Under the pieces are notes generated by a model. That model worked only from the letters and a program-made list of their open reading frames with translations. It did not search any database and was not told where the DNA came from. This document shows, in pieces, positions 1 to 64,000 of a stretch of DNA of 64,000 bases. Numbering within the stretch: position 1 is the first letter of the stretch; the number at the start of each line of letters is the position of its first letter. The translations under genes and the position numbers were made by a program. Source of the DNA: Turritopsis dohrnii (taxonomy: Eukaryota > Cnidaria > Hydrozoa > Anthoathecata > Oceaniidae); the NCBI GenBank assembly GCA_027922465.2, contig BQMF02000267.1, forward strand, positions 417,175-481,174, read 5' to 3'.

Positions 1-705
1 AAATTCAAAAGGAATGACTTTCTTTACAGAGAGAGTCGCAAGAGTCAAGGCTCAGTCTTGACTCTCAATATTACGTACCATCCAACGTTTTCTCGTCTTA
101 AGAAAACTCTTTCTGATATTCATTTTCTTTTAACTCCTGATGAAGAACACCGCAAAGTTTTCTACCAATTACCGATGTTGGGTTTTAAACGTGGTAAAAG
201 CCTAAGGGACCTTTTAGTTCGTGCGCAGCTCCCAAAATCTAAAGAGGGTACTGCAGGGTGTAGCAAGTGTGGTAGTAAACGTTGTGATGTTTGTTCTGTC
301 ATCAAGGAGACTGATAAGTTTTCGGACTGTTTCTCAGAGAATCATTACCATATAAAAGCAAACAATTTAAACTGTAATTCTAAGAATGTTGTATATTTAC
401 TACAATGTAAAGTATGTAAGAAACAGTATGTGGGTAGCGCCACTACTAAATTCAGATTGCGTTTCAACAACTATAAATCTTGTTGTAGAAAATATGAGCA
501 AGGAAAAACTGTTCCACAGGAGGTACTTCGTGCTCATTATAAAACGGAGGGTCATAACGGTATGGGAGACTGGGAGTTTATTTTGATAGACCAGGCTAGT
601 ACACTTGATTCTGTACGGCGGAAAGAGTCTTTTTGGCAATATAAATTGAATACTTTTCTGCCAAACGGACTAAACGAGCGTGAAGTAACATTCAACTATG
701 GTTAA
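1..705 (+). CDS. Penelope-like retroelement ORF, C-terminal part with GIY-YIG endonuclease (5' end outside window)
   Basis: The frame is open from the first base, so the reverse transcriptase part lies left of the window; the first possible initiator (position 58) is TTG, so no start is visible. What remains is the tail typical of Penelope-like elements: a basic stretch (KRGKSLRDLLVRAQLP, about 187-236), a cysteine cluster (CSKCGSKRCDVC, about 259-294), then a GIY-YIG-type nuclease beginning VVYLLQC and continuing KQYVGSA with a following RF-x-NYKS helix (about 388-480). In known elements this domain nicks DNA to prime reverse transcription. The protein differs clearly from the pair at 1.4-5.2 kb, so it is a separate family. 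No stop or frameshift is seen. It could be a live 3' end or a truncated copy. Confidence 0.75.
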   Translation, partial: KFKRNDFLYRESRKSQGSVLTLNITYHPTFSRLKKTLSDIHFLLTPDEEHRKVFYQLPMLGFKRGKSLRDLLVRAQLPKSKEGTAGCSKCGSKRCDVCSVIKETDKFSDCFSENHYHIKANNLNCNSKNVVYLLQCKVCKKQYVGSATTKFRLRFNNYKSCCRKYEQGKTVPQEVLRAHYKTEGHNGMGDWEFILIDQASTLDSVRRKESFWQYKLNTFLPNGLNEREVTFNYG

Positions 706-1399
706 TTTATTTTATCACGGTTATATATGGTGTTATTTGTGACATGTTTAAAATATTTTAGTTAAAATAGCTTTTGTTTAAACAAATTCATACTTTGGCC
801 TCCACTTTCTCTAGTGTTGAAGCTCATTTAGGTATTGTATATATTACGGAGCGTGATTGCTCCGATGCATTATGGGGAACCTACTTTGTCATTGGTCAGG
901 TCCAGAGAGTTTACCTGGTAGACGATCTTATATTTAGTACCTCTATGTGTATTTATTTGTTTTCAAGTGTGCTTGTGTAAGGTTCATTTCCTCCTCCTGT
1001 TACAAAGAATCGGGGTAGGTCGGAGTGACCATTCTGCATTACATCGTTCTGTTGCTTAAACTTTTTTTCGTTCTGTGTTTTTCTCGTTCTGTGTTTTCAA
1101 GTCTTTTTTAGAAAATACGTGCAATTCGTTATTGAGTACCATTGTTTTATACAATCCTTTGCGCCGTCACACTCTTGAGTCTTTTATATCATTTTAACTG
1201 CACGCACATTCTTAACTTAATTGATCACGATCTTTCTTCAAACCTAACCTCTTGTCAATTTTAATTTTTAATTTTTTTCTCTATATAAACGTTCAATATT
1301 TGTATCATTTTTAACTTGATAAAGATATGTAAGATATCGAAAATTTGTGAAGAGATGTGTTTTTAATTGTTCATATGTATATATATAATATACATATTA
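706..1399. other. Probable 3' untranslated tail of the first Penelope element and AT-rich flank
   Basis: No convincing coding sequence. A short hairpin (CGGAGC..GCTCCG) lies near 846-862, and a doubled phrase (cgttctgtgtttt) near 1070-1096. The last 100 bases become TA-rich just before the next element begins. The boundary between element tail and host is not visible. Confidence 0.35.
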
Positions 1400-2809
1400 T
1401 TCAAAAGCATTAATGAAAAAGAACGATGCAAATTCATGGTGTTTGATATTAAAGAATTCTACCCTTCAATCACAGAAAAGCTGTTGGGGAATGCAATCAC
1501 ATTTGCTGCAAAACACGTCAAAATATCAGATGATGATTTCAAAATTATCAGACATTCCCGTAAGTCGCTTCTTTACAATGATAAACAACCTTGGGTAAAG
1601 AAAAATAACGAGTCGTTCGATGTATCAATGGGTGCGTACGACGGCGCGGAAGTATGTGAAGTCGTAGGATTGTACCTGCTTTCCACTATATCGAAATCAT
1701 ACAACAAAGCCAATATAGGTCTTTACAGAGACGATGGGCTAGCTGTTTTCAAAAACATCAGTGGACCACAAGCCGACGCAACGAGAAAACACTTCCATGC
1801 AATCTTCAAGAGAAACGGTCTCGACTTAGAAATTGAATGCAATCTCAAAATCGTAAACTTCTTAGACGTAACGTTAAACCTAAATGACGGTACGTATAGA
1901 CCATATCGAAAGCCAAACGATGAGACCATGTACATCAACGCCAAATCGAATCACCCACCAAATATAATCAAACAATTACCACTTTCAATCGAGAAGAGAC
2001 TCAACTCCTTATCCAGTAACGAAGCCAGTTTCACTGAGTCAGCAAAATACTACCAAGATTCTCTTGACAGATGCGGATATAAACACACCTTGAAATACCA
2101 AAAGCCAAACAACAAGACCAGCCAAACAAACGATAACAAACGCAAACGCAACATTATCTGGTTCAACCCGCCATTCTCGAAAAGTGTTTCCACAAATATT
2201 GGAAAATATTTCCTTCATCTTCTCGACCGACACTTTCCTGTTAACCACAAATTCAGAAAACTGTTCAACCGTAACACAGTCAAAATCAGTTACAGTTGTA
2301 TGCCGAACATGAAGGCCATCATCAACAACCACAACAAATCCATCCTCCGGAAAGAAGAAACGGCTGAACGAACCTGCAACTGTTTACAAAAAAACCCCTG
2401 TCCTTTAAGCAACCACTGCTTGTCAACAAACATAGTCTACGAAGCAACCATAACATCCAATAAACCAAATTATACCCCGAAATCCTACATCGGAATGACA
2501 GAAACAACGTTCAAAACACGATTTGCCAACCACAAAAAAGCATTCAACCATCAACGTTATGAAAACGACACAGAACTTTCAAAGGAAGTGTGGAGATTGA
2601 AAAGAAAAAACTATGATTTTAATGTAACCTGGAAGATTAAGAAGAAATGCGCACCCTACAACCCCACGACCGGAAAATGCAATCTGTGTTTAAGTGAAAA
2701 ACTTCTGATCATCGAAGAACAATCCATCAACAAGAACTTATTGAACTCTCGCGATGAACTGGTGTCGAAATGCCGTCACCAAAATAAGTTCAAACTCCAA
2801 AATATATAA
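1400..2809 (+). pseudogene. Penelope-like RT + GIY-YIG ORF, 5'-truncated copy
   Basis: Open reading frame of a truncated retroelement protein. It starts inside the reverse transcriptase just before motif A (FDIKEFYP) and continues through the YRDDGL active site, the FLDVTLNL thumb segment, a cysteine linker (CNCLQKNPCPLSNHC) and the GIY-YIG nuclease (SYIGMTETTFKTRF) to a natural stop at 2807-2809. Unlike copy 2 it has six A residues at 2605-2610 and keeps the frame to the end. The ATG at 1367 belongs to the flanking TA-rich DNA and is not the family's start. Without the N-terminal third it cannot make a full RT. Confidence 0.75.
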
Positions 2810-3035
2810 AATGACGTCAATCGAGATGCCATTACATTGTAATTTTTACCGTTTTCGGTTTAGTTAGCTGATGAATCTTAACGAAGAAACTCAGAGTTCT
2901 AACAAATACTTTGTCTTTCTTTATTGTTTATAATATGCTCCTCTTCGTTGAGCACTTTTACGAAAGAAGATAAATCCGACAACATTTATCATACGCTCCT
3001 TCGCTGTCGAGCACTTTTTAACTTCAATCGTCGAA
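2810..3035 (+). repeat. Junction of the two Penelope copies (pseudo-LTR-like): 3' UTR of copy 1 plus leader of copy 2
   Basis: This 226-base stretch holds the 3' untranslated tail of copy 1 (the same tail recurs after copy 2) and then the unique leader before the copy 2 ATG. The leader has an imperfect repeat, gctcctcttcgttgagcac at 2937-2955 and a similar block at 2996-3013. The candidate hammerhead ribozyme lies in the shared tail. Confidence 0.55.
2863..2903 (+). ncRNA. Candidate hammerhead ribozyme (type I, short stem III), copy 1
   Basis: The two conserved boxes are present in order: CTGATGA (2868-2874) and GAAAC (2886-2890). Stem I is a perfect 5 bp match (GTTAG 2863-2867 with CTAAC 2899-2903). 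Stem III would be the short ACT/AGT helix at 2889-2897. The predicted cut follows T2898, in a GUU triplet. Hammerheads with very short stem III are known from Penelope-like elements. The weakness is helix II: bases 2875-2885 give an A-A mismatch next to the core and only two good pairs. It is a candidate, not a proven ribozyme. Confidence 0.42.
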
Positions 3036-5184
3036 ATGGAAAGATACAATCTCAATTATTCGGTAAAGAACATACCAATACCTGGAGAACTGCAGTACAA
3101 ATTACAATTGATCGATAAAATTGAACTTTTAATAAAGCGAATGAGATGGAAGGCGTTCTTCTACGAGTCAAACGAAAAGAAGAAGAAAGGAAAGGGTGAC
3201 GAGGAAACCACAAAAACGAAAAGAGAAACCTATGGTTTGAAAAGTCCAAACTGCCCACCGAGCGTTAACGATCTAGTCAGCTTCGAAAACGAACTGTTTG
3301 ACCTCGTTAAGAAAATAAAATTCCGTAACCTCAGTTGCAACTTCCAAAAGAAAATGAATGCAGATATAAAGGAAATCAAAAGAATGAACACCACACTGAC
3401 ACAAGCTGACAAAACATCAAATATGTACAAACTACCAAAAGAGAAGTATAACCAAATCCTCCAAAACGCAATCACAAAATCTTACAAGAAAAGTAACCAA
3501 AACACGGGTGAGAAAATCAACTCCGACGGCAAGATCCTTGCAGAGAAGGCGAAAGTTTCCGATCGAATGAATGTAAACGGTGAGAACGAATGCTTCATCA
3601 CTTTAAAAGACCACAAGACGAACTTTGAAAACAAATTACCAACTCGCTTGATTAACACTGCAAAAAACGAAATCGGCAGAATCAGCAAAACAATACTTCA
3701 AATCACGAACGCATCGCTCCGATCGACCCTTAAACTCCAACAATGGGGCAACACCGAAACCGTCATTGACTGGTTCAAAAGCATCAATGAAAAAGAACGA
3801 TGCAAATTCATGGTGTTTGATATTAAAGAATTCTACCCTTCAATCACAGAAAAGCTGTTGGGGAATGCAATCACATTTGCTGCAAAACACGTCAAAATAT
3901 CAGATGATGATTTCAAAATTATCAGACATTCCCGTAAGTCGCTTCTTTACAACGATAAACAACCTTGGGTAAAGAAGAATAACGAGTCGTTCGATGTATC
4001 AATGGGTGCGTACGACGGCGCGGAAGTATGTGAAGTAGTAGGATTGTACCTGCTTTCCACTATATCGAAATCATACAACAAAGCCAATATAGGTCTTTAC
4101 AGAGACGATGGGCTAGCTGTTTTCAAAAACATCAGTGGACCACAAGCCGACGCAACGAGAAAACACTTCCATGCAATCTTCAAGAGAAACGGTCTCGACT
4201 TAGAAATTGAATGCAATCTCAAAATCGTAAACTTCTTAGACGTAACGTTAAACCTAAATGACGGTACGTATAGACCATATCGAAAGCCAAACGATGAGAC
4301 CATGTACATCAACGCCAAATCGAATCACCCACCAAATATAATCAAACAATTACCACTTTCAATCGAGAAGAGAATCAACTCCTTATCCAGTAACGAAGCC
4401 ATTTTCACTGAGTCAGCAAAATACTACCAAGATTCTCTTGACAGATGCGGATATAAACACACCTTGAAATACCAAAAGCCAAACAACAAGACCAGCCAAA
4501 CAAACGATAACAAACGCAAACGCAACATTATCTGGTTCAACCCGCCATTCTCGAAAAGTGTTTCCACAAATATTGGAAAATATTTCCTTCATCTTCTCGA
4601 CCGACACTTTCCTGTTAACCACAAATTCAGAAAACTGTTCAACCGTAACACAGTCAAAATCAGTTACAGTTGTATGCCGAACATGAAGGCCATCATCAAC
4701 AACCACAACAAATCCATCCTCCGGAAAGAAGAAACGGCTGAACGAACCTGCAACTGTTTACAAAAAAAACCCTGTCCTTTAAGCAACCACTGCTTGTCAA
4801 CAAACATAGTCTACGAAGCAACCATAACATCCAATAAACCAAATTATACCCCGAAATCCTACATCGGAATGACAGAAACAACGTTCAAAACACGATTTGC
4901 CAACCACAAAAAAGCATTCAACCATCAACGTTATGAAAACGACACAGAACTTTCAAAGGAAGTGTGGAGATTGAAAAGAAAAAAACTATGATTTTAATGT
5001 AACCTGGAAGATCAAGAAGAAATGCGCACCCTACAACCCCACGACCGGAAAATGCAATCTGTGTTTAAGTGAAAAACTTCTGATCATCGAAGAACAATCC
5101 ATCAACAAGAACTTATTGAACTCTCGCGATGAACTGGTGTCGAAATGCCGTCACCAAAATAAGTTCAAACTCCAAAATATATAA
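3036..5184 (+). pseudogene. Penelope-like element copy 2: full-length RT + GIY-YIG ORF with one late frameshift
   Basis: The frame opens at ATG 3036 (MERYNLNY) and runs to 4991. Order of parts: lysine-rich N-terminal region; reverse transcriptase with motif A FDIKEFYP (about 3816), motif C YRDDGL (about 4098-4115) and the thumb FLDVTLNL; cysteine linker (about 4749-4793); GIY-YIG nuclease SYIGMTETTFKTRF (about 4858). A run of seven A residues at 4979-4985, against six in copy 1, shifts the frame and stops it at 4991; in the other frame the C-terminus continues to the normal stop at 5182-5184. Only the last ~65 codons are affected, but they include the end of the nuclease domain. The single-base change in a homopolymer could be real or a consensus error. 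Confidence 0.8.
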
Positions 5185-5237
5185 AATGACGTCAATCGAG
5201 ATGCCATTACATTGTAATTTTTACCGTTTTCGGTTTA

Positions 5238-5278
5238 GTTAGCTGATGAATCTTAACGAAGAAACTCAGAGTTCTAAC
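5238..5278 (+). ncRNA. Candidate hammerhead ribozyme, copy 2
   Basis: Identical to the candidate at 2863-2903: stem I GTTAG/CTAAC (5238-5242 and 5274-5278), CTGATGA box at 5243-5249, GAAAC box from 5261. It lies at the same place after the ORF, as expected if it belongs to the element's tail. The same weakness in helix II applies. Confidence 0.42.
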
Positions 5279-5305
5279 AAATACTTTGTCTTTCTTTATT
5301 GTTTA

Positions 5306-5643
5306 TATATATATATATATATGTACACTAAATGTTACACTATGTTACAGCTGAATTCATATAAAAACAATTAAAAACAACAGCTTCTTCAACAAATTTT
5401 CGACATCTTACGTGCCTTCATTGGTTGCAATATATATATATATATATATTTTATCAGAAACAGCATATGGTGTAGTTATCAAAAAATATAGAATTAAAAA
5501 AATATAAAGTTATTCTCTGCTGACGAAGAGAATAACTCGAAAGCTTGACATTCAAAATGTAGTTTTTTATATATCACTCGACTAGAGAAACTGTCTTCCG
5601 TTTCTACTGTATAAAAAAACAAGCAATTGGAGATATTTAAACA
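5306..5643. other. AT-rich spacer with (TA)n microsatellites
   Basis: No gene. (TA)n runs at about 5304-5322 and 5431-5449. The phrase gaagagaataactcgaaagc and its surroundings show no coding signal. The last ten bases before 5644 (tatttaaaca) recur at 15020-15029 and mark the target of the next element. Confidence 0.5.
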
Positions 5644-5874
5644 TACCGTAAATCCTTGATTAAGCGCCCCCCTCCAACAAGCGCCCCCCTTGAATAAGCG
5701 CCCCCCTTTTGATTAAAATAATTTTATAAGCGCCCCCCTTGAATAAGCGCCCATCCATCTCCATGGGCGCTTATTCGATTTAGTGCTTCAGATCATGGGC
5801 GCTTATTCGAATTACTAATTAGATTAAGCTTAAGACAAGCAAAACAATCAAAAAAGTAACAACATCAAAATTTT

Positions 5875-6049
5875 GCGATATTTCCGCCGTTTCACAGATA
5901 AGGCGGAAATGCAGTTTCTTTCACAGTTCTGGACGATATCTAGTTTGCTATATATGTTAGCGCATGCGCTTAGCATGCGTATAAAAGGGAAGAACGATGT
6001 AGTATCGTTCTCGGTTTTGTCATATCGTATGCGGCAAGTGTTCTGTAAA
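5875..6049 (+). repeat. Ngaro split repeat A1 (left terminus, promoter)
   Basis: 175 bp, identical to A2. It contains an inverted pair TTTCCGCC (5881-5888) and GGCGGAAA (5902-5909), a palindromic stretch gcgcatgcgc, a TATA box and a hairpin after it. The Gag-like ATG follows 8 bases after its end, so it acts as promoter and leader. Confidence 0.9.
5980..5987 (+). promoter_or_regulatory. TATA box in A1 of the Ngaro-like element
   Basis: TATAAAAG, 78 bases before the Gag-like ATG. Four bases later begins a perfect 7 bp hairpin, GAACGAT (5992-5998) with ATCGTTC (6004-6010) and loop GTAGT, which would lie at or near the start of the transcript. The same pair is in A2 (TATA at 13825-13832). Confidence 0.6.
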
Positions 6050-6057
6050 GAAGTATT

Positions 6058-6378
6058 ATGGCAGAAAACAATCTCACAACTGAAAGACCTAGCGAGGAAA
6101 CGAGTTTGACCGATAAACAACTAATGTTTCAACCAAACGAAGAATTCCATGCAAAGAAGTTGGATCGAGTGAAGATCAAAAATAAAGGTAACAAACACCG
6201 ATTTGAATTTTATCGAAGTGTTCTCGATAATATCGATAAAGCTATTGAGGTGACGGATGTGGATGTGAACTCAGCGAAAGAGTCTCTGAACAAAGGTAAG
6301 AAGCTCATTCTTGATCGTCTGAAACTGATAAGACTCGTCGATATGGGATACAAGCTATTTTTTAAGATATGTCCTTAA
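6058..6378 (+). CDS. Gag-like ORF1 of the Ngaro-like element
   Basis: 106 residues from ATG 6058, eight bases after repeat A1. The segment KIKNKGNKHRFEFYRSVLDN followed by an acidic helix and a NKGKKLILDRLKLIRLVD tail is the pattern of the first ORF of DIRS/Ngaro elements, thought to be a nucleocapsid-type protein that packages the RNA. In related elements the protein continues well past this point; here it ends in a stop at 6376-6378 after DMGYKLF, so it may be truncated. No zinc knuckle is visible. Confidence 0.6.
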   Translation: MAENNLTTERPSEETSLTDKQLMFQPNEEFHAKKLDRVKIKNKGNKHRFEFYRSVLDNIDKAIEVTDVDVNSAKESLNKGKKLILDRLKLIRLVDMGYKLFFKICP

Positions 6379-7140
6379 TTTGGGAAATAAAATTTAAGAA
6401 ATAAAAAAAAAAAATAGGTTTAAAATTAAGCAAAACATTTTCGATGTAAAGCCCTCATCAGTGCATATAAAAAGTTACTATGCTGTATGTTTGGATTTCA
6501 TGTATACAAAGTTAATACAAGTGAATCCTAAGAGATTACACGAATAAAAGATTACATTTACAAAATACGTCACACCATTGCGAAACAAAGCAGCTTTTTC
6601 GAATCAAGTTGGTCGTTTAATGTTATAACTGAAGCTCCTAGATTTTTAAAAGCTATATAAGAATATACATAAGAATTATATTTGACTATATAAGAAGCTA
6701 TATATAGCTATATATAAAACTCGCGAGAATCGAGAATCGAGAATGTTGGGCTGTTGTGAACAAGTATTTGACCGATAAGTTCTTCTGATTCTGACGATGA
6801 AAAGCATTTTAAATCGAGATATTAGAAACGCTAATCCTAAGTGGTTAAGTAGACTTTAAAAGGTCGATCGTTTTACCACAACGTCGAGAACCTCAAATTA
6901 CCATCTCTACCGTTCTAATAATTAACCAAATGGAAGCTGCTGGGTATGTGGAAAACAAGATCGTTCTGCTAGAATGGTTCAGCGTCCGTAGCGAAAGTTT
7001 CGTATGAAAGAATTAAAGTTTTATGTGTTTCTTCGTTAGCGTATGAAGTTTTCTGTGTATTTAGAACACGGGACCGAGAAGTTGAGTTGAGCGTATAGTG
7101 CAGAGATTCTGTGGTAGGGAAAATTCAAAATCTAGTTCAA
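6379..7140 (+). pseudogene. Decayed region between Gag-like ORF and RT in the Ngaro-like element
   Basis: No long ORF. Short in-frame scraps can be read near 6960-7135 that resemble the linker before the reverse transcriptase in DIRS/Ngaro proteins, but stops and shifts are frequent. Around 6680-6720 there is a TATA-type low-complexity stretch (tatataagaagctatatatag). Probably once the rest of ORF1 and the start of ORF2. Confidence 0.35.
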
Positions 7141-7339
7141 AAGTTAATAAAGGGAAGTTGTGTTATGGAGGTGAAAAGTGCCCCTTATTGTCGTAACCCA
7201 CTCACAGTTGCAGGAAAGTTAGGGAAATTGAGGTTTGTGTTAGATTTCCGACGTGAACAATTTCCTTGATATTACAAAATTCAAGTACGAAAATTTAAAA
7301 ACAGTGTCGGAAATAATTATTTCTTTGGAACTTTCGATT
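7141..7339 (+). pseudogene. N-terminal fragment of Ngaro-like reverse transcriptase
   Basis: Reading from about 7141 gives KLIKGSCVMEVKSAPYC, then NPLTVAG and KLRFVLDFR, the start of a DIRS-type reverse transcriptase (finger region, just before motif A). A frame change occurs around 7260. The fragment ends in the codons for FGTFD at 7339, where the LINE begins; the continuation LKHGYHH is on the far side of the LINE at 10753. This shows the LINE cut the RT inside its motif A region. Confidence 0.65.
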
Positions 7340-10300
7340 TTTTTTTTTTTTTATTTTATTTTTTATTTAAACGAATATTTTACAAGGAAAACCAATTCAG
7401 ATATATAAAAATCTGTTATCAACATGGGTCCTTGAAATAAATAGGTTAAAATATTAGAAGTATTAAAAATATACATATTTAGTAAAAAACAGTGGCGGCT
7501 ATAAAAATCACACCTGAAACAAAAACCACAAGCAAATGAGAGTCAAAGCGAAGTAATGTCACACTTAAGACAAAAACTAAAACAAAACAAAAATGTGCAA
7601 AGAACTAATAAAACTATAAATAGTGATTTCTGAGTTTCAAAAGAAAGGCATTTGAGTCAGATTTTCTAATGTCCAGTGGAAGTGAGTTGTAAATATGTGC
7701 TCCAGTGTAAGAAAAACAGCCACGAGCATATTCCAAGCGAAGCTTAGGTAGTTTCAGGATGTTACCATTGTTGCGTGTATTTCTTGTGTGATTGGTCTTC
7801 TTAAAATAATTCTTGAAATTTTCGCAAACACTATCATTGTTATCCAAGCAGCGTCTGATGAAGTTACAAGACCGCATTTCCATCAATTTGATAGTATCAT
7901 GTGGAATCAGGGAATCATTTCCAATAATCGAACAGGCTCGTCTATGTAGAGATTGGAGTTTCAAAAGTTGTGTTTGAGAATTTCTGAGATGAACAAATCC
8001 ACAATACGTTAATACTGGTTGAACCATTGATTGATAAATTGCCAATGCAGCTTTATCCGTAATCAAGGGTCTTATGCGATTCAGTAAACGTAATCTTCCG
8101 GATGCTTTTCGGTACGTTGAATCAAAGTTACTGCTTAAACTCAATGATGGTTCGATAAGTACACCAAGATATTTGTATGAGGATGTCACCCTCACAGTTT
8201 GGTAGCCGTATGTCACATTTAACGAGCTGTTTTGTTTGGAGAGATTATTTTTCGAACCGAACAACATTGCTTCAGTTTTTCCGGCTCCGAGGTTCAAAAT
8301 TAATTCATTCTCAAAGCACCATTTAAGTATACAATTCATGTCGGATGAAAGTCGAGTTTCTATGATGTATAGGTCTTTCCCAGCTACAAACAAGACGGTA
8401 TCGTCGGCATATTTAACAACTTCAGAATGTCTCACAACGGTACTAAGATCATTAAAAAACATGGTGAACAGCAGAGGGCCTAAAACTGACCCCTGAGGCA
8501 CTCCACTACTGACTGGATGTTCATCAGACAGAGTGTTTTTAAATTGAACTTGTTGACATCTACCAAACAGATAATCTGTAAACCACTCGTGTTCTAATCC
8601 ATCAATCCCGAAACTCGTCAGCTTTGACAACAGTTTACCATGACTTAACATGTCGAATGCTTTTGTAAGGTCTAAAAATATAGCACCGACCATTTTGCCA
8701 TCGTTAACTTTCAGTTTCAAAGAGTCGATAAAGATTGTAGCAGCAAGTTCAGTTGAGCGACGAGGTCTAAATCCAAATTGGTTATTATTTATTAATTTAT
8801 TACTTTCCAGATGGGTAGTCAATTGTTCATGAACAACTTTCTCAATTATCTTTGATACAGCTGGAATAACGGATATGGGTCTATAATTATTGACAGATGA
8901 CTTTGCGCCGGATTTAAAAAGTGGTAAAACTTTAGTTCGTTTCCAGTCATTTGGAAAAGTTGGCGTTACAAAAGACATGTTAATAATATGTGTCAATGGT
9001 TCAGCGACTACCTCCATGCAGTCCTTGAGTAGCCAAGATGGTATATCATCTAACCTAACAGACTTTTTGCGTTTTAATGATTTCAGATGCTTCATGGTTT
9101 CATTTACAGTAATTGGTACGAGTCGAAATTTTGGGATGATTTCAACTGGTCTCTCTTTATGATATTTCCAGATGGAATTAGTTAAGACAAAAGCAGATTT
9201 TTTTAGTGAGTGAACAACATCGGAGAAAAATCTACAAAACTCATTTGCAATAGAACGATGATCGGTAACCAGGTTCCCGTCGATTTGTAAGGTTGTAGTT
9301 GCTTGAGAGTTCGATTTAAGTGAAAATACTTTCTTTATAGATCGCCAAAATGTTTCTGGATTTCCGGAATTTTCCTCAAATAGCCGTCGTTGATACGCAA
9401 TCTTTGTTTTCCGAACTTTACTATTGACCTTGTTTCTCATTCTTTTATAAGCGGTGATATCTGCCTCTAATTGGGTTCTTCGCGATTTCCGTAACAGTTG
9501 GTCACGTAAGTTCATCTCTTTCTTGAGATCAGCAGTCATCCAATCACACGGCTTACCGCGAACGTTTTTACGAATTAACGGAGCCATAGAATCGTAAGTA
9601 CGACATATCATATCCTTTAATAAAGACCATGCTGTGTTTACATCCGTTGCGTTATAAACAGCTTCTAACTTTTGCGAGGCTAGTGCTTGCGAGAATTTAT
9701 TTCTATCATAATTTTTATAATTTCGACAGTTTATAATTTTACCGATATAGCGGGTGTGATGTTGTTTTCTCGTACAGCAAATCGGTTCATGATCACTAAA
9801 AGAGATAGGGATTACTTTGGACTTCGATATAACTGTGCTATTTGTTGTAGCTATAATATCAATAAGAGTCCGTGACGTTTCAGCTATTCGAGTTGGTAAT
9901 TTAATGACTTGTTTGAAACCATGTAATGTTAAAGCTGTTTTAATATCAACATGATCGGTCTTTTTCAGAAAATCGACATTAAGGTCCCCTAGGATTAAGA
10001 CTTCTTTAATTCCGTTTAATGTTAATGACAACACATCAGAGAGTATAGATGTAAAGTTCTTATCGAGATACTTTGAGTTATCCGGGGGTCTGTAAATTAC
10101 GGAAAGTAAATAGGATTTCGCATTTCTTGGACATATTTCTAACCAAATACCTTCAATTTCATTTCGTTCAAGATCGTGACGTCTTGTATAAATAATATGA
10201 TCTGCAACATAAAATGCTATACCGCCTCCTCTTCCAAGTTTACGCGACTTGTGTATAAATGTATATCCATTAATCGCAAACTTGTCCTCTGGTTCATCTC

Positions 10301-10740
10301 CCGTATGTGTTTCCGTAAGAGAAAAAATGTCGATTTTTCTGATATTTGTAAGAATGTTCGAAATCTCAGCAAAATTTGACCATAATCCTCTGACGTTTAA
10401 ATGAAAGATATTCATACCCTTCCCATCAGTAAATTCACGTATTTCATCGAATGTATTAGGTCCAGGACACTTCTCAACGTCGCCACATAAAAGCAACATC
10501 ATAAATAACCATCTGCTTCGTCTGGAGAAGTAAATTCTCTCTTTGCTGATACTTGTAAAAAAGCACGAATCGATGTTACAAATGTCACTATCTTCGACAA
10601 TTTCCATGCCAGGTTTAAAATAAAGCGAATAACTTCCATTAGAGCATAAATAAAAACGTTTCTGCAGCGATAATATAACAAATAATAGAGCAGCTACGAA
10701 CGCCACTACTCTCGAAGCCGCCATCTTGAAAATGTCACAG
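7340..10740 (-). mobile_element. Full-length LINE (L2/CR1 group) inserted into the Ngaro reverse transcriptase
   Basis: The element reads right to left: a short leader (about 10725-10740), one long ORF, about 270 bases of 3' untranslated sequence and an A-rich tail (the T-rich run at 7340-7372 on the + strand). The host reading frame is interrupted exactly at its ends. The intact ORF and long A-rich tail suggest a recent insertion, younger than the decay of the host element. No clear target duplication is present on the left; instead a 12-base phrase (ttgaaacatggt) is doubled in tandem at 10741-10764 on the right. Confidence 0.8.
7614..10724 (-). CDS. LINE ORF2-type protein: 2A-like motif, AP endonuclease, reverse transcriptase
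   Basis: An uninterrupted 1036-residue protein. Order: a hydrophobic N-terminus (residues 8-20) that could be a signal sequence; a second hydrophobic run ending in LLLCGDVEKCPGP (77-89), which matches the 2A ribosome-skipping motif except for C in place of the conserved N; an AP-type endonuclease with FHLNVRG, LTETHTG, LILGDLNVDF and SFSDHEPI; a linker; then a reverse transcriptase with FLDLTKAFD (about 683), SGVPQGSVLGPLLF and KYADDT (about 770). All catalytic residues expected in both enzymes are present. The start context, CAAG then ATGGCGGC, is usual for such elements. The protein would nick target DNA and copy its own RNA there. Because 2A is altered, separation of the N-terminal segment may be weak or absent. 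Confidence 0.88.
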   Translation of the reverse strand: MAASRVVAFVAALLFVILSLQKRFYLCSNGSYSLYFKPGMEIVEDSDICNIDSCFFTSISKERIYFSRRSRWLFMMLLLCGDVEKCPGPNTFDEIREFTDGKGMNIFHLNVRGLWSNFAEISNILTNIRKIDIFSLTETHTGDEPEDKFAINGYTFIHKSRKLGRGGGIAFYVADHIIYTRRHDLERNEIEGIWLEICPRNAKSYLLSVIYRPPDNSKYLDKNFTSILSDVLSLTLNGIKEVLILGDLNVDFLKKTDHVDIKTALTLHGFKQVIKLPTRIAETSRTLIDIIATTNSTVISKSKVIPISFSDHEPICCTRKQHHTRYIGKIINCRNYKNYDRNKFSQALASQKLEAVYNATDVNTAWSLLKDMICRTYDSMAPLIRKNVRGKPCDWMTADLKKEMNLRDQLLRKSRRTQLEADITAYKRMRNKVNSKVRKTKIAYQRRLFEENSGNPETFWRSIKKVFSLKSNSQATTTLQIDGNLVTDHRSIANEFCRFFSDVVHSLKKSAFVLTNSIWKYHKERPVEIIPKFRLVPITVNETMKHLKSLKRKKSVRLDDIPSWLLKDCMEVVAEPLTHIINMSFVTPTFPNDWKRTKVLPLFKSGAKSSVNNYRPISVIPAVSKIIEKVVHEQLTTHLESNKLINNNQFGFRPRRSTELAATIFIDSLKLKVNDGKMVGAIFLDLTKAFDMLSHGKLLSKLTSFGIDGLEHEWFTDYLFGRCQQVQFKNTLSDEHPVSSGVPQGSVLGPLLFTMFFNDLSTVVRHSEVVKYADDTVLFVAGKDLYIIETRLSSDMNCILKWCFENELILNLGAGKTEAMLFGSKNNLSKQNSSLNVTYGYQTVRVTSSYKYLGVLIEPSLSLSSNFDSTYRKASGRLRLLNRIRPLITDKAALAIYQSMVQPVLTYCGFVHLRNSQTQLLKLQSLHRRACSIIGNDSLIPHDTIKLMEMRSCNFIRRCLDNNDSVCENFKNYFKKTNHTRNTRNNGNILKLPKLRLEYARGCFSYTGAHIYNSLPLDIRKSDSNAFLLKLRNHYL

Positions 10741-11160
10741 TTGAAACATGGTTTGAAACATGGTTACCACCACATACCAATTGCCCCAGAGCATCAAAAG
10801 TATTTGGGTTTTGCATGGACTTTTCCAAACGGTGTCACCAAGTATTTTGTATTCGTCAATTTAATTTTTGGATTGGCCAGTGTTTGCTACACGCCTTCAC
10901 AAAATTGATACGATCAATCGTCAGAAAATGGCGTTCCAAAGGCATATTTTCAGCGATTTATCTCGACGATGGGATATTTGGTTCTCATTCGTATCAAATC
11001 TCTGCATCCCATTCTAAAACAATTCAAAACAACTGAAAACGTGCTGGTTTAACAATAAATTTCCAAAAATCAAATTTAAAGCCTAGTCAATTTGGCAAAT
11101 GACTAGGTTTTGAGATACTAAGTTGATGATTTTTAAAATACCACAAGACTAGATAAAAAA
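10741..11160 (+). pseudogene. Ngaro-like reverse transcriptase, second fragment (after the LINE)
   Basis: Resumes with LKHGYHHIPIAPEHQKYLGF and FVNLIFGLASVCYT, then in a second frame LIRSIVRKWRSKGIF and the active site YLDDGIFGS (about 10963-10989). These are motifs A to C of a DIRS/Ngaro reverse transcriptase. At least one frame change lies near 10900, and the following thumb region (11041-11160) reads as AGLTINFQKS and PQDKIKNLK only with further shifts. The gene is dead in this copy. Confidence 0.8.
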
Positions 11161-11970
11161 TTTAAAAACTCTTATTGCGAATTGTCTCCTTTCTATTAGT
11201 AACAGCGGAGCAAATATCTAAGATTGCTGGTCACTTATCTCAATGTCATTAGCATTAGGAAATATCACCAATTACTACTTACCGCGAGTATATGTTGTGA
11301 AATACGTCTCACAGTCTGTTGCTTTTATGTTGCTAAACGAGCGTGTTCAGTGGAATACTGTTAGCTAACGTTAATGTGTACAGAATCATCGAAGCGGGAA
11401 GTTCAAAGCCCCATTTGCAGTCATTAGCCATTGAAATATTAAATCTATGCGTATCTAATGATATCGAGATTTTACCTCAATGGATTCCCAGGAGTGAAAA
11501 CAAAATTGCTGACGAAATTTCGAGTGCAAGTGATACAGATAATTGGAGTATCGATAATGACACGTTCAATTGAGGAGACGTTCGGGAAATTCACTATTGA
11601 CAGATTCGCGGATCACTTAAACAAGCGAACAAAAAGATTCAATTGTCCTGAGGTCGAAGCAGTAAATACGTTCACTACCACCTGGAGAAACGATTTTAAT
11701 TGGCTATGTCCTTCTGTTAAATTGATCGCTCAGACCTTGGTTCATCTGAAGTTTTGTCAAGGGAAAGGAGTTCTGTTTGTACCAAGTTGGCCATCATAAT
11801 TTTGGCCATTGTTAACCGAAAATGGTATAGTGTTCAAACCATTTGTACGACAGGTGTTGCAGCTTAACCCTTACTTTTTAAATAACAGTTCCACACAGTC
11901 TGTTTTTCACGGTATCGCTAAATTTCCGTCCTTGGCATTGTTAATCGATTTTCAAGAACCTTAATTACTT
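11160..11970 (+). pseudogene. Ngaro-like RNase H and downstream region, broken
   Basis: Frames at 11343-11573 and 11458-11799 together carry the pieces expected after a DIRS/Ngaro RT: an RNase H end (LPQWIPRSENKIADEIS) and the conserved segment DRFADHLNKRTKRFNCP with NWLCPSVKLI and LFVPSWPS. The two frames overlap and are offset, so at least one frameshift separates them; degraded continuation can be followed to about 11970. The region links the RNase H to the recombinase in related elements. Confidence 0.7.
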
Positions 11971-12084
11971 TGTTCTAATGTTATGTTGTAAGTCTACATT
12001 TTCAATAAAAAATTCGTGTACAAATCACCTTAGTCATTGTATAACCTTTCACATCTCATTTTAATAGTTCTATCCTGGAACAAT

Positions 12085-12535
12085 TGTGAGCGTAGTGAAT
12101 AAACTCCTGTTCTACCGGAAAACAGGTATTCATGATGTTTTTTCATGAGGGCTCAAAAACTATGTTGAAAAAAAAAAAAAACTTCTCTCAAATTGGGGAA
12201 TAGGTAACTCCTAGATAGTATTGTAACGGTAAAACAAGAAACCGTTTGTGGAGGCACAATATCTGTGTCTGTGAAGGCTCTGCGCCGTGTTGAGAAAAAC
12301 TCCTGTCCTATTGTGGAACAGGTACACCACTGTGAAGGCCTCAAGCCTTTGTTGAGAAAAACTCCTGTCCCATTGGGGAGCAGGTACGCTACTGATATTA
12401 TTGTAACGGTAACAAGAAACCGTTTGTCGAGGCAGAATATCTATGCCTGTGAAGGCTCTGAGCCGTGTTGAGAAAAACTCCTGTTCCATTGGGAAACGGG
12501 TATCCCTTCTGAATGGTAACGGTAATAAGAAACCG
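12085..12535 (+). repeat. Hairpin-rich imperfect tandem repeat between RNase H and recombinase of the Ngaro-like element
   Basis: A composite phrase recurs three to four times: gttgagaaaaactcctgt, then a small hairpin (CCTG...CAGG or CCTGT...CGGG around a cattgggg-type loop), then aacggtaa...aagaaaccgtt (6 bp stem), then a GGCTC/GAGCC or GGCCT hairpin. Starts of the gagaaaaactcctgt block lie near 12290, 12353 and 12470. Stops are present in all forward frames except the one running into the recombinase, so I read it as structured non-coding DNA or RNA. Confidence 0.55.
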
Positions 12536-12599
12536 TTAGTGGCGCAAGGATATGTATGCCGTTGCTACTTTGCAATAATTTTTCCTATAGATGGGCTAA

Positions 12600-13575
12600 A
12601 TTTTGGGTTTTGGAGAAAACTTGATGAAATACAGGATCCTCGTCTTCAAACGAAAGCTGGAGCACTTCCTGAGTTAATGAAAGCTGTGTATGCTAGTTCG
12701 ACACTGTTGAAATACAAGCCTGCTTGGAACCAATGGTTACAATGGTCCAGCCAATATGAAGAAGTCCAATCTTGTCCACTGATACATTTTTTGTGGCTCT
12801 GTATATCAATGACTTCGTTTTCTACACAATCCTCCATATCAACAATAACCAGCGCGTTTTGCGATATACGCTGGGGTCACATTAACACAGGTTTCCAGTC
12901 CCCGAGAGACTCTCCATTTGTGAAGTTGGGGTTTGAAGGAGCTAAAAGGATATCTTCAACATCCCCAAAGCAAAGGAAAGAACCGCTTACAGTAGAATAC
13001 ATAAGAGCATTTATTAATAAATTTGGATTCAACAAGAACATAGTACAACTTCGATTTGTGGTGATATGTGTTCTTGGTTTCGCTGGATTTTTTCGAATCA
13101 GTGAAGTCTTGAGCTTGCGGATTAAGCACATTACATTTTTTGATAATTGCATCGATATATTCATTTTCAAGTCTAAATGTGACCAGTTAAGAGAAGGTAG
13201 CATTGTAAAAATAAGCAAAACTGGAACTTCAACTTGTCCAGTGTACTGGTTGCAAAAGTATCTTCAACTTTCTAGTTTACAAGCACAAGAAGGTTTTCTT
13301 CTATGTCGATGTAGAAAGACTACACCTGGACACAGCATCGAATCAAACCATCCGAAAAGCTACCAGATTGCACTACAAACATCTTTGGATCATTTTAAAC
13401 AACTGTATCCAACAAAAGCATTAAAGTTTGGTTTACATTCTCTGAGATCTGGTGGAGATTCCACCACTGCTAACAACAATGTATCAGATTGAATTATTAA
13501 GAAACATGGTCGTTGGTCATCTAATTCAAGCAGAAAATAATATATCAAAGATTCTAAAGCAAAAAGGCTTTGCAT
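12600..13575 (+). pseudogene. Ngaro-like tyrosine recombinase with two in-frame stops
   Basis: Recognisable from about 12600 (LDEIQDPRLQTK): an N-terminal core-binding part (STLLKYKPAWNQWLQW), then the catalytic domain with the first arginine in GFFRISEVLSLR (about 13087), and HSLRSGG (about 13435), the H-x-x-R of the family. A TGA at 13490-13492 ends the frame just after the SLRSGG box. Beyond it, in the same frame, the HGRW box (about 13505-13516) is followed by a TAA at 13538-13540, and the expected nucleophile tyrosine context follows at once (YIKDS). Both stops would remove the C-terminal catalytic tyrosine. The frame stays open upstream to 12443, but that part is the hairpin repeat and not homologous. 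The enzyme would circularise and integrate the element. Confidence 0.82.
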
Positions 13576-13617
13576 TTCTAAGTCTTTTGCGCTCTAACCA
13601 CTCTTTTCACAATCTCA

Positions 13618-13719
13618 GATATGCTGTTACCAGAATATACCAAAATGCTCCGAAATTTGTTGTTTTTCTTGTGTAGTGTATGTTAGGGTTTGGGTTAATG
13701 AGGTAAGAATTGGAAAGAA
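13618..13719 (+). repeat. Ngaro split repeat B1
   Basis: 102 bp, identical to B2 (14189-14290), joined without a gap to A2. Confidence 0.9.
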
Positions 13720-13894
13720 GCGATATTTCCGCCGTTTCACAGATAAGGCGGAAATGCAGTTTCTTTCACAGTTCTGGACGATATCTAGTTTGCTATATAT
13801 GTTAGCGCATGCGCTTAGCATGCGTATAAAAGGGAAGAACGATGTAGTATCGTTCTCGGTTTTGTCATATCGTATGCGGCAAGTGTTCTGTAAA
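13720..13894 (+). repeat. Ngaro split repeat A2
   Basis: 175 bp, identical to A1, including the TATA box (13825-13832) and hairpin. The 294 bases between A2 and B2 (13895-14188) are unique within the window. Confidence 0.9.
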
Positions 13895-14188
13895 TTTAGC
13901 TCATTATTTTATTCTTTTTATTTTATGTCACATCGAATTGGTCTATCGGACATCAATCGAAGAGGAAGAAAATCGATGTTAAGGTGGAGTAAGTTGAAGC
14001 CGGTCTTCATCCAATCAAAGTTATCTATGGGATCACGGTTTTTCCCTGCGACTCTACTTTGGCAACATCAGGGTCCAGGGTTTTTTAGCCCAGATTCTAT
14101 CAGTTACCTTTGTTCGGTGTCGTCTCGACATGGAAGGTTATTGCTTTGTACACACTAATGTGGACTTCCATGTACGGCTCTGCCGCGC

Positions 14189-14290
14189 GATATGCTGTTA
14201 CCAGAATATACCAAAATGCTCCGAAATTTGTTGTTTTTCTTGTGTAGTGTATGTTAGGGTTTGGGTTAATGAGGTAAGAATTGGAAAGAA
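14189..14290 (+). repeat. Ngaro split repeat B2 (right terminus)
   Basis: 102 bp, identical to B1. It ends in ggaaagaa at 14290; the next base starts DNA of the outer element. Confidence 0.9.
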
Positions 14291-14336
14291 TTATTGTTTA
14301 CATTCATTTCTTTTCGGCAAATGTGTTCTTACAAAG

Positions 14337-14789
14337 TCAAATTTTTTCAAAGCATGGGGTTTTATTTAGTGTGTTTTCCGTTGTAACCAACGTGATGTCA
14401 ATATTCTTCGTCTTCTCTTCTAATTTTTCTAACAAAATTTGAGCGAATCGTTTGTCTTCAGTCATTGCCGTATACTTTACTGGAACAACAAGACCAATCT
14501 CTCTTTTTCGTTTTCCAGTGACTACTTCTTTTATGCTTTTACGCTTATCACCAGTTGTTAAGAAATGGTTTAAAAGCTGGGAAAGCTCAATTGGTACATG
14601 TCCCACTAAAATATTTTCACCATCAACTGTCTATTTTTTATAAATGCCCAAAGCAAGCTTATCATATGTACGTGCTTCCTCTCTAGGATCGGGTTTACAT
14701 ATTAGCTGCTCTCCTGTTATAGGTGTCCAGTTATCCTTATACACGTGGTGACCACGAACTGGTCCTGTAAATTCAACTTTATATAACAT
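14337..14789 (-). pseudogene. HIRAN-domain protein ORF with one in-frame stop, carried by the outer TIR element
   Basis: From ATG at 14787-14789 one frame runs to the stop at 14337 (about 150 codons) with a single TAG at 14631-14633. Before it: VEFTGPVRGHHVYKDNW and GEQLICKPDPREEARTYDKLAL; after it: VGHVPIELSQLLNHFL, then GKRKREIGLVVPVKY. The order of a beta-rich segment, an ExL-x-L-x-x-x-x-DP strand and the VGHVP box matches HIRAN domains, known in Rad5/HLTF to bind 3' DNA ends. In cnidarians, stand-alone HIRAN proteins are common in repetitive sequence (from memory, not checked). It lies between the Ngaro right end and the TIR of the outer element, so it is that element's cargo or only gene. 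Function in transposition is unknown. Confidence 0.6.
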
Positions 14790-15009
14790 ATATTATATAT
14801 ATTTTTTAATGTGTATATTATAAAAGAAATAAAAAAATGTGTAACATGAATCACATACTACAATCTTGGACTCCCTACCTTGCAAGCTGAAATTTGTGAA
14901 GAAACAAATAAGCGCCCCCCTCGAACAAGCGCCCCCCTTGAATAAGCGCCCACCCTAGAGCCTCAAAAATTTAATAAGCGCCCGGGCGCTTAATCAAGGA
15001 TTTACGGTA

Positions 15010-18000
15010 CTTATATACCTATTTAAACATACTTATATACCTAAATAGAGAAAATTTACTCGCAGCATATAATACTATGACCAAACATAATTAAACATTA
15101 ATTTTACTTACAGTAGATGGTGTATGTTGTAATAATACGTTAAAAGATTGGAAACAAAGCTGCTTCTTATCGACTGTGGAATCTAAGGATCACGTATCAA
15201 ATACTTATGTTGTTTGTGAATAGAATGAGAAAAAAGTATTTCGAATAAAAAAATTGAGGCGGATAGATAAAAGAATTTGATCATAACATGATATCTTTCA
15301 TAAGGGTAAGGTAAATAATTTATAACATACAATTTAAATGTTTTGTTGTAGCGATTAAATAGCGATTAATAATAGTTCCAGTTTGATTCAGGTTTCATTT
15401 ACACTCGCAGTATTGTTTACGATCTTTTCACAAACAGCTTTCTCATTTGATGTAAAAAAACATTTGCCACCTTATTCATTATTAACTGGGACCAAAGATA
15501 TGTTTTGATAAAGATGCTAGTGATGAAGAGTCTTTAAAATACATGTGTCGGACATGTTCCCAGAGTGTAACACTTTCAGAATTGTGAGTGAAGATTTTAT
15601 TTTAACAACAATTGATTTGGTTTGATTTATGCGTTTTTGCATTTCTGAGAGGAGCGTCAACTATGGGAACCTGAAAACGAAGTCTTAAAGCATCAACCGC
15701 CGAATGAGAAAAACTCTTTTTCGTGGACCTGTTACTTTGTGTGCATGTTTTAACACCATGCTAAAATTAGTTTAAAATGCTTTTCAAGGGCACTATGCAA
15801 TATTTTGCAGGCTTTGAAGCAAATTGTTGATGCAAGTCCATAAATAAATAAAACTAGTAACCCGTGTAAAAATTTTTTACAGGTTTTAATCGATGTGAGC
15901 TGAACAGAGAGAAAGGCTTAGTATAATGAATTTTAGTATGATAAAGTTCCTCAATTGTTTGGAATGTAGAATGTTTGGAATGTAGTATCCCGTGTAGAAC
16001 ATCGTGTAGAACACGAGTTTTAATTCATCAAAAAAAAAAAAAAAAAAAAGCGCTGTGCGTCCACTTTCTTCACTTTTTACATAAATTGTATAAATTGAAG
16101 ATGCAATGCAATGGTTCCCCATGATTAAAAATATCTAACGTCAATACAGAAAAAAACACTCTTCACTCTTTTAATTAAAAATCGCTAGGTATTCCGGCTA
16201 AAGCATATTTAGTTCAACACTGGAGTTATGAACAGAAAAACTTTTTAATCAGAAGATCTGAAACACATAAAAATATTCATAATAAATCTTTCACGATACG
16301 ATATATGCAGTAGTAAAAATAAATTGTGCGTACAGGTAAACAACAAAAAGATTAAAATCGCTGTAACTGTTCATGGAATTCACACCCCAATGTAAATAAA
16401 AGCCAAAACGCGAAAGTCGTAAAAGTGTCGAAATGTAAATTAAAAACAATTGCGATTTTCTTTACGAACCCAGACCGTCATGATTAAAAACCATGATATT
16501 CATTTCTTCAATCCCGTATTATTTGAAAAGTAATGACGCAGAAACCCTATTAATACTATAAGAAAAAATAAAACAAACAAACAAAAAAGTTCTAAAGCGT
16601 ACTTACCCTAAAAACATTAATTAATCTTCGCGCAATACTTTCGTTGTTGTCTATTGTTTGATCTCACGAATAATCAAAACATTTGAAACGATTAAATGCA
16701 ATGCAATGTTTTCCCCTATACTAATCGTAGAATAATATTAACCGCCGTGGTCTGACACTCCATTATGAATAAGTGACCGCAAAAACGACCCGAAATTTTA
16801 GAGACTGAAAGCGTGAAAAAAGCGGATGCACACTCAGGATTAGTATATAGATTGGTGTAGGTGGCGTATATAGTGAACGCCAGTATATAGTGAACCAAAA
16901 GTTTTTTCTTTGTTTTTTGTTTATTCCAACATGGAATACTTCTATTAGAACTTCCCTTTTCGCCCCAGATTGGCCAAACATACTGTTAATGACTCCTACA
17001 GCTTTAGCTTTTCTTACCGCTAAAACATGCGAGCGCATGATTAGTTTGATCACGTGTCACTTATTTCATTCTAGTTACTATCCAAGATATGTTTGGATTA
17101 CTTAGTGTGATGGAAGCTGGTGGCTAGCTGGGGAAGGAAGATGCATATCTAACGTCGACCGTAGAAAATTTCGTCGTGATAGCAAGAACGTCGGAATGTT
17201 TAAATTCCATGAGTGGGAAAAAGTTCATTTCATGTTGCCTGCTGGCTGTTCCTGTAGAATGCGCTCTGGGTCTATCTTTGAAAGCTTTATCAAATACAAA
17301 TAATCGATTACTTTTGTTATGTTTAAGAAGGTGGGTGGGGAATTGAATATGTGAAACAGAAATGGAAACTCCCTTCTTTTTTTTAACTCTTGGACTTAAC
17401 GAAAAACTTGAAATAACATTCTACTTTATCTACTTTTCGTAACTGTCAATAAAAAGGCTTTTCCTTACACAAGCAATTTTCAGCCTCATTTAAAGCTGCC
17501 AGTAATTGTATTGTAAAAAGAATAATTGTTATTTCATTAAAAGACAAACCTCGAACTTATATCTCCTTTTCTTTTCTATTACCCCGATGCGTGTCAACTT
17601 TTTGAAGTGGGTTTGGGAAGTTAAGTTTACATGAAGCATATAACACCGTCGAAGCCAGGGTGTCTTGACTTTTCGAGGGCAGCAAAGAAAACCGTGATGA
17701 ATAATACTGAAAGAAATTTAGTCCATTGACAGAAAATATTGCAGCGACCGCAAGATTTATGAGGAAAAAGTTATCATTAGGGTAAAAGACAATTATGCGG
17801 AAAATAAATATTCCTTTGAGGTCTACGATTTAATTATTGAAACGAACGTTATTTTATCTATCGCACAAAGTTCTTAAAATAGTGAACACGGGATTTTCCA
17901 TGGATTTCTATCAATGAGAAAATACAAAATGATGCTAATATAGTAGATTTGGATACAGTGCTTTTTTAGAAGTTATAGTTAGGGATATTTCCCCCTAGTA

Positions 18001-18690
18001 TACAGCCCCGCAGATCATTGCAAGGGAAGGTCCTTAAATTTTAGTAAGTAAATTTTGCTGTGGCGAATAAAAAAGCTTAAGTGTCGAGGACCATATGAAA
18101 ATTTTTTGGAAAAAATAAAATAAAAGTCCATACGATATTGTGTACGATATCTGGTACTAGCATCATATACACTCAGTTTTCTACTTTTCTTATATTTCGA
18201 CTTTCAACAAAATCTTCATCAGAGTTATAGTTTATAGTTTTTTTCTGATGATGATTTTGTTTACGCTGTCATTAGTTTTAGGTATGTATAATATACTTTC
18301 GTTAAATGCAATTCTGGCATTGATTATATGTAATATATCTTTATATTCTTTTGTTGAATACCAAAACCTCAATTTACTTAAATTTGAATTTTCTGTCCTT
18401 TTTACTTGTATCCACTCTAATCAGTGGTTTCTGATGCGACCTCTGAAATGAACCACAATAATATCATAGATGCAATAGTAAATTCAAAACCTACCAACTT
18501 CCATCACAGGATTATTAGAATATGCCCTTATTCCAATTAGAACCATATTTCCAGGATATCTTAAACGCCACCTCCAAGGAAAATAAAGATTGTTTTCATA
18601 ATTGTTATTACCTTAGTTATAATAGCAGGTAAAACGTTGGATTGAATCACATCACAAGGAAGAGATAAATAACGTGAAAAGTAAAACAAA
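15010..18690. other. Unassigned AT-rich intergenic DNA
   Basis: After the 22 bp tandem flank (15008-15041) I see no gene or named repeat. There is an A/T homopolymer near 16030-16050, a doubled phrase (tatatagtgaac) at about 16865-16895, and several ORFs of 60-96 codons without family resemblance. Single exons of a host gene cannot be excluded. Confidence 0.4.
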
Positions 18691-18699
18691 CAGTTAGTA

Positions 18700-20350
18700 T
18701 TGAATTTCCCAATGATATTACAACTACCCGCAGTGTCAACTCGTTTGAAAAACCACTGCGGAAGAGTACATGTCCATGGAAGCTCACAAACTACTTTAAT
18801 GAAAATGCTCTTTGCCGCTGTGACATATATGTCCACTTTGTCAAACAAGAAACTGACAATACAAAAAACTGAAAGTAAAGCGCTCTGCCAGTGAAGAAGA
18901 GTGAACAAAAACTTGTATTAGACAACATAAATAATTACTGGTGTCACGGCTTCCTGGTTCGTCCAATAGGTTGGACCCTGAAACATGTGCTTTGTCAAAC
19001 AAAATGATGATTACCGACATATCGGAAGTGAATGCAAAATGATGTGAACTGCTTTGTGAAAAGTATGAACAAAATCTTTGCTCTTCTTTCTTGTATTACC
19101 CTTCTTTCACCAAGTTAAATTATCGTTTTTAGGTATGGAAAACAGCTTTTCTAATCCCGTAATTAGAGGCGGGTTCTTTTAAAAATATTGTCAAATACTG
19201 TTGCATTGAAAGTTTGTAATGAATAAGACTAAACTGCGTCTGGTTGAACCAAGAGGTAGCAGTAAATCAACCCGGTTTTGCCCCTATCAAGGTAATGCAG
19301 AGGTGTAAACGCAATGGGCTATTCTCATCACAAATGGTCAATGAACAAACTGAAGTTGTTTTGATGGACGAATGGACGTCAAACAGTTTTAGAAGACACA
19401 AAATATACATATATAGTACTACTTATGAAAGTATTGAAAGTCTTCCAGTGCTGTTATTTCTTAAACGTTTTTTATAAGATATAAGTCAGGTATTTAAAGC
19501 AAAGCTTCTTCAATATTTAACTTCTATCTGTTATAATTTTACACTTCACATATATTGAATGTATGTTGCATATGTATATTACAGGTATGTAATATATTCA
19601 GATTTTGTTTTTGTTTTATCATGATTCCCGACTTAACTCTTAGTTGGATTGGTAATGTTACTAAAAAAGCGTAAAGAGCCCTCAGAGTTCAATTCTAAAA
19701 GTGGCGTTTTTTATTACCACTAACATTCAGGTCAGAAGAATTTGGAGTCAATGTCGATGGAAAGACTGCCAGGAAAGGACTACACATGCTGGAAACGAAT
19801 AAGCTTTACAACAAAAAGATTGCAGCGTTTCAGGTGTGTTTTAGTTGACATAGTCTATATTTGATTGTTTATTGAGTATATTAGACGCACTACCTTTCCA
19901 ATGGATTGGTTACATCGCCATTGTATGGAAGTGTTTCACTATATTTCCAATCAGTTAAAGAAAAGCTTGATTTGACCTTTCATTATTCGCAAATGGACAT
20001 CAACGATTGCTCTTCAACAAGTATTGAGATGATGTCAATCTCCATGAAGATTTGTCAATTGAACAGAACTTGCTGGATTTCACAAGTACCTTTAACGATG
20101 TTCAATACATGACAAAAGTTTAACAAATTGCAAGCCGGGAAAGAGAACTTTTAACGTAAACATAACGTAAGGTGTTCAATATCTTCCAAATACCCTTCGA
20201 CATTGAGACGTCCAACACAGATACCATGTATGGTTAATGCCTAGTCAGGGAAAATTGGGAACGATATGCAATTCCTCTAAACGCTTTCACTCATCCATTT
20301 AAGACGTGGAAAGCGCTATTACATGGAGAAGAGCAGCATCAAAATGAAAG
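18700..20350 (+). pseudogene. Scraps of a decayed coding region, possibly a P-loop helicase
   Basis: No long ORF, but short stretches read like protein in changing frames: a P-loop-like VEPRGSSKST at about 19242-19272, then, about 30 codons on in another frame, EVVLMDEWTSNS (19346-19381), which has the form of a Walker B strand; GVNVDGKTARKGLHMLE at about 19750-19800 inside a block with AG before it and GT after it (19731-19832); EDLSIEQNLLDF near 20047-20082; and NAFTHPFKTWKALLHGE near 20280-20330. A/B spacing of 30-40 residues suggests a superfamily 3 helicase, as in viral replication proteins, but similarity is too thin to name the source. Confidence 0.25.
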
Positions 20351-20529
20351 GAAAATGTTTGTCACAAAAAATCTTTCCAATGTATACGGTTGACATTTCA
20401 GACGATTCTGGTTACTGAAGTGAAGGAAGAAGAAAAAAATAAAAGTAACGCGAAACGATTTGTACCATATGTGAAAACACAGACGGACGTAATTGTAATC
20501 AGTCATGAAGATTAACATAAAAAAATGTT

Positions 20530-21222
20530 TGACAATCAAGTAGCTATGTCTCTAAATAAGATGGTTAGTCTATTACACCTTGCCACACCTTTTCGCAACT
20601 TTCTATGATTTCTATATTCAATATTATTATATAGTCTTTGTATAGAAGCAGCTTGTTATTCCTTCTGATGAATGTAAGTTTAAACTTTTACCTTGACGTA
20701 TTCTTGCGAAACAAAATTTTCTTGGTCCCGTTAATTTCCGAGCAGAACATATCAATTTTAAACGGTCTTTGTCTTCTATATGCGAGGACGATTTCGAAAA
20801 TATCTCACCATGAACAAACTTTAAGTTTTTAAAACTCGGTTCATCCTACCAATAAAAACCCAAAGACTTAGTAGACAATTCGACCAAACACGTCATTAAG
20901 TTGTTTGAGGTGTGCACCACTTCTGTTTATCACAAACAGGATCTAATTATGTGCTAATGCGAGCTACATCTCCATTAAAAATATAGGTCTTTTTCAAATG
21001 ATGAGACTGTCAAATCCATATCTATAACTTGTCTTGAATTTAGTTTAATTAATAATTTATTCTTCGTTTTCAGCACCATTTCAACAGTTAAAAACCGATA
21101 TGAAATAAGCCGACTTGCCTTTACCTTCAGAAATAAAACAGCTACAACAGAGGAAGTATAAAACAATAAATTTACAATTCTATAAATAATTTTTCATTTT
21201 TTATTTTTTTTTAATTATTATT
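20530..21222. other. Unassigned AT-rich DNA before the tandem array
   Basis: No gene, tRNA or repeat recognised. Composition is even and AT-rich; it ends in a T-rich run where the 47-base repeat starts. Confidence 0.4.
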
Positions 21223-21462
21223 GTATTCCTGCGTAAGCAAGGAATACTTTGAAACCGTTCGTGTTTTTTGTATTCCTGCGTAAGCAAGGAATACTTTGAA
21301 ACCGTTCGTGTTTTTTGTATTCCTTCGTAAGCAAGGAATACTTTGAAACCGTTCGTGTTTTTTGTATTCCTGCGTAAGCAAGGAATACTTTGAAACCGTT
21401 CGTGTTTTTTTTGTATTCCTGCGTAAGCAAGGAATACTTTGAAACCGTTCGTGTTTTTTTTG
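21223..21462. repeat. 47-base minisatellite, five units
   Basis: Units begin gtattcctgcgtaagcaa at 21223, 21270, 21317, 21364 and 21413. Each contains the palindrome GTATTCC...GGAATAC and ends in a T run. The array lies directly before unit 1 of the large array; a second block is at 24398-24590. Confidence 0.9.
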
Positions 21463-24397
21463 TTTTTTTTTTTTTTTTTTTACTGTCCAAACCTAGACCA
21501 ATTTTTGTCGATGGGAAATAGCCACTCAAATCATTAATGTTCCCAACTTACATTCTTTTTATGATTTAACAGTCTAAACTCACACTATATTCATTGTATA
21601 CAAGTACCTTGCTTGAAAAGTCTCTAAAAGTGTAAAATATAAGCTCTAGTGAAAGGAATAATTAACATATGGCTAAATCGCAGATGCCAAGGTAGAAATA
21701 TTTTTCACGTGAGTCTTATGCAACGTTCTTACGTTTTCCGTAGTTGTTTTAAAAATGGAAGCGAAGAAGCACGCGTAGATCTGAGAAAATTTCTTGGTTG
21801 AATATATGGATATAGAAGAGGTTATACGGCTGTCAACCTTAAATGAATCAAGAACATTTATGATCCAAACTGATAATCTACGTGAAACTAATACCCTTAG
21901 TAGTTATTCGTGATAAATAAGCAGTTTTTGATGCTTCAAATCAGATATGAACGACTACAAAAACGGTATGCTTACATCGATTTAAAAAAAATGCGTAAGG
22001 TTTCTATTAGTCTTTTTCTAAATATAATACAATTTTCTATTTTATGTTCCTAGGTAAACTATCCTGTTTTTATAAAGCTCTGGAATTTTGAAGCACAGCT
22101 CATCTTCCTCATCAGCTTATACCCATTTTATTAATCAATAGATGACCACTTTTTTAATTGACTAGTCGAATTTAAAATATTGTATGATTCTAAAATTTGT
22201 ACACTATCAAGCTGACGATAAAAAGGAAACACAGATATTTTTATTATTTCGCAAGGCCAAGTAAAAGTTTTTATTATGAAGTTCAGGTACAAACAACATA
22301 AAGATTTTCATACTGTATAGTTTTAAAAGGAGTATTTTGAAACGTCCACGGAAGAGTGTTCTCTAATGGATTTTTAAACTGACGGTGTTCCTTTTTAAGC
22401 TTGATCTCCGGCAAAATATTTCAAAGTCTCTTAACTTTTATGATGCTCTCGGGAATGTAATTAAATGAATTCGAAGTTATTACTATTTACGCCACAGATT
22501 TTCCCTTCAAAACTTAATGTGACAAAGTTTTCATTACTTAATTACTTTTTGAAGATGCTTTAGGGAATATAACTATGAATAAAAAACTTTTTGAAAAAAC
22601 CTCTAAATGATGCAAAACAGTGCAGTTTATATGAAATAACAAATATTACTTCTTTCACAGCTACAAGATAAACTGTAAAACACAAAGAACATCATACCAC
22701 ATTATGCATATTGTTTTAAACCGTGAACAAACATTCACCTTTTAAAGCACAGATTATTCTTAACGCGATAATCTTTTAATTAGTTAATTGCTTCTTGAAG
22801 ATGCTTTAGGGAGTGCAACTTCGAATGGAAATCTTTTTAAAAAAATCTCTAAATTGATGCAAGACTGAAGTTTTATATGAAACAACAAAGTTTAATAGTT
22901 ATCGTAGCTAAAAGGTAAAATGTAAAATACTGCAAACATCATTCCGCATTATTCATATGGTTTTAAAGCGTGAACTAACACTCATTTCTTTCTGAAAAGG
23001 CTCCAGAAAGTCTTACATGCATCCGCAGGAATACTTCTGCCCGGTAGGGCATCTTGTTGTTTTTTTTTTTTACTGTCCAAACCTAGACCAATTTTTGTCG
23101 ATGGGAAATAGTCAGTCAAATCCTCTAAGTTCCAAACTTACATTTTTTCTATGCTTTAAATATCTTAACTCACACTACATTTATTGTGTGCAAGTACTTT
23201 GCTTGAAAAGACTCTAAAGGTGTATAATATAAGCTCTACTGAAAGGAATAGTTGACATATGGCTAAATCGCAGATGCCAAGGTAGAAATGTTTTTCACGT
23301 GAGTCTTATGCAACGTTCTTACGTTTTCCGTAGTTGTTTTAAAAATGGAAGCGAAGAAGCACGCGTAGATCTGAGAAAATTTCTTGGTTGAATATATGGA
23401 TATAGAAGAGGTTATACGGCTGTCAAACTTAAAAGAATCAAGAACATTTATGATCCAAACTGATAATCTACGTGAAACTAATACTCTTAGTAGTTATTCG
23501 TGATAAATAAGCAGTTTTTGATGCTTCAAATCAGATATGAACGACTACAAAAACGGTATGCTTACATCGATTTAAAATAATGCGTAAGGTTTCTATTAGT
23601 CTTTTTCTAAATATAATACAATTTTCTATTTCATGTTCCTAGGTAAGCTATCCTGTTTTTATAAAGCTCTGGAATCTTGAAGCACAGCTCATCTTCCTCA
23701 TCAGCTTATACCCATTTTATTAATCAATAGATGACCACTTTTTTAATTGACTAGTCGAATTTAAAATATTGTATGATTCTAAAATTTGTATACTATCAAG
23801 CTGACGATAAAAAGGAAACACAGATATTTTTATTATTTCGCAAGGCCAAGTAAAAGTTTTTATTATGAAGTTCAGGTACAAACAACATAAAGATTTTCAT
23901 ACTGTATAGTTTTAAAAGGAGTATTTTGAAACGTCCACGGAAGAGTGTTCTCTAATGGATTTTTAAACTGACGGTGTTCCTTTTTAAGCTTGATCTCCGG
24001 CAAAATTTTTCAAAGTCTCTTAACTTTTATGATGCTCTCGGGAATGTAAGTAAATGAATTCGAAGTTATTACTTCTTAATCACAGACTTTTCTTGACGCG
24101 ACAAACTTTTTATTACTTAATTATTTCTTGAAGATTCTTTAGGGAATACAACTTTGAATTAAAATCTTTTCTAAAAAATCTCTAAATTGAAGCAAGACTG
24201 AAGTTTTATATGAGACAACAAAGTTCAATTGTTATCGTTGTTAAAAGGTAAAATGTAAAATACTGCAAACATCATTCTGCATTATGCATATCGTTCTAAA
24301 GCGTGAACTAACATTCATTTCTTTCTGAAAAGCCTCCAGAAAGTCTTCCAGTCATCTGCAGGAATACTTCTGCCCGGTAGGGCATCTTGTTTTTTTT

Positions 24398-24590
24398 GTA
24401 TTCCTGCGTAAGCAAGGAATACTTTGAAACCGTTCGTGTTTTTGTATTCCTGCGTAAGCAAGGAATACTTTGAAACCGTTCGTGTTTTTTGTATTCCTGC
24501 GTAAGCAAGGAATACTTTGAAACCGTTCGTGTTTTTTTGTATTCCTGCGTAAGCAAGGAATACTTTGAAACCGTTCGTGTTTTTTGTGTT
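24398..24590. repeat. 47-base minisatellite, four units, between array units 2 and 3
   Basis: Same unit as at 21223-21462 (gtattcctgcgtaagcaagg...). Absent at the boundaries 1/2, 3/4 and 4/5, where only T runs remain. Confidence 0.9.
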
Positions 24591-25562
24591 TTTTTTTTTT
24601 TTTTCACTGTCCAAACCTAGAACAATTTTTGTCGATGGGAAATAGCCACTCAAATCCTCTAAGTTCCAAACTTACATTTTCTTTATGCTTTAAATATCTT
24701 AACTCACACTAAATTCATTGTGTGCAAGTACTTTGCTTGAAAAGACTCTAAAGGTGTATAATATAAGCTCTACTGAAAGGAATAGTTGACATATGGCTAA
24801 ATCGCAGATGCCAAGGTAGAAATGTTTTTTACGTGAGTCTTATGCAACGTTCTTACGTTTTCCGTAGTTGCTTTAAAAATGGAAGCGAAGAAGCACGCGT
24901 AGATCTGAGAAAATTTCTTGGTTGAATATATGGATATAGAAGAGGTTATACGGCTGTCAAACTTAAAAGAATCAAGAACATTTATGATCCAAACTGATAA
25001 TCTACGTGAAACAAATACTCTTAGTAGTTATTCGTGATAAATAAGCAGTTTTTGATGCTTCAAATCAGATATGAACGACTACAAAAACGGTATGCTTACA
25101 TCGATTTAAAAAAATGCGTAAGGTTTCTATTAGTCTTTTTCTAAATATAATACAATTTTCTATTTCATGTTCCTAGGTAAGCTATCCTGTTTTTATAAAG
25201 CTCTGGAATCTTGAAGCACAGCTCATCTTCCTCATCAGCTTATACCCATTTTATTAATCAATAGATGACCACTTTTTTAATTGACTAGTCGAATTTAAAA
25301 TATTGTATGATTCTAAAATTTGTATACTATCAAGCTGACGATAAAAAGGAAACACAGATATTTTTATTATTTCGCAAGGCCAAGTAAAAGTTTTTATTAT
25401 GAAGTTCAGGTACAAACAACGTAAAGATTTTCATACTGTATAGTTTTAAAAGGAGTATTTTGAAACGTCCACGGAAGAGTGTTCTCTAATGGATTTTTAA
25501 ACTCAAAGGTCTCTTAACTTTTATGATGCTCTCGGGAATGTAATTGAATGAATTCGAAGTTA

Positions 25563-25989
25563 GGACAGCTTTAGACAGCCGCATAATCGCCGTGTCGAAT
25601 TAAATTACTTGTATTCGGGTACAATTCGACAAAAATGCGACAGTCAATTTATACAGGTTTTGTTGCCGCATATCAAATTCGACATGGCTTTAGACAGCCG
25701 CATAAATGTCGAATGAATTTATCATCGTGCGTTTCTTACACGCTGTCAGTACTTTCGTGCACTTTTTCCACGAAGTTCATTCAAGCTGCTGTTAAATTCG
25801 ACGATTATGCGGCCGTATAAAGTGATGCCGAATTTATGTCGAAGATTGCCGTTTTATTCGACAAACTCTGCCGAACTTAATTCATTATGTCGCACTTAAT
25901 TAATTTTCACTTTATACAGTCGAATTTTCGTCGCATTTAATAAAGAGTTTAATTCGACGCGACGATTATGCGGCCGTATAAAGCTGTCC
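25563..25989. mobile_element. Harbinger-type MITE (427 bp) inside array unit 3
   Basis: Ends ggacagcttta... and ...aagctgtcc form a terminal inverted repeat of about 27 bases with two mismatches (left 25563-25589, right 25963-25989). The flanks carry TTA (25560-25562 and 25990-25992); the empty site gaagttattactattt in unit 1 (about 22474) confirms a 3-base TTA duplication. That matches PIF/Harbinger. The interior is rich in tcgaatt/aattcga words and has no transposase. Confidence 0.85.
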
Positions 25990-28900
25990 TTATTACTATT
26001 TACGCCACAGATTTTCCCTTCAAAACTTAATGTGACAAAGTTTTCATTACTTAATTACTTTTTGAAGATGCTTTAGGGAATATAACTATGAATAAAAAAC
26101 TTTTTGAAAAAATCTCTAAATGATGCAAAACAGTGCAGTTTATATGAAATAACAAATATTACTTCTTTCACAGCTACAAGATAAACTGTAAAACACAAAG
26201 AACATCATACCACATTATGCATATTGTTTTAAACCGTGAACAAACATTCACCTTTTAAAGCACAGATTATTCTTAACGCGATAATCTTTTAATTAGTTAA
26301 TTGCTTCTTGAAGATGCTTTAGGGAGTGCAACTTCGAATGGAAATCTCCAGAGTGTCTTACAGTCATCCGCAGGAATACTTCTGCCCGGTAGGGCATCTT
26401 GTTTGTTTTGTTTTTTTTTACTGTCCAAACCTAGACCAATTTTTGTCGATGGGAAATAGTCAGTCATATCCTCTAAGTTCCAAACTTACATTTTTTCTAT
26501 GCTTTAAATATCTTAACTCACACTACATTCATTGTGTGCAAGTACTTTGCTTGAAAAGACTCTAAAGGTGTATAATATAAGCTCTACTGAAAGGAATAGT
26601 TGACATATGGCTAAATCGCAGATGCCAAGGTAGAAATGTTTTTCACGTGAGTCTTATGCAACGTTCTTACGTTTTCCGTAGTTGTTTTAAAAATGGAAGC
26701 GAAGAAGCACGCGTAGATCTGAGAAAATTTCTTGGTTGAATATATGGATATAGAAGAGGTTATACGGCTGTCAAACTTAAAAGAATCAAGAACATTTATG
26801 ATCCAAACTGATAATCTACGTGAAACCAATACTCTTAGTAGTTATTCGTGATAAATAAGCAGTTTTTGATGCTTCAAATCAGATATGAACGACTACAAAA
26901 ACGGTATGCTTACATCGATTTAAAAAAATGCGTAAGGCTTCTATTAGTCTTTTTCTAAATATAATACAATTTTCTATTTCATGTTCCTAGGTAAGCTATC
27001 CTGTTTTTATAAAGCTCTAGAATCATGAAGCACAACTCATCTTCCTCATCAACTTCTACCTATTTTATTTATCATTTGATGACCACTTTCTTAATTGACT
27101 AGTCGAATTTAAAATATTGAATGATTCTAAAATTTGTATACTATCAAGCTGAGAATAAAAGGGAAACACAGATATTTTTATTATTTCGCAAGGCCAAGTA
27201 AAAGTTTTTATTATGAAGTTCAGGTACAAACAACATAAAGATTTTCATACTGTATAGTTTTAAAAGGAGTATTATGAAACGTCCACGGAAGAGTGTTCTC
27301 TAATGGATTTTTAAACTGACGGTGTTCCTTTTTAAGCTTGATCTCCGGCAAAATTTTTCAAAGTCTCTTAACTTTTATGATGCTCCCGGGAATGTAATTA
27401 AATGAATTCGAGGTTATTACTTCTTAAGCACAGAATTTTCTTAACGCGACAAACTTTTTATTACTTAATTACTTTTGAAGATTCTTTAGGGAATACAACA
27501 TTGAATTAAAATCTTTTTTAAAAAATCTCTAAATTGAAGCAAGACTGAAGTTTTATATGAGACAACAAAGTTTAATTGTTGTCGTTGTTAAAAGGTAAAA
27601 TGTAAAATACTGCAAACATCATTCTGCATTATGCATATCGTTTTAAAGCGTGAACTAACATTCATTTCTTTCTGAAAAGCCTCTAGAAAGTCTTCCAGTC
27701 ATCTGCAGGAATACTTCTGCCCGGTAGGGCATCTTGTTTTGTTTTTTTTCACTGTCCAAACCTAGACCAATTTTTGTCAATGGGAAATAGCCACTCAAAT
27801 CATTAATGTTCCCAACTTACATTATTTTTATGATTTAACAGTCTAAACTCACACTATATTCATTGTATACAAGTACTTTGTTGAAAAGACTCTAAAAGTG
27901 TAAAATATAAGCTCTAGTGAAAGGAATAATTAACATATGGCTAAATCGCAGATGCCAAGGTAGAAATGTTGTTTCACGTGAGTCTTATGCAACGTTCTTA
28001 TATTTTCCGTAGTTGTTTTAAAAATGGAAGCGAAGAAGCACGCGTAGATCTGAGAAAATTTCTTGGTTGAATATATGGATATAGAAGAGGTTATACGGCT
28101 GTCAAACTTAAAAGAATCAAGAACATTTATGATCCAAACTGATAATCTACGTGAAACAAATACTCTTAGTAGTTATTCGTGATAAATAAGCAGTTTTTGA
28201 TGCTTCAAATCAGATATGAACGACTACAAAAACGGTATGCTTACATCGATTTAAAAAAATGCGTAAGGTTTCTATTAGTCTTTTTCTAAATATAATACAA
28301 TTTTCTATTTCATGTTCCTAGGTAAGCTATCCTGTTTTTATAAAGCTCTGGAATCTTGAAGCACAGCTCATCTTCCTCATCAGCTTATACCCATTTTATT
28401 AATCAATAGATGACCACTTTTTTAATTGACTAGTCGAATTTAAAATATTGTATGATTCTAAAATTTGTATACTATCAAGCTGACGATAAAAAGGAAACAC
28501 AGATATTTTTATTATTTCGCAAGGCCAAGTAAAAGTTTTTATTATGAAGTTCAGGTACAAACAACATAAAGATTTTCATACTGTATAGTTTTAAAAGGAG
28601 TATTTTGAAACGTCCACGGAAGAGTGTTCTCTAATGGATTTTTAAACTGACGGTGTTCCTTTTTAAGCTTGATCTCCGGCAAAATTTTTCAAAGTCTCTT
28701 AACTTTTATGATGCTCTCGGGAATGTAATTAAATGAATTCGAAAGTTATTACTTCTTAAGCACATATCTTGACGCGACAAACCTTTTATTACTTAATTAC
28801 TTCTTGAAGATTCTTTAGGGAATACAACTTTGAATAAAATCTTTTTTAAAAAATCTCTAAATTGAAGCAAGACTGAAGTTTTATATGAGACAACAAAGTT

Positions 28901-29091
28901 TAATTGTTATCGCTGTTAAAAGGTAAAATGTAAAATACTGCAAACATCATTCTGCATTATGCATATCGTTTTAAAGCGTGAACTAACATTCATTTCTTTC
29001 TGAAAAGCCTCCAGAAGACTTCCAGTCATCTGCAGGAATACTTCTGCCCGGTAGGGCATCTTGTTTTTTTTGTTATTGTCTATTCATTCTT

Positions 29092-31575
29092 TCAGACCCC
29101 ATTGGCTAAGGTCATATCTAGTGCGATGCTATCACCAGATAGCGACGTCCCGTTAGGGTTGCTTTTGATCGTTCTTGAACCACGCAAGCACAATAAACAT
29201 GATCTCATCAGCGCAAACGATAGCTTTATCCGCACCCACGATATGGTAACCAAGAGTTGTTCAGTTTTCTTTTCGGCAATCATTTTGCATAATCGAGTAA
29301 TAAATGAGGTGCATTCACGTCCCATTCCTCCTTGAATTGTAAATACGAGGGGTGTAAAACTACCATGTTCGATGTTGAGGGTACGTTCACAATATGCGTT
29401 TTTCTTTTCTCTCTCGTTTTGCTGGTAACACTTCTCCAGACTTCGGGCTGAGTACCTAGAGGCGCTTGGGTCAAACACCCTTACGTCAAAAAATGCCTTT
29501 TGGCCTCTCACCCAAAAGTCTCTTGCGCTGATATCCAGTCTTGCATCATCGCCAGTTTTTGCAGTTCTCGCTTCAATATGATCTCCATTCAGCGGCGCAA
29601 GTGAAAGTTCGATTGTTACATCTTTACATACCTCTGATAATAGAGAGGCACACAAGTCGCGTACATCGTTGTGGCGGATGGTTACAAATCCTCCCTTTTT
29701 GCTGCTCATACTATGTTGCACGCTAAAGACCTGGCCACAGCTGCATGTTGTTGGTAGTTTCGGAATCGGCCATCCATACCTCAACCGAAGGGCGTCCCGG
29801 AATTCTTCTCTACTTAGGTCAAACCCGTGCTTTTGAATCGGCAATACGTTTAGCCAGTTTGAAGCACCTTTCTCGCAATTTATTTCGATTAGTTTTTTTT
29901 CGTCTCGGGTAACTCCTGCTTCAGCTGGTTTAGCTCATCTTGATGTTTTTGTTCTTTATTTCGCTTTATGGTATTCTTCTTCTTGACAATGTCACTCTTC
30001 TCCACATCATATTCAGTCTTTTGATGTAATATTTCATTCACTAGTGATGATGTGACACTTCTTGAATTGTTGTATTCGGACTCGCTGATTTCCGAGAATA
30101 ATGGGATTCCAAGGCCACCTAACCGTGGTGGTAACGACAGAAGTTTTCTTTCGATGTCAGAACAAATATAGCCGCCTGTGATAGCTGGTATAAAGTTGTT
30201 TCTAATGACGTCTTCTACTGGCATTATTAACGTGTGTAAACCCGAGATGGTTCTCATGAAATAGGAGAGTTTGTGCTTAAAGCCCGACGTAAATGCAGCA
30301 TACGCAGCTTGCGGTTCGATTTCTGCAATTTCTGATAGACGTTTTAGTTGTTTACACCAGTTGTCAACTAGATCATCCACGTATTTCTTCTTGAAGTCCA
30401 TACTACCTATTATGGCTCCTAGGTGGCGTTCTCCCGAGCTGCTAATATTTAATCCACTGCCATCGAAGATTTCTTTCGCTTTTTCAAAGTGGTGTTCTTT
30501 AACTATCAGGTGAGATTTCGATGCTTTCGGGTGGTAACCATAGACTGGACCAGTGTGTTTCATCTCATCCCAATATGTTTTCAGACTCGCAATAGTGCCT
30601 GCAGCTGTGATGTCATCAGCAAAGGCGACTTCTTTGGCATCTAGATTATTTTCGTCGATCACTTTAAGGAACGTTTGAAGGAGTGGTGTCAGGCCCAAAG
30701 CATAGGCAGCCATAGCAGTTCGATCGCTTTGGGTAGTACCTTCTTTCGACAAAACTTTCATTCTTCCTAAGACGAAAAGGCGTGATGGTATATTGTAGCA
30801 GTTTTTGATGTAGGTGTAAACTATCGGACATATGATTGCTATGTTCTGAAGCACCGCTTTTCGATTAATTAAGTTAAATGCATTTTCGGCATCAATTAAC
30901 AGTAATCCTTCTGTTGACTCCTGGTTATAAAGATCAGCCATGGCATGTATTGCAGCTTCTGCTCCCGCATCTTTACCGGCACATACTTGAATAGAACCAG
31001 TCGACTTTACTATATCAGGTTTAGCTACGGCCATCACTACTTTACCGGCAATTCTTCGAAGCACTTCCCCTACTCCTATCGGTCGTAGACCAGGATTTTT
31101 GTTTAGAGGGACTAGTCTGCAAGCAAGAAAAGCATCAATTGACGTCGACCCTCCTACTGCTTTCATTTCCTCGGTACATAACTTCTTTATGCACTCTGAG
31201 AAGGTCTTACGAAGATCGGATGTAGCTTTTCCATACTGAGAAGATGTTAATATATGGCGCCAACCGTCGGCATCTAGACCAGAAGGTCCGGAACCTCCTT
31301 TTGTTAGTGATGCAGCCTTCAGTACAAGGTCTTCGTTAATCAGCTCGTACGCAATAGGATGAATTCTTTGAATTGGACCGTTAAATATTGTACCTTCTTC
31401 AGCTGGCTTACTTTCAGGATGTTTCTGTTCTAATAACATGAGTGTTTCATCGTTGAGTGGCAGTATACCGTTTTTCATATTATTTGTTAATAGTTTTATA
31501 GCTCCATTGACATCTCCCTTTCTCATCCGTGCTGCAAATTGACCAGAAACTCGGCCAATATCGGGAAATAATACT
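29092..31575 (-). pseudogene. LINE with restriction-like endonuclease (R2/NeSL-like group), 5'-truncated and frameshifted
   Basis: Two adjoining frames make one retroelement protein. The first (to 29889) is a reverse transcriptase: GLRPIGVGEVLRR, motif A LLIDAENAFN (about 30890), motif B GTTQSDRTAMA, motif C VAFADDITAAG (about 30610). In motif B the usual G after Q is S and the usual P after D is R. The second (29844-29092) is the C-terminal part: EKGASNW and KHGFDLSREEFRDAL, a zinc-like C-x-C...H segment lacking its last cysteine (HSMSSKKGGF), RHNDVRDL, and a PD-(D/E)XK-type nuclease (ARLDISARDFW, FFDVRVFDPSA). The frames are offset at a run of eight T residues, 29893-29900 (AAAAAAAA on the coding strand). 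The frame is open about 50 bases upstream of ATG 31526, so the 5' end is cut near 31575. The stop at 29092 is followed by about 20 bases and an A-rich tail. Confidence 0.75.
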
Positions 31576-31599
31576 AGGGAAAATTATCTTCATAACCAA

Positions 31600-32051
31600 T
31601 AGGGATAACTGACGTTTATTGCGATCTGCGATACAGGCGATAGGGTGACGAAAAATTTGGGTCTAATTTTTTGGGAGGACGGGTCTATGACGTCATCAAT
31701 ATATTTGATCAACGATATCTCCGTAACGGTTGGTCGTAGCAAAACGATCCCATACACTTTTTGATCGGTTTTTCGAGATCTACAACATGGGCACACTTAT
31801 TATTGCCAATTCTTTAATTTTAATTTTCGTGAAATCTGAAGATGACGCAACGCATACTGAACACTGGCCTGTCAAACTTCGTGAAGTTCGTCAGGGGTAC
31901 CTTTCCGAGTAGGCTTGTCTGGTATGGTAACTGCTGCGGTAGTGTAACCCTGTTGAGTCGTAACATGAACAACAGGGCCTAAAACAATACCAAATAAAAA
32001 ATAAAAAAATAAAATAACATGGGCGGCGAGCGACGCCGCCTTGGCGGCTAG
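31600..32051 (+). mobile_element. Helitron fragment, 3' end
   Basis: Ends in a perfect 7 bp hairpin GGCGGCG-AGCGA-CGCCGCC (32022-32040), then seven bases and CTAG (32048-32051), the canonical Helitron 3' terminus. Upstream, gggataac...cgtttattg...gatacagg recurs in the next copy. The 5' end is missing, apparently cut by the LINE at about 31575-31600. No Rep/helicase ORF. Confidence 0.65.
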
Positions 32052-32677
32052 TCTATATATTAATAGCCGATTCTCTGTCTGTTTGCTTGTCTGTCACGCA
32101 AAATGGTAGGTGAGTTGTGAGAGAAATTATTTCTTTTTTTGTGTGCGACGTCAGTGCAAAACAAATACATTGCAACCCCAACCGAACGTGACTTTTTTGG
32201 CTGGTGAACAAATAGGGATAACGTTTTTATTGTTATTATTATTAATTTTATATTCCAAGGAACACCATTGACTTGGCTTTGAAAACATTACATCAACTAG
32301 ATACAAAGAAACCAACTGATTAAACATTTTGCACAAAAAACAGCGGTAGCATAACATGGTAACATGTTCAGTTTGCCAGTGTTGTATCCTTTTCTCCTCC
32401 CATGTGATCTTTTTAAGAAGAGAAACCATTTACGCGACAATAAACGGTTAAGTTTCGAACATGAAAGATTTGAAACACAAGGAACGTATTTGTCTTCATG
32501 TGCAAACAAGCTTTATTAAGCAATAAAGCCAGCATGAGATGAACTTAAAACATTCCAGGAGCCATTAGAATTGAACCTCAGAGCCGTTAATAAGGAAATA
32601 TGGCGTTTATTGGAGTCTGCGGGGTGATACAGGAGCAGGTGGACATGGGCGGCGAGCGTCGCCGCCTTGGCGGCTAG
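32052..32677 (+). mobile_element. Non-autonomous Helitron, complete (626 bp)
   Basis: Starts TCTATATATTAATAGCC directly after the CTAG of the previous copy and ends with hairpin GGCGGCG-AGCGT-CGCCGCC (32648-32666), seven bases and CTAG (32674-32677), followed by T. TC start, 3' hairpin and CTAG|T are the standard Helitron signature. No coding capacity. Confidence 0.75.
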
Positions 32678-32679
32678 TT

Positions 32680-35180
32680 AATACAATAATTGAGGAAGGA
32701 ATTGTTTTTGTTATATGTCCCTCACTGTTACTGTCAAAAAGATATCTTAACATAAAATAGGTGCTTGGAGATTAGATTTGTATCCAAGTTCCAAAATCCA
32801 AATTTGTAAAATATAGCAATACATCTAGCAATACATCTTTTGATGTTCATTTTTATTAATGGGTCATTTATTACTATGTGAAATATATCTTTACATTATA
32901 TAGTTGTACCTGAATTTTATTGGTTTTTTAACCTTCTTGTTTATCATACACACTTTTTTATGAGCATAGACTTGTTTCAAGCAGGGTCAAGTATTCTTAA
33001 AATTAAAGGGAAAGAAGGGTGAAATTATTAACATTATTTTATATAATAATAGTTTGTTTATTTGGTCTCTTTATTTTGAACATATTTTTAAATGCTACTC
33101 CTGTGAAACATATCCTTATAAAAGAAAGCACGTATTCAAACAAAAAAAACACTAGAAACATTACATAGGTCGTTCCCACAAGACCTCCTGTAGTAAACAT
33201 AACACTTGTGTATCCAAATCAAAAACAGAAATAACTATGCAACACTATTCTTCTGATATTTCGTAAAACAATTCCTCGATTTTCATTCTCACATAACGTT
33301 TTTTTTTTCGATTTGGCAAAGTTTGTGGAAAAAAATGTCTTCTGAAAACTTTGTTTAAAATCGAAACTAATAAAAAGACTTCCCAAAAGTACTTCTATAA
33401 TTTAAAAAAAAATAAGAAACCCAAAAGAATAGAAACAGAAGATATCCGGGGGAATATAAAGTCCTGCGGTTTTCTTGGAATTTACATGTTCTCGAGAATG
33501 TCAAAAATGAAAATGAATGGGATTAAGTACACAACTTTTGTGTGAACCAAAAACATAGTTGCAGTAAAACAATCGATAAATGTAATAAGAAACTTTTGTC
33601 TTCGTGGGATTTTTTTCAAAAGATTACTAGCAGGTGGGGTTGAAATAAGAATGTCCGGGGTGGAAAAAATCGAAAAATTAATTAGCGTCAATTATGCACC
33701 AAAGGGTAACCAGGTTAATATTACTGATTGATTTTCAATTTGAAACAACTTCTTTCAGAAAAAATGAACTCCTTAAAAAGGTTGCAAACAGGCAGTTTTG
33801 TTGTGGCACCACTCCCCGGCTTTGTTATTCTATAGATCCTTTAATTCTTTCATAAAGAGCTAAGTTTTGAGAAGTCATATGATTTTGATTCCCTTCTTGA
33901 TCGCATGAAGCACCAATGTTGTTTGTTTTGGACTCGCCAGAATTTACGATTCTAAAAACTACCATTTTTAAAAAGCAATTCTCGCAAAGTGATAAGCTCA
34001 AAAATTCAAGGTTTCCAGTGGAACGAAAAAAAATTGAAATTTTTCAACTTTCTATTTTTTTCCCTTTTTAAGTCAGAAATGACGATATTTAAATTTTTCT
34101 GCTGAATCTGCTATTTTCTCCTGGAATTTTATCTTTCCGCAGAAATTCTAAACACACACAATATGTGAATTGATCAGGGTAGTGGACATGTAATTGAAAA
34201 TATCACATATATTTCTGTAACAAAGCAAACGTCCTCAGTTCTGGAAATTGCGTTATACTGATATTATCCTTTATAATTTCCAAGATTCACGCCTTATTTT
34301 CTTACAAACCCGCTAATAGTTATGAATTCTTCTTCTTCTGGAAGTAGTTGTTGCAGTGGTTATGTTCCTTTTCATAACGTAGACGTTCTTTTATTGCATT
34401 ACAGATTAAATTCCACATTGAATGTGCAACCTAAATTTCTCGTCTTCTTCAAGATTTCAGCTCTTTAAGTTACTTATTTACTTACATCAAACCTAACTTC
34501 TACTATTTTTTGGGTGTTTGAATGTTTCATGAAAAACATCAATACTACCACAAAAACACGTATGGGAGTTTGTTGACATGACTTGAGACGCGTATCAACA
34601 CAACTGTTAACTGATGAACCAGCTTAGCCACGATTTTATTTTTTCAAGACGAGACGATGGCTAATAACTGGCAAATTCAAAATCAGCAACTTCTAATTGT
34701 GCGTTGTACAAATTTTTATAAATATTGCAGAACTTTCTAAGTTTGATCCAAAGTTGGCTCGAATTACACATTTCTGGTCAAATCTGAAAAAATGACTCAA
34801 AAATTCGTAATCAGCACCTTTTAAGGGGGTATTAGCCTCAAAAATCTGAAATTTTTCAAAAATCTAAAAAGGGCCTTTTCAAGTATTTTGATGTATGGGG
34901 AATACGATGAGAAGGTTTTTGGGACTGCTATTATCTAATAAATTGCCCAAAATCTCATTTTAAAATACCTGATATTGTTCCAAGATTCTTAGCAACGCCC
35001 TTAGCAACACCTTTTCCCCCTGAAAAACAGTCAAAATTAGTCCTAATCCAGGAGAAAAAAAAGTTGGCTTAAATTTTGCTTAATTCGAACAATCGAAGCA
35101 AAGACATCCGTGAAAAACGTTTTGCCTCGTTATTTTGAAGCAGATATTTTTACTGAACTGACTGTGAATATACATCTCTT
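32680..35180. other. Unassigned AT-rich DNA
   Basis: No gene recognised. Homopolymer A/T tracts near 33300 and 34030. A ~50-base block at about 34708-34756 (acaaatttttataa...ccaaagttggct) has an imperfect direct match at about 36365-36410, either side of the Mutator-like gene; it may mark an older element. Confidence 0.35.
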
Positions 35181-35183
35181 TAC

Positions 35184-36287
35184 TTGAAGAATAGTTGGAA
35201 AATGGGAAGTTATGACAGGGTCAAACAGTCTACAAAGTATTTTAAGAAGCGAAAGGGCTTTTGTAAGAAGAAGGATGATGGTGTAAATATTGTAAATAGT
35301 ACTGAAATTGGTGTAAATAAGGAGTTGGATGATGTAAATAATGAAGAAACATTTTCCGTAAATCAAAATGGTGAACATTCTAAGAAACAGTCGATATCTT
35401 CAAAAAAAGTACAAAATATACGTATGATAGACAGTAAAGTAATTACTGGATACAGACTTATTGATACTGAGGTGTTGTCTAACATTTTCAAGGAGCTGGG
35501 CTGCCCTCACTGTTACAAAAAACATTTGTTGTTGACTGAAAAGAGTAAACAAAAGAAAGCCTTCTCTTCAATGCTAGTTTTAAACTGTTCGTGTGGCTAC
35601 GTTAGAGAGTTTTATTCTTCAAATAAAAGTGGAAATGGATATGATGTTAGTAGAAGGATGGTGTATGCTATGAGATAAATGGGACAGGGTCACTCCGGCA
35701 TTGAAAAATTTACATCATTAATGAATACGCCGAAACCAATGGATATCATCTTGAAACTGAAACCGATGTATGCAGAATTGACATCTGATGAAATGATTCA
35801 AAAATGTCTCCATGGAAAAACCCAGAATCAAAATGAAAGTTTTAATGCTATGATTTTGGAACGTTTACCGAAGTCGACTTATATCTCATTGAAACACCTG
35901 CGGTTTGGCGTAAATGATGCGATTAGTAATTTCAATATTGGTCGAAAAGCAAGTGTGTTGTTATATGAAAAGTTGAACATGATTCCTGATCTGTATACAT
36001 TAAAAGGTTGTAACGATTTGAATAGGAGGCGAGTAAGTGTCGCAGAGTACAAAAACTCTGAACGTGTCAAATTACGCCGCAAAATGATCCGTGGAAAGCG
36101 TTACCATACCCAAGACTGTAATGAACAATCTGAAGGAAAACTTTATAAGGCTGGTGGATTTTATTTTGCTATTACTCCTCAAAATTTCAGACATTTAGCA
36201 GTAAATTTAGTTGACGCTAAGCAACCTCGTAACCATAGCAACCGATTAAATTTTTTTTCATTTTTGGAAATGGTTTTTGATTTATGA
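35184..36287 (+). pseudogene. Mutator-like transposase, internally deleted, one in-frame stop
   Basis: Two same-frame segments (35184-35678 and 35679-36287) separated by a single TAA at 35676-35678. The first has a lysine-rich start, a C2C2 zinc motif (GCPHC...LNCSCGY, about 35500-35600) and SRRMVYAMR; the second opens with GQGHSGIEKFTSLMN and continues with CLHGKTQNQNESFNAMILER and LNRRRVSVAEYK. These match the N-terminal and C-terminal ends of a transposase family annotated as Mutator-like in animals. Between TPKPM and LKPMYAEL the family normally has several hundred residues holding the DDE catalytic core; here it is gone with the frame kept. The product could not transpose but could still bind DNA. 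Confidence 0.6.
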
Positions 36288-36289
36288 TC

Positions 36290-38560
36290 AATTTATCCAA
36301 TAATCATGATTATATGGAGAATATTGTTGGAGATAATATTTTGAGGTTAAATGTGATCGGCGCAAAAATTTTTGAAATTTGAAGTACTTTCCAAATTTGG
36401 TCCAAATATGGCCTACGCATATCCATAACTGAAAGGGCGCTATTTCCTTTTTGCATCAACCCCTAATGTATCTGCCATATTTTTTACTGTTCGCTCTTCA
36501 TCATGGAGATAAAAAATAACCATAATCCTAACCCTTAACCCTGACTCTAAAACATCCCGGACGGAGACCACTCTGCGAAAAGAAAATAGCACCACTGAAA
36601 GAATAGTAATTTTTGTTAGTTTTCTTGAAATGTATCCTATCAATGTAATGTACAATTTAGTTATATTGCGATTCAAAGACCTTATTACTTCAAATGTCCA
36701 AATACCAAACTGTGCTCCCTTGCCTCGTTTTGATGTGATAATTTGATGAACATTATCAGAAATTGGCCCATAGCAAATTTCAGTTATGAAAAACTTAATA
36801 TCAAGTAATGTCACAATATAAAAAACAAAACAAGGTCGGGTTTGAAAGTCTGATAACGTGTATTTAAAGATTTGATTTTGTGAATGTGGGATGGAGATAG
36901 AAAAGAGAAGGAAAACAAAATACTTTATGAATCAATCATTTCCAGTTCTTTTATGCATAAGTACAGATTCAAAAAAATTCCGACATTCATAGTCGCAAAA
37001 AGAGCATGAATAAAAATGATCTATTATAAAAAAAATAGCTTTTTCGAATGCATAAAGAAACACTGGGAAGTAAAACCAACAAGAAATACATTACAGACAT
37101 CTTTTAAACTTTGCCAAAACGTTCAGGTAACTTAACCCAGATTTAATGAACAACATCTAGTTTTATGTTGCAAATTGAAATGTCAATCAACAAAACTCAA
37201 TTTGTATACATAAAACATTCTTGAATTGGTCACATGTTCCTTTCAAATGAACGGTAACCGATTTGAATCAATGTTTCCTGACCACATATGCTGGAGTCAC
37301 ATTTGTTACTCCTGTCTTCGTTCAGCAGTTCCATTGTTTCAAGTGTACCAGATATTCCACGACTATAGTGATTCGTCTCAATTCATAAATTGATATCAAT
37401 TACTCTTGATATTCCTTATACACCTGAAATAGTAAAACCAACAGACAAATTATTAAGAGCATAAATTTCCCATTCACGATACTAAGCAAAATCATTATAT
37501 ATTTAACAAAATTATTCAACATAATTATGTGTTTTATTTCATTCGCTTGTGTATACATAATTCACAACACAACATTCACACAGGACATCTGTTTATTTAT
37601 TTAACATAATTATATAATATTTTATGTATATATATAATTATAATTATATGCAGTATATATATTAATTACATAACTGTAATTTAAGAAATAATTCAAGTAG
37701 CATTATGTAAAGTAATAACAATTACACAAAAACAAATTAACTGATTTGTTTCTTTTGCTCTCTTCATTGTTGTTTTCTTTTAATTATCTTATCCAATTAA
37801 AGAATTTGGAAGCTGTAGCTATTTTAACTTCAGTTATTTCTCTAGAATTTATAAAATTTCACCCAGACACATGTATTAAATACTACAATGGAGTTGACTT
37901 ATTGAATTCCAAATCAGAGAATATTTTACAATATGGATAAAATATTATATTGTTTACATTTTTTGTTGTTAAGCAGTCCAATTTCAGCATAAAATGAAAA
38001 TTCATTTCCATGAACAATAATAAGCTTGCAATAAGAATTCAAAAAAGGTATATAAATCTCTAAAAGGACCCATGTGAATAAAACTTTATGGGGCATAATA
38101 GTGTGGTGTCAGCCTCATAAACATACACATTTACATTAGATTTTATCACATCATTGGACTTTTATGTCTTGTTTTGTGTTGTGTGTGGAAATAAAAACAG
38201 TTAGGTGGATCAAAATACAACACGAAGTTGAATAAACATGGCTTAAAGATAGTAGTAGCTATATAAATATGGAGAAGAAATAACAGCTTTATCTTTTATT
38301 CCCTCACAGATACACACAGCTTGTGAGCATAGATGCACTTTCAGAGGCTTTGATCTGAATTTAAATTTTCAAAAGTATCAACAAGCAATATTCTCATTAA
38401 CTTACAATATTAATTATCGTAAAGGATAGGAGGTATTCCTGGTTTCCCAGTTGGAAGTTCATAACAAACCTCGGAGCATTCGGAGATTTCTCGGGGGAAA
38501 ATGTCTACTTAACTCAAAAAAGCAACCACTTTGTTTTGACCGCCACCGTACAGATCAACA
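36290..38560. other. Unassigned AT-rich DNA
   Basis: No convincing gene. TATA-type low-complexity DNA at about 37600-37690. A short telomere-like phrase (cctaacccttaaccctgac) occurs once near 36525 and does not repeat. Confidence 0.4.
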
Positions 38561-38567
38561 GTTTTGC

Positions 38568-38792
38568 CTAAACGCTATACCCTGAACACTTATGAGCTTG
38601 ATCAACCATATTATTATCTACCTCAAAATTTCCGAAAATCAAAGGTAAGTGAGCCAAGTCGCACTTTTTGTATGACTCTGTAGGAGGTTGCATCCAGTTA
38701 CGGCAGCCGAAATGCATCACTCTGTTAGTGTTTGATGACAATATTTGATCTTGCCAAATGAGCTCCGTTCCGCTAAAAGCTACACTCCGCAA
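38568..38792 (-). other. Possible exon of unknown gene
   Basis: A 74-codon open stretch on the minus strand with three cysteines (HFGCRNWMQPP, YKKCDLAHLP, AHKCSG). The segment YKKCDLAHLP is faintly like the C-x-LA-x-xP box of transferrins, but no iron ligands can be placed and there are no neighbours to support it. Treat as an unplaced exon candidate. Confidence 0.18.
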
Positions 38793-38962
38793 TAAATACA
38801 GTTTTTAAAAATACATCTTTTATTTATCACAATGAATTATTCTTTCTAGTTTTTAACACAAGACCCGTGGAAGAACAGAAATTTTGTAAATATGTATAAT
38901 GTATATATTGCTAATTTTTGAATGGTCATCCTGCATTTAAAAATTCGTAAATAATAATAACA

Positions 38963-39259
38963 AGTAAGTAAGTAAGTAAGTAAGTAACGGGAGTTTTTAG
39001 TCCTTGGGCTTCCATCCGTAATGGTTAGTTCTTCCGCTCGCCGACTTGCAACTATTAGTTGACTTACCGCCAGAGATACGTATAGCATTGCTCTAACTTG
39101 CCCGAAGGCCAGTGTGCAGTCAGTCGATGGCTCCTAATGGTCTGACACGCTGTTTTTAAAGCGCATCGGAGTGATGTATTGAGATACGACATGACTGGAC
39201 TCGAACACGGGCCGCAGCGGTTGCACTCAAAGGTACTAACCACTACACCATCGCTGCAC
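38963..39259 (-). mobile_element. tRNA-derived SINE
   Basis: On the minus strand the element starts near 39259 with a tRNA-like head: A box TGGTGTAGTGGTTAG and B box GTTCGAGTCC. It ends in a (TTAC)n tail (38963-38987 on the + strand as aagtaagtaag). A 10-base target duplication aataataaca flanks it at 38953-38962 and 39260-39269. No ORF; copied by a LINE in trans. Confidence 0.85.
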
Positions 39260-39742
39260 AATAATAACAGCAAGTTGTAACTGAATTTCAACGAATGCAA
39301 TATGAGCCTTATATCGCTTCTATTAAAATTTTCATACCTTAAACTACGCCTGATTCGTACATGAAAAAGAATATCTTTACATTCATTTCTAAAAGTTTCA
39401 TCTCCATATATGTGGGAAGTCATGGGGAGTTAGCGTTTAAGAACTGTCTATAAAGTAAACGTAAAAGTTTGACGTTCATTTCTGTTACTGCGACTGTAAA
39501 CACGATGTTTTACGGCATTTCAAGGTGTTCTTAACTGCTTTTATTAAATATACAATAAACCAATCAAGGTTAAGGTAAAGGGTTTTTTCATAGTTTAATT
39601 AACGTTTTATAGAAGTCCTGGCTTCTTGTAGGTTACATACGACAGGGTAGTCTTGTGGTAGGGGCTTTAAATGCTCTAGGACCTCCTTCGCAGGACCCTC
39701 ATTGATAACAGTACCTTAAGGTGCAGAAGAGGATATCCTGGG

Positions 39743-40175
39743 AAACATTCGTAAATAATAATAATAACATGTGACTGCATTGTTAGTGAAAAATTTTAAT
39801 TACCATCACACAGTTACTACTATTTAGGTACTTCTTATGCATTTAATATTTCCATTAACTTCACTTTTGAATTGTTCGAATTTCCTTAATTTTACCTTAT
39901 TTATATCCTTTGCAAAGTCGCTATAGTCCAAAAATAGCTTATTGTAATAAAAAGCACAGAAAACATTCGTAAATAATAATATTAACATGTGACTGCATCG
40001 TAAGTGAAAAATTTTAATTAACATCGCACAGTTACCATTATTTAGGTTTTTCTTATGCATTTGTTATTTCCATTAACTCCATTTTTGAGTTGTTCGGAAT
40101 TCCTTAATGTTACCTTTGAAATATATTTATATCCTTTGCAAAGTCGCTATAGTTATTGCAATAAAAAGCAAAGAA
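39743..40175. repeat. 218-bp tandem duplication
   Basis: aaacattcgtaaataata... from 39743 is repeated from 39961 with about 88% identity by eye (shared phrases include catgtgactgcat, gtgaaaaattttaatta, tttatatcctttgcaaagtcgctatagt). The same attcgtaaataataataaca word flanks the SINE at 38944, so it may be a common element tail. Confidence 0.7.
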
Positions 40176-40363
40176 AACCAGGACTTCCTGATCGCAGATG
40201 CAAGTTAGTAGAAACAATGAAAATCATTAGCCAGTAGAGTTCTAATAAAGCAGTTTTGCCACATTGGGTGCAAAAAGGTTTCCCACTTCAACAAAAACGT
40301 TTCAATCCCTAAAGCATACTTTTGTAATGCAGCATATTAAAAATAAATGCTTGCCTGGAAAAC

Positions 40364-40371
40364 TATAAAAG
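40364..40371 (+). promoter_or_regulatory. TATA box of the receptor gene
   Basis: TATAAAAG, about 30 bases before a plausible start near 40395. A short leader exon would end at a splice donor (GTGAGC from 40425), with an acceptor tttttag ending at 40625, 18 bases before the ATG. The leader-intron arrangement is inferred. Confidence 0.5.
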
Positions 40372-40643
40372 CTGAACTTAAAGAACATAAGAACAGAGGA
40401 ACTACTTCTGCATCAGACCAGTAGGTGAGCTATTCCTTAATATTATTGTTATCTTAATGCTTTGCAATGAACGCTATAGGAGTTTTGAAGGCGAAGCCAG
40501 TTTGCTTAATTTAAATACACTGATAATTACAGACTGCTGAACATCCTTCCTGGGTATGTAGCTAAGACGAACTTCACTGAAAGATATCGTTCGCATATGA
40601 CATTTTAAATGATCTTGCTTTTTAGATCTGCTAATTTTCAAAA

Positions 40644-41534
40644 ATGGTACACACAGTATGGATACTTAAGGGTCCAGTACTGCTCGCAGTTGCTTCAATT
40701 GGAAATGTGATTGTGGTTGCAGTATGGCGACGCATATTAAAGAGAGACAGGGCATACAGTCCAGTTTTTTTCATTCTGATTCCAATTTTGGAAATGATTA
40801 CCCTGCTCTTTGTATCAGTCAATGATGTCAGTTTAAATGTTTGGCCATGGTTGCGCAATACACGTTCTTATAACTTTTATTATTCATATGTTGGTGAGCC
40901 ACTTTGTACATTTGCAATCAATTCCGTAACGGCTGTACTGGCTTTTCTGTCTGTTCAACGGGCTGAGATGACATTGAGACCTTTAAACAAGTTCAAGCGA
41001 AATATTCCAAGAGAAACCAATATTATCATTGCAGTTGCATTGGTCTGGACAGGTTTGCTTTCGATACCAATCTTCTTTAAGAATAAAGTTGTCGAGAATA
41101 AGGGAATATTCAACACGACTTTTACAAATGGCTACACAAAGAATCACATCTTTGCAAATCGTTGCATTTTGGGTGCCGCTGTACCCTGTATCATAATCGC
41201 CATCTCAAACTTGCTGTTATGTTGCAAGAAGAAGTCAGACGTGGAACCTGAAAAATCGAAATCATCCAGAATTTCCAAAACAGATCACCAGGCTGTTTCT
41301 CGTATATTATTATTGGTTACCATTTCAACTCTATTCTTCAAAGGAGCTCGATGTACGTTGGGCTGCATCAAATTCGTCACATCGTTTGATAAAGAAACGA
41401 AAGCTACCGTTAGATTCTGGCAAACTGTTCCAATTATCATCGATTCTTCAATTTGCATCTTGCTTTACAGCATACCCAGTAAAAAGTTTCGATTGGAATT
41501 GAAAGTTTGTTTTTGCGTAATAAAGTGGATGTAG
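40644..41534 (+). CDS. Rhodopsin-type (class A) G-protein-coupled receptor, 296 aa
   Basis: Seven hydrophobic segments in one exon. TM1 has the GN signature (ASIGNVIVVAVW, N21). TM3 holds the disulfide cysteine (C88) and ends in SVQRAEM, an altered DRY box that keeps the arginine (R106). TM4 has the conserved W135. Extracellular loop 2 has C174, the probable partner of C88. TM6 lacks the CWxP motif, and TM7 has SSICILLYSIP in place of NPxxY. A short N-terminus suggests a small ligand such as a peptide or amine; no ligand can be named. Lineage-specific intronless receptors of this sort are abundant in cnidarians. ATG context AAAATGG is good. It is the only confident host gene in the window. 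Confidence 0.8.
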   Translation: MVHTVWILKGPVLLAVASIGNVIVVAVWRRILKRDRAYSPVFFILIPILEMITLLFVSVNDVSLNVWPWLRNTRSYNFYYSYVGEPLCTFAINSVTAVLAFLSVQRAEMTLRPLNKFKRNIPRETNIIIAVALVWTGLLSIPIFFKNKVVENKGIFNTTFTNGYTKNHIFANRCILGAAVPCIIIAISNLLLCCKKKSDVEPEKSKSSRISKTDHQAVSRILLLVTISTLFFKGARCTLGCIKFVTSFDKETKATVRFWQTVPIIIDSSICILLYSIPSKKFRLELKVCFCVIKWM

Positions 41535-44500
41535 CATCGTAAGTCCCAATTGAATGGACTTTCTGCTTCAGCAGCTTTACTTGGTTTCTGTGCTGGTGTA
41601 TAGTTATATCGTGTTTCTTTTCGGGTTTCTTCAAAAACATTTGCGAGGTTGAGTGGTTTCACGAATTCTTGCACTATAAATTCATTGATTTAGTTAAAAG
41701 AAATGTTTTCTAAATAATCATTACAAAACTGTCGATGTATGAAAAACGGATACATGTTTACACTTCATCGATCGAGTATTGAGAGAAATCTGCCATTATT
41801 TGTTACCAAGTTGAACTCCAATTTCGATCCACTTATAATTCCCTAAATTCCCTAGAACTTGTATTAATCTTTTACAACTATTTGGTGAAAAGCTCAACAT
41901 TCTTTTTTATTTATCTCCATAATAATAATCGCAATAATAGAAAGCTGTAAATTATCGTCATGACAGCAAGTGATCTTTCATCATCATTTGGGTCTCTCCC
42001 GATCTCTACAAATTTTAGTAATCGACCTTTCCCGAATTTCTGTTTAAACTGTGAAAGGCGGCCGAGTATCACATCTAACCTCGTTTTGATGCGTTCCATT
42101 CTCCCACTGATTTTATTACTCTATAACTTAATAGTCTTTATATTATTCTTTTATTACCAATTTTTATTTCCATAATATAAAGCAGTTAGAATATTAAAAG
42201 CGAGGTTAGACACGACAATTCGGCCAAGCATTTTCTCAATATTATGTTCGTATAAAATATCAATAAACCCTGTAATGCTGCCAAATAGCTATAAAGCTTT
42301 GTTATGTTATGAGACCATATGTATATGATAGTTCTGTTTTCTTCAAATTATTTATTTACATAATAACGTCCATCCATTATAGACGAGTTTTCAATGTTAC
42401 TTGCTTATACCCATGCAATTGATCAAGTGTTAATTAATTTCCAGAAAGCCATAAAGACAATTTTGTTGAAAATTTTCAGCAAAGGAGTGCATTTCTATGG
42501 AAGTGTGCACACTTTTTAAATACAAATGCTCTTCATCGCGGTGACTAAAACGATTTTACGGGTTGGGAAGCTTTATGTCATTGTAATTAACAGTAAATAA
42601 ACAAACAATTTCTTAAAGTATATAAAGCAGTTCATTGCCTGTAAGAATGCGTTGTGCACTGCTACAAATGATATTCTTTCTCATCTTGTAAACATGGCGA
42701 ACTTAGAAACATTTCTAAATTGTTCTAGGTATGCATTCATTATCAGGGTGGTTTTACTATTGATTTGATGGTATTCCGAAAAGAAGGCATACTGAAAAAT
42801 TAAATAAACCTGGTTACAATTTTTGTCTTTTTTGACCTCAACATCCTTTTTAAGCTTTGTACTTTGTACTTTGTACAAAATTTGACAATTGGTGTAAGCA
42901 TCAACTATTATTGTTATAATGCAGCTTAATTCCATTTCAATTCCCCGTAAACACAAATTCAAAGCTAACTTCCTTCAGTCTTTTACTTATGTTAAGTTAA
43001 AGTTGAATCTAGGCATGTTAATGAGCCTTGACATTAGGCGAAACAGATAAATTTCATAATAAAACATCGTTTAGCAACGATATTTTTCGTTCCGTACTGA
43101 ATAATTTTCGAACAAACAGACAGACAGTCTTAACACTCTTACCAATTGAATTTCTTCAAATTACACTGGGACTTTGAAAGATTGTTTCATTATATTATGA
43201 TCTATTGGTTAGATAGCCTGCATTAGTTGAAGTACCCATTCGCATGATGTTAATGAGTGTACTCATCCACCAATTTTCAACCAGCTAAACGTTTCGGTTG
43301 ATCCTTTCTCCAAACCGTCTGAAAAAACAAAGCATGTCATGTAGCTTGGCATCACTGACCCAAATACATTTCAACTAAAGGTTTAAAGCAAAAATCGGTC
43401 AATGAAATGCATTTGAAAGTCAAAAGTATAAAATATGCAAGTGATGTTAAAAAAACAAGAGGCCATGTTGCACTGTGAAGCAAAGTGGAAAACTTTTTCG
43501 CTCAAAGAAGGTCAAAATAAGAATTCCTGAATGATAACTAAAGTGACAGTGACTAAGGGTATAAGAAGACAGGTGCCATCTCACAATTGACTGCATGTAC
43601 CAGTATATATCTTGGAACAAAACTTAATTCAATAAAATCTTAATCTTAGAAAGTTAAGGATGCAAATCATTCACTCAAATATTAGTGTTAATAGACTATA
43701 ACTTTTGTTAGCCTTTGTGTAACCGAAATAAAACAAAGTGATGGAAAAAAAGTACTTACCAAAACCTCATTTGTAGTTGGTTACACACAAAATTAATCTT
43801 ATAAAAAAGAACTTTCACATACAGTTTTATCTATACTATCTAAGGACATCTTTTCCAATGAAAGAAAATATAATGGACTTTAAATTGAATTGAATGCAAA
43901 TCTGATTTCCAATAAATAAGAGTTTGTATTAAAGTTAAAAGAAGTTAACTCTTTAAAAAGGTTTAGGGTATACTTCACAAAATTGCATGAAGACATTGAT
44001 TGTCATTATCATAAGTGGCTCAAAAACGAACATCTTGCACACATTACATTTATATGAATTTTGAAAAGAATTGACTATAGATTAAGTATATAATTAATGA
44101 AGACATGTTTTTAAAATATATTCATATTATTAAAACAAAGTTTTTCGTAAGTAAACTTAAATCATTAAGCTTAAGAAAATAAAAGAAACTAGTGGTCTTT
44201 AAGAAATACAGAGTTAAGAATAATTGACGACAAGTGTCGAAATCAAAACAAATATATAAATGTGATTGACTATAGATAAATAAAGAGACTCATGATGATT
44301 CCATATGGGTAATTTTTTCATTAGAATATTCAATGAATAGACAATATTCCATATGATATCTTATTATACTAATTTGCGTTGTGCATCCCACTTTTATTTT
44401 AGAGAGTGATATATTTACTTTTATTTAACGGTCAAAACCTTCTTATTTTTTCCCTTTTCGTCGTAAAACCACGTAGCGGCGACAGACACTTTTTTAATGT

Positions 44501-44850
44501 TACGTAATCTAAGTGTGACGTTTAATTTAACCGGCGTTTTTCAAGCCAATCAAAACGCAAGAAATCTTTTTTCGCTATTTTGATTGGTTGGAGAAAATCA
44601 AAAATCGATAGCAACGAAATCCTTTACTAAATTTATTTATTCACGACGAACTGGTGATGCGAAGTTATTATTTATATAAAAAGATTATTATTAACGGAAG
44701 ATTTACATCACATTCAACATAAAAACAGTTCTGGCAAATGAAGAAGTCTGATTTATGTTTTTACAGCGAAGGAAAGAAAGAAAGAAAGTAAATTTAGTAC
44801 ATGCTTGCAGTAGAAAATATGAATGGATGTACAGTAGAAACTTGCTGGAA
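41535..44850. other. Receptor 3' flank and unassigned AT-rich DNA
   Basis: AATAAA at about 42269 could be a polyadenylation site but is far from the stop. No further gene, RNA or repeat is recognised; ORFs here are under 100 codons and without motif. Confidence 0.35.
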
Positions 44851-44855
44851 AGTAA

Positions 44856-45023
44856 AGGCGGTTTTCAACTTGGTCGCACAGTCGCGCGAATCGAGCGAAC
44901 TGATTTTTGATTGGCTGATGCAATCTCATTCGCCTGGTAGTTCAAATCATTTGAACTACTGAGCGAATGTAAAAGCTGTTCACTCAGTCGCGCGACCACA
45001 GCAAATGAACTGGAAACCGGCCT
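44856..45023. mobile_element. Fold-back MITE, 168 bp, TAA target duplication
   Basis: Ends AGGCGGTTTTC... and ...GAAACCGGCCT are inverted repeats, with a second inverted block around GGTCGC/GCGACC and tcgcgcga. The centre is a palindrome, GTAGTTCAAAT then ATTTGAACTAC with one base between. TAA flanks both sides (44853-44855 and 45024-45026). The 3-base TWA duplication suggests PIF/Harbinger or ISL2EU type. Confidence 0.7.
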
Positions 45024-45026
45024 TAA

Positions 45027-45705
45027 AGAAAGTTTGCAGAAGTATTTACAGTACAAAATCTACTGAAAAATACAGAAAGTTTTCAGTTACTACTTTGCAT
45101 AAGCATAAAAGTAGTTTTGCCAAACGAAGAAAGCAGTTTTATGTCTTTCAGGTTATAAAAATGGTAGCGAAAGTGTATGTTTGTGCTGGAAAGTAAATAA
45201 AGTGTTAGTAATTTGCTTACAGGTATGAATATAGAAGTAAAGAGTTTAGAAGTGTTTGATAATGGCTGCAGAAGATGATCAATGCTGTTTACTAACATGT
45301 GAATTGCCAGTGAAAGGTATCCTATTTTGTTTGAAGTTAAACTAAAGTTGAAATATTATATATCTATTCAGTTAGAACACAGTTAGTATGATGCTGGATA
45401 AATAAAGAATAAAGGGTTGTTTACTGTTGTGTTCTGAATTAGCCAGAGGAGATGAATGTGAATGTTTTCATTTGTTATAAACTCTTCAGCCATATATAGA
45501 AATTCTGGCATTACGTTTGTATTTTTAATTATTATTCATAAGGTAAATGCATTCTTAAAGTTTCTTTCAGTTTGTTTTGCTTTCATTCAATATCGTCATA
45601 GTATGTTTAGGATTTTTGTATATATGTTATTTGAATGTTTTCATATGTTAAAAAATCTTTAGCTATACAAATTCTGTTAGTAAGTTTGTGTCTTCAATTA
45701 TTGTT
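45027..45705. other. Unassigned spacer between two DNA transposons
   Basis: No gene seen. AT-rich with short ORFs only. Confidence 0.4.
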
Positions 45706-45709
45706 TTAA

Positions 45710-46818
45710 AGAGGCATTGTACGGCTGAAATCAACAAAAATAGGGCTGTCGAAAAAACGGTCGTTGTAATCTTGATGTCCCATATCTAATCTTTATGAAA
45801 CAATCGTATCTGTATTTGGGTTATCGTGGAAAGCCAAACAAGAAACAATGTCGAACAAGATGAGCTAGTATAAATATAAAAATTGCTGTTTTTGTAATCA
45901 ATTTTTTCACTTACGTTATCAAGTTACAAAAAAATAAAAGCACCAAAAGACTATGAATTTATATAAGAAATTAATTTCGTGGTTCTGATGCGAAAGCCAT
46001 GTATCATTTTGAAGATATATGTGGATAACATTTACATACTTTTTTCTCTATCACTTGACAATTATGTTTCTCAAACGATATGGGTTTATACATGACATTT
46101 GAATACGAATAAGTTCTGTTTTATGACCTTTTCGATGTGAAATATCATTTGTCTGTATCAAAATGTAAATTTTAGATCACGATTCAACGATAGACTTTTA
46201 TTTTTTTTACAGAAATATTAAATATACAACAACTCCCTTCTTTTTCTTCCCACATTTACATTCTTCTCCAAATTTTACTTCCGTTGTCTTGCAGGGGCAA
46301 CCAGATTTTTTACCATCTTTTCTGCTGCAAGTCGAGTTACATATACAATGCTGAAAATGCACGAGTGAGTAAATGTAATCAAATTCAAGTTTCGTTGAGA
46401 ACAAACAACGAAGAAAAAGTTTTGTATTGATTGGAAAGGCAATGAAATCAAATCACTTTAAATTAGCTTCCACAACATTCTCTTATAATGATAAAAGTAA
46501 TCTTACCTGAGTTAAGACAGCTGACATGTTTCTTCACACACAACGATGACTTATGAAGAAGTTCTTCCATATTATTTTATAATTCATGAGAAAATTCAGT
46601 AATTACTTCTAACACGTATTGTAGAAGAATGAATTCTTTCACCAACATATTGTTTAAAAGGTGTCAAAACTATGTTTCAGGTTGATTTCCCGAAATAAAG
46701 AAGATCTCTGTTCTTCTCCGACAGAGAAAGCCTGATTATTTGCCGCCATATTTGTTTATATTTTTCATGTTCGATCACGTGACGATAACATTTACAATTT
46801 TAGCCGTACAATGCCTCT
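45710..46818. mobile_element. TTAA-flanked DNA transposon (Kolobok-like), 1109 bp
   Basis: Left end 45710-45731 (AGAGGCATTGTACGGCT...) and right end 46797-46818 are inverted repeats of 22 bases with one mismatch. TTAA flanks both ends (45706-45709 and 46819-46822). TTAA duplication occurs in piggyBac and Kolobok; ends that begin AG rather than CC favour Kolobok. No transposase is present. The interior holds a small two-exon gene on the minus strand. It is therefore non-autonomous, with cargo or an accessory gene. Confidence 0.75.
46207..46527 (-). CDS. Small spliced cysteine-rich protein (54 aa) in the TTAA element
   Basis: Exon 1 is 46507-46527 (MSAVLTQ), exon 2 is 46207-46350; the 156-base intron (46351-46506) has GT (donor gtaagatt) and AG (acceptor tgcattttcag) and the phase is 0. 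The product is short, with clustered cysteines (HCICNSTCSRKDG, then SGCPCKT, then EECKCGKKKKG) that look like a zinc- or metal-binding motif of the CXC type, and a basic tail. AATAAA (46197-46202 on the minus strand) lies a few bases after the stop. It resembles cysteine-rich accessory proteins of transposons only in general pattern; function is unknown. Correct splice signals, a closed frame and a polyA signal argue that it is expressed. Confidence 0.55.
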
Positions 46819-46822
46819 TTAA

Positions 46823-47425
46823 GTTTAATATATGTTCTCGAAGTTCCTTTTTGTTTGTTTGTTTGTCATAATACGATTAGGTACTTGAATCATTATGCAT
46901 TCAAAATCTTTTTTCCTATAGAAAAGCAAAATAAAAAATACAATAACAATAAAGAAAAGAAACTCATGGTTTAAATCATGATGTTGATGGCTGGTGAAGA
47001 ACAGATTTTCAATTTTAAAAATTCTGTCCAATATAACTTCGGCACGAAAGAAACACAGTTGGAACGTATCGATTTGTTTTCAGTTCACATTTCCTAATGT
47101 TATTCAATGTTTGCTTTTGTGTTCTGTATTATGTATTGCTTTTTTACACTAAAGTTACTTCTGTTCTGCGTATACAATATATACTTCTTTGCTGTATTGT
47201 CATTTGTTTCTGCATTAAATCTTCTGCATGTAAAAACATGATTTTGGTCTAAAGTAGGGCATTTTAAATGTTGCAATGTTTGTTTGACGTCTCCAGGGTA
47301 AAAAATAATTTTCCCAAACCTCTATTCAGTTCAGTTCCAGTGCTACACATATGCATTTATACGTATTATTATAATAGTGGGATGTTGAATTCTTTGGTGT
47401 ATAGGTTTGCATTAGTTTTATTACC
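46823..47425. other. Unassigned AT-rich DNA
   Basis: A gtttgtttgttt run at about 46850-46864. No gene seen. Confidence 0.4.
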
Positions 47426-48690
47426 CAGCGGGCAAAAAGACGTCGTAAAGACGTCGTAGAGACGTCGCGAAATGGTCGCGAAGTTGGAACCTCAAAAGAC
47501 GTCCCAATCACATCTTCACTGAGACGTCTCGATGACATCCCAACGACATCGTAACGGTGTCGCAGGATTATGAAATTTACGTCGTAGAGACGTCGCGAAA
47601 TGGTCGCGAAGTAGGAATCTCAAAAAACGTCCCAATCACATCTTCACTGAGACGTCTCGACGACAGCATATCGCAACGACTTCAATCTCTGGCCATAACG
47701 ACATCGTAGAGACGTCCGATTAACAACCTGCTTTTCCTGGGATCATAGGCCATCTATGTTGGGATCATCAAAACAACGAAACATACAAATTCAATGGATG
47801 TCTCCTTTTTAATTCTTTTTAAAAGTTTACAACGCAACAATTTACAGTTCAACATATACTAGCTAATTTTTCATCAAGTAATAAAATTTTGAATCACATG
47901 TATTTCCACATTTAAGACTCCCTTCGGCTAGCATTTTTGAAATTTCGCCAACCTCATTATCGATCAGGAGATCTTTGAGCATCATCTACAGTATTTTCTG
48001 ATGCTGGAAAACTGAAACTAAGTTCAACAAGAATGTATAAATATGTATAAATATACCCACCGATTGGATTCAGAAAACAGAAACTCACCGTTAATTTCAT
48101 CGAACAGGATCGTATCTTTTCAAGATGTTTTTCCATTTACACTTTGCCAGTTTACCTTTGACAAAACGCCATGTTTAATTAAGTTTTCTGTTAACCTCTT
48201 TTATCGAAATTTATGTTACATGTATCATTATTAACAGTATTAACCTTTTCTTACAAGAATGTCTTTGCTTTTGAAACTTTCTATATCACATGTGAATTTT
48301 ATAACCCGGGAATTTCCCTTTGTCTTACGTATTTGTGATTGGTCTATTTTAAATTCTTTAAATCATGCAACTGTAGTAAAACCTATTCGATGAATCTTTG
48401 TTGACTAATAGCTTTTGAAAATTTATAATTCTTTCGATGGTCGTAATTTAATCTGTATAGAGACGTCCCAAAAACGTCGTGAAAGCATCCCTTACACGAC
48501 CAAGAAAAAGAATCGATACGGTAAATTCCATTTGGAGTATGTAGTTGTTACTCAAAGTTTACTGTTTAATGACTGCCGAATGAAATTTGAAAATTTTTAT
48601 CAGGTCCCAAATTGATCGTAAAAGGATCCCAATTGTGACGTCCTATTTGCAGACGTCTCTACGACTTCGCAAAATGATCTTACATTAAAG
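47425..48690. repeat. GACGTC-rich repeat element with inverted arms
   Basis: Begins cccagcgggcaaaaagacgt (47424-47443). A 128-base unit starting gtcgtagagacgtcgcg repeats at 47453 and 47581, dense in the palindrome GACGTC. A shorter inverted arm (gacgtctctacgacttcgc) occurs at about 48651-48669, and related words at 48460-48490. The interior has no convincing ORF. It is probably a fold-back or TIR element whose right end is not clear. Confidence 0.5.
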
Positions 48691-48989
48691 TCTATTTCAA
48701 ATTAGCTGGCAGTGTTTTTTCAAACCTCAATAACTTTTGATAACTTTTGAGAATTTGAATTAAGTAGCGATTTTGTGCTCATTGGAAAGATTATCGGAAG
48801 TGGGATATGATTTTGATGAAAAATTCGATGAAATATCGAAAATGAAGAAGAAAAACGAAAAAGAAAAAAATCAACTTAGAGATAATAAAATGCCGATTGT
48901 AGGACACACGGTCAAACTCTCATAGTCCCAGAAAAAAATCGGAAAAATGACAAAGTGCCCACCCCTTCTGCGCATGCGTCGAAAAATGA

Positions 48990-49200
48990 TGACGTCAGCA
49001 TTATCGTCGAAAAATGATGACGTCAGCATTATCGTCGAAAAATGTTGACGTCAGCATTATCGTCGAAAAATGTTGACGTCAGCATTATCGTCGAAAAATG
49101 TTGACGTCAGCACTATCGTCGAAAACCGTCGAAAAGTGTTGACGTCAGCACATCATCGAAGTCATCAATCAAAACCACCCCCAAATGAATGCTGACGTCA
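48990..49200 (+). promoter_or_regulatory. Seven perfect CRE sites (TGACGTCA) upstream of the Polinton polymerase
   Basis: TGACGTCA at 48990, 49018, 49046, 49074, 49102, 49140 and 49193. The first five are exactly 28 bases apart in a tandem repeat with the phrase tcgtcgaaaaatg. The octamer is the consensus site of CREB/ATF factors. They lie 120-330 bases before the polymerase ATG, a plausible enhancer-promoter distance. Confidence 0.75.
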
Positions 49201-49250
49201 GCAGTTTCATCGACTCGGTTGAATTGCCCTCCTCGTAAAAATTCATCAAA

Positions 49251-49275
49251 TGAGTCAGGGAAATCCCCTGACTCA
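49251..49275 (+). promoter_or_regulatory. Palindrome with two AP-1 sites before the polymerase
   Basis: TGAGTCAGGG (49251-49260) and CCCTGACTCA (49266-49275) are perfect inverted copies with a five-base spacer. Each arm holds an AP-1 site (TGAGTCA or TGACTCA). It ends 46 bases before the ATG. Confidence 0.65.
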
Positions 49276-49321
49276 GTTCTGTCCACTCGTAAAAAATTTC
49301 CAAGTTGAAAAAGTCTAAAGG

Positions 49322-52300
49322 ATGTTGAGTTATTTCAGAAACGCAGTATCTAAATTATACAACGCTGTTTCAGCGCCTGTAGCAACAACTCGTGACGCAC
49401 TCGCAGATCGATTGCAGAAGATTCGCGAGTCTGTTACTTCTTTATATAACAAGACTAAGGAGAGACTAGGATATGGACAGTCACCACTGATTTCAGCTGT
49501 TGAACGCGAAGCCATGACAGAAGAGGAGGCGAGCATGCCGATGGAAGACACCAACAACACAAGTATGAGTGATGATTTTATACCTATGAAGCATAAGCAT
49601 GCACTACGTAAAACTTTCCGAAGCTTTCGTATAGGTGGTATAGGAAAAGCTGATGTTGATGGATACTTCACGCTAGTGAGAGCAAATGTGAAGAAATTGA
49701 TGGAAGAGCAGGTTGAGGACATGGGGTCTGCTAAAGTACAACTTTCTCTATGGATCATGTGGAAGAAGCCTATCAAGAATTTAATTCAACTTGAAGATGA
49801 TGATATAGAAGAAGATGAGGGAACTGAAGATGAATATGTAAGGATAGAAAAAGTTTTTAACAGCTTGATGATGAGAGTGTTCCAAGGTAGTGACATGAAA
49901 GAGATATTGGATGAGATGTTTGCATATATCAAAACCCAAGTAGAGCATCCTGCATTACCACAAAGCGGCTTCACCATCGATCACATCATGCACCTGGACG
50001 TAGACTTTCACAAGCTGCAGCTGATGAGAGGATCTTCATACATCGAACTACCACCGTGGATAGCGTCGAAAAAGGCAATCATCAACCCTAAAAACGATGA
50101 TGAAGAATGCTTCAAGTGGGCTGTAATAGCAGCACTACATCATGAAGAGATCACTAGTCATTCAGAACGGATATCTAACCTAAAAAAGTATGAGAATAAG
50201 TACAACTGGGATGGTTTAGAATTTCCTGTAGCAATAGACAAGATAGCAAAGTTCGAGAAGAATAATCCTAACATTGGGGTGAACGTACTATATATCGAAG
50301 AAAAGTCTACAAAGAGGAGGATCAACACCACACGAGAATCTAATCGTAACATAAGCGCAAAGAAGCAAGTCAATCTGTTGATGGTATGTGATGGAGAGAA
50401 GAAGCACTATACAGCAATCAAGAATCTATCAAGGTTGTTGGGTCAAGAAAACACAAATCATCAACATGCACAGCACTTTTGCATCAACTGTCTAAATGGT
50501 TTTCACAATGTAGAGTCACGAGACAAGCACTATATCTACTGCTCTGGCAATGAACAAGTTAGAGTGGAGATGCCTGGAGAGAAGGAAAAATGGCTGTATT
50601 ATAACAATGGAGAGATGCAGTTCAGAGTACCTTTTGCTATCTATGCAGATTTCGAGAGTCTTTTAGTACCTATGAAGGAAGATGGGAGAGAGAAGAACAC
50701 AAAAACACTATCGAAGCATATACCTTCAGGATGGTGTACGTACAGCAAGTTTGCGTATGGAGATGTGCAAGATCCTCTAAAAGTATACAGAGGTGAAGAT
50801 TGTGTAAAGAAGTTTGTGGATCATCTGGAAGATGAAGTTAAGCGGTTGTATGCGACATTTCCAGAGCAATCGATGATAGAACTGACGGATGTTCAGAAGC
50901 GTGATCATTGGGATGCAGAAACTTGTCACATATGTATGCAGCCATTTTCCGATCCTCAAAATCGCAAAGTCAGAGATCACTGTCACTATACAGGTTTATA
51001 TCGAGGTGCCGCACATAACAATTGCAACCTAAGATACAAGATCCCACATCATATCCCTATCATCTTTCACAACTTAAGTGGCTATGATGCACACCTCTTC
51101 ATTAGAGAACTGGGGGAAAAGTACAACATGGAAGATATAGGATGCATCGCGGAAAATAGGGAAAAGTATATATCCTTCCATGTCAAAATAGCAATACCAC
51201 TTGCTGGTGTTTTCAACTCTGATGGTGCACAAGTGTACAAGAAGATCGAGCTGAGATTCATTGACAGCTGTAGATTCATGGCATCAAGTTTGGATAAATT
51301 GTCCTCTAATCTTAGCGATGAGCAGTGCAGAAATCTTCGATGGTTTTACAAGGAAGATAGCATCTTTCAGTTGATGCGCCGCAAAGGTGTATATCCATAC
51401 GAGTATATGGATAGTTGGGAAAAGCTTGCTGAGAGAGAGCTACCTCTAAAAGAAGCCTTTTACAGCAAGCTGAACATGTGTGGTATAAGTGACACAGACT
51501 ACGAACATGCACAACAGGTGTGGAGAAGAGTGTCTCCAGAAGGAGACGTGACAACACTTGGAGATTACCACGATGTGTACTTGGCAACGGACGTTCTACT
51601 GTTAGCAGATGTGTTTGAAACGTTTCGGGATACATGCTTGCATCACTACCAACTGGATCCACTCCATTTCTACACAGCACCAGGTTTGGCGTGGAAAGCA
51701 GCCTTGAAGTATACCCGAATAGAGTTAGAACTGCTCACAGACATAGACATGCTGTTAATGTTCGAGAGAGGTATACGAGGAGGTATAACACAAGCTGTAC
51801 ATCGCTATGTAAAAGCAAACAATAAGTATATGGATGATCAATATGATCCGAAGGAGGAATCCTCATATGTAATGTACCTTGACGCAAACAACCTTTACGG
51901 TTGGGCTATGGCATCAGACTTGCCAACACATGGATTTAGATGGGTAAAAAATGTTGAGAAGTTCACACCTGAAGGTATTGCGAAGTTAGTTAAGAAGAAT
52001 GAGTATGGCTATCTGCTGGAGGTGGATGTCGAGTATCCAAAGAGGCTACATGATGCTCATAATAGTTTACCATTTCTACCTGAGAGAATGACACTTGCAA
52101 AGGTGGAAAAACTCGTACCAAATCTCCACAACAAGCGTGAGTATGTCATAGATATAAGAGCGCTACATCAAGCGTTGACTCATGGCTTAGTTCTGAAGAA
52201 AGTCCACCGAGTCATCAGGTATCATCAGGTTGCCTGGCTCAAGCCATACATAAACTTAAACACAAGACTAAGAAAAGAATCAAAGAACGACTTCGAAAAA

Positions 52301-53083
52301 GACTTTTTCAAGCTTATGAACAATAGCGTGTTTGGTAAGACGATGGAGAATATACGGAACCATCGCAATATGAAGTTAGTTACGAACGAAAAGAAGTATA
52401 AGGGGTACGTCATGAAACCTAACTTTAAAAGTGGAGTTCGCTTTAGCGCAAACTTGATGGGTGTGGAGATGGGTAAGACAAGTATCAAGATGATGAAGCC
52501 TGTATACATAGGTCAGGCTATACTTGATATGAGTAAGATGTTAATGTATGAATTCCACTATGACTACATGCAGCCGAAATATGGCAGTAAGCTGCAACTC
52601 TGCTATATGGACACTGACAGCTTCGTGTACCACATCAAGACGGAAGATTTCTATCGAGATATAGCTGAAGATGTAGAAAAGAGATTTGACACGAGTAATT
52701 ATTCAGAGAAAGACAGATTATACACATTAAAGAATGAGAAGGTTATTGGTCTGATGAAGGACGAACTTGGTGGTAAGATCATGACGGAGTTTGTGGCTTT
52801 ACGAGCTAAACTCTATGCATACAAGACGCTAGAGAAGGAAGACAAGCGATGCAAAGGCATGAAAAAGTGTGTGGTTAAAAAATCCATTACATTCGAAGAT
52901 TATAAGAAGTGTCTAGAAGATGGAGGAAATCTATATAGAGAAATGGTAGTGCTTCAAAATAAGAAGCATCAAATGTATACACAAAAAGTGAACAAGATTG
53001 CTTTGAACAGAGACGATGATAAACGCATCATACAGACAGATTTGATCACAACGCGTGCTCGAGGATTCATAAATTCATGCTGA
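49322..53083 (+). CDS. PolB: Protein-primed DNA polymerase B of the Polinton, 1253 aa
   Basis: Intact reading frame. An N-terminal region of about 380 residues leads to a C2H2-like finger (CINCLNGFH...HYIYC, about 386-406). The 3'-5' exonuclease has IYADFESL (about 442), FHNLSGYDAHLF (about 583) and YHDVYLATDVLLLADV (about 750). An HNH-like zinc segment (DHCHYTGLYRGAAHNNC) sits at about 552. The polymerase has motif A LDANNLYGWAM (about 854), motif B KLMNNSVFGKTMEN (about 997) and motif C YMDTDSF (about 1095). Insertions between A and B and the overall order fit the protein-primed B family of Polintons and adenoviruses, which starts synthesis from a terminal protein. All acidic catalytic residues are present. 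The start at 49322 is the first ATG after the AP-1 palindrome and gives the usual length. Confidence 0.92.
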   Translation: MLSYFRNAVSKLYNAVSAPVATTRDALADRLQKIRESVTSLYNKTKERLGYGQSPLISAVEREAMTEEEASMPMEDTNNTSMSDDFIPMKHKHALRKTFRSFRIGGIGKADVDGYFTLVRANVKKLMEEQVEDMGSAKVQLSLWIMWKKPIKNLIQLEDDDIEEDEGTEDEYVRIEKVFNSLMMRVFQGSDMKEILDEMFAYIKTQVEHPALPQSGFTIDHIMHLDVDFHKLQLMRGSSYIELPPWIASKKAIINPKNDDEECFKWAVIAALHHEEITSHSERISNLKKYENKYNWDGLEFPVAIDKIAKFEKNNPNIGVNVLYIEEKSTKRRINTTRESNRNISAKKQVNLLMVCDGEKKHYTAIKNLSRLLGQENTNHQHAQHFCINCLNGFHNVESRDKHYIYCSGNEQVRVEMPGEKEKWLYYNNGEMQFRVPFAIYADFESLLVPMKEDGREKNTKTLSKHIPSGWCTYSKFAYGDVQDPLKVYRGEDCVKKFVDHLEDEVKRLYATFPEQSMIELTDVQKRDHWDAETCHICMQPFSDPQNRKVRDHCHYTGLYRGAAHNNCNLRYKIPHHIPIIFHNLSGYDAHLFIRELGEKYNMEDIGCIAENREKYISFHVKIAIPLAGVFNSDGAQVYKKIELRFIDSCRFMASSLDKLSSNLSDEQCRNLRWFYKEDSIFQLMRRKGVYPYEYMDSWEKLAERELPLKEAFYSKLNMCGISDTDYEHAQQVWRRVSPEGDVTTLGDYHDVYLATDVLLLADVFETFRDTCLHHYQLDPLHFYTAPGLAWKAALKYTRIELELLTDIDMLLMFERGIRGGITQAVHRYVKANNKYMDDQYDPKEESSYVMYLDANNLYGWAMASDLPTHGFRWVKNVEKFTPEGIAKLVKKNEYGYLLEVDVEYPKRLHDAHNSLPFLPERMTLAKVEKLVPNLHNKREYVIDIRALHQALTHGLVLKKVHRVIRYHQVAWLKPYINLNTRLRKESKNDFEKDFFKLMNNSVFGKTMENIRNHRNMKLVTNEKKYKGYVMKPNFKSGVRFSANLMGVEMGKTSIKMMKPVYIGQAILDMSKMLMYEFHYDYMQPKYGSKLQLCYMDTDSFVYHIKTEDFYRDIAEDVEKRFDTSNYSEKDRLYTLKNEKVIGLMKDELGGKIMTEFVALRAKLYAYKTLEKEDKRCKGMKKCVVKKSITFEDYKKCLEDGGNLYREMVVLQNKKHQMYTQKVNKIALNRDDDKRIIQTDLITTRARGFINSC

Positions 53084-53095
53084 ATAGTGAGTAAT

Positions 53096-53118
53096 TCATG
53101 AGAAGTTTTTTCTCATGA
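53096..53118. terminator. Perfect hairpin after the polymerase stop
   Basis: TCATGAGAA (53096-53104) with TTCTCATGA (53110-53118), loop GTTTT, 13 bases after the stop codon. Similar hairpins follow the genes ending at 57346 and 59171, so it may be a 3'-end signal of the element. Confidence 0.4.
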
Positions 53119-53199
53119 TCTCATGACGCAAATGAGGTGAAATTGTACGCTTGAGTGATTTTAAGCTATCACAAATAAGCTGAAATCATGTTTTATTAA

Positions 53200-53400
53200 T
53201 GTGATGTGTAGTGTGGTGGTTACAACGTAAAACTTGTAATCTTGAGATCGCTAGTTCGATCCCCACTCGGTCTCTCATGTCCTGGTTGAAAAACTTGCAT
53301 GAGTGCGCACTTCCCCGCAGTTGCGTTGGATATATCGCGGTTTGGGTAGACTTCGGTCTGGGTGATTAATCACTGTCAGGTTTCACTGGTCCACAGAGAC
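53200..53400 (+). mobile_element. tRNA-derived SINE inside the Polinton
   Basis: Head with A box TAGTGTGGTGGTTAC and B box AGTTCGATCCCC (about 53208-53265), similar to a tRNA-Thr but without a closed acceptor stem. A SINE-like body follows (ggtttgggtagacttcgg...). The 3' end and target duplication are not clear. Not a functional tRNA gene. Confidence 0.5.
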
Positions 53401-53434
53401 ATTCAGGTTACCGTCAAATCGATCGAAATTCAAC

Positions 53435-53564
53435 ATAAACGTCAGGGCTTGAAGGTGTTAGCATGAACCTAAACTACTATCACATGTGGCTGTCGGGATA
53501 TAAACGTCAGGGCTTGAAGGTGTTAGGATGAAGCTAAACTACTATCACATGTGGCTGTCGGTAC
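53435..53564. repeat. 65-base tandem pair
   Basis: ataaacgtcagggcttgaag at 53435 recurs at 53500 with only a few differences through ctatcacatgtggctgtcgg. Confidence 0.85.
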
Positions 53565-54121
53565 AAAAACCTAAGGGTTCTCTAAAATAGAGTTTTCTAA
53601 AATTATCGAATTTTTCCGAGAGACACCACAAGCAGACATTGAAGTGTAAATGAATGGTATAAAACTTAAGAGCGGAATAATTTGAAATTGTGGTGAACAG
53701 GCGACAGAGTCTGCCGGAAAGGGAAGGTCTAGTGGAGCGGCTAGATTGGAACTGGATGGTGCCGTCCGCTCCCGGTATTCACCACAAAATGTGCCAAAAG
53801 TTGTCGGGAAAAACTGTGACTAAATGTAATATACTCGAGCAGAACATGAACGGCCATTACGTGCGTAGTAGTCGGAGCTCGTAAGTAGTCACACACAAAT
53901 AGTCTAAGATCTAGGGGTAGAGCTCAGAGCTGGTGGATTCGAGAAGCCAGGGTGGAGTGCCGGTTAGATCGAAGACAATGAATTAAAAACCCTCTAGGGT
54001 ATCGCAACAACAACATCATCATCAACAACAAAAACCCTAGGGGGTTCTCCTAAGGGAGTTTTGTTTTCAATAATAATATAATATTCGTTTCATGTAGCTC
54101 ATCACCGCCACATGAAAGAAA

Positions 54122-54778
54122 ATGTACGAAGTAATACTACTCATCTGTTTCTGCGTTCCGACAGGACTTTGGATGTTTGTTTTCTGGAAGTGTCGTCATA
54201 TAATAAATCTAGTAATGAATATCGATGGATCTATTGACGTAGTTGGTACTCCAGCAGAAGCGCAGAAAAGAGCAGAACTTATACGTGCTGTACAAAGTGG
54301 TCAACATCTTGGCGGTAAAAAACCTTGGACAGTTGAAAGAGTGAATAAGTTGCAAGACAAGACCATCGAAAAGCTATACAAAACATACACGGAGGGGAAT
54401 GAGTTCCAGCAAGAAACGCCTGATTTCAACGCTCTGATATCTAATTTGGTAGGTGTGAGAGATGTTTCAAAGATGATGAAGGAGATCAACGGAAATCCAC
54501 TCATCACTTATTCCATCACGAGTTATATGGCGGCATCTATGCCTGGCGTTTCACCTATGGATGTGATAGGGTCTACTATCTACTCAAATTGTAAAACTTT
54601 TCTCGGTCCTATGGCGCTGTTTGCGATCATTTTTAGCAATCTTGATTGGATTAAGTACGCAAAAATCGCTGAAGATCGTCAAATAAATGAGCGAAGACGA
54701 GAAGAAGATAGTAAAATTGAAGGACCCTGGGAGAGTCGCGAGCGGGAAGAAGCTAGCAGAGTGGAACCGAAAGAATAA
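54122..54778 (+). CDS. Polinton membrane protein, 218 aa, unknown function
   Basis: An N-terminal membrane helix (residues 3-24, LLICFCVPTGLWMFVFW), a soluble middle with mixed charge (GGKKPWTVERVNKLQDKTIE), a hydrophobic segment near 155-180 (FLGPMALFAIIFSNLDW) and a highly charged tail. Its last 92 bases overlap the next gene in another frame. The position between polymerase and integrase, together with the other small membrane proteins, suggests a role in the particle or in membrane interaction. I do not recognise a family. Confidence 0.65.
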   Translation: MYEVILLICFCVPTGLWMFVFWKCRHIINLVMNIDGSIDVVGTPAEAQKRAELIRAVQSGQHLGGKKPWTVERVNKLQDKTIEKLYKTYTEGNEFQQETPDFNALISNLVGVRDVSKMMKEINGNPLITYSITSYMAASMPGVSPMDVIGSTIYSNCKTFLGPMALFAIIFSNLDWIKYAKIAEDRQINERRREEDSKIEGPWESREREEASRVEPKE

Positions 54779-55091
54779 AAAGAACTTAGAAGTACCTACG
54801 CAAGTACCTACACAAGTACCTAATCAAGTACCTAATCAAGTACCTACGCAAGTACCTACACAAGTACCTAATCAAGTACCTAATCAAGTACCTACGCAAG
54901 TACCTACACAAGTACCTACTAAGACGTATATGATTGGAGGAGCTGGTGGTGCCATAGCTGTTTTAGCTGTGGGGTTGTTAGTCTGCTACTTCTACACACG
55001 AGCAACGCGCAAAAGCTCTTCTACTAAGCCTTCCGCTGACACTGGCTCAAAGGTGCAAGCACAAAAACAAGATCATTTTTGCTTAATATAA
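54687..55091 (+). CDS. Membrane protein with VPTQ/VPNQ repeat, 134 aa
   Basis: Starts at ATG 54687 inside the previous gene. Residues 1-35 are basic (VKLKDPGRVASGKKLAEWNR), with the RVxxGKxLAEWN pattern that recurs in proteins of this class of element. Then about ten tetrapeptides VPTQ or VPNQ (54800-54918), a single membrane helix (GGAGGAIAVLAVGLLVCYFY) and a short tail. The DNA repeat (cctacacaagtacctaatcaa) makes length variation likely. It would sit in a membrane with a proline-rich stalk. Stop TAA is followed at once by ATG of the next gene. Confidence 0.65.
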   Translation: MSEDEKKIVKLKDPGRVASGKKLAEWNRKNKKNLEVPTQVPTQVPNQVPNQVPTQVPTQVPNQVPNQVPTQVPTQVPTKTYMIGGAGGAIAVLAVGLLVCYFYTRATRKSSSTKPSADTGSKVQAQKQDHFCLI

Positions 55092-55313
55092 ATGGAGAAA
55101 GAATTCATGGATAGCATGTGGCAGGCGGCACGTTTACTAGGCTACACCAGCTTGTACGCGTACGCTGGAAAAAAATTCTTCAGTGTAGGAGCTCCATCCG
55201 CAAAGCTAGATTTAGCTGATGTGGGAAAGCTTGGACTATACCTTGAGATGGCAATTTTGTCAGATGATTACGCACTCAAACAAGGGTGGTACAAGGATAA
55301 AATTTCGGTTTAG
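55092..55313 (+). CDS. Small Polinton protein, 73 aa
   Basis: ATG directly follows the previous stop (TAAATG). The protein has an aromatic, alanine-rich N-terminal half (MWQAARLLGYTSLYAYAGKK) and a middle helix (KLGLYLEMAILSDD). No catalytic motif. The tight spacing and conserved order with neighbours support it as a real gene. Function unknown. Confidence 0.55.
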   Translation: MEKEFMDSMWQAARLLGYTSLYAYAGKKFFSVGAPSAKLDLADVGKLGLYLEMAILSDDYALKQGWYKDKISV

Positions 55314-55317
55314 ATAA

Positions 55318-55728
55318 ATGGTTAGCATCTTAATAGGAGGGGCAGTAAGTGCAGCACTATTCACGTTTGGCAACTACGCAGAGAGGGCTCTCTCTGGTGA
55401 TGAGGAAGCAGCAGCAGATCGAAAAGAACGTGCTATGGCAGCCGAAAAAACGAGACAAGCACAAATGGAATGGGATCGAGAGCGCGCGACACGCCTTGAC
55501 TTTATCAACAACAGACTTCGACAAGAAAATAACGCCTCTGCGTACATCTCTGATCTTGATCGAGGTATGCACGAGTACTACGAGGCAACACAACAGCGTC
55601 TCTCACCTTTACCCCCTAGGCCTGAATTAACGGATTTTTATAACCCTTCTGAAGCTCAAAAGACTGGTGAATTGGTAGCGATCGCTGGAACTCTAGGTAT
55701 TGTTGGATTTCTGCTCTACCGTATGTAA
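55318..55728 (+). CDS. Polinton protein with terminal membrane helices and coiled coil, 136 aa
   Basis: A small hydrophobic N-terminus (ILIGGAVSAALFTFGNYAE), an acidic-basic helix of about 45 residues likely to form a coiled coil (AADRKERAMAAEKTRQAQME), a proline patch (LSPLPPRPELTDFY) and a C-terminal membrane helix (LVAIAGTLGIVGFLLYRM). Starts four bases after the previous stop and ends three bases before the integrase. A structural or scaffolding role is an inference. Confidence 0.6.
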   Translation: MVSILIGGAVSAALFTFGNYAERALSGDEEAAADRKERAMAAEKTRQAQMEWDRERATRLDFINNRLRQENNASAYISDLDRGMHEYYEATQQRLSPLPPRPELTDFYNPSEAQKTGELVAIAGTLGIVGFLLYRM

Positions 55729-55731
55729 TAA

Positions 55732-56712
55732 ATGACTGAAACGTTGCGTGACATCTACTACAAACCAGAGAATCTGTGGAAAGGGAAGAAAGCCATTAAA
55801 GAGCTTCAGAAGGCTGCTGGAGTTACCAGGAAACAAGTGTTGAAGTGGCTAACTCATCAAGCTTTATATCAGATACATCTACCAAGGCCTAAGCACATCG
55901 ACTATCCTCACTTTTACGTGACGAAGGTGAACAAGATCCACCAGGCCGATCTTTTGTATCTTCCTCATGACAAAGTCTATCAGAATACGTACAAGTACGC
56001 TTTGAATGTGATCGATATTGCTTCAGGGTATAAAGCGAGTAGACCTCTGAGAACGAAGAAGGCGAGCGACGTTGCAGAGATGTTTGCTGACATTTACAAA
56101 AAGGGTCCACTAAAGTGGCCTGAGAAGCTCTATGTAGATAACGGATCAGAGTTCAAGTCGGAAACAGCCAAGGTCTTCCAGAAGCACGATGTCGAGGTGG
56201 TGAGAACTACAACAAAGCATAACCACAGAAAGCAGGCCTTTGTGGAAAACTTCAACAAACTCCTCGCGGAGAAACTTTTCCCTATACAAGATGCGCAGGA
56301 GTTGGAAGATCCAGAGAAAAACAGTACCACTTGGGTAAAACACTACCAGAAAAGTGTGAGTCAACTGAACAACAATGTTCTTGCCAGAACCGGGATGAAA
56401 CCCTCAAAGGCGATTAAACTGGAGGAAGTTCCGTTAAAAGTTGGGTTTTACCCGAAGGAAGAAACTTTACCTGAAGCGGGATTATACCGCTATTTGCTAG
56501 CGCCGGGTGAGGAACATGACGGCATAAAACGACGCGCAACAGACAACAACTGGAGTCGGGAAACGTATCGGGTCGATAAGATATTGCAATACCAAGGTCA
56601 GCGTGTTTTGTACTACCTAGAAGATGGGCCGGAGAGATCTTTTGTACGTGAAGAACTTATGCTTATTCCTGAGGATACGGAAGTACCTCCAGAATACGTA
56701 AAAAAGTGGTAG
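55732..56712 (+). CDS. Polinton integrase (rve/DDE), 326 aa
   Basis: An N-terminal helical part, then the retroviral-type integrase fold with D73 (HQADLLYLP), D136 (LYVDNGSEF) and E172 (AFVENFN); D136 and E172 are separated by 35 residues, the classic D,D35E spacing. The C-terminal ~90 residues (YRVDKILQYQGQRVLYYLE) resemble the chromodomain-like end of Polinton integrases. The enzyme would join the element's ends to host DNA with a short duplication. The frame is intact and all three acids are present. It is the last gene of the closely packed block that starts at 54122. Confidence 0.92.
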   Translation: MTETLRDIYYKPENLWKGKKAIKELQKAAGVTRKQVLKWLTHQALYQIHLPRPKHIDYPHFYVTKVNKIHQADLLYLPHDKVYQNTYKYALNVIDIASGYKASRPLRTKKASDVAEMFADIYKKGPLKWPEKLYVDNGSEFKSETAKVFQKHDVEVVRTTTKHNHRKQAFVENFNKLLAEKLFPIQDAQELEDPEKNSTTWVKHYQKSVSQLNNNVLARTGMKPSKAIKLEEVPLKVGFYPKEETLPEAGLYRYLLAPGEEHDGIKRRATDNNWSRETYRVDKILQYQGQRVLYYLEDGPERSFVREELMLIPEDTEVPPEYVKKW

Positions 56713-56758
56713 TCTCATAAATATTTCAAAGTTGGAGTTTTTGTTGCATATAATAAAG

Positions 56759-57346
56759 ATGTTGCGTTTTGGACAAATCGAAGTTTCACGGAATGACTTT
56801 AACTCTAGTGCAGAACTTACCGACATTTACACTATCGACATGTCAAAGATCACTATAGCAGAACCTATCGTAGCAAACAAGAACGACCTGAGGTACTACA
56901 TCGGGTATGAGAAGGAAGCGAGTAAAATTGTTCCTCTCTTGATCAAGACCCCAAAGAATTGCCACTCTTCAGGGGTATCGAGGTATAACGAGACATCTGC
57001 CTGGAAGATGGGATTCAACGTGTTGGATGATAAAGCTTGGTGTGATGCCTACAACGCGATTGCTGATCGTGTGCAAGAGCTTCTCTTCAAGACCTTGACA
57101 GGTACTGTGATAAGTACTGCAGGCTGGATCAACCCAAAGCTCATCTCCTGGGATGGTAACATCAAAACAAAGTTTATAAACGATTCACCGCCGTTCAACA
57201 AATCCTGCAAGGCCACTGGTGTGTTGAAGATCGGAAGCGTGTACACACAGACCCATCACAACCACTACCTCCAAGTCCATCTGAAAGAGTGCAAGTACCA
57301 TGAAACAGATATGCGTGAGAGCCTTCTCAGTGATGACGATGAGTAG
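56759..57346 (+). CDS. Conserved Polinton protein, about 196 aa, possibly a DNA-binding replication factor
   Basis: The start is placed at ATG 56759 (MLRFGQIEVSR); an upstream TTG at 56732 extends the frame but is unlikely. The protein has IVPLLIKTPKNCHSSGVSRY and a C-terminal VLKIGSVYTQTHHNHYLQVH, ending in an acidic SLLSDDDE tail. From memory, this pattern recurs in cnidarian and insect Polinton-type elements; an acidic tail and beta-rich body are common in single-stranded DNA-binding proteins, so that role is a reasonable guess but unproven. A perfect hairpin follows four bases after the stop. Confidence 0.6.
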   Translation: MLRFGQIEVSRNDFNSSAELTDIYTIDMSKITIAEPIVANKNDLRYYIGYEKEASKIVPLLIKTPKNCHSSGVSRYNETSAWKMGFNVLDDKAWCDAYNAIADRVQELLFKTLTGTVISTAGWINPKLISWDGNIKTKFINDSPPFNKSCKATGVLKIGSVYTQTHHNHYLQVHLKECKYHETDMRESLLSDDDE

Positions 57347-57349
57347 AGA

Positions 57350-57377
57350 CTTCAAAGTTAATGTTGTAACTTTGAAG
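57350..57377. terminator. Perfect 11-bp hairpin after the gene ending at 57346
   Basis: CTTCAAAGTTA (57350-57360) with TAACTTTGAAG (57367-57377), six-base loop ATGTTG. Same placement as the hairpin after the polymerase. Confidence 0.45.
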
Positions 57378-57443
57378 AAAATGGCAACACTGAAACAACT
57401 AAGGCTGAAAGGGAAAGAAGAAGGTCTTTGAGGCTATTCTACG

Positions 57444-57695
57444 ATGAACAAAAATGAACTTAATGAACTCTTGAGTGGTGAAATAAGGTACAAGCGGAAC
57501 CAGTGCTCTATAGGAGTGCAGACAGAGTTCCCCGAGTGTCACGAATGTGCACTGAATAGACTTTTTTGTAATCTCTCGAAAAAAGCGTTTGTCAAAAGAC
57601 AAATTTATACATCGCCAGCAGGTGAGGAGACTGATGTTGAAACCGGAGAGATCGTAGGCTATGAGGTTGACTGTACCAGGCATTACTTCAAGTAA
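57444..57695 (+). CDS. Small cysteine-containing protein, 83 aa
   Basis: Contains FPECHECALNRLFC, three cysteines close together that may bind zinc with the later C or H residues (VDCTRHYF). No named family. Its last eight bases overlap the 3' end of the innexin gene on the other strand, so the two are convergent. Confidence 0.5.
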   Translation: MNKNELNELLSGEIRYKRNQCSIGVQTEFPECHECALNRLFCNLSKKAFVKRQIYTSPAGEETDVETGEIVGYEVDCTRHYFK

Positions 57696-58767
57696 ATGTC
57701 TCCCACTTGACGTCCATACGTGTGCAAGTTGGAAGTTGTTCATCAGGGAAATTTGTCATCATCTGGTTGATTTCATAAAATTTTTGGATATCTTTTTCTC
57801 GAACAGCCTCATAAAGTTCCAATTGATACATAGTGAAGCCTTTCCTATTGGAACGATGGTAGTTTTGGTACATTCGCCCTAGTGTTATTAGTACACCAAT
57901 GCAAGAAATTATAGTTCCTAACACTGCAACCAACCACACTATAATGAAGCAGTAGCCATATATGACATCTGAAGATATCTCACATGATAAAGTTAGTGTG
58001 TTGGTGTATATAACCGTGAGACTACCCTTATTTGCCTCAATCGTGCACATACCCATAGTAGGAAAGAGTACATTATTACCTTTCTTCGTTATATCTGGCA
58101 CTCCTATGAGTTGTCTGCATGCCTGGAGAATCGACAGGTTCATGATGATGTACAAAATTTCCACTATAAATTGGCAAAAAATGTACACATTCTTCGTACA
58201 AGTCACAGTATCACAAAAGTACACATTATAAATCGCTGCTGCAGAGGAAGATTCTACACAGCTCTTAAATTTTTCCAATCGCTCAAAGTTCCACTTGAAC
58301 AGCATATATGGCAACTGTAATGCCATTGAACATGCTAGAATGAAGAATGGAATCCATTGGTAAGATGTGATAATAGTCTTTTTCATGGGCACACATGATC
58401 CTCGCGACTTACATAGCACATGACTGCCATCTCGCTGCTGGAGAATTCCAGTCATATCGAGAGTATCAGGAATTCCGTACTCGTGAGATAGTTCATATTT
58501 TGTGAGCTCCTCATATATATATAGACCCTTCATCCAGCAAGCATTTTGTATGAATTTGTTCCCTACATCCCAACCTAACATATTGCAATTCATGCCATCT
58601 TTGTACCAACACCATGCCGTTATGAGAGTTGTCAACATGATTATCTTTGAACCCAGCAGCCTGTTAAATCTGGATGTAACTGAATCATTTCTCTTCTTAG
58701 TAAAATCTATAGCGAGAACTTGCTTGAGCGGATCTATAATATTCATTTTATCTCTTTTCAAATGCAT
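57688..58767 (-). CDS. Innexin (gap-junction family protein), 359 aa, in the Polinton
   Basis: Four membrane helices in the innexin layout: TM1 about 41-57, TM2 133-158 starting with the family signature YQWIPFF (Y136-F142), TM3 about 196-216, TM4 270-297. Extracellular loop 1 has cysteines at 61 and 77, loop 2 has FPTMGMC (C241) and LTLSCEI (C262); these pairs are those that form loop disulfides in innexins. The cytoplasmic tail (about 298-359) ends without a special motif. Innexins assemble into hexameric or octameric channels between cells or hemichannels. The gene has no intron and is wedged between element genes with an 8-base overlap, so it is carried by the element. The frame is intact. 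Parasitoid-wasp polydnaviruses carry innexins (vinnexins); this would be a separate capture. Confidence 0.88.
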   Translation of the reverse strand: MHLKRDKMNIIDPLKQVLAIDFTKKRNDSVTSRFNRLLGSKIIMLTTLITAWCWYKDGMNCNMLGWDVGNKFIQNACWMKGLYIYEELTKYELSHEYGIPDTLDMTGILQQRDGSHVLCKSRGSCVPMKKTIITSYQWIPFFILACSMALQLPYMLFKWNFERLEKFKSCVESSSAAAIYNVYFCDTVTCTKNVYIFCQFIVEILYIIMNLSILQACRQLIGVPDITKKGNNVLFPTMGMCTIEANKGSLTVIYTNTLTLSCEISSDVIYGYCFIIVWLVAVLGTIISCIGVLITLGRMYQNYHRSNRKGFTMYQLELYEAVREKDIQKFYEINQMMTNFPDEQLPTCTRMDVKWETFT

Positions 58768-58859
58768 GGCACCAAAACCACTTTACTCTGCCCGATGTTG
58801 ATACGCGGGAATTGTTCGAGGGTATGTTCGATATCGACATGTAACGTTTTGTAGCTACT

Positions 58860-58940
58860 ATGAAGTGTGAACAACTCACTAGAGCAGAACTTGAAAAGGG
58901 TGTCCAACGGTTGGACCCCCTTGGGAGGTCGAGTAAATAA
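58860..58940 (+). CDS. Possible 26-codon ORF before the zinc-ribbon gene
   Basis: ATG 58860 to TAA 58938-58940; the stop is directly followed by the next ATG, the same TAAATG junction seen elsewhere in the element. Charged, no motif. It could be an upstream regulatory ORF rather than a protein gene. Confidence 0.25.
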   Translation: MKCEQLTRAELEKGVQRLDPLGRSSK

Positions 58941-59171
58941 ATGGAAGACTTTTCAAATCCAATATTTGACTCTGCCAAGGATAGACTCCTTAAAATATTC
59001 AACGAAATGTCAAAGCCTAGAGCGACTGCTCCAGAACAAACATTGTATACTTGCCATCGCTGTGAGAGCAGGAACATTCTTTCAATACCAAAACAAGTCA
59101 GGTCATGTGACGAGGGAACGTCAGTGTTCAATGAGTGTAACAACTGCCATAGCAAGTGGAGGGATGGATAA
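58941..59171 (+). CDS. TFIIS-like zinc ribbon protein, 76 aa
   Basis: The C-terminal 40 residues form a zinc ribbon: YTCHRCESRN, then QVRSCDEGTSVF and ECNNCHSKW. The RSxDE signature is that of the elongation factor TFIIS C-terminal domain, where the acidic pair reaches into RNA polymerase II and stimulates transcript cleavage. Viral TFIIS-like proteins of this kind are known in large DNA viruses. There is no TFIIS domain I or II; the N-terminus is a short helix. It may act on host RNA polymerase II. Start directly follows an upstream stop (TAAATG). Confidence 0.65.
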   Translation: MEDFSNPIFDSAKDRLLKIFNEMSKPRATAPEQTLYTCHRCESRNILSIPKQVRSCDEGTSVFNECNNCHSKWRDG

Positions 59172-59182
59172 TACAAATGTCG

Positions 59183-59210
59183 TTTTGTAGCTTTACCAAG
59201 CTATAAAACA
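59183..59210. terminator. 12-bp hairpin between convergent genes
   Basis: GTTTTGTAGCTT (59183-59194) with AAGCTATAAAAC (59199-59210), one G-T pair, loop TACC. It lies 12 bases after the zinc-ribbon stop and overlaps the end of the opposite-strand ORF, so it could serve both strands. Confidence 0.45.
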
Positions 59211-59320
59211 TAAGGAGGGGGTGCCTCATACATCACATAGCAGGTGCACTCGGGGTATCTGAACTGCTCACGAGCTTTTTTGCGATTTCTTCGCGACCTT
59301 CTTTCCTTCCACGTTTCCAT
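59202..59320 (-). CDS. Small basic ORF ending in a PPPY motif, about 39 aa, possibly the shifted tail of the gene upstream
   Basis: From ATG at 59318-59320: a basic helix (KERRSRRNRKKAREQ) and a C-terminus with EAPPPYVL. PPxY is the late-domain motif that recruits NEDD4-type ligases for budding of many enveloped viruses. The frame is open further upstream through two copies of the peptide KQLYEHQKQEL encoded by a 57-base tandem duplication (59321-59430), in the -1 frame of the 153-residue gene. It may therefore be that gene's C-terminus, reached by a frameshift, or a separate gene. Confidence 0.4.
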
Positions 59321-59355
59321 AAGCTCTTGCTTCTGATGTTCGTAAAGCTGTTTGA

Positions 59356-59817
59356 TCACCTTCCTTGATCGTTTTCGCAGCTCTTGCTTCTGATGTTCGT
59401 AAAGCTGTTTAGCACACGCAGACTGTCTAGAACGGTCTGCGCAGCGAATGCGATATCATGATTTTTCTGTCTTTTTACATCGAAAATAGAGGCACATTTT
59501 TGAATACCGCCCATTATTAGACCCACCACGAGAGCTGTCACACACAGCGCGATGCTCATCGAAGTATCCATTTCTGATACCAAGCATGCAATCTCACCAC
59601 CAGAGAGTACAACATTCACCGCGATCAGAAAGTAACATGCATATTTCGCAACTGCTGAGTAGTGTGAAAATTTGCGCTCTAAAGATGTTCGACTTTCTAG
59701 TTCCCGAGATAGGTATGCTTCCGTCTCCTTCACCGCTTGAATTCTATAGTTTTTTGCGTATCCATTCTCTGGGTCTGGTAAAACAGGATATAGCTTCTCC
59801 GTAGTCACGTCGTACAT
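59356..59817 (-). CDS. Two-helix membrane protein of the Polinton, 153 aa
   Basis: A charged helix (KETEAYLSRELESRTSLERK), two membrane helices close together (about 54-72 YACYFLIAVNVVLSGGEIAC and 81-101 ALCVTALVVGLIMGGIQKC), and a charged tail (KNHDIAFAAQTVLDSLR). The arrangement of helix, TM hairpin, helix is like SLATT-type two-TM effector domains, but sequence identity is too weak to claim it. It follows the penton-like gene on the same strand by about ten bases. The natural C-terminus may be in the -1 frame (see 59202-59320). Confidence 0.5.
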   Translation of the reverse strand: MYDVTTEKLYPVLPDPENGYAKNYRIQAVKETEAYLSRELESRTSLERKFSHYSAVAKYACYFLIAVNVVLSGGEIACLVSEMDTSMSIALCVTALVVGLIMGGIQKCASIFDVKRQKNHDIAFAAQTVLDSLRVLNSFTNIRSKSCENDQGR

Positions 59818-59828
59818 TTGCCATCTGT

Positions 59829-60480
59829 TTATTTGAAGACGACGAGCATATTGATAGCTTGTAAATCAACTTTCCTGCCTTGATCGTCGGTGACGTAAAA
59901 TTCAACGTTCGCGTTGAGAACCTCAATTTGTTGGTGAACATAGGACGTTCATAGTGATACGACATGATGTCGCCATACTCGTATTCTGGCTTCTGAAGTC
60001 TAAAAATGTGTACGATTTCGTAATTGCACCGTTTAACAGAATATAGCTGTTTTCGAATTCCTCACAGTACAGCCGTATAGACTTGAACGTACAGAAGTTT
60101 GGCAGCCGATCTATATGTCACCTTGAGTATACTTCTTATCTAATCCTAAAAGTTCCCCTAAGTTTTCACTTATTGAGACGTAATACCCTTTTGTACTGAT
60201 AAGTGAAGCTTACCATCCTCTCTTGGATCGAGATTTGCGCATCCAAGTGATCTTGCATTTATTCTTGAACGAATACTCGTTTGACGTATATAATCCAGGT
60301 GGAAAGTCATTATCAGGGGAAACCTTGAATCGACGGGGTCTTTTTTTGATACTGATCAATGGTAAATCTAGCGTGTTGAACTAGGTTGAGCCACCCCACG
60401 TATAACACTGCTTCTTTTATCGCCATCTCCGTGCCTTCTTTTAACTCTGTTGGTACTTGGTTCTCCAAGATGGGTGACAT
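59829..60480 (-). pseudogene. Penton-like/minor capsid-type gene, broken by frameshifts
   Basis: Pieces in successive frames on the minus strand recall the minor capsid (penton-like) proteins of cnidarian Polintons: FPPGLYTSNEYSF, then YYVSISENLGELLGLD, then FCTFKSIRLYCEE, and, in another frame near the end, VEFYVTDDQG and INMLVVFK before the stop at 59829-59831. At least two shifts and one internal stop separate them. Penton-type proteins occupy the capsid vertices. The gene cannot produce a full protein as read here. Confidence 0.5.
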
Positions 60481-60504
60481 TTACATACATTTATTAATAA
60501 GAGA

Positions 60505-61531
60505 ATGAACTACGACAAGGTGCGGTATATACCAACAATTCGGGCAACCCAGTACACTCTTAGCTGCTAAGGAACTGTGGGAGCAAAGGATCGTTGTGGA
60601 TCAACAAGGAGCTTTTTCATCGCTGAGTTTCGCGATATTTTCTCATTTCCGTTTTGTACCCATGAAAAATGACATATGGCTCGATATCGACATGTACCCA
60701 GGACAGTTATCTTTTGCTACCTGGTTAGCTACGACTGGTTGCGGCATATCAACGCAACATCTACACCATAAGAACCCTATGATTGCGAGCATCTACCGCT
60801 TTCACGTCTATTTTCAGATACGTCTGATCTTGAAGCAACTTGAAATTCCTCTACCAAGTGAACTAAGCTTCAACCCGCGAGATAACAAATACAATTCAAG
60901 TGCGTTCAAGACGCTCTCTGCAGAGTTTGACATACCAGCTGACAAGTTCTTCTGGCGATACCCTGCTCGCATGCGGAGAATTGGCAAGAGTTGGGAATTC
61001 TACGTTCAAAATGATGTTAATGCTGGGTTAAGTAGAGCTGGTATACAACGCTTGTCGCAGAGTACGCGGATGTACGCACGAATGCTTTTAGAAAGTCAGG
61101 CGAGTGCACGTTCCGTTATAGCGGGTGACACTGGACGTGCCTTGGATGCTCAAAAGATCTTCATGACCGCAGTAGAGCAAGCGATCCGGAAAGACACCTC
61201 TTTAGCGGAAGAGATTGGTAAGTTCCAGAAAGCCTTAAGTTACGCTAGATCGGAACCTGATTTTGGCGTTGCCCTCGGTACATACCTAATACCCAGCGAT
61301 TTAAAGCTTGGGAATCTCGACAACATCTCTGATTTTTCGACAAAGCTTACCGTTGCGACTCACATCGGTAAACTACCACCACCACCTAAACAACACTCTT
61401 TGGGAGCATTTCAGGGTCGCAGAATGGCTTCCTCCGATCCTCCAACATCTTCCGTTAAGCGAGCTCAAACGTCTTCCCAAGCTCCAATGCTAAGCAGCAT
61501 GAAGAAGAAAAGCAAGCTCTCATGTGGGTAG
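60505..61531 (+). pseudogene. Conserved Polinton virion-side gene, frameshift near the start
   Basis: The long frame (60596-61531) lacks an ATG and is open back to about 60525, reading QFGQPSTLLAAKELWEQ. The nearest ATG (60505) reads MNYDKVRYIPT in the neighbouring frame, so one base is probably lost or gained near 60530. Features: MYPGQLSFATWLATTGCG, FHVYFQIRLILKQL, SRAGIQRLSQSTRMYARML, ALDAQKIFMTAVEQAIRK, and ALGTYLIPSDLKLG, then a proline-rich and basic tail. From memory the same blocks recur in Polinton-type elements of corals and anemones, next to the capsid genes. Function unknown. Confidence 0.5.
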
Positions 61532-61539
61532 GTGTCGGT

Positions 61540-62820
61540 TTAATTGCGGTTCTTTTGTATTTCAAACCATAGCCAGTTGCCTATCAGACCAACCCCCAAA
61601 ACTACGACTAGCCATGCATTGCTTGCTAGAGCTATGACACCTTTCTTCAGAAAGTTTAAGAGCCAGCTTACAACACTTCCAATGATCCCCGGCAATGCAG
61701 CTCCAAGTTTGCTTGCAAGTTTTCCGAGAAGGCGTCCAAGTGCTTCGAGCTGCTTCTTCACCCATTGCTGCACACCAGCTCTTCCAGAAGCAGCAGGAGG
61801 ACTTCCTGGAGGAGCACCACCACCACCTGTGAGAGAGGTTGCTATCGTTGATATTACCAGCGAAAACGCTGTTAAGATTGAAACGATTGTGATGCCTTGC
61901 TCTCGAAAGAGGATGCGAAGTTTCTCCCCTAGTGTTCTATCCTTGTCGAGGACTTTGAATACCGTCTCTTTGATGCGCGACCACTGGCTAGACAACTCCT
62001 TGCGGTTACCACTGAGCACCTCTAGTCGATCTGCACGCTCCGCTTTCAAATTGGAGAGTCGTCGCTTAATCTCTTCTTGTATTTCAGGATTGCTTGTTTC
62101 ACCTAGTTTTACGTTCTTCTTTTGCTATTTGATTATCGAGTTCGCCTAATTTTGCTAAGTTGTTCTCAACTCCCCACGTATTCGTTTTAGTGCATCGTCT
62201 AAGCCTCTAAGTTCACGCAAATTAAATTCAATCCCATGCTCGCTTAAGAACTCCTCTACCTCTAATGTTTTTTTGGGTGCCTTGCTCGAGCATTTCACCC
62301 AATACCTCCCTACGCATTTGAGATTTTGTCGAGGACTTGACTGTCATCCAAGCTATCCATTTCAATATTTTCTAGTTGTTTCGCCAGTTTACGTCTTCCC
62401 TTATGCATCAGCTCTGGTGTACTATCAACACCTAACTGGGTTTTTTATAGCAGCCTCACCACCTAGGGTTTTCAAAATACTTCTTCTTTAGCGTAAAATC
62501 CTCCCCTTTTTTTCGTTAATTGGTGCCATTCATCATTTTTATAAAATTCAACTTTTACAACACCTGGTGTTTTCGTTGAAGTTACTCGAAACCGATCCAA
62601 AGCCAAATCGAGGATCTCCTTTCTATACCGAGATAGTTGTATAACTCTTCTATTGTCTGTCTTTTAATTTCTATTCCCTGCTGAATTGATGTGCATTGGT
62701 ATTTCAGAAGAATCGCCTGTGTCAGATATAAGGCGGTGTAGTGTCAGATGTAAACGATGTATCTTCTACATCTTTCAAATTTACCGTAAGGTGCTTTTAT
62801 AATCACAGTGGATCCATATT
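61540..62820 (-). pseudogene. Conserved Polinton gene with glycine-rich/amphipathic C-terminus; N-terminal half frameshifted
   Basis: The open part (62049-61540, 169 codons) has LSGNRKELSSQW, KDRTLGEKLRILFREQGITI, a membrane helix, a glycine/proline linker (TGGGGAPPGSPPAASG) and an amphipathic hydrophobic end (LPGIIGSVVSWLLNFL). The upstream frame continues to about 62820 in several pieces, including PGVVKVEFYKNDEWHQLT, STPELMHKGRRKLAKQLENI and EEFLSEHGIEFNLREL, separated by at least three shifts. The whole would be a protein of roughly 400 residues that I recall from cnidarian Polinton-like elements. The amphipathic end resembles membrane-active capsid peptides; this is an inference. Confidence 0.5.
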
Positions 62821-62834
62821 CTCTTAATAATCAA

Positions 62835-64000
62835 CATGTATGGTATTGCAAACCCTCATAAGGAATATATTGACTCGCTTTGCCTTCAAACGCACACGCC
62901 GTCATCCATGTCAAGATCTCGAACTACACACAAGTACCATGTGACCAGACTCTATAATCTAGATGCTGAGGCTGCCGAATCTAGGTGCTAATGATGTCAT
63001 TCTACCAGAATCGCTCAAGCTACGTTTGATATCAAACTCAACTCCACCGATACAGGACGCTACATCGTCAACAACTTGGGAAAGGCTTTGATCGAACAGT
63101 TGACTATCAGTTACGAAGGAAACATCATCCAAGACATTCAAAATGCGGATGTGATGGAAATTTACAAGGACAGATGGCTACCTGAGGAAATGCAAGTGGA
63201 ACGTATCCAACAGGGAATAGATCCGGAGGGTGATGTGAACAAGCTCAGAGTCACACCGGGTGCAACGAGTACTTCAACGAGTTCCGCCCTGGCAGCTGTC
63301 TATGGTAACCGTTTTGCCATTCCTCTATGGGAATTTTTTGAACTCGTCAAGCATCTCCCCTATGTACAGCTTCGCGATCGCTTAAGCTTCAAAATTAAAT
63401 TCGCAGAGTATGGAAAGGTCATCAAGATGCAGGATCAGGATCAGGTGCTTCGAAGAAAGATCCTGACGGCACCTACACTATCTCCAACATTGCTCTAGAA
63501 TTCGACAAGGTAGAAGACTCTGACTTCAAACTAAAAGTCTACAATGAACTTGCCAATAGCGACTACCCTACACGTGTTTTACGGCATAGAATAATCCCTT
63601 TGGACAAGAAAGATACCGCCTGGAATATACAGGTAAACGTGCCCAGCGAGAGTTTAAAGGCTCTTGTTCTATTCTTTCTTGATCCAGACAAACGAAAAGC
63701 ATACGCTATGGATAACACCCATTACTACAACCCGAAAATCAGCAAGGTAGACATTACCATCGAAGGAGAGCCTAATCAACTCTATACACAGGGCTTACTT
63801 CCAGAAGAAATGTATGCCCCGGCACGGAAGTATTTCACTTCCAATGAACTGCTGCCGGCCATTAGTCCTTCTAAATTCTTTGATTCTAATTACTGTCTTT
63901 TTATCGACTTTCGAAGTGTTGCTGACAATACTCTACATGGTGCGGGGAGGCGCCTCAAAAACACTTCAGATGGTGTCACACTGCAGATCACCAAAAAAGC
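62835..64000 (+). pseudogene. Major capsid protein (double jelly-roll type), frameshifted, runs off the window
   Basis: ATG 62835 opens a frame that breaks within ~160 bases; scraps GANDVILPESLKL and STDTGRY follow in other frames. The frame 63076-63498 reads GKALIEQLTISYEGNIIQDI and NRFAIPLWEFFELVKHL. After a shift near 63470 the protein continues to the edge: GTYTISNIALEFDKVED, NVPSESLKALVLFFLD, PKISKVDITIEGEPNQLY, FIDFRSVADNTLHGAGRRL. The RS-x-x-D...HG-x-GRRL and I-x-G-x-PN-x-x-Y blocks are characteristic of Polinton hexon-type capsid proteins, which form the particle shell. At least three frame changes in 1.1 kb mean this copy is inactive unless the consensus is wrong. Confidence 0.65.

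Follow-up and report, generated by a model that had tools for sequence, protein, structure and literature searches.

A divergent innexin gene apparently carried as cargo by a Polinton/adintovirus-like element of the hydrozoan Turritopsis dohrnii

Gene content of the element and its innexin open reading frame

The window examined in this study, meaning the whole 64,000-nucleotide stretch of DNA that was analysed, corresponds to positions 417175-481174 of contig BQMF02000267.1 (C267) in the 435.9-Mb assembly of Turritopsis dohrnii (GCA_027922465.2). Its right edge is the end of the contig, and the right part of the element described here lies beyond it. The left border of the insertion is a 22-base terminal inverted repeat motif at 48878-48899 (plus strand), followed by subterminal 28-bp direct repeats (family D2, 48949-49132). 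Comparison of 12 copies revealed similar sequence at several of their left ends, and in the window the GC content climbs from 0.33 to 0.41 at position 49000. The 22-base motif has 39 matches with at most one mismatch in the T. dohrnii genome (16 forward and 23 reverse), compared to none for a reversed-pattern control, and inverted pairs of the motif bound four elements of 17005, 16520, 17451 and 17181 bp. Target duplications of 5 bp were identified at two of these four elements and none were found at the other two; a 6-bp target-site duplication is typical of Polinton/Maverick insertion.

At 49322-53083 (plus strand) Pfam assigns a family B DNA polymerase, within which an endonuclease VII-like domain is embedded. 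A 400-residue piece of this protein matches DNA_pol_B_2 at 31.4 bits (cut-off 25.8) as well as Endonuclease_7, while a scan of the full-length protein at E<=0.1 recovered Endonuclease_7 and not the polymerase family. The genome search with the polymerase yielded 38 rows (37 scored of 1550 candidates), 37 of them stop-free. The open reading frame (ORF) at 54687-55091 contains a 12-base tandem repeat, translated into a Val-Pro-Thr/Asn-Gln repeat ahead of a membrane helix. The retroviral-type (rve) integrase at 55732-56712 (plus strand) matches Pfam rve with an E-value of 4.6e-7 and a score of 30.5 bits, slightly short of the 32.6-bit cut-off, and also matches PHROG transposase families; 123 integrase copies were scored in the genome out of 1203 candidates. 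Two more plus-strand ORFs lie to its right, one (56759-57346) found whole or in part in all 20 loci fetched on the integrase side and the other (57444-57695) found in 19 of these, the remaining locus being cut by a contig end. The latter ORF forms the left border of an accessory slot, which in the window holds the innexin gene (57688-58767, minus strand), the remnant of a Bro-N/DUF3627 gene (58767-58844, plus strand), and a variably present TFIIS-type zinc-ribbon protein (58941-59171, plus strand; Pfam Zn_ribbon_TFIIS, E 2.2e-10). The Bro remnant, identified by tblastn, consists of the last 24 codons and the stop, the rest of the gene having been lost in the window copy.

To the right of the slot are a two-helix membrane protein of the element (59356-59817, minus strand), an ORF with no Pfam matches (60662-61531, plus strand), an ORF with a glycine/proline-rich stretch, a hydrophobic C-terminus and no convincing family match (61540-62124, minus strand), and a capsid-like gene (62995-64000, plus strand) cut by the contig end. 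The match of the capsid-like gene to Pfam Capsid_N is weak (E 0.03, below the cut-off), and it is otherwise taken as a putative capsid gene from a sequence motif. The element had been called capsid-bearing in a preliminary description of this DNA; because the gene is split between two overlapping frames and reaches the contig end in the window copy, the term suits the family better than this particular copy. Terminal inverted repeats, an rve integrase, a family B polymerase, a capsid-like gene and a length of approximately 17 kb are features shared with Polintons/Mavericks and animal adintoviruses. Searches of viral contigs and phages with the element proteins returned nothing useful.

The innexin ORF lies where the preliminary description placed it and contains 359 codons plus a stop, with no internal stops, on the minus strand, which had been left unstated. 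Its stop-free frame extends over 364 codons, whereas the longest such frame in 300 sequences generated from the 15-kb element region by an order-2 Markov model has 265. The signatures reported for the protein are all present, namely the YQWIPF motif, the loop cysteine pairs C61/C77 and C241/C262, and four hydrophobic segments, of which the first is weak (hydrophobicity of 1.29, compared to 1.77-2.73 for the other three). The 8-base overlap with the ORF at 57444-57695 is also real, the two genes being arranged tail to tail, and the gene does lie between the integrase and the capsid-like ORF (from 62995 onward). Only two N-X-S/T motifs occur in the protein, at N27 before helix 1 and N210 within helix 3, and none in the extracellular loops, which is compatible with docking into gap junctions.

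The start of the innexin differs among copies. Out of 25 open copies, 15 possess Met1, all of them innexin-only loci, and 10 lack it, nine of which adjoin a Bro gene. The ancestral start is likely Met8 (58746), which would give a protein of 352 residues. Because starts at Met8 are found mostly with Bro and starts at Met1 all without it, the loss of Bro beside the window innexin seems to have added seven N-terminal residues.

Assignment of the protein to the innexins

Profile and pairwise comparisons confirmed that the intact, intronless ORF encodes a very divergent innexin. Innexins were gathered with two host innexin queries (the best 120 of 1445 and the best 120 of 1796 matches). A profile of 43 protostome innexins (A4; query left out, default filters) matched the element protein at 35.1 bits, with an E-value of 6.7e-8 at the size of the PDB search (177,635 sequences), and 1000 shuffles reached no more than 11.0 bits. 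When the same profile was run against all 177,635 PDB sequences, the only matches at E<=10 were 32 sequences comprising INX-6 and 31 pannexin sequences, the latter scoring between 29.4 and 35.5 bits; since these scores are comparable, the element innexin is approximately as distant from protostome innexins as pannexins are. The A4 match is weak over the C-terminal half of the protein (6.5 bits). A joint profile of 235 innexins gave 27.0 bits, and none of 1234 control sequences, which were 1000 shuffles, the protein read in reverse and 233 ORFs of the window, scored above 6.4 bits. In block shuffles, scores reached at most 12.2 bits with a lophotrochozoan profile, for which the protein itself scores 18.3, and at most 10.8 bits with the joint profile. 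Of the 29 alignment columns without variation among 43 other innexins, the protein shares 14, including the four loop cysteines, CW, YQW and FP; the 15 missing columns count against the assignment. Identity to the 43 protostome innexins compared is 14-21%.

Several results weigh on the other side. Used alone, the intact protein had no match in Pfam even at E<=10, nothing significant among PDB sequences, and no matches at E<=10 among 757 candidates from a large protein set that included insect innexins. Five broken or truncated copies from the element family nevertheless pass the Pfam Innexin family (PF00876) with 26.3-31.8 bits (cut-off 25), whereas the intact protein does not match it. A profile restricted to insect inx1 gave -6.0 bits, and one of 60 shuffles scored higher in hhalign; this profile is too narrow, but its failure still speaks against the innexin reading. 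A structure model built without an alignment was poor (pLDDT 43.9) and had no PDB match at E<=0.001. The alignment-guided model reached a pLDDT of 68.1 and a pTM of 0.68 with pannexin 1 and INX-6 as its best PDB matches, but LRRC8 and connexin chains scored nearly as well, only approximately one Z unit lower, and such a model is steered by its alignment.

The closest relatives found were other innexins encoded in the T. dohrnii genome, the best of which (L032) is 26% identical over 370 residues (pairwise E 4e-35) and is itself a Pfam Innexin at 104 bits. In a tree of 31 rows, constructed without outside cnidarian sequences, insect innexin types other than inx1, or vinnexins, the element innexin grouped with 14 own-genome innexins (100/100) and not with the six arthropod inx1 rows; its branch length was 1.78, and the tree program flagged it as unsafe to place. 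The T. dohrnii genome contains 52 Pfam Innexin rows over the cut-off, a count that includes exons and the five element fragments. Tandem innexin-like stretches, three each, occur at C156:461220-476544 and C542:158338-175581, which suggests an expanding host innexin family.

Copies of the element and a variable accessory module

A search of the genome with the innexin protein returned 128 matches, of which 82 loci with 77-100% identity were kept; the rows dropped were second pieces of the same locus or, at 27-37% identity, other innexins. Among the full-length matches (at least 1040 bases), 54 of 58 are stop-free. In 70 of the 82 loci an integrase is encoded on the other strand no more than 6 kb from the innexin 3' end, at a distance of exactly 982 bp in 38 of them. 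In 10 innexin copies checked, polymerase sequence was found at the expected offset in nine (eight with more than 120 residues) and capsid-like sequence likewise in nine. In addition, the 17005-bp element bounded by inverted termini contains a full open innexin in its slot, the 17451- and 17181-bp elements contain interrupted innexins, and the slot of the 16520-bp element is empty. The preliminary description had proposed that the innexin is cargo of a Polinton/adintovirus-like element, and these observations from outside the window, including open copies, linkage to integrase, polymerase and capsid-like sequences, and location inside inverted termini, support that claim; judged from the genome sequence, the innexin is almost certainly cargo of such an element. 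A recent host pseudogene inserted only at this site is excluded, the innexin not being a single recent pseudogene. The absence of introns had also been offered as a sign of cargo status. The gene is a single open frame, but this is weak evidence for cargo because at least two innexins of the same genome (L032 and L034) are likewise single open frames.

No innexins were found in the viral contigs searched (97 and 14 candidate stretches). The lone viral-contig match confirmed by tblastn (L001) lies among tailed-phage-like ORFs with no innexin frame and was taken as chance.

The absence of the innexin from other copies of the element had been named as evidence that would speak against the cargo claim, and such copies are in part what was observed: 53 of the 123 scored integrase loci have no adjoining innexin match. 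The reason is that the innexin belongs to a variably present module, and the same count implies that it is dispensable to the element. Both innexin and Bro were found at 35 of the 123 loci, only the innexin at 35, only Bro at 36, and neither at 17; these counts rest on scored candidates, and the last category includes contig ends and missed fragments. Twenty of the 53 integrase-only loci were fetched, and in 16 of these the slot contains a plus-strand gene of approximately 270 residues, whole or in part; of the other four loci, two have an empty slot, a retroelement interrupts the third and the fourth stops at a contig end. The approximately 270-residue gene passes the Pfam cut-offs for both Bro-N and DUF3627 (two copies scanned), and a genome search for the Bro-type gene produced 143 rows (142 scored of 280 candidates).

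A Bro-type gene lies directly upstream of the innexin, on the opposite strand, in 40 of the 82 innexin loci, most commonly at a spacing of 93 or 77 bp. The eight innexin-only loci examined by tblastn (L002-L009, where L002 is the window) all retain a Bro remnant corresponding to residues 247-270 of the open Bro-type protein, and these last 24 codons sit right at the innexin start. Conversely, in 13 of the 20 integrase-only loci the DNA shared with the window extends as far as 57740, into roughly the last 16 codons of the innexin, and 17-25 innexin C-terminal residues are still matched in three of the 20. A gene-for-gene swap of Bro by the innexin was considered and dropped, since 40 of 82 innexin loci carry Bro directly upstream, and remnants of both genes are more readily understood if a module of two genes lost one or the other. 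The simplest history would be a two-gene ancestral module from which either gene was repeatedly lost, spread or reshuffled among elements.

Trees of the flanking sequences were built from the eight innexin-only loci, window included, and the 20 fetched integrase-only loci. The left flank tree (8 innexin rows of 27) forces at least four changes of slot state on well-supported branches. The right flank tree (7 innexin rows of 23) forces at least three, the label being somewhat clustered (25 of 500 shuffles as low). In these trees the slot state is scattered relative to the flanks, a pattern that would fit repeated loss and recombination equally well.

Other parts of the slot also vary among copies. 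The TFIIS zinc-ribbon protein (76 residues) was found in four of the 20 integrase-only loci, and a stretch at approximately 58928-59173 is missing as a unit from many related copies. The Bro-N/DUF3627 genes (L010-L029) have at least two different C-terminal halves, with approximately 60-70% overall identity between types, as if the DUF3627-like end had been exchanged between copies. Additionally, the slot contains a 79-bp stretch (58853-58931) that other copies have within their Bro-type gene, at approximately 85-96% identity, and that is possibly a short recombining repeat.

Possible function of the element innexin and comparison with known viral innexins

The explanation that accounts best for these data, and which we consider likely to be correct, is that the element captured an innexin and has kept it as an accessory gene that most likely acts through membrane channels. 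A Polinton/adintovirus-like integrating element of approximately 17 kb would have taken up an animal innexin, the lineage of its present host being the most likely donor. The element would transmit this gene in a module in which a Bro-N/DUF3627 gene is transcribed divergently from it and some copies also have the TFIIS zinc ribbon. The presence of innexin and Bro together is the presumed ancestral state, and erosion or reassortment of the module may have given rise to the innexin-plus-Bro, innexin-only, Bro-only and empty forms. Innexins build hemichannels and gap junctions, and because the innexin hallmarks are kept and the protein looks selected, channel formation is the most likely activity of the element protein as well, either alone or mixed with host innexins. 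Such channels could alter how a cell with an active element is coupled to its neighbours or how permeable its membrane is, although the chances that the protein actually works in this manner are, on present sequence evidence, about even. The broader proposal is that a small, integrating family of Polinton-type viruses encodes a gap-junction-type channel, retained by selection in an accessory module alongside a Bro-type gene, and during its activity employs it to rewire the coupling between the infected cell and its neighbours, whether electrical, metabolic or defence-related; this proposal is advanced tentatively and is slightly more doubtful.

A different role for the protein is conceivable within the same setting. 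The innexin may act as a dominant-negative or decoy subunit that enters the channels of host innexins and shuts or misdirects them, thereby uncoupling infected cells so that defence or death signals do not spread. Polydnavirus innexins disrupt host encapsulation according to the title of PMC8402728, and the first extracellular loop of the element innexin is comparatively long, with 58 residues from CW to YQW compared to 27 and 39 in two innexin sets, and contains an additional cysteine pair (C119/C125). Against this, the protein retains the YQW motif and the loop cysteines found in ordinary innexins; a decoy function seems unlikely.

Alternatively, the gene may be a passive hitchhiker that serves no function for the element, having been captured from the host on a single occasion and carried along as the element spread. 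The optional nature of the innexin, missing from 53 of 123 integrase loci, would be expected in this case, and decayed innexins with 82-84% identity and six (L061, contig C466) or eight (L062, C671) stops are found beside integrases that are 99-100% identical to that of the window. Either decay at these two loci was apparently much faster in the innexin than in the adjoining integrase, or the loci are mosaics. In addition, the largest pairwise dS among open copies is 0.028, and because the copies are this young, the openness of their frames (54 of 58) proves little by itself, even though it stands against a functionless passenger. Also against it are the 25 open copies, in which 13 synonymous and 13 nonsynonymous changes correspond to a per-site N/S ratio of 0.26 (0.20 when pooled pairwise; binomial p of 0.0009 against equal rates). 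Twenty-eight copies had been submitted to this test and three left out, two of them decayed and one (L049) open. It is important to note that the copies were picked mainly for openness, that transition bias was ignored, and that the ratio is support rather than proof since the copies are young and chosen mainly for open frames. Furthermore, the retention of the loop cysteines, CW, YQW and FP at 14-21% identity points to long constraint, part of which perhaps predates capture. Overall, maintenance of the innexin by selection is probable, and a mere passenger correspondingly improbable.

Domestication, in which the host rather than the element now uses the innexins, is very improbable. There are many open copies in one genome, and for 12 of the 82 innexin loci no integrase was listed within 6 kb, some of these loci being at contig ends; however, the copies are spread over many contigs, 70 of the 82 are tied to an integrase, mostly at a fixed spacing, and the measured termini enclose the whole element. 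Finally, a convergent membrane protein that merely resembles an innexin, as the failed single-sequence searches of Pfam, PDB and the protein set and the poor alignment-free model might suggest, is ruled out for practical purposes by the profile, shuffle and pairwise tests, the own-genome match at E 4e-35 to a protein that is itself a Pfam Innexin, and the broken element copies that exceed the Innexin cut-off.

An element-captured accessory innexin has precedents among much larger viruses. According to one report (PMC7016691), the vinnexins of ichnoviruses, the polydnaviruses of parasitoid wasps, are intronless innexin genes of an integrated DNA virus that are strongly similar to insect innexins. 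The element innexin is likewise intronless and carried by an integrated animal DNA virus or virus-like element, but its carrier is a small Polinton-type element rather than an ichnovirus, and the nearest relatives found for it are own-genome innexins rather than those of insects. Majaniviruses, endogenous Nimaviridae of penaeid shrimp, also carry an innexin, g155 of Nimav-1_LVa, as described in PMC10871703 and PMC7016691. As in the present element, a family of endogenous integrating DNA viruses passes the innexin on by inheritance; in contrast to the element innexin, which is intronless and variably present in an element of approximately 17 kb, g155 has four exons in a genome of approximately 280 kb. 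Pannexins, which the element innexin parallels in profile distance and in its alignment-guided model, carry extracellular N-glycosylation sites that hinder junction formation according to PMC8769644, whereas the loops of the element innexin contain no such motifs.

No report of an innexin in Polintons or adintoviruses was found in the open-licence literature. Viral innexin capture is known, and what appears new here is the much smaller class of element and the modular setting. Bro-N/DUF3627 gene families occur in large DNA viruses, with which the module gene has its domains in common, while its head-to-head pairing with an innexin here is in a Polinton-type element. If the interpretation is correct, this family would join ichnoviruses and majaniviruses as the third case of innexin uptake by integrating DNA viruses of animals, and cell coupling would seem to be targeted by them repeatedly; the presence of an innexin in a 17-kb Polinton-type element, with dozens of its copies open, suggests repeated uptake of cell-coupling genes by integrating animal DNA viruses. 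The four module states within a single genome would make the fitness value of the innexin to the element measurable, and provide a concrete test case for whether animal Polintons are tissue-manipulating viruses or plain transposons.

Two other features of the window lie outside the element. An intronless ORF at 40644-41534 (plus strand) in the host flank resembles a 7TM receptor (Pfam 7TM_GPCR_Srv, 23.6 bits, cut-off 21). Two near-identical ORFs lie in tandem at 1367-4991, each with a GIY-YIG-like end; they resemble Penelope-type elements, and the one scanned had no Pfam match.
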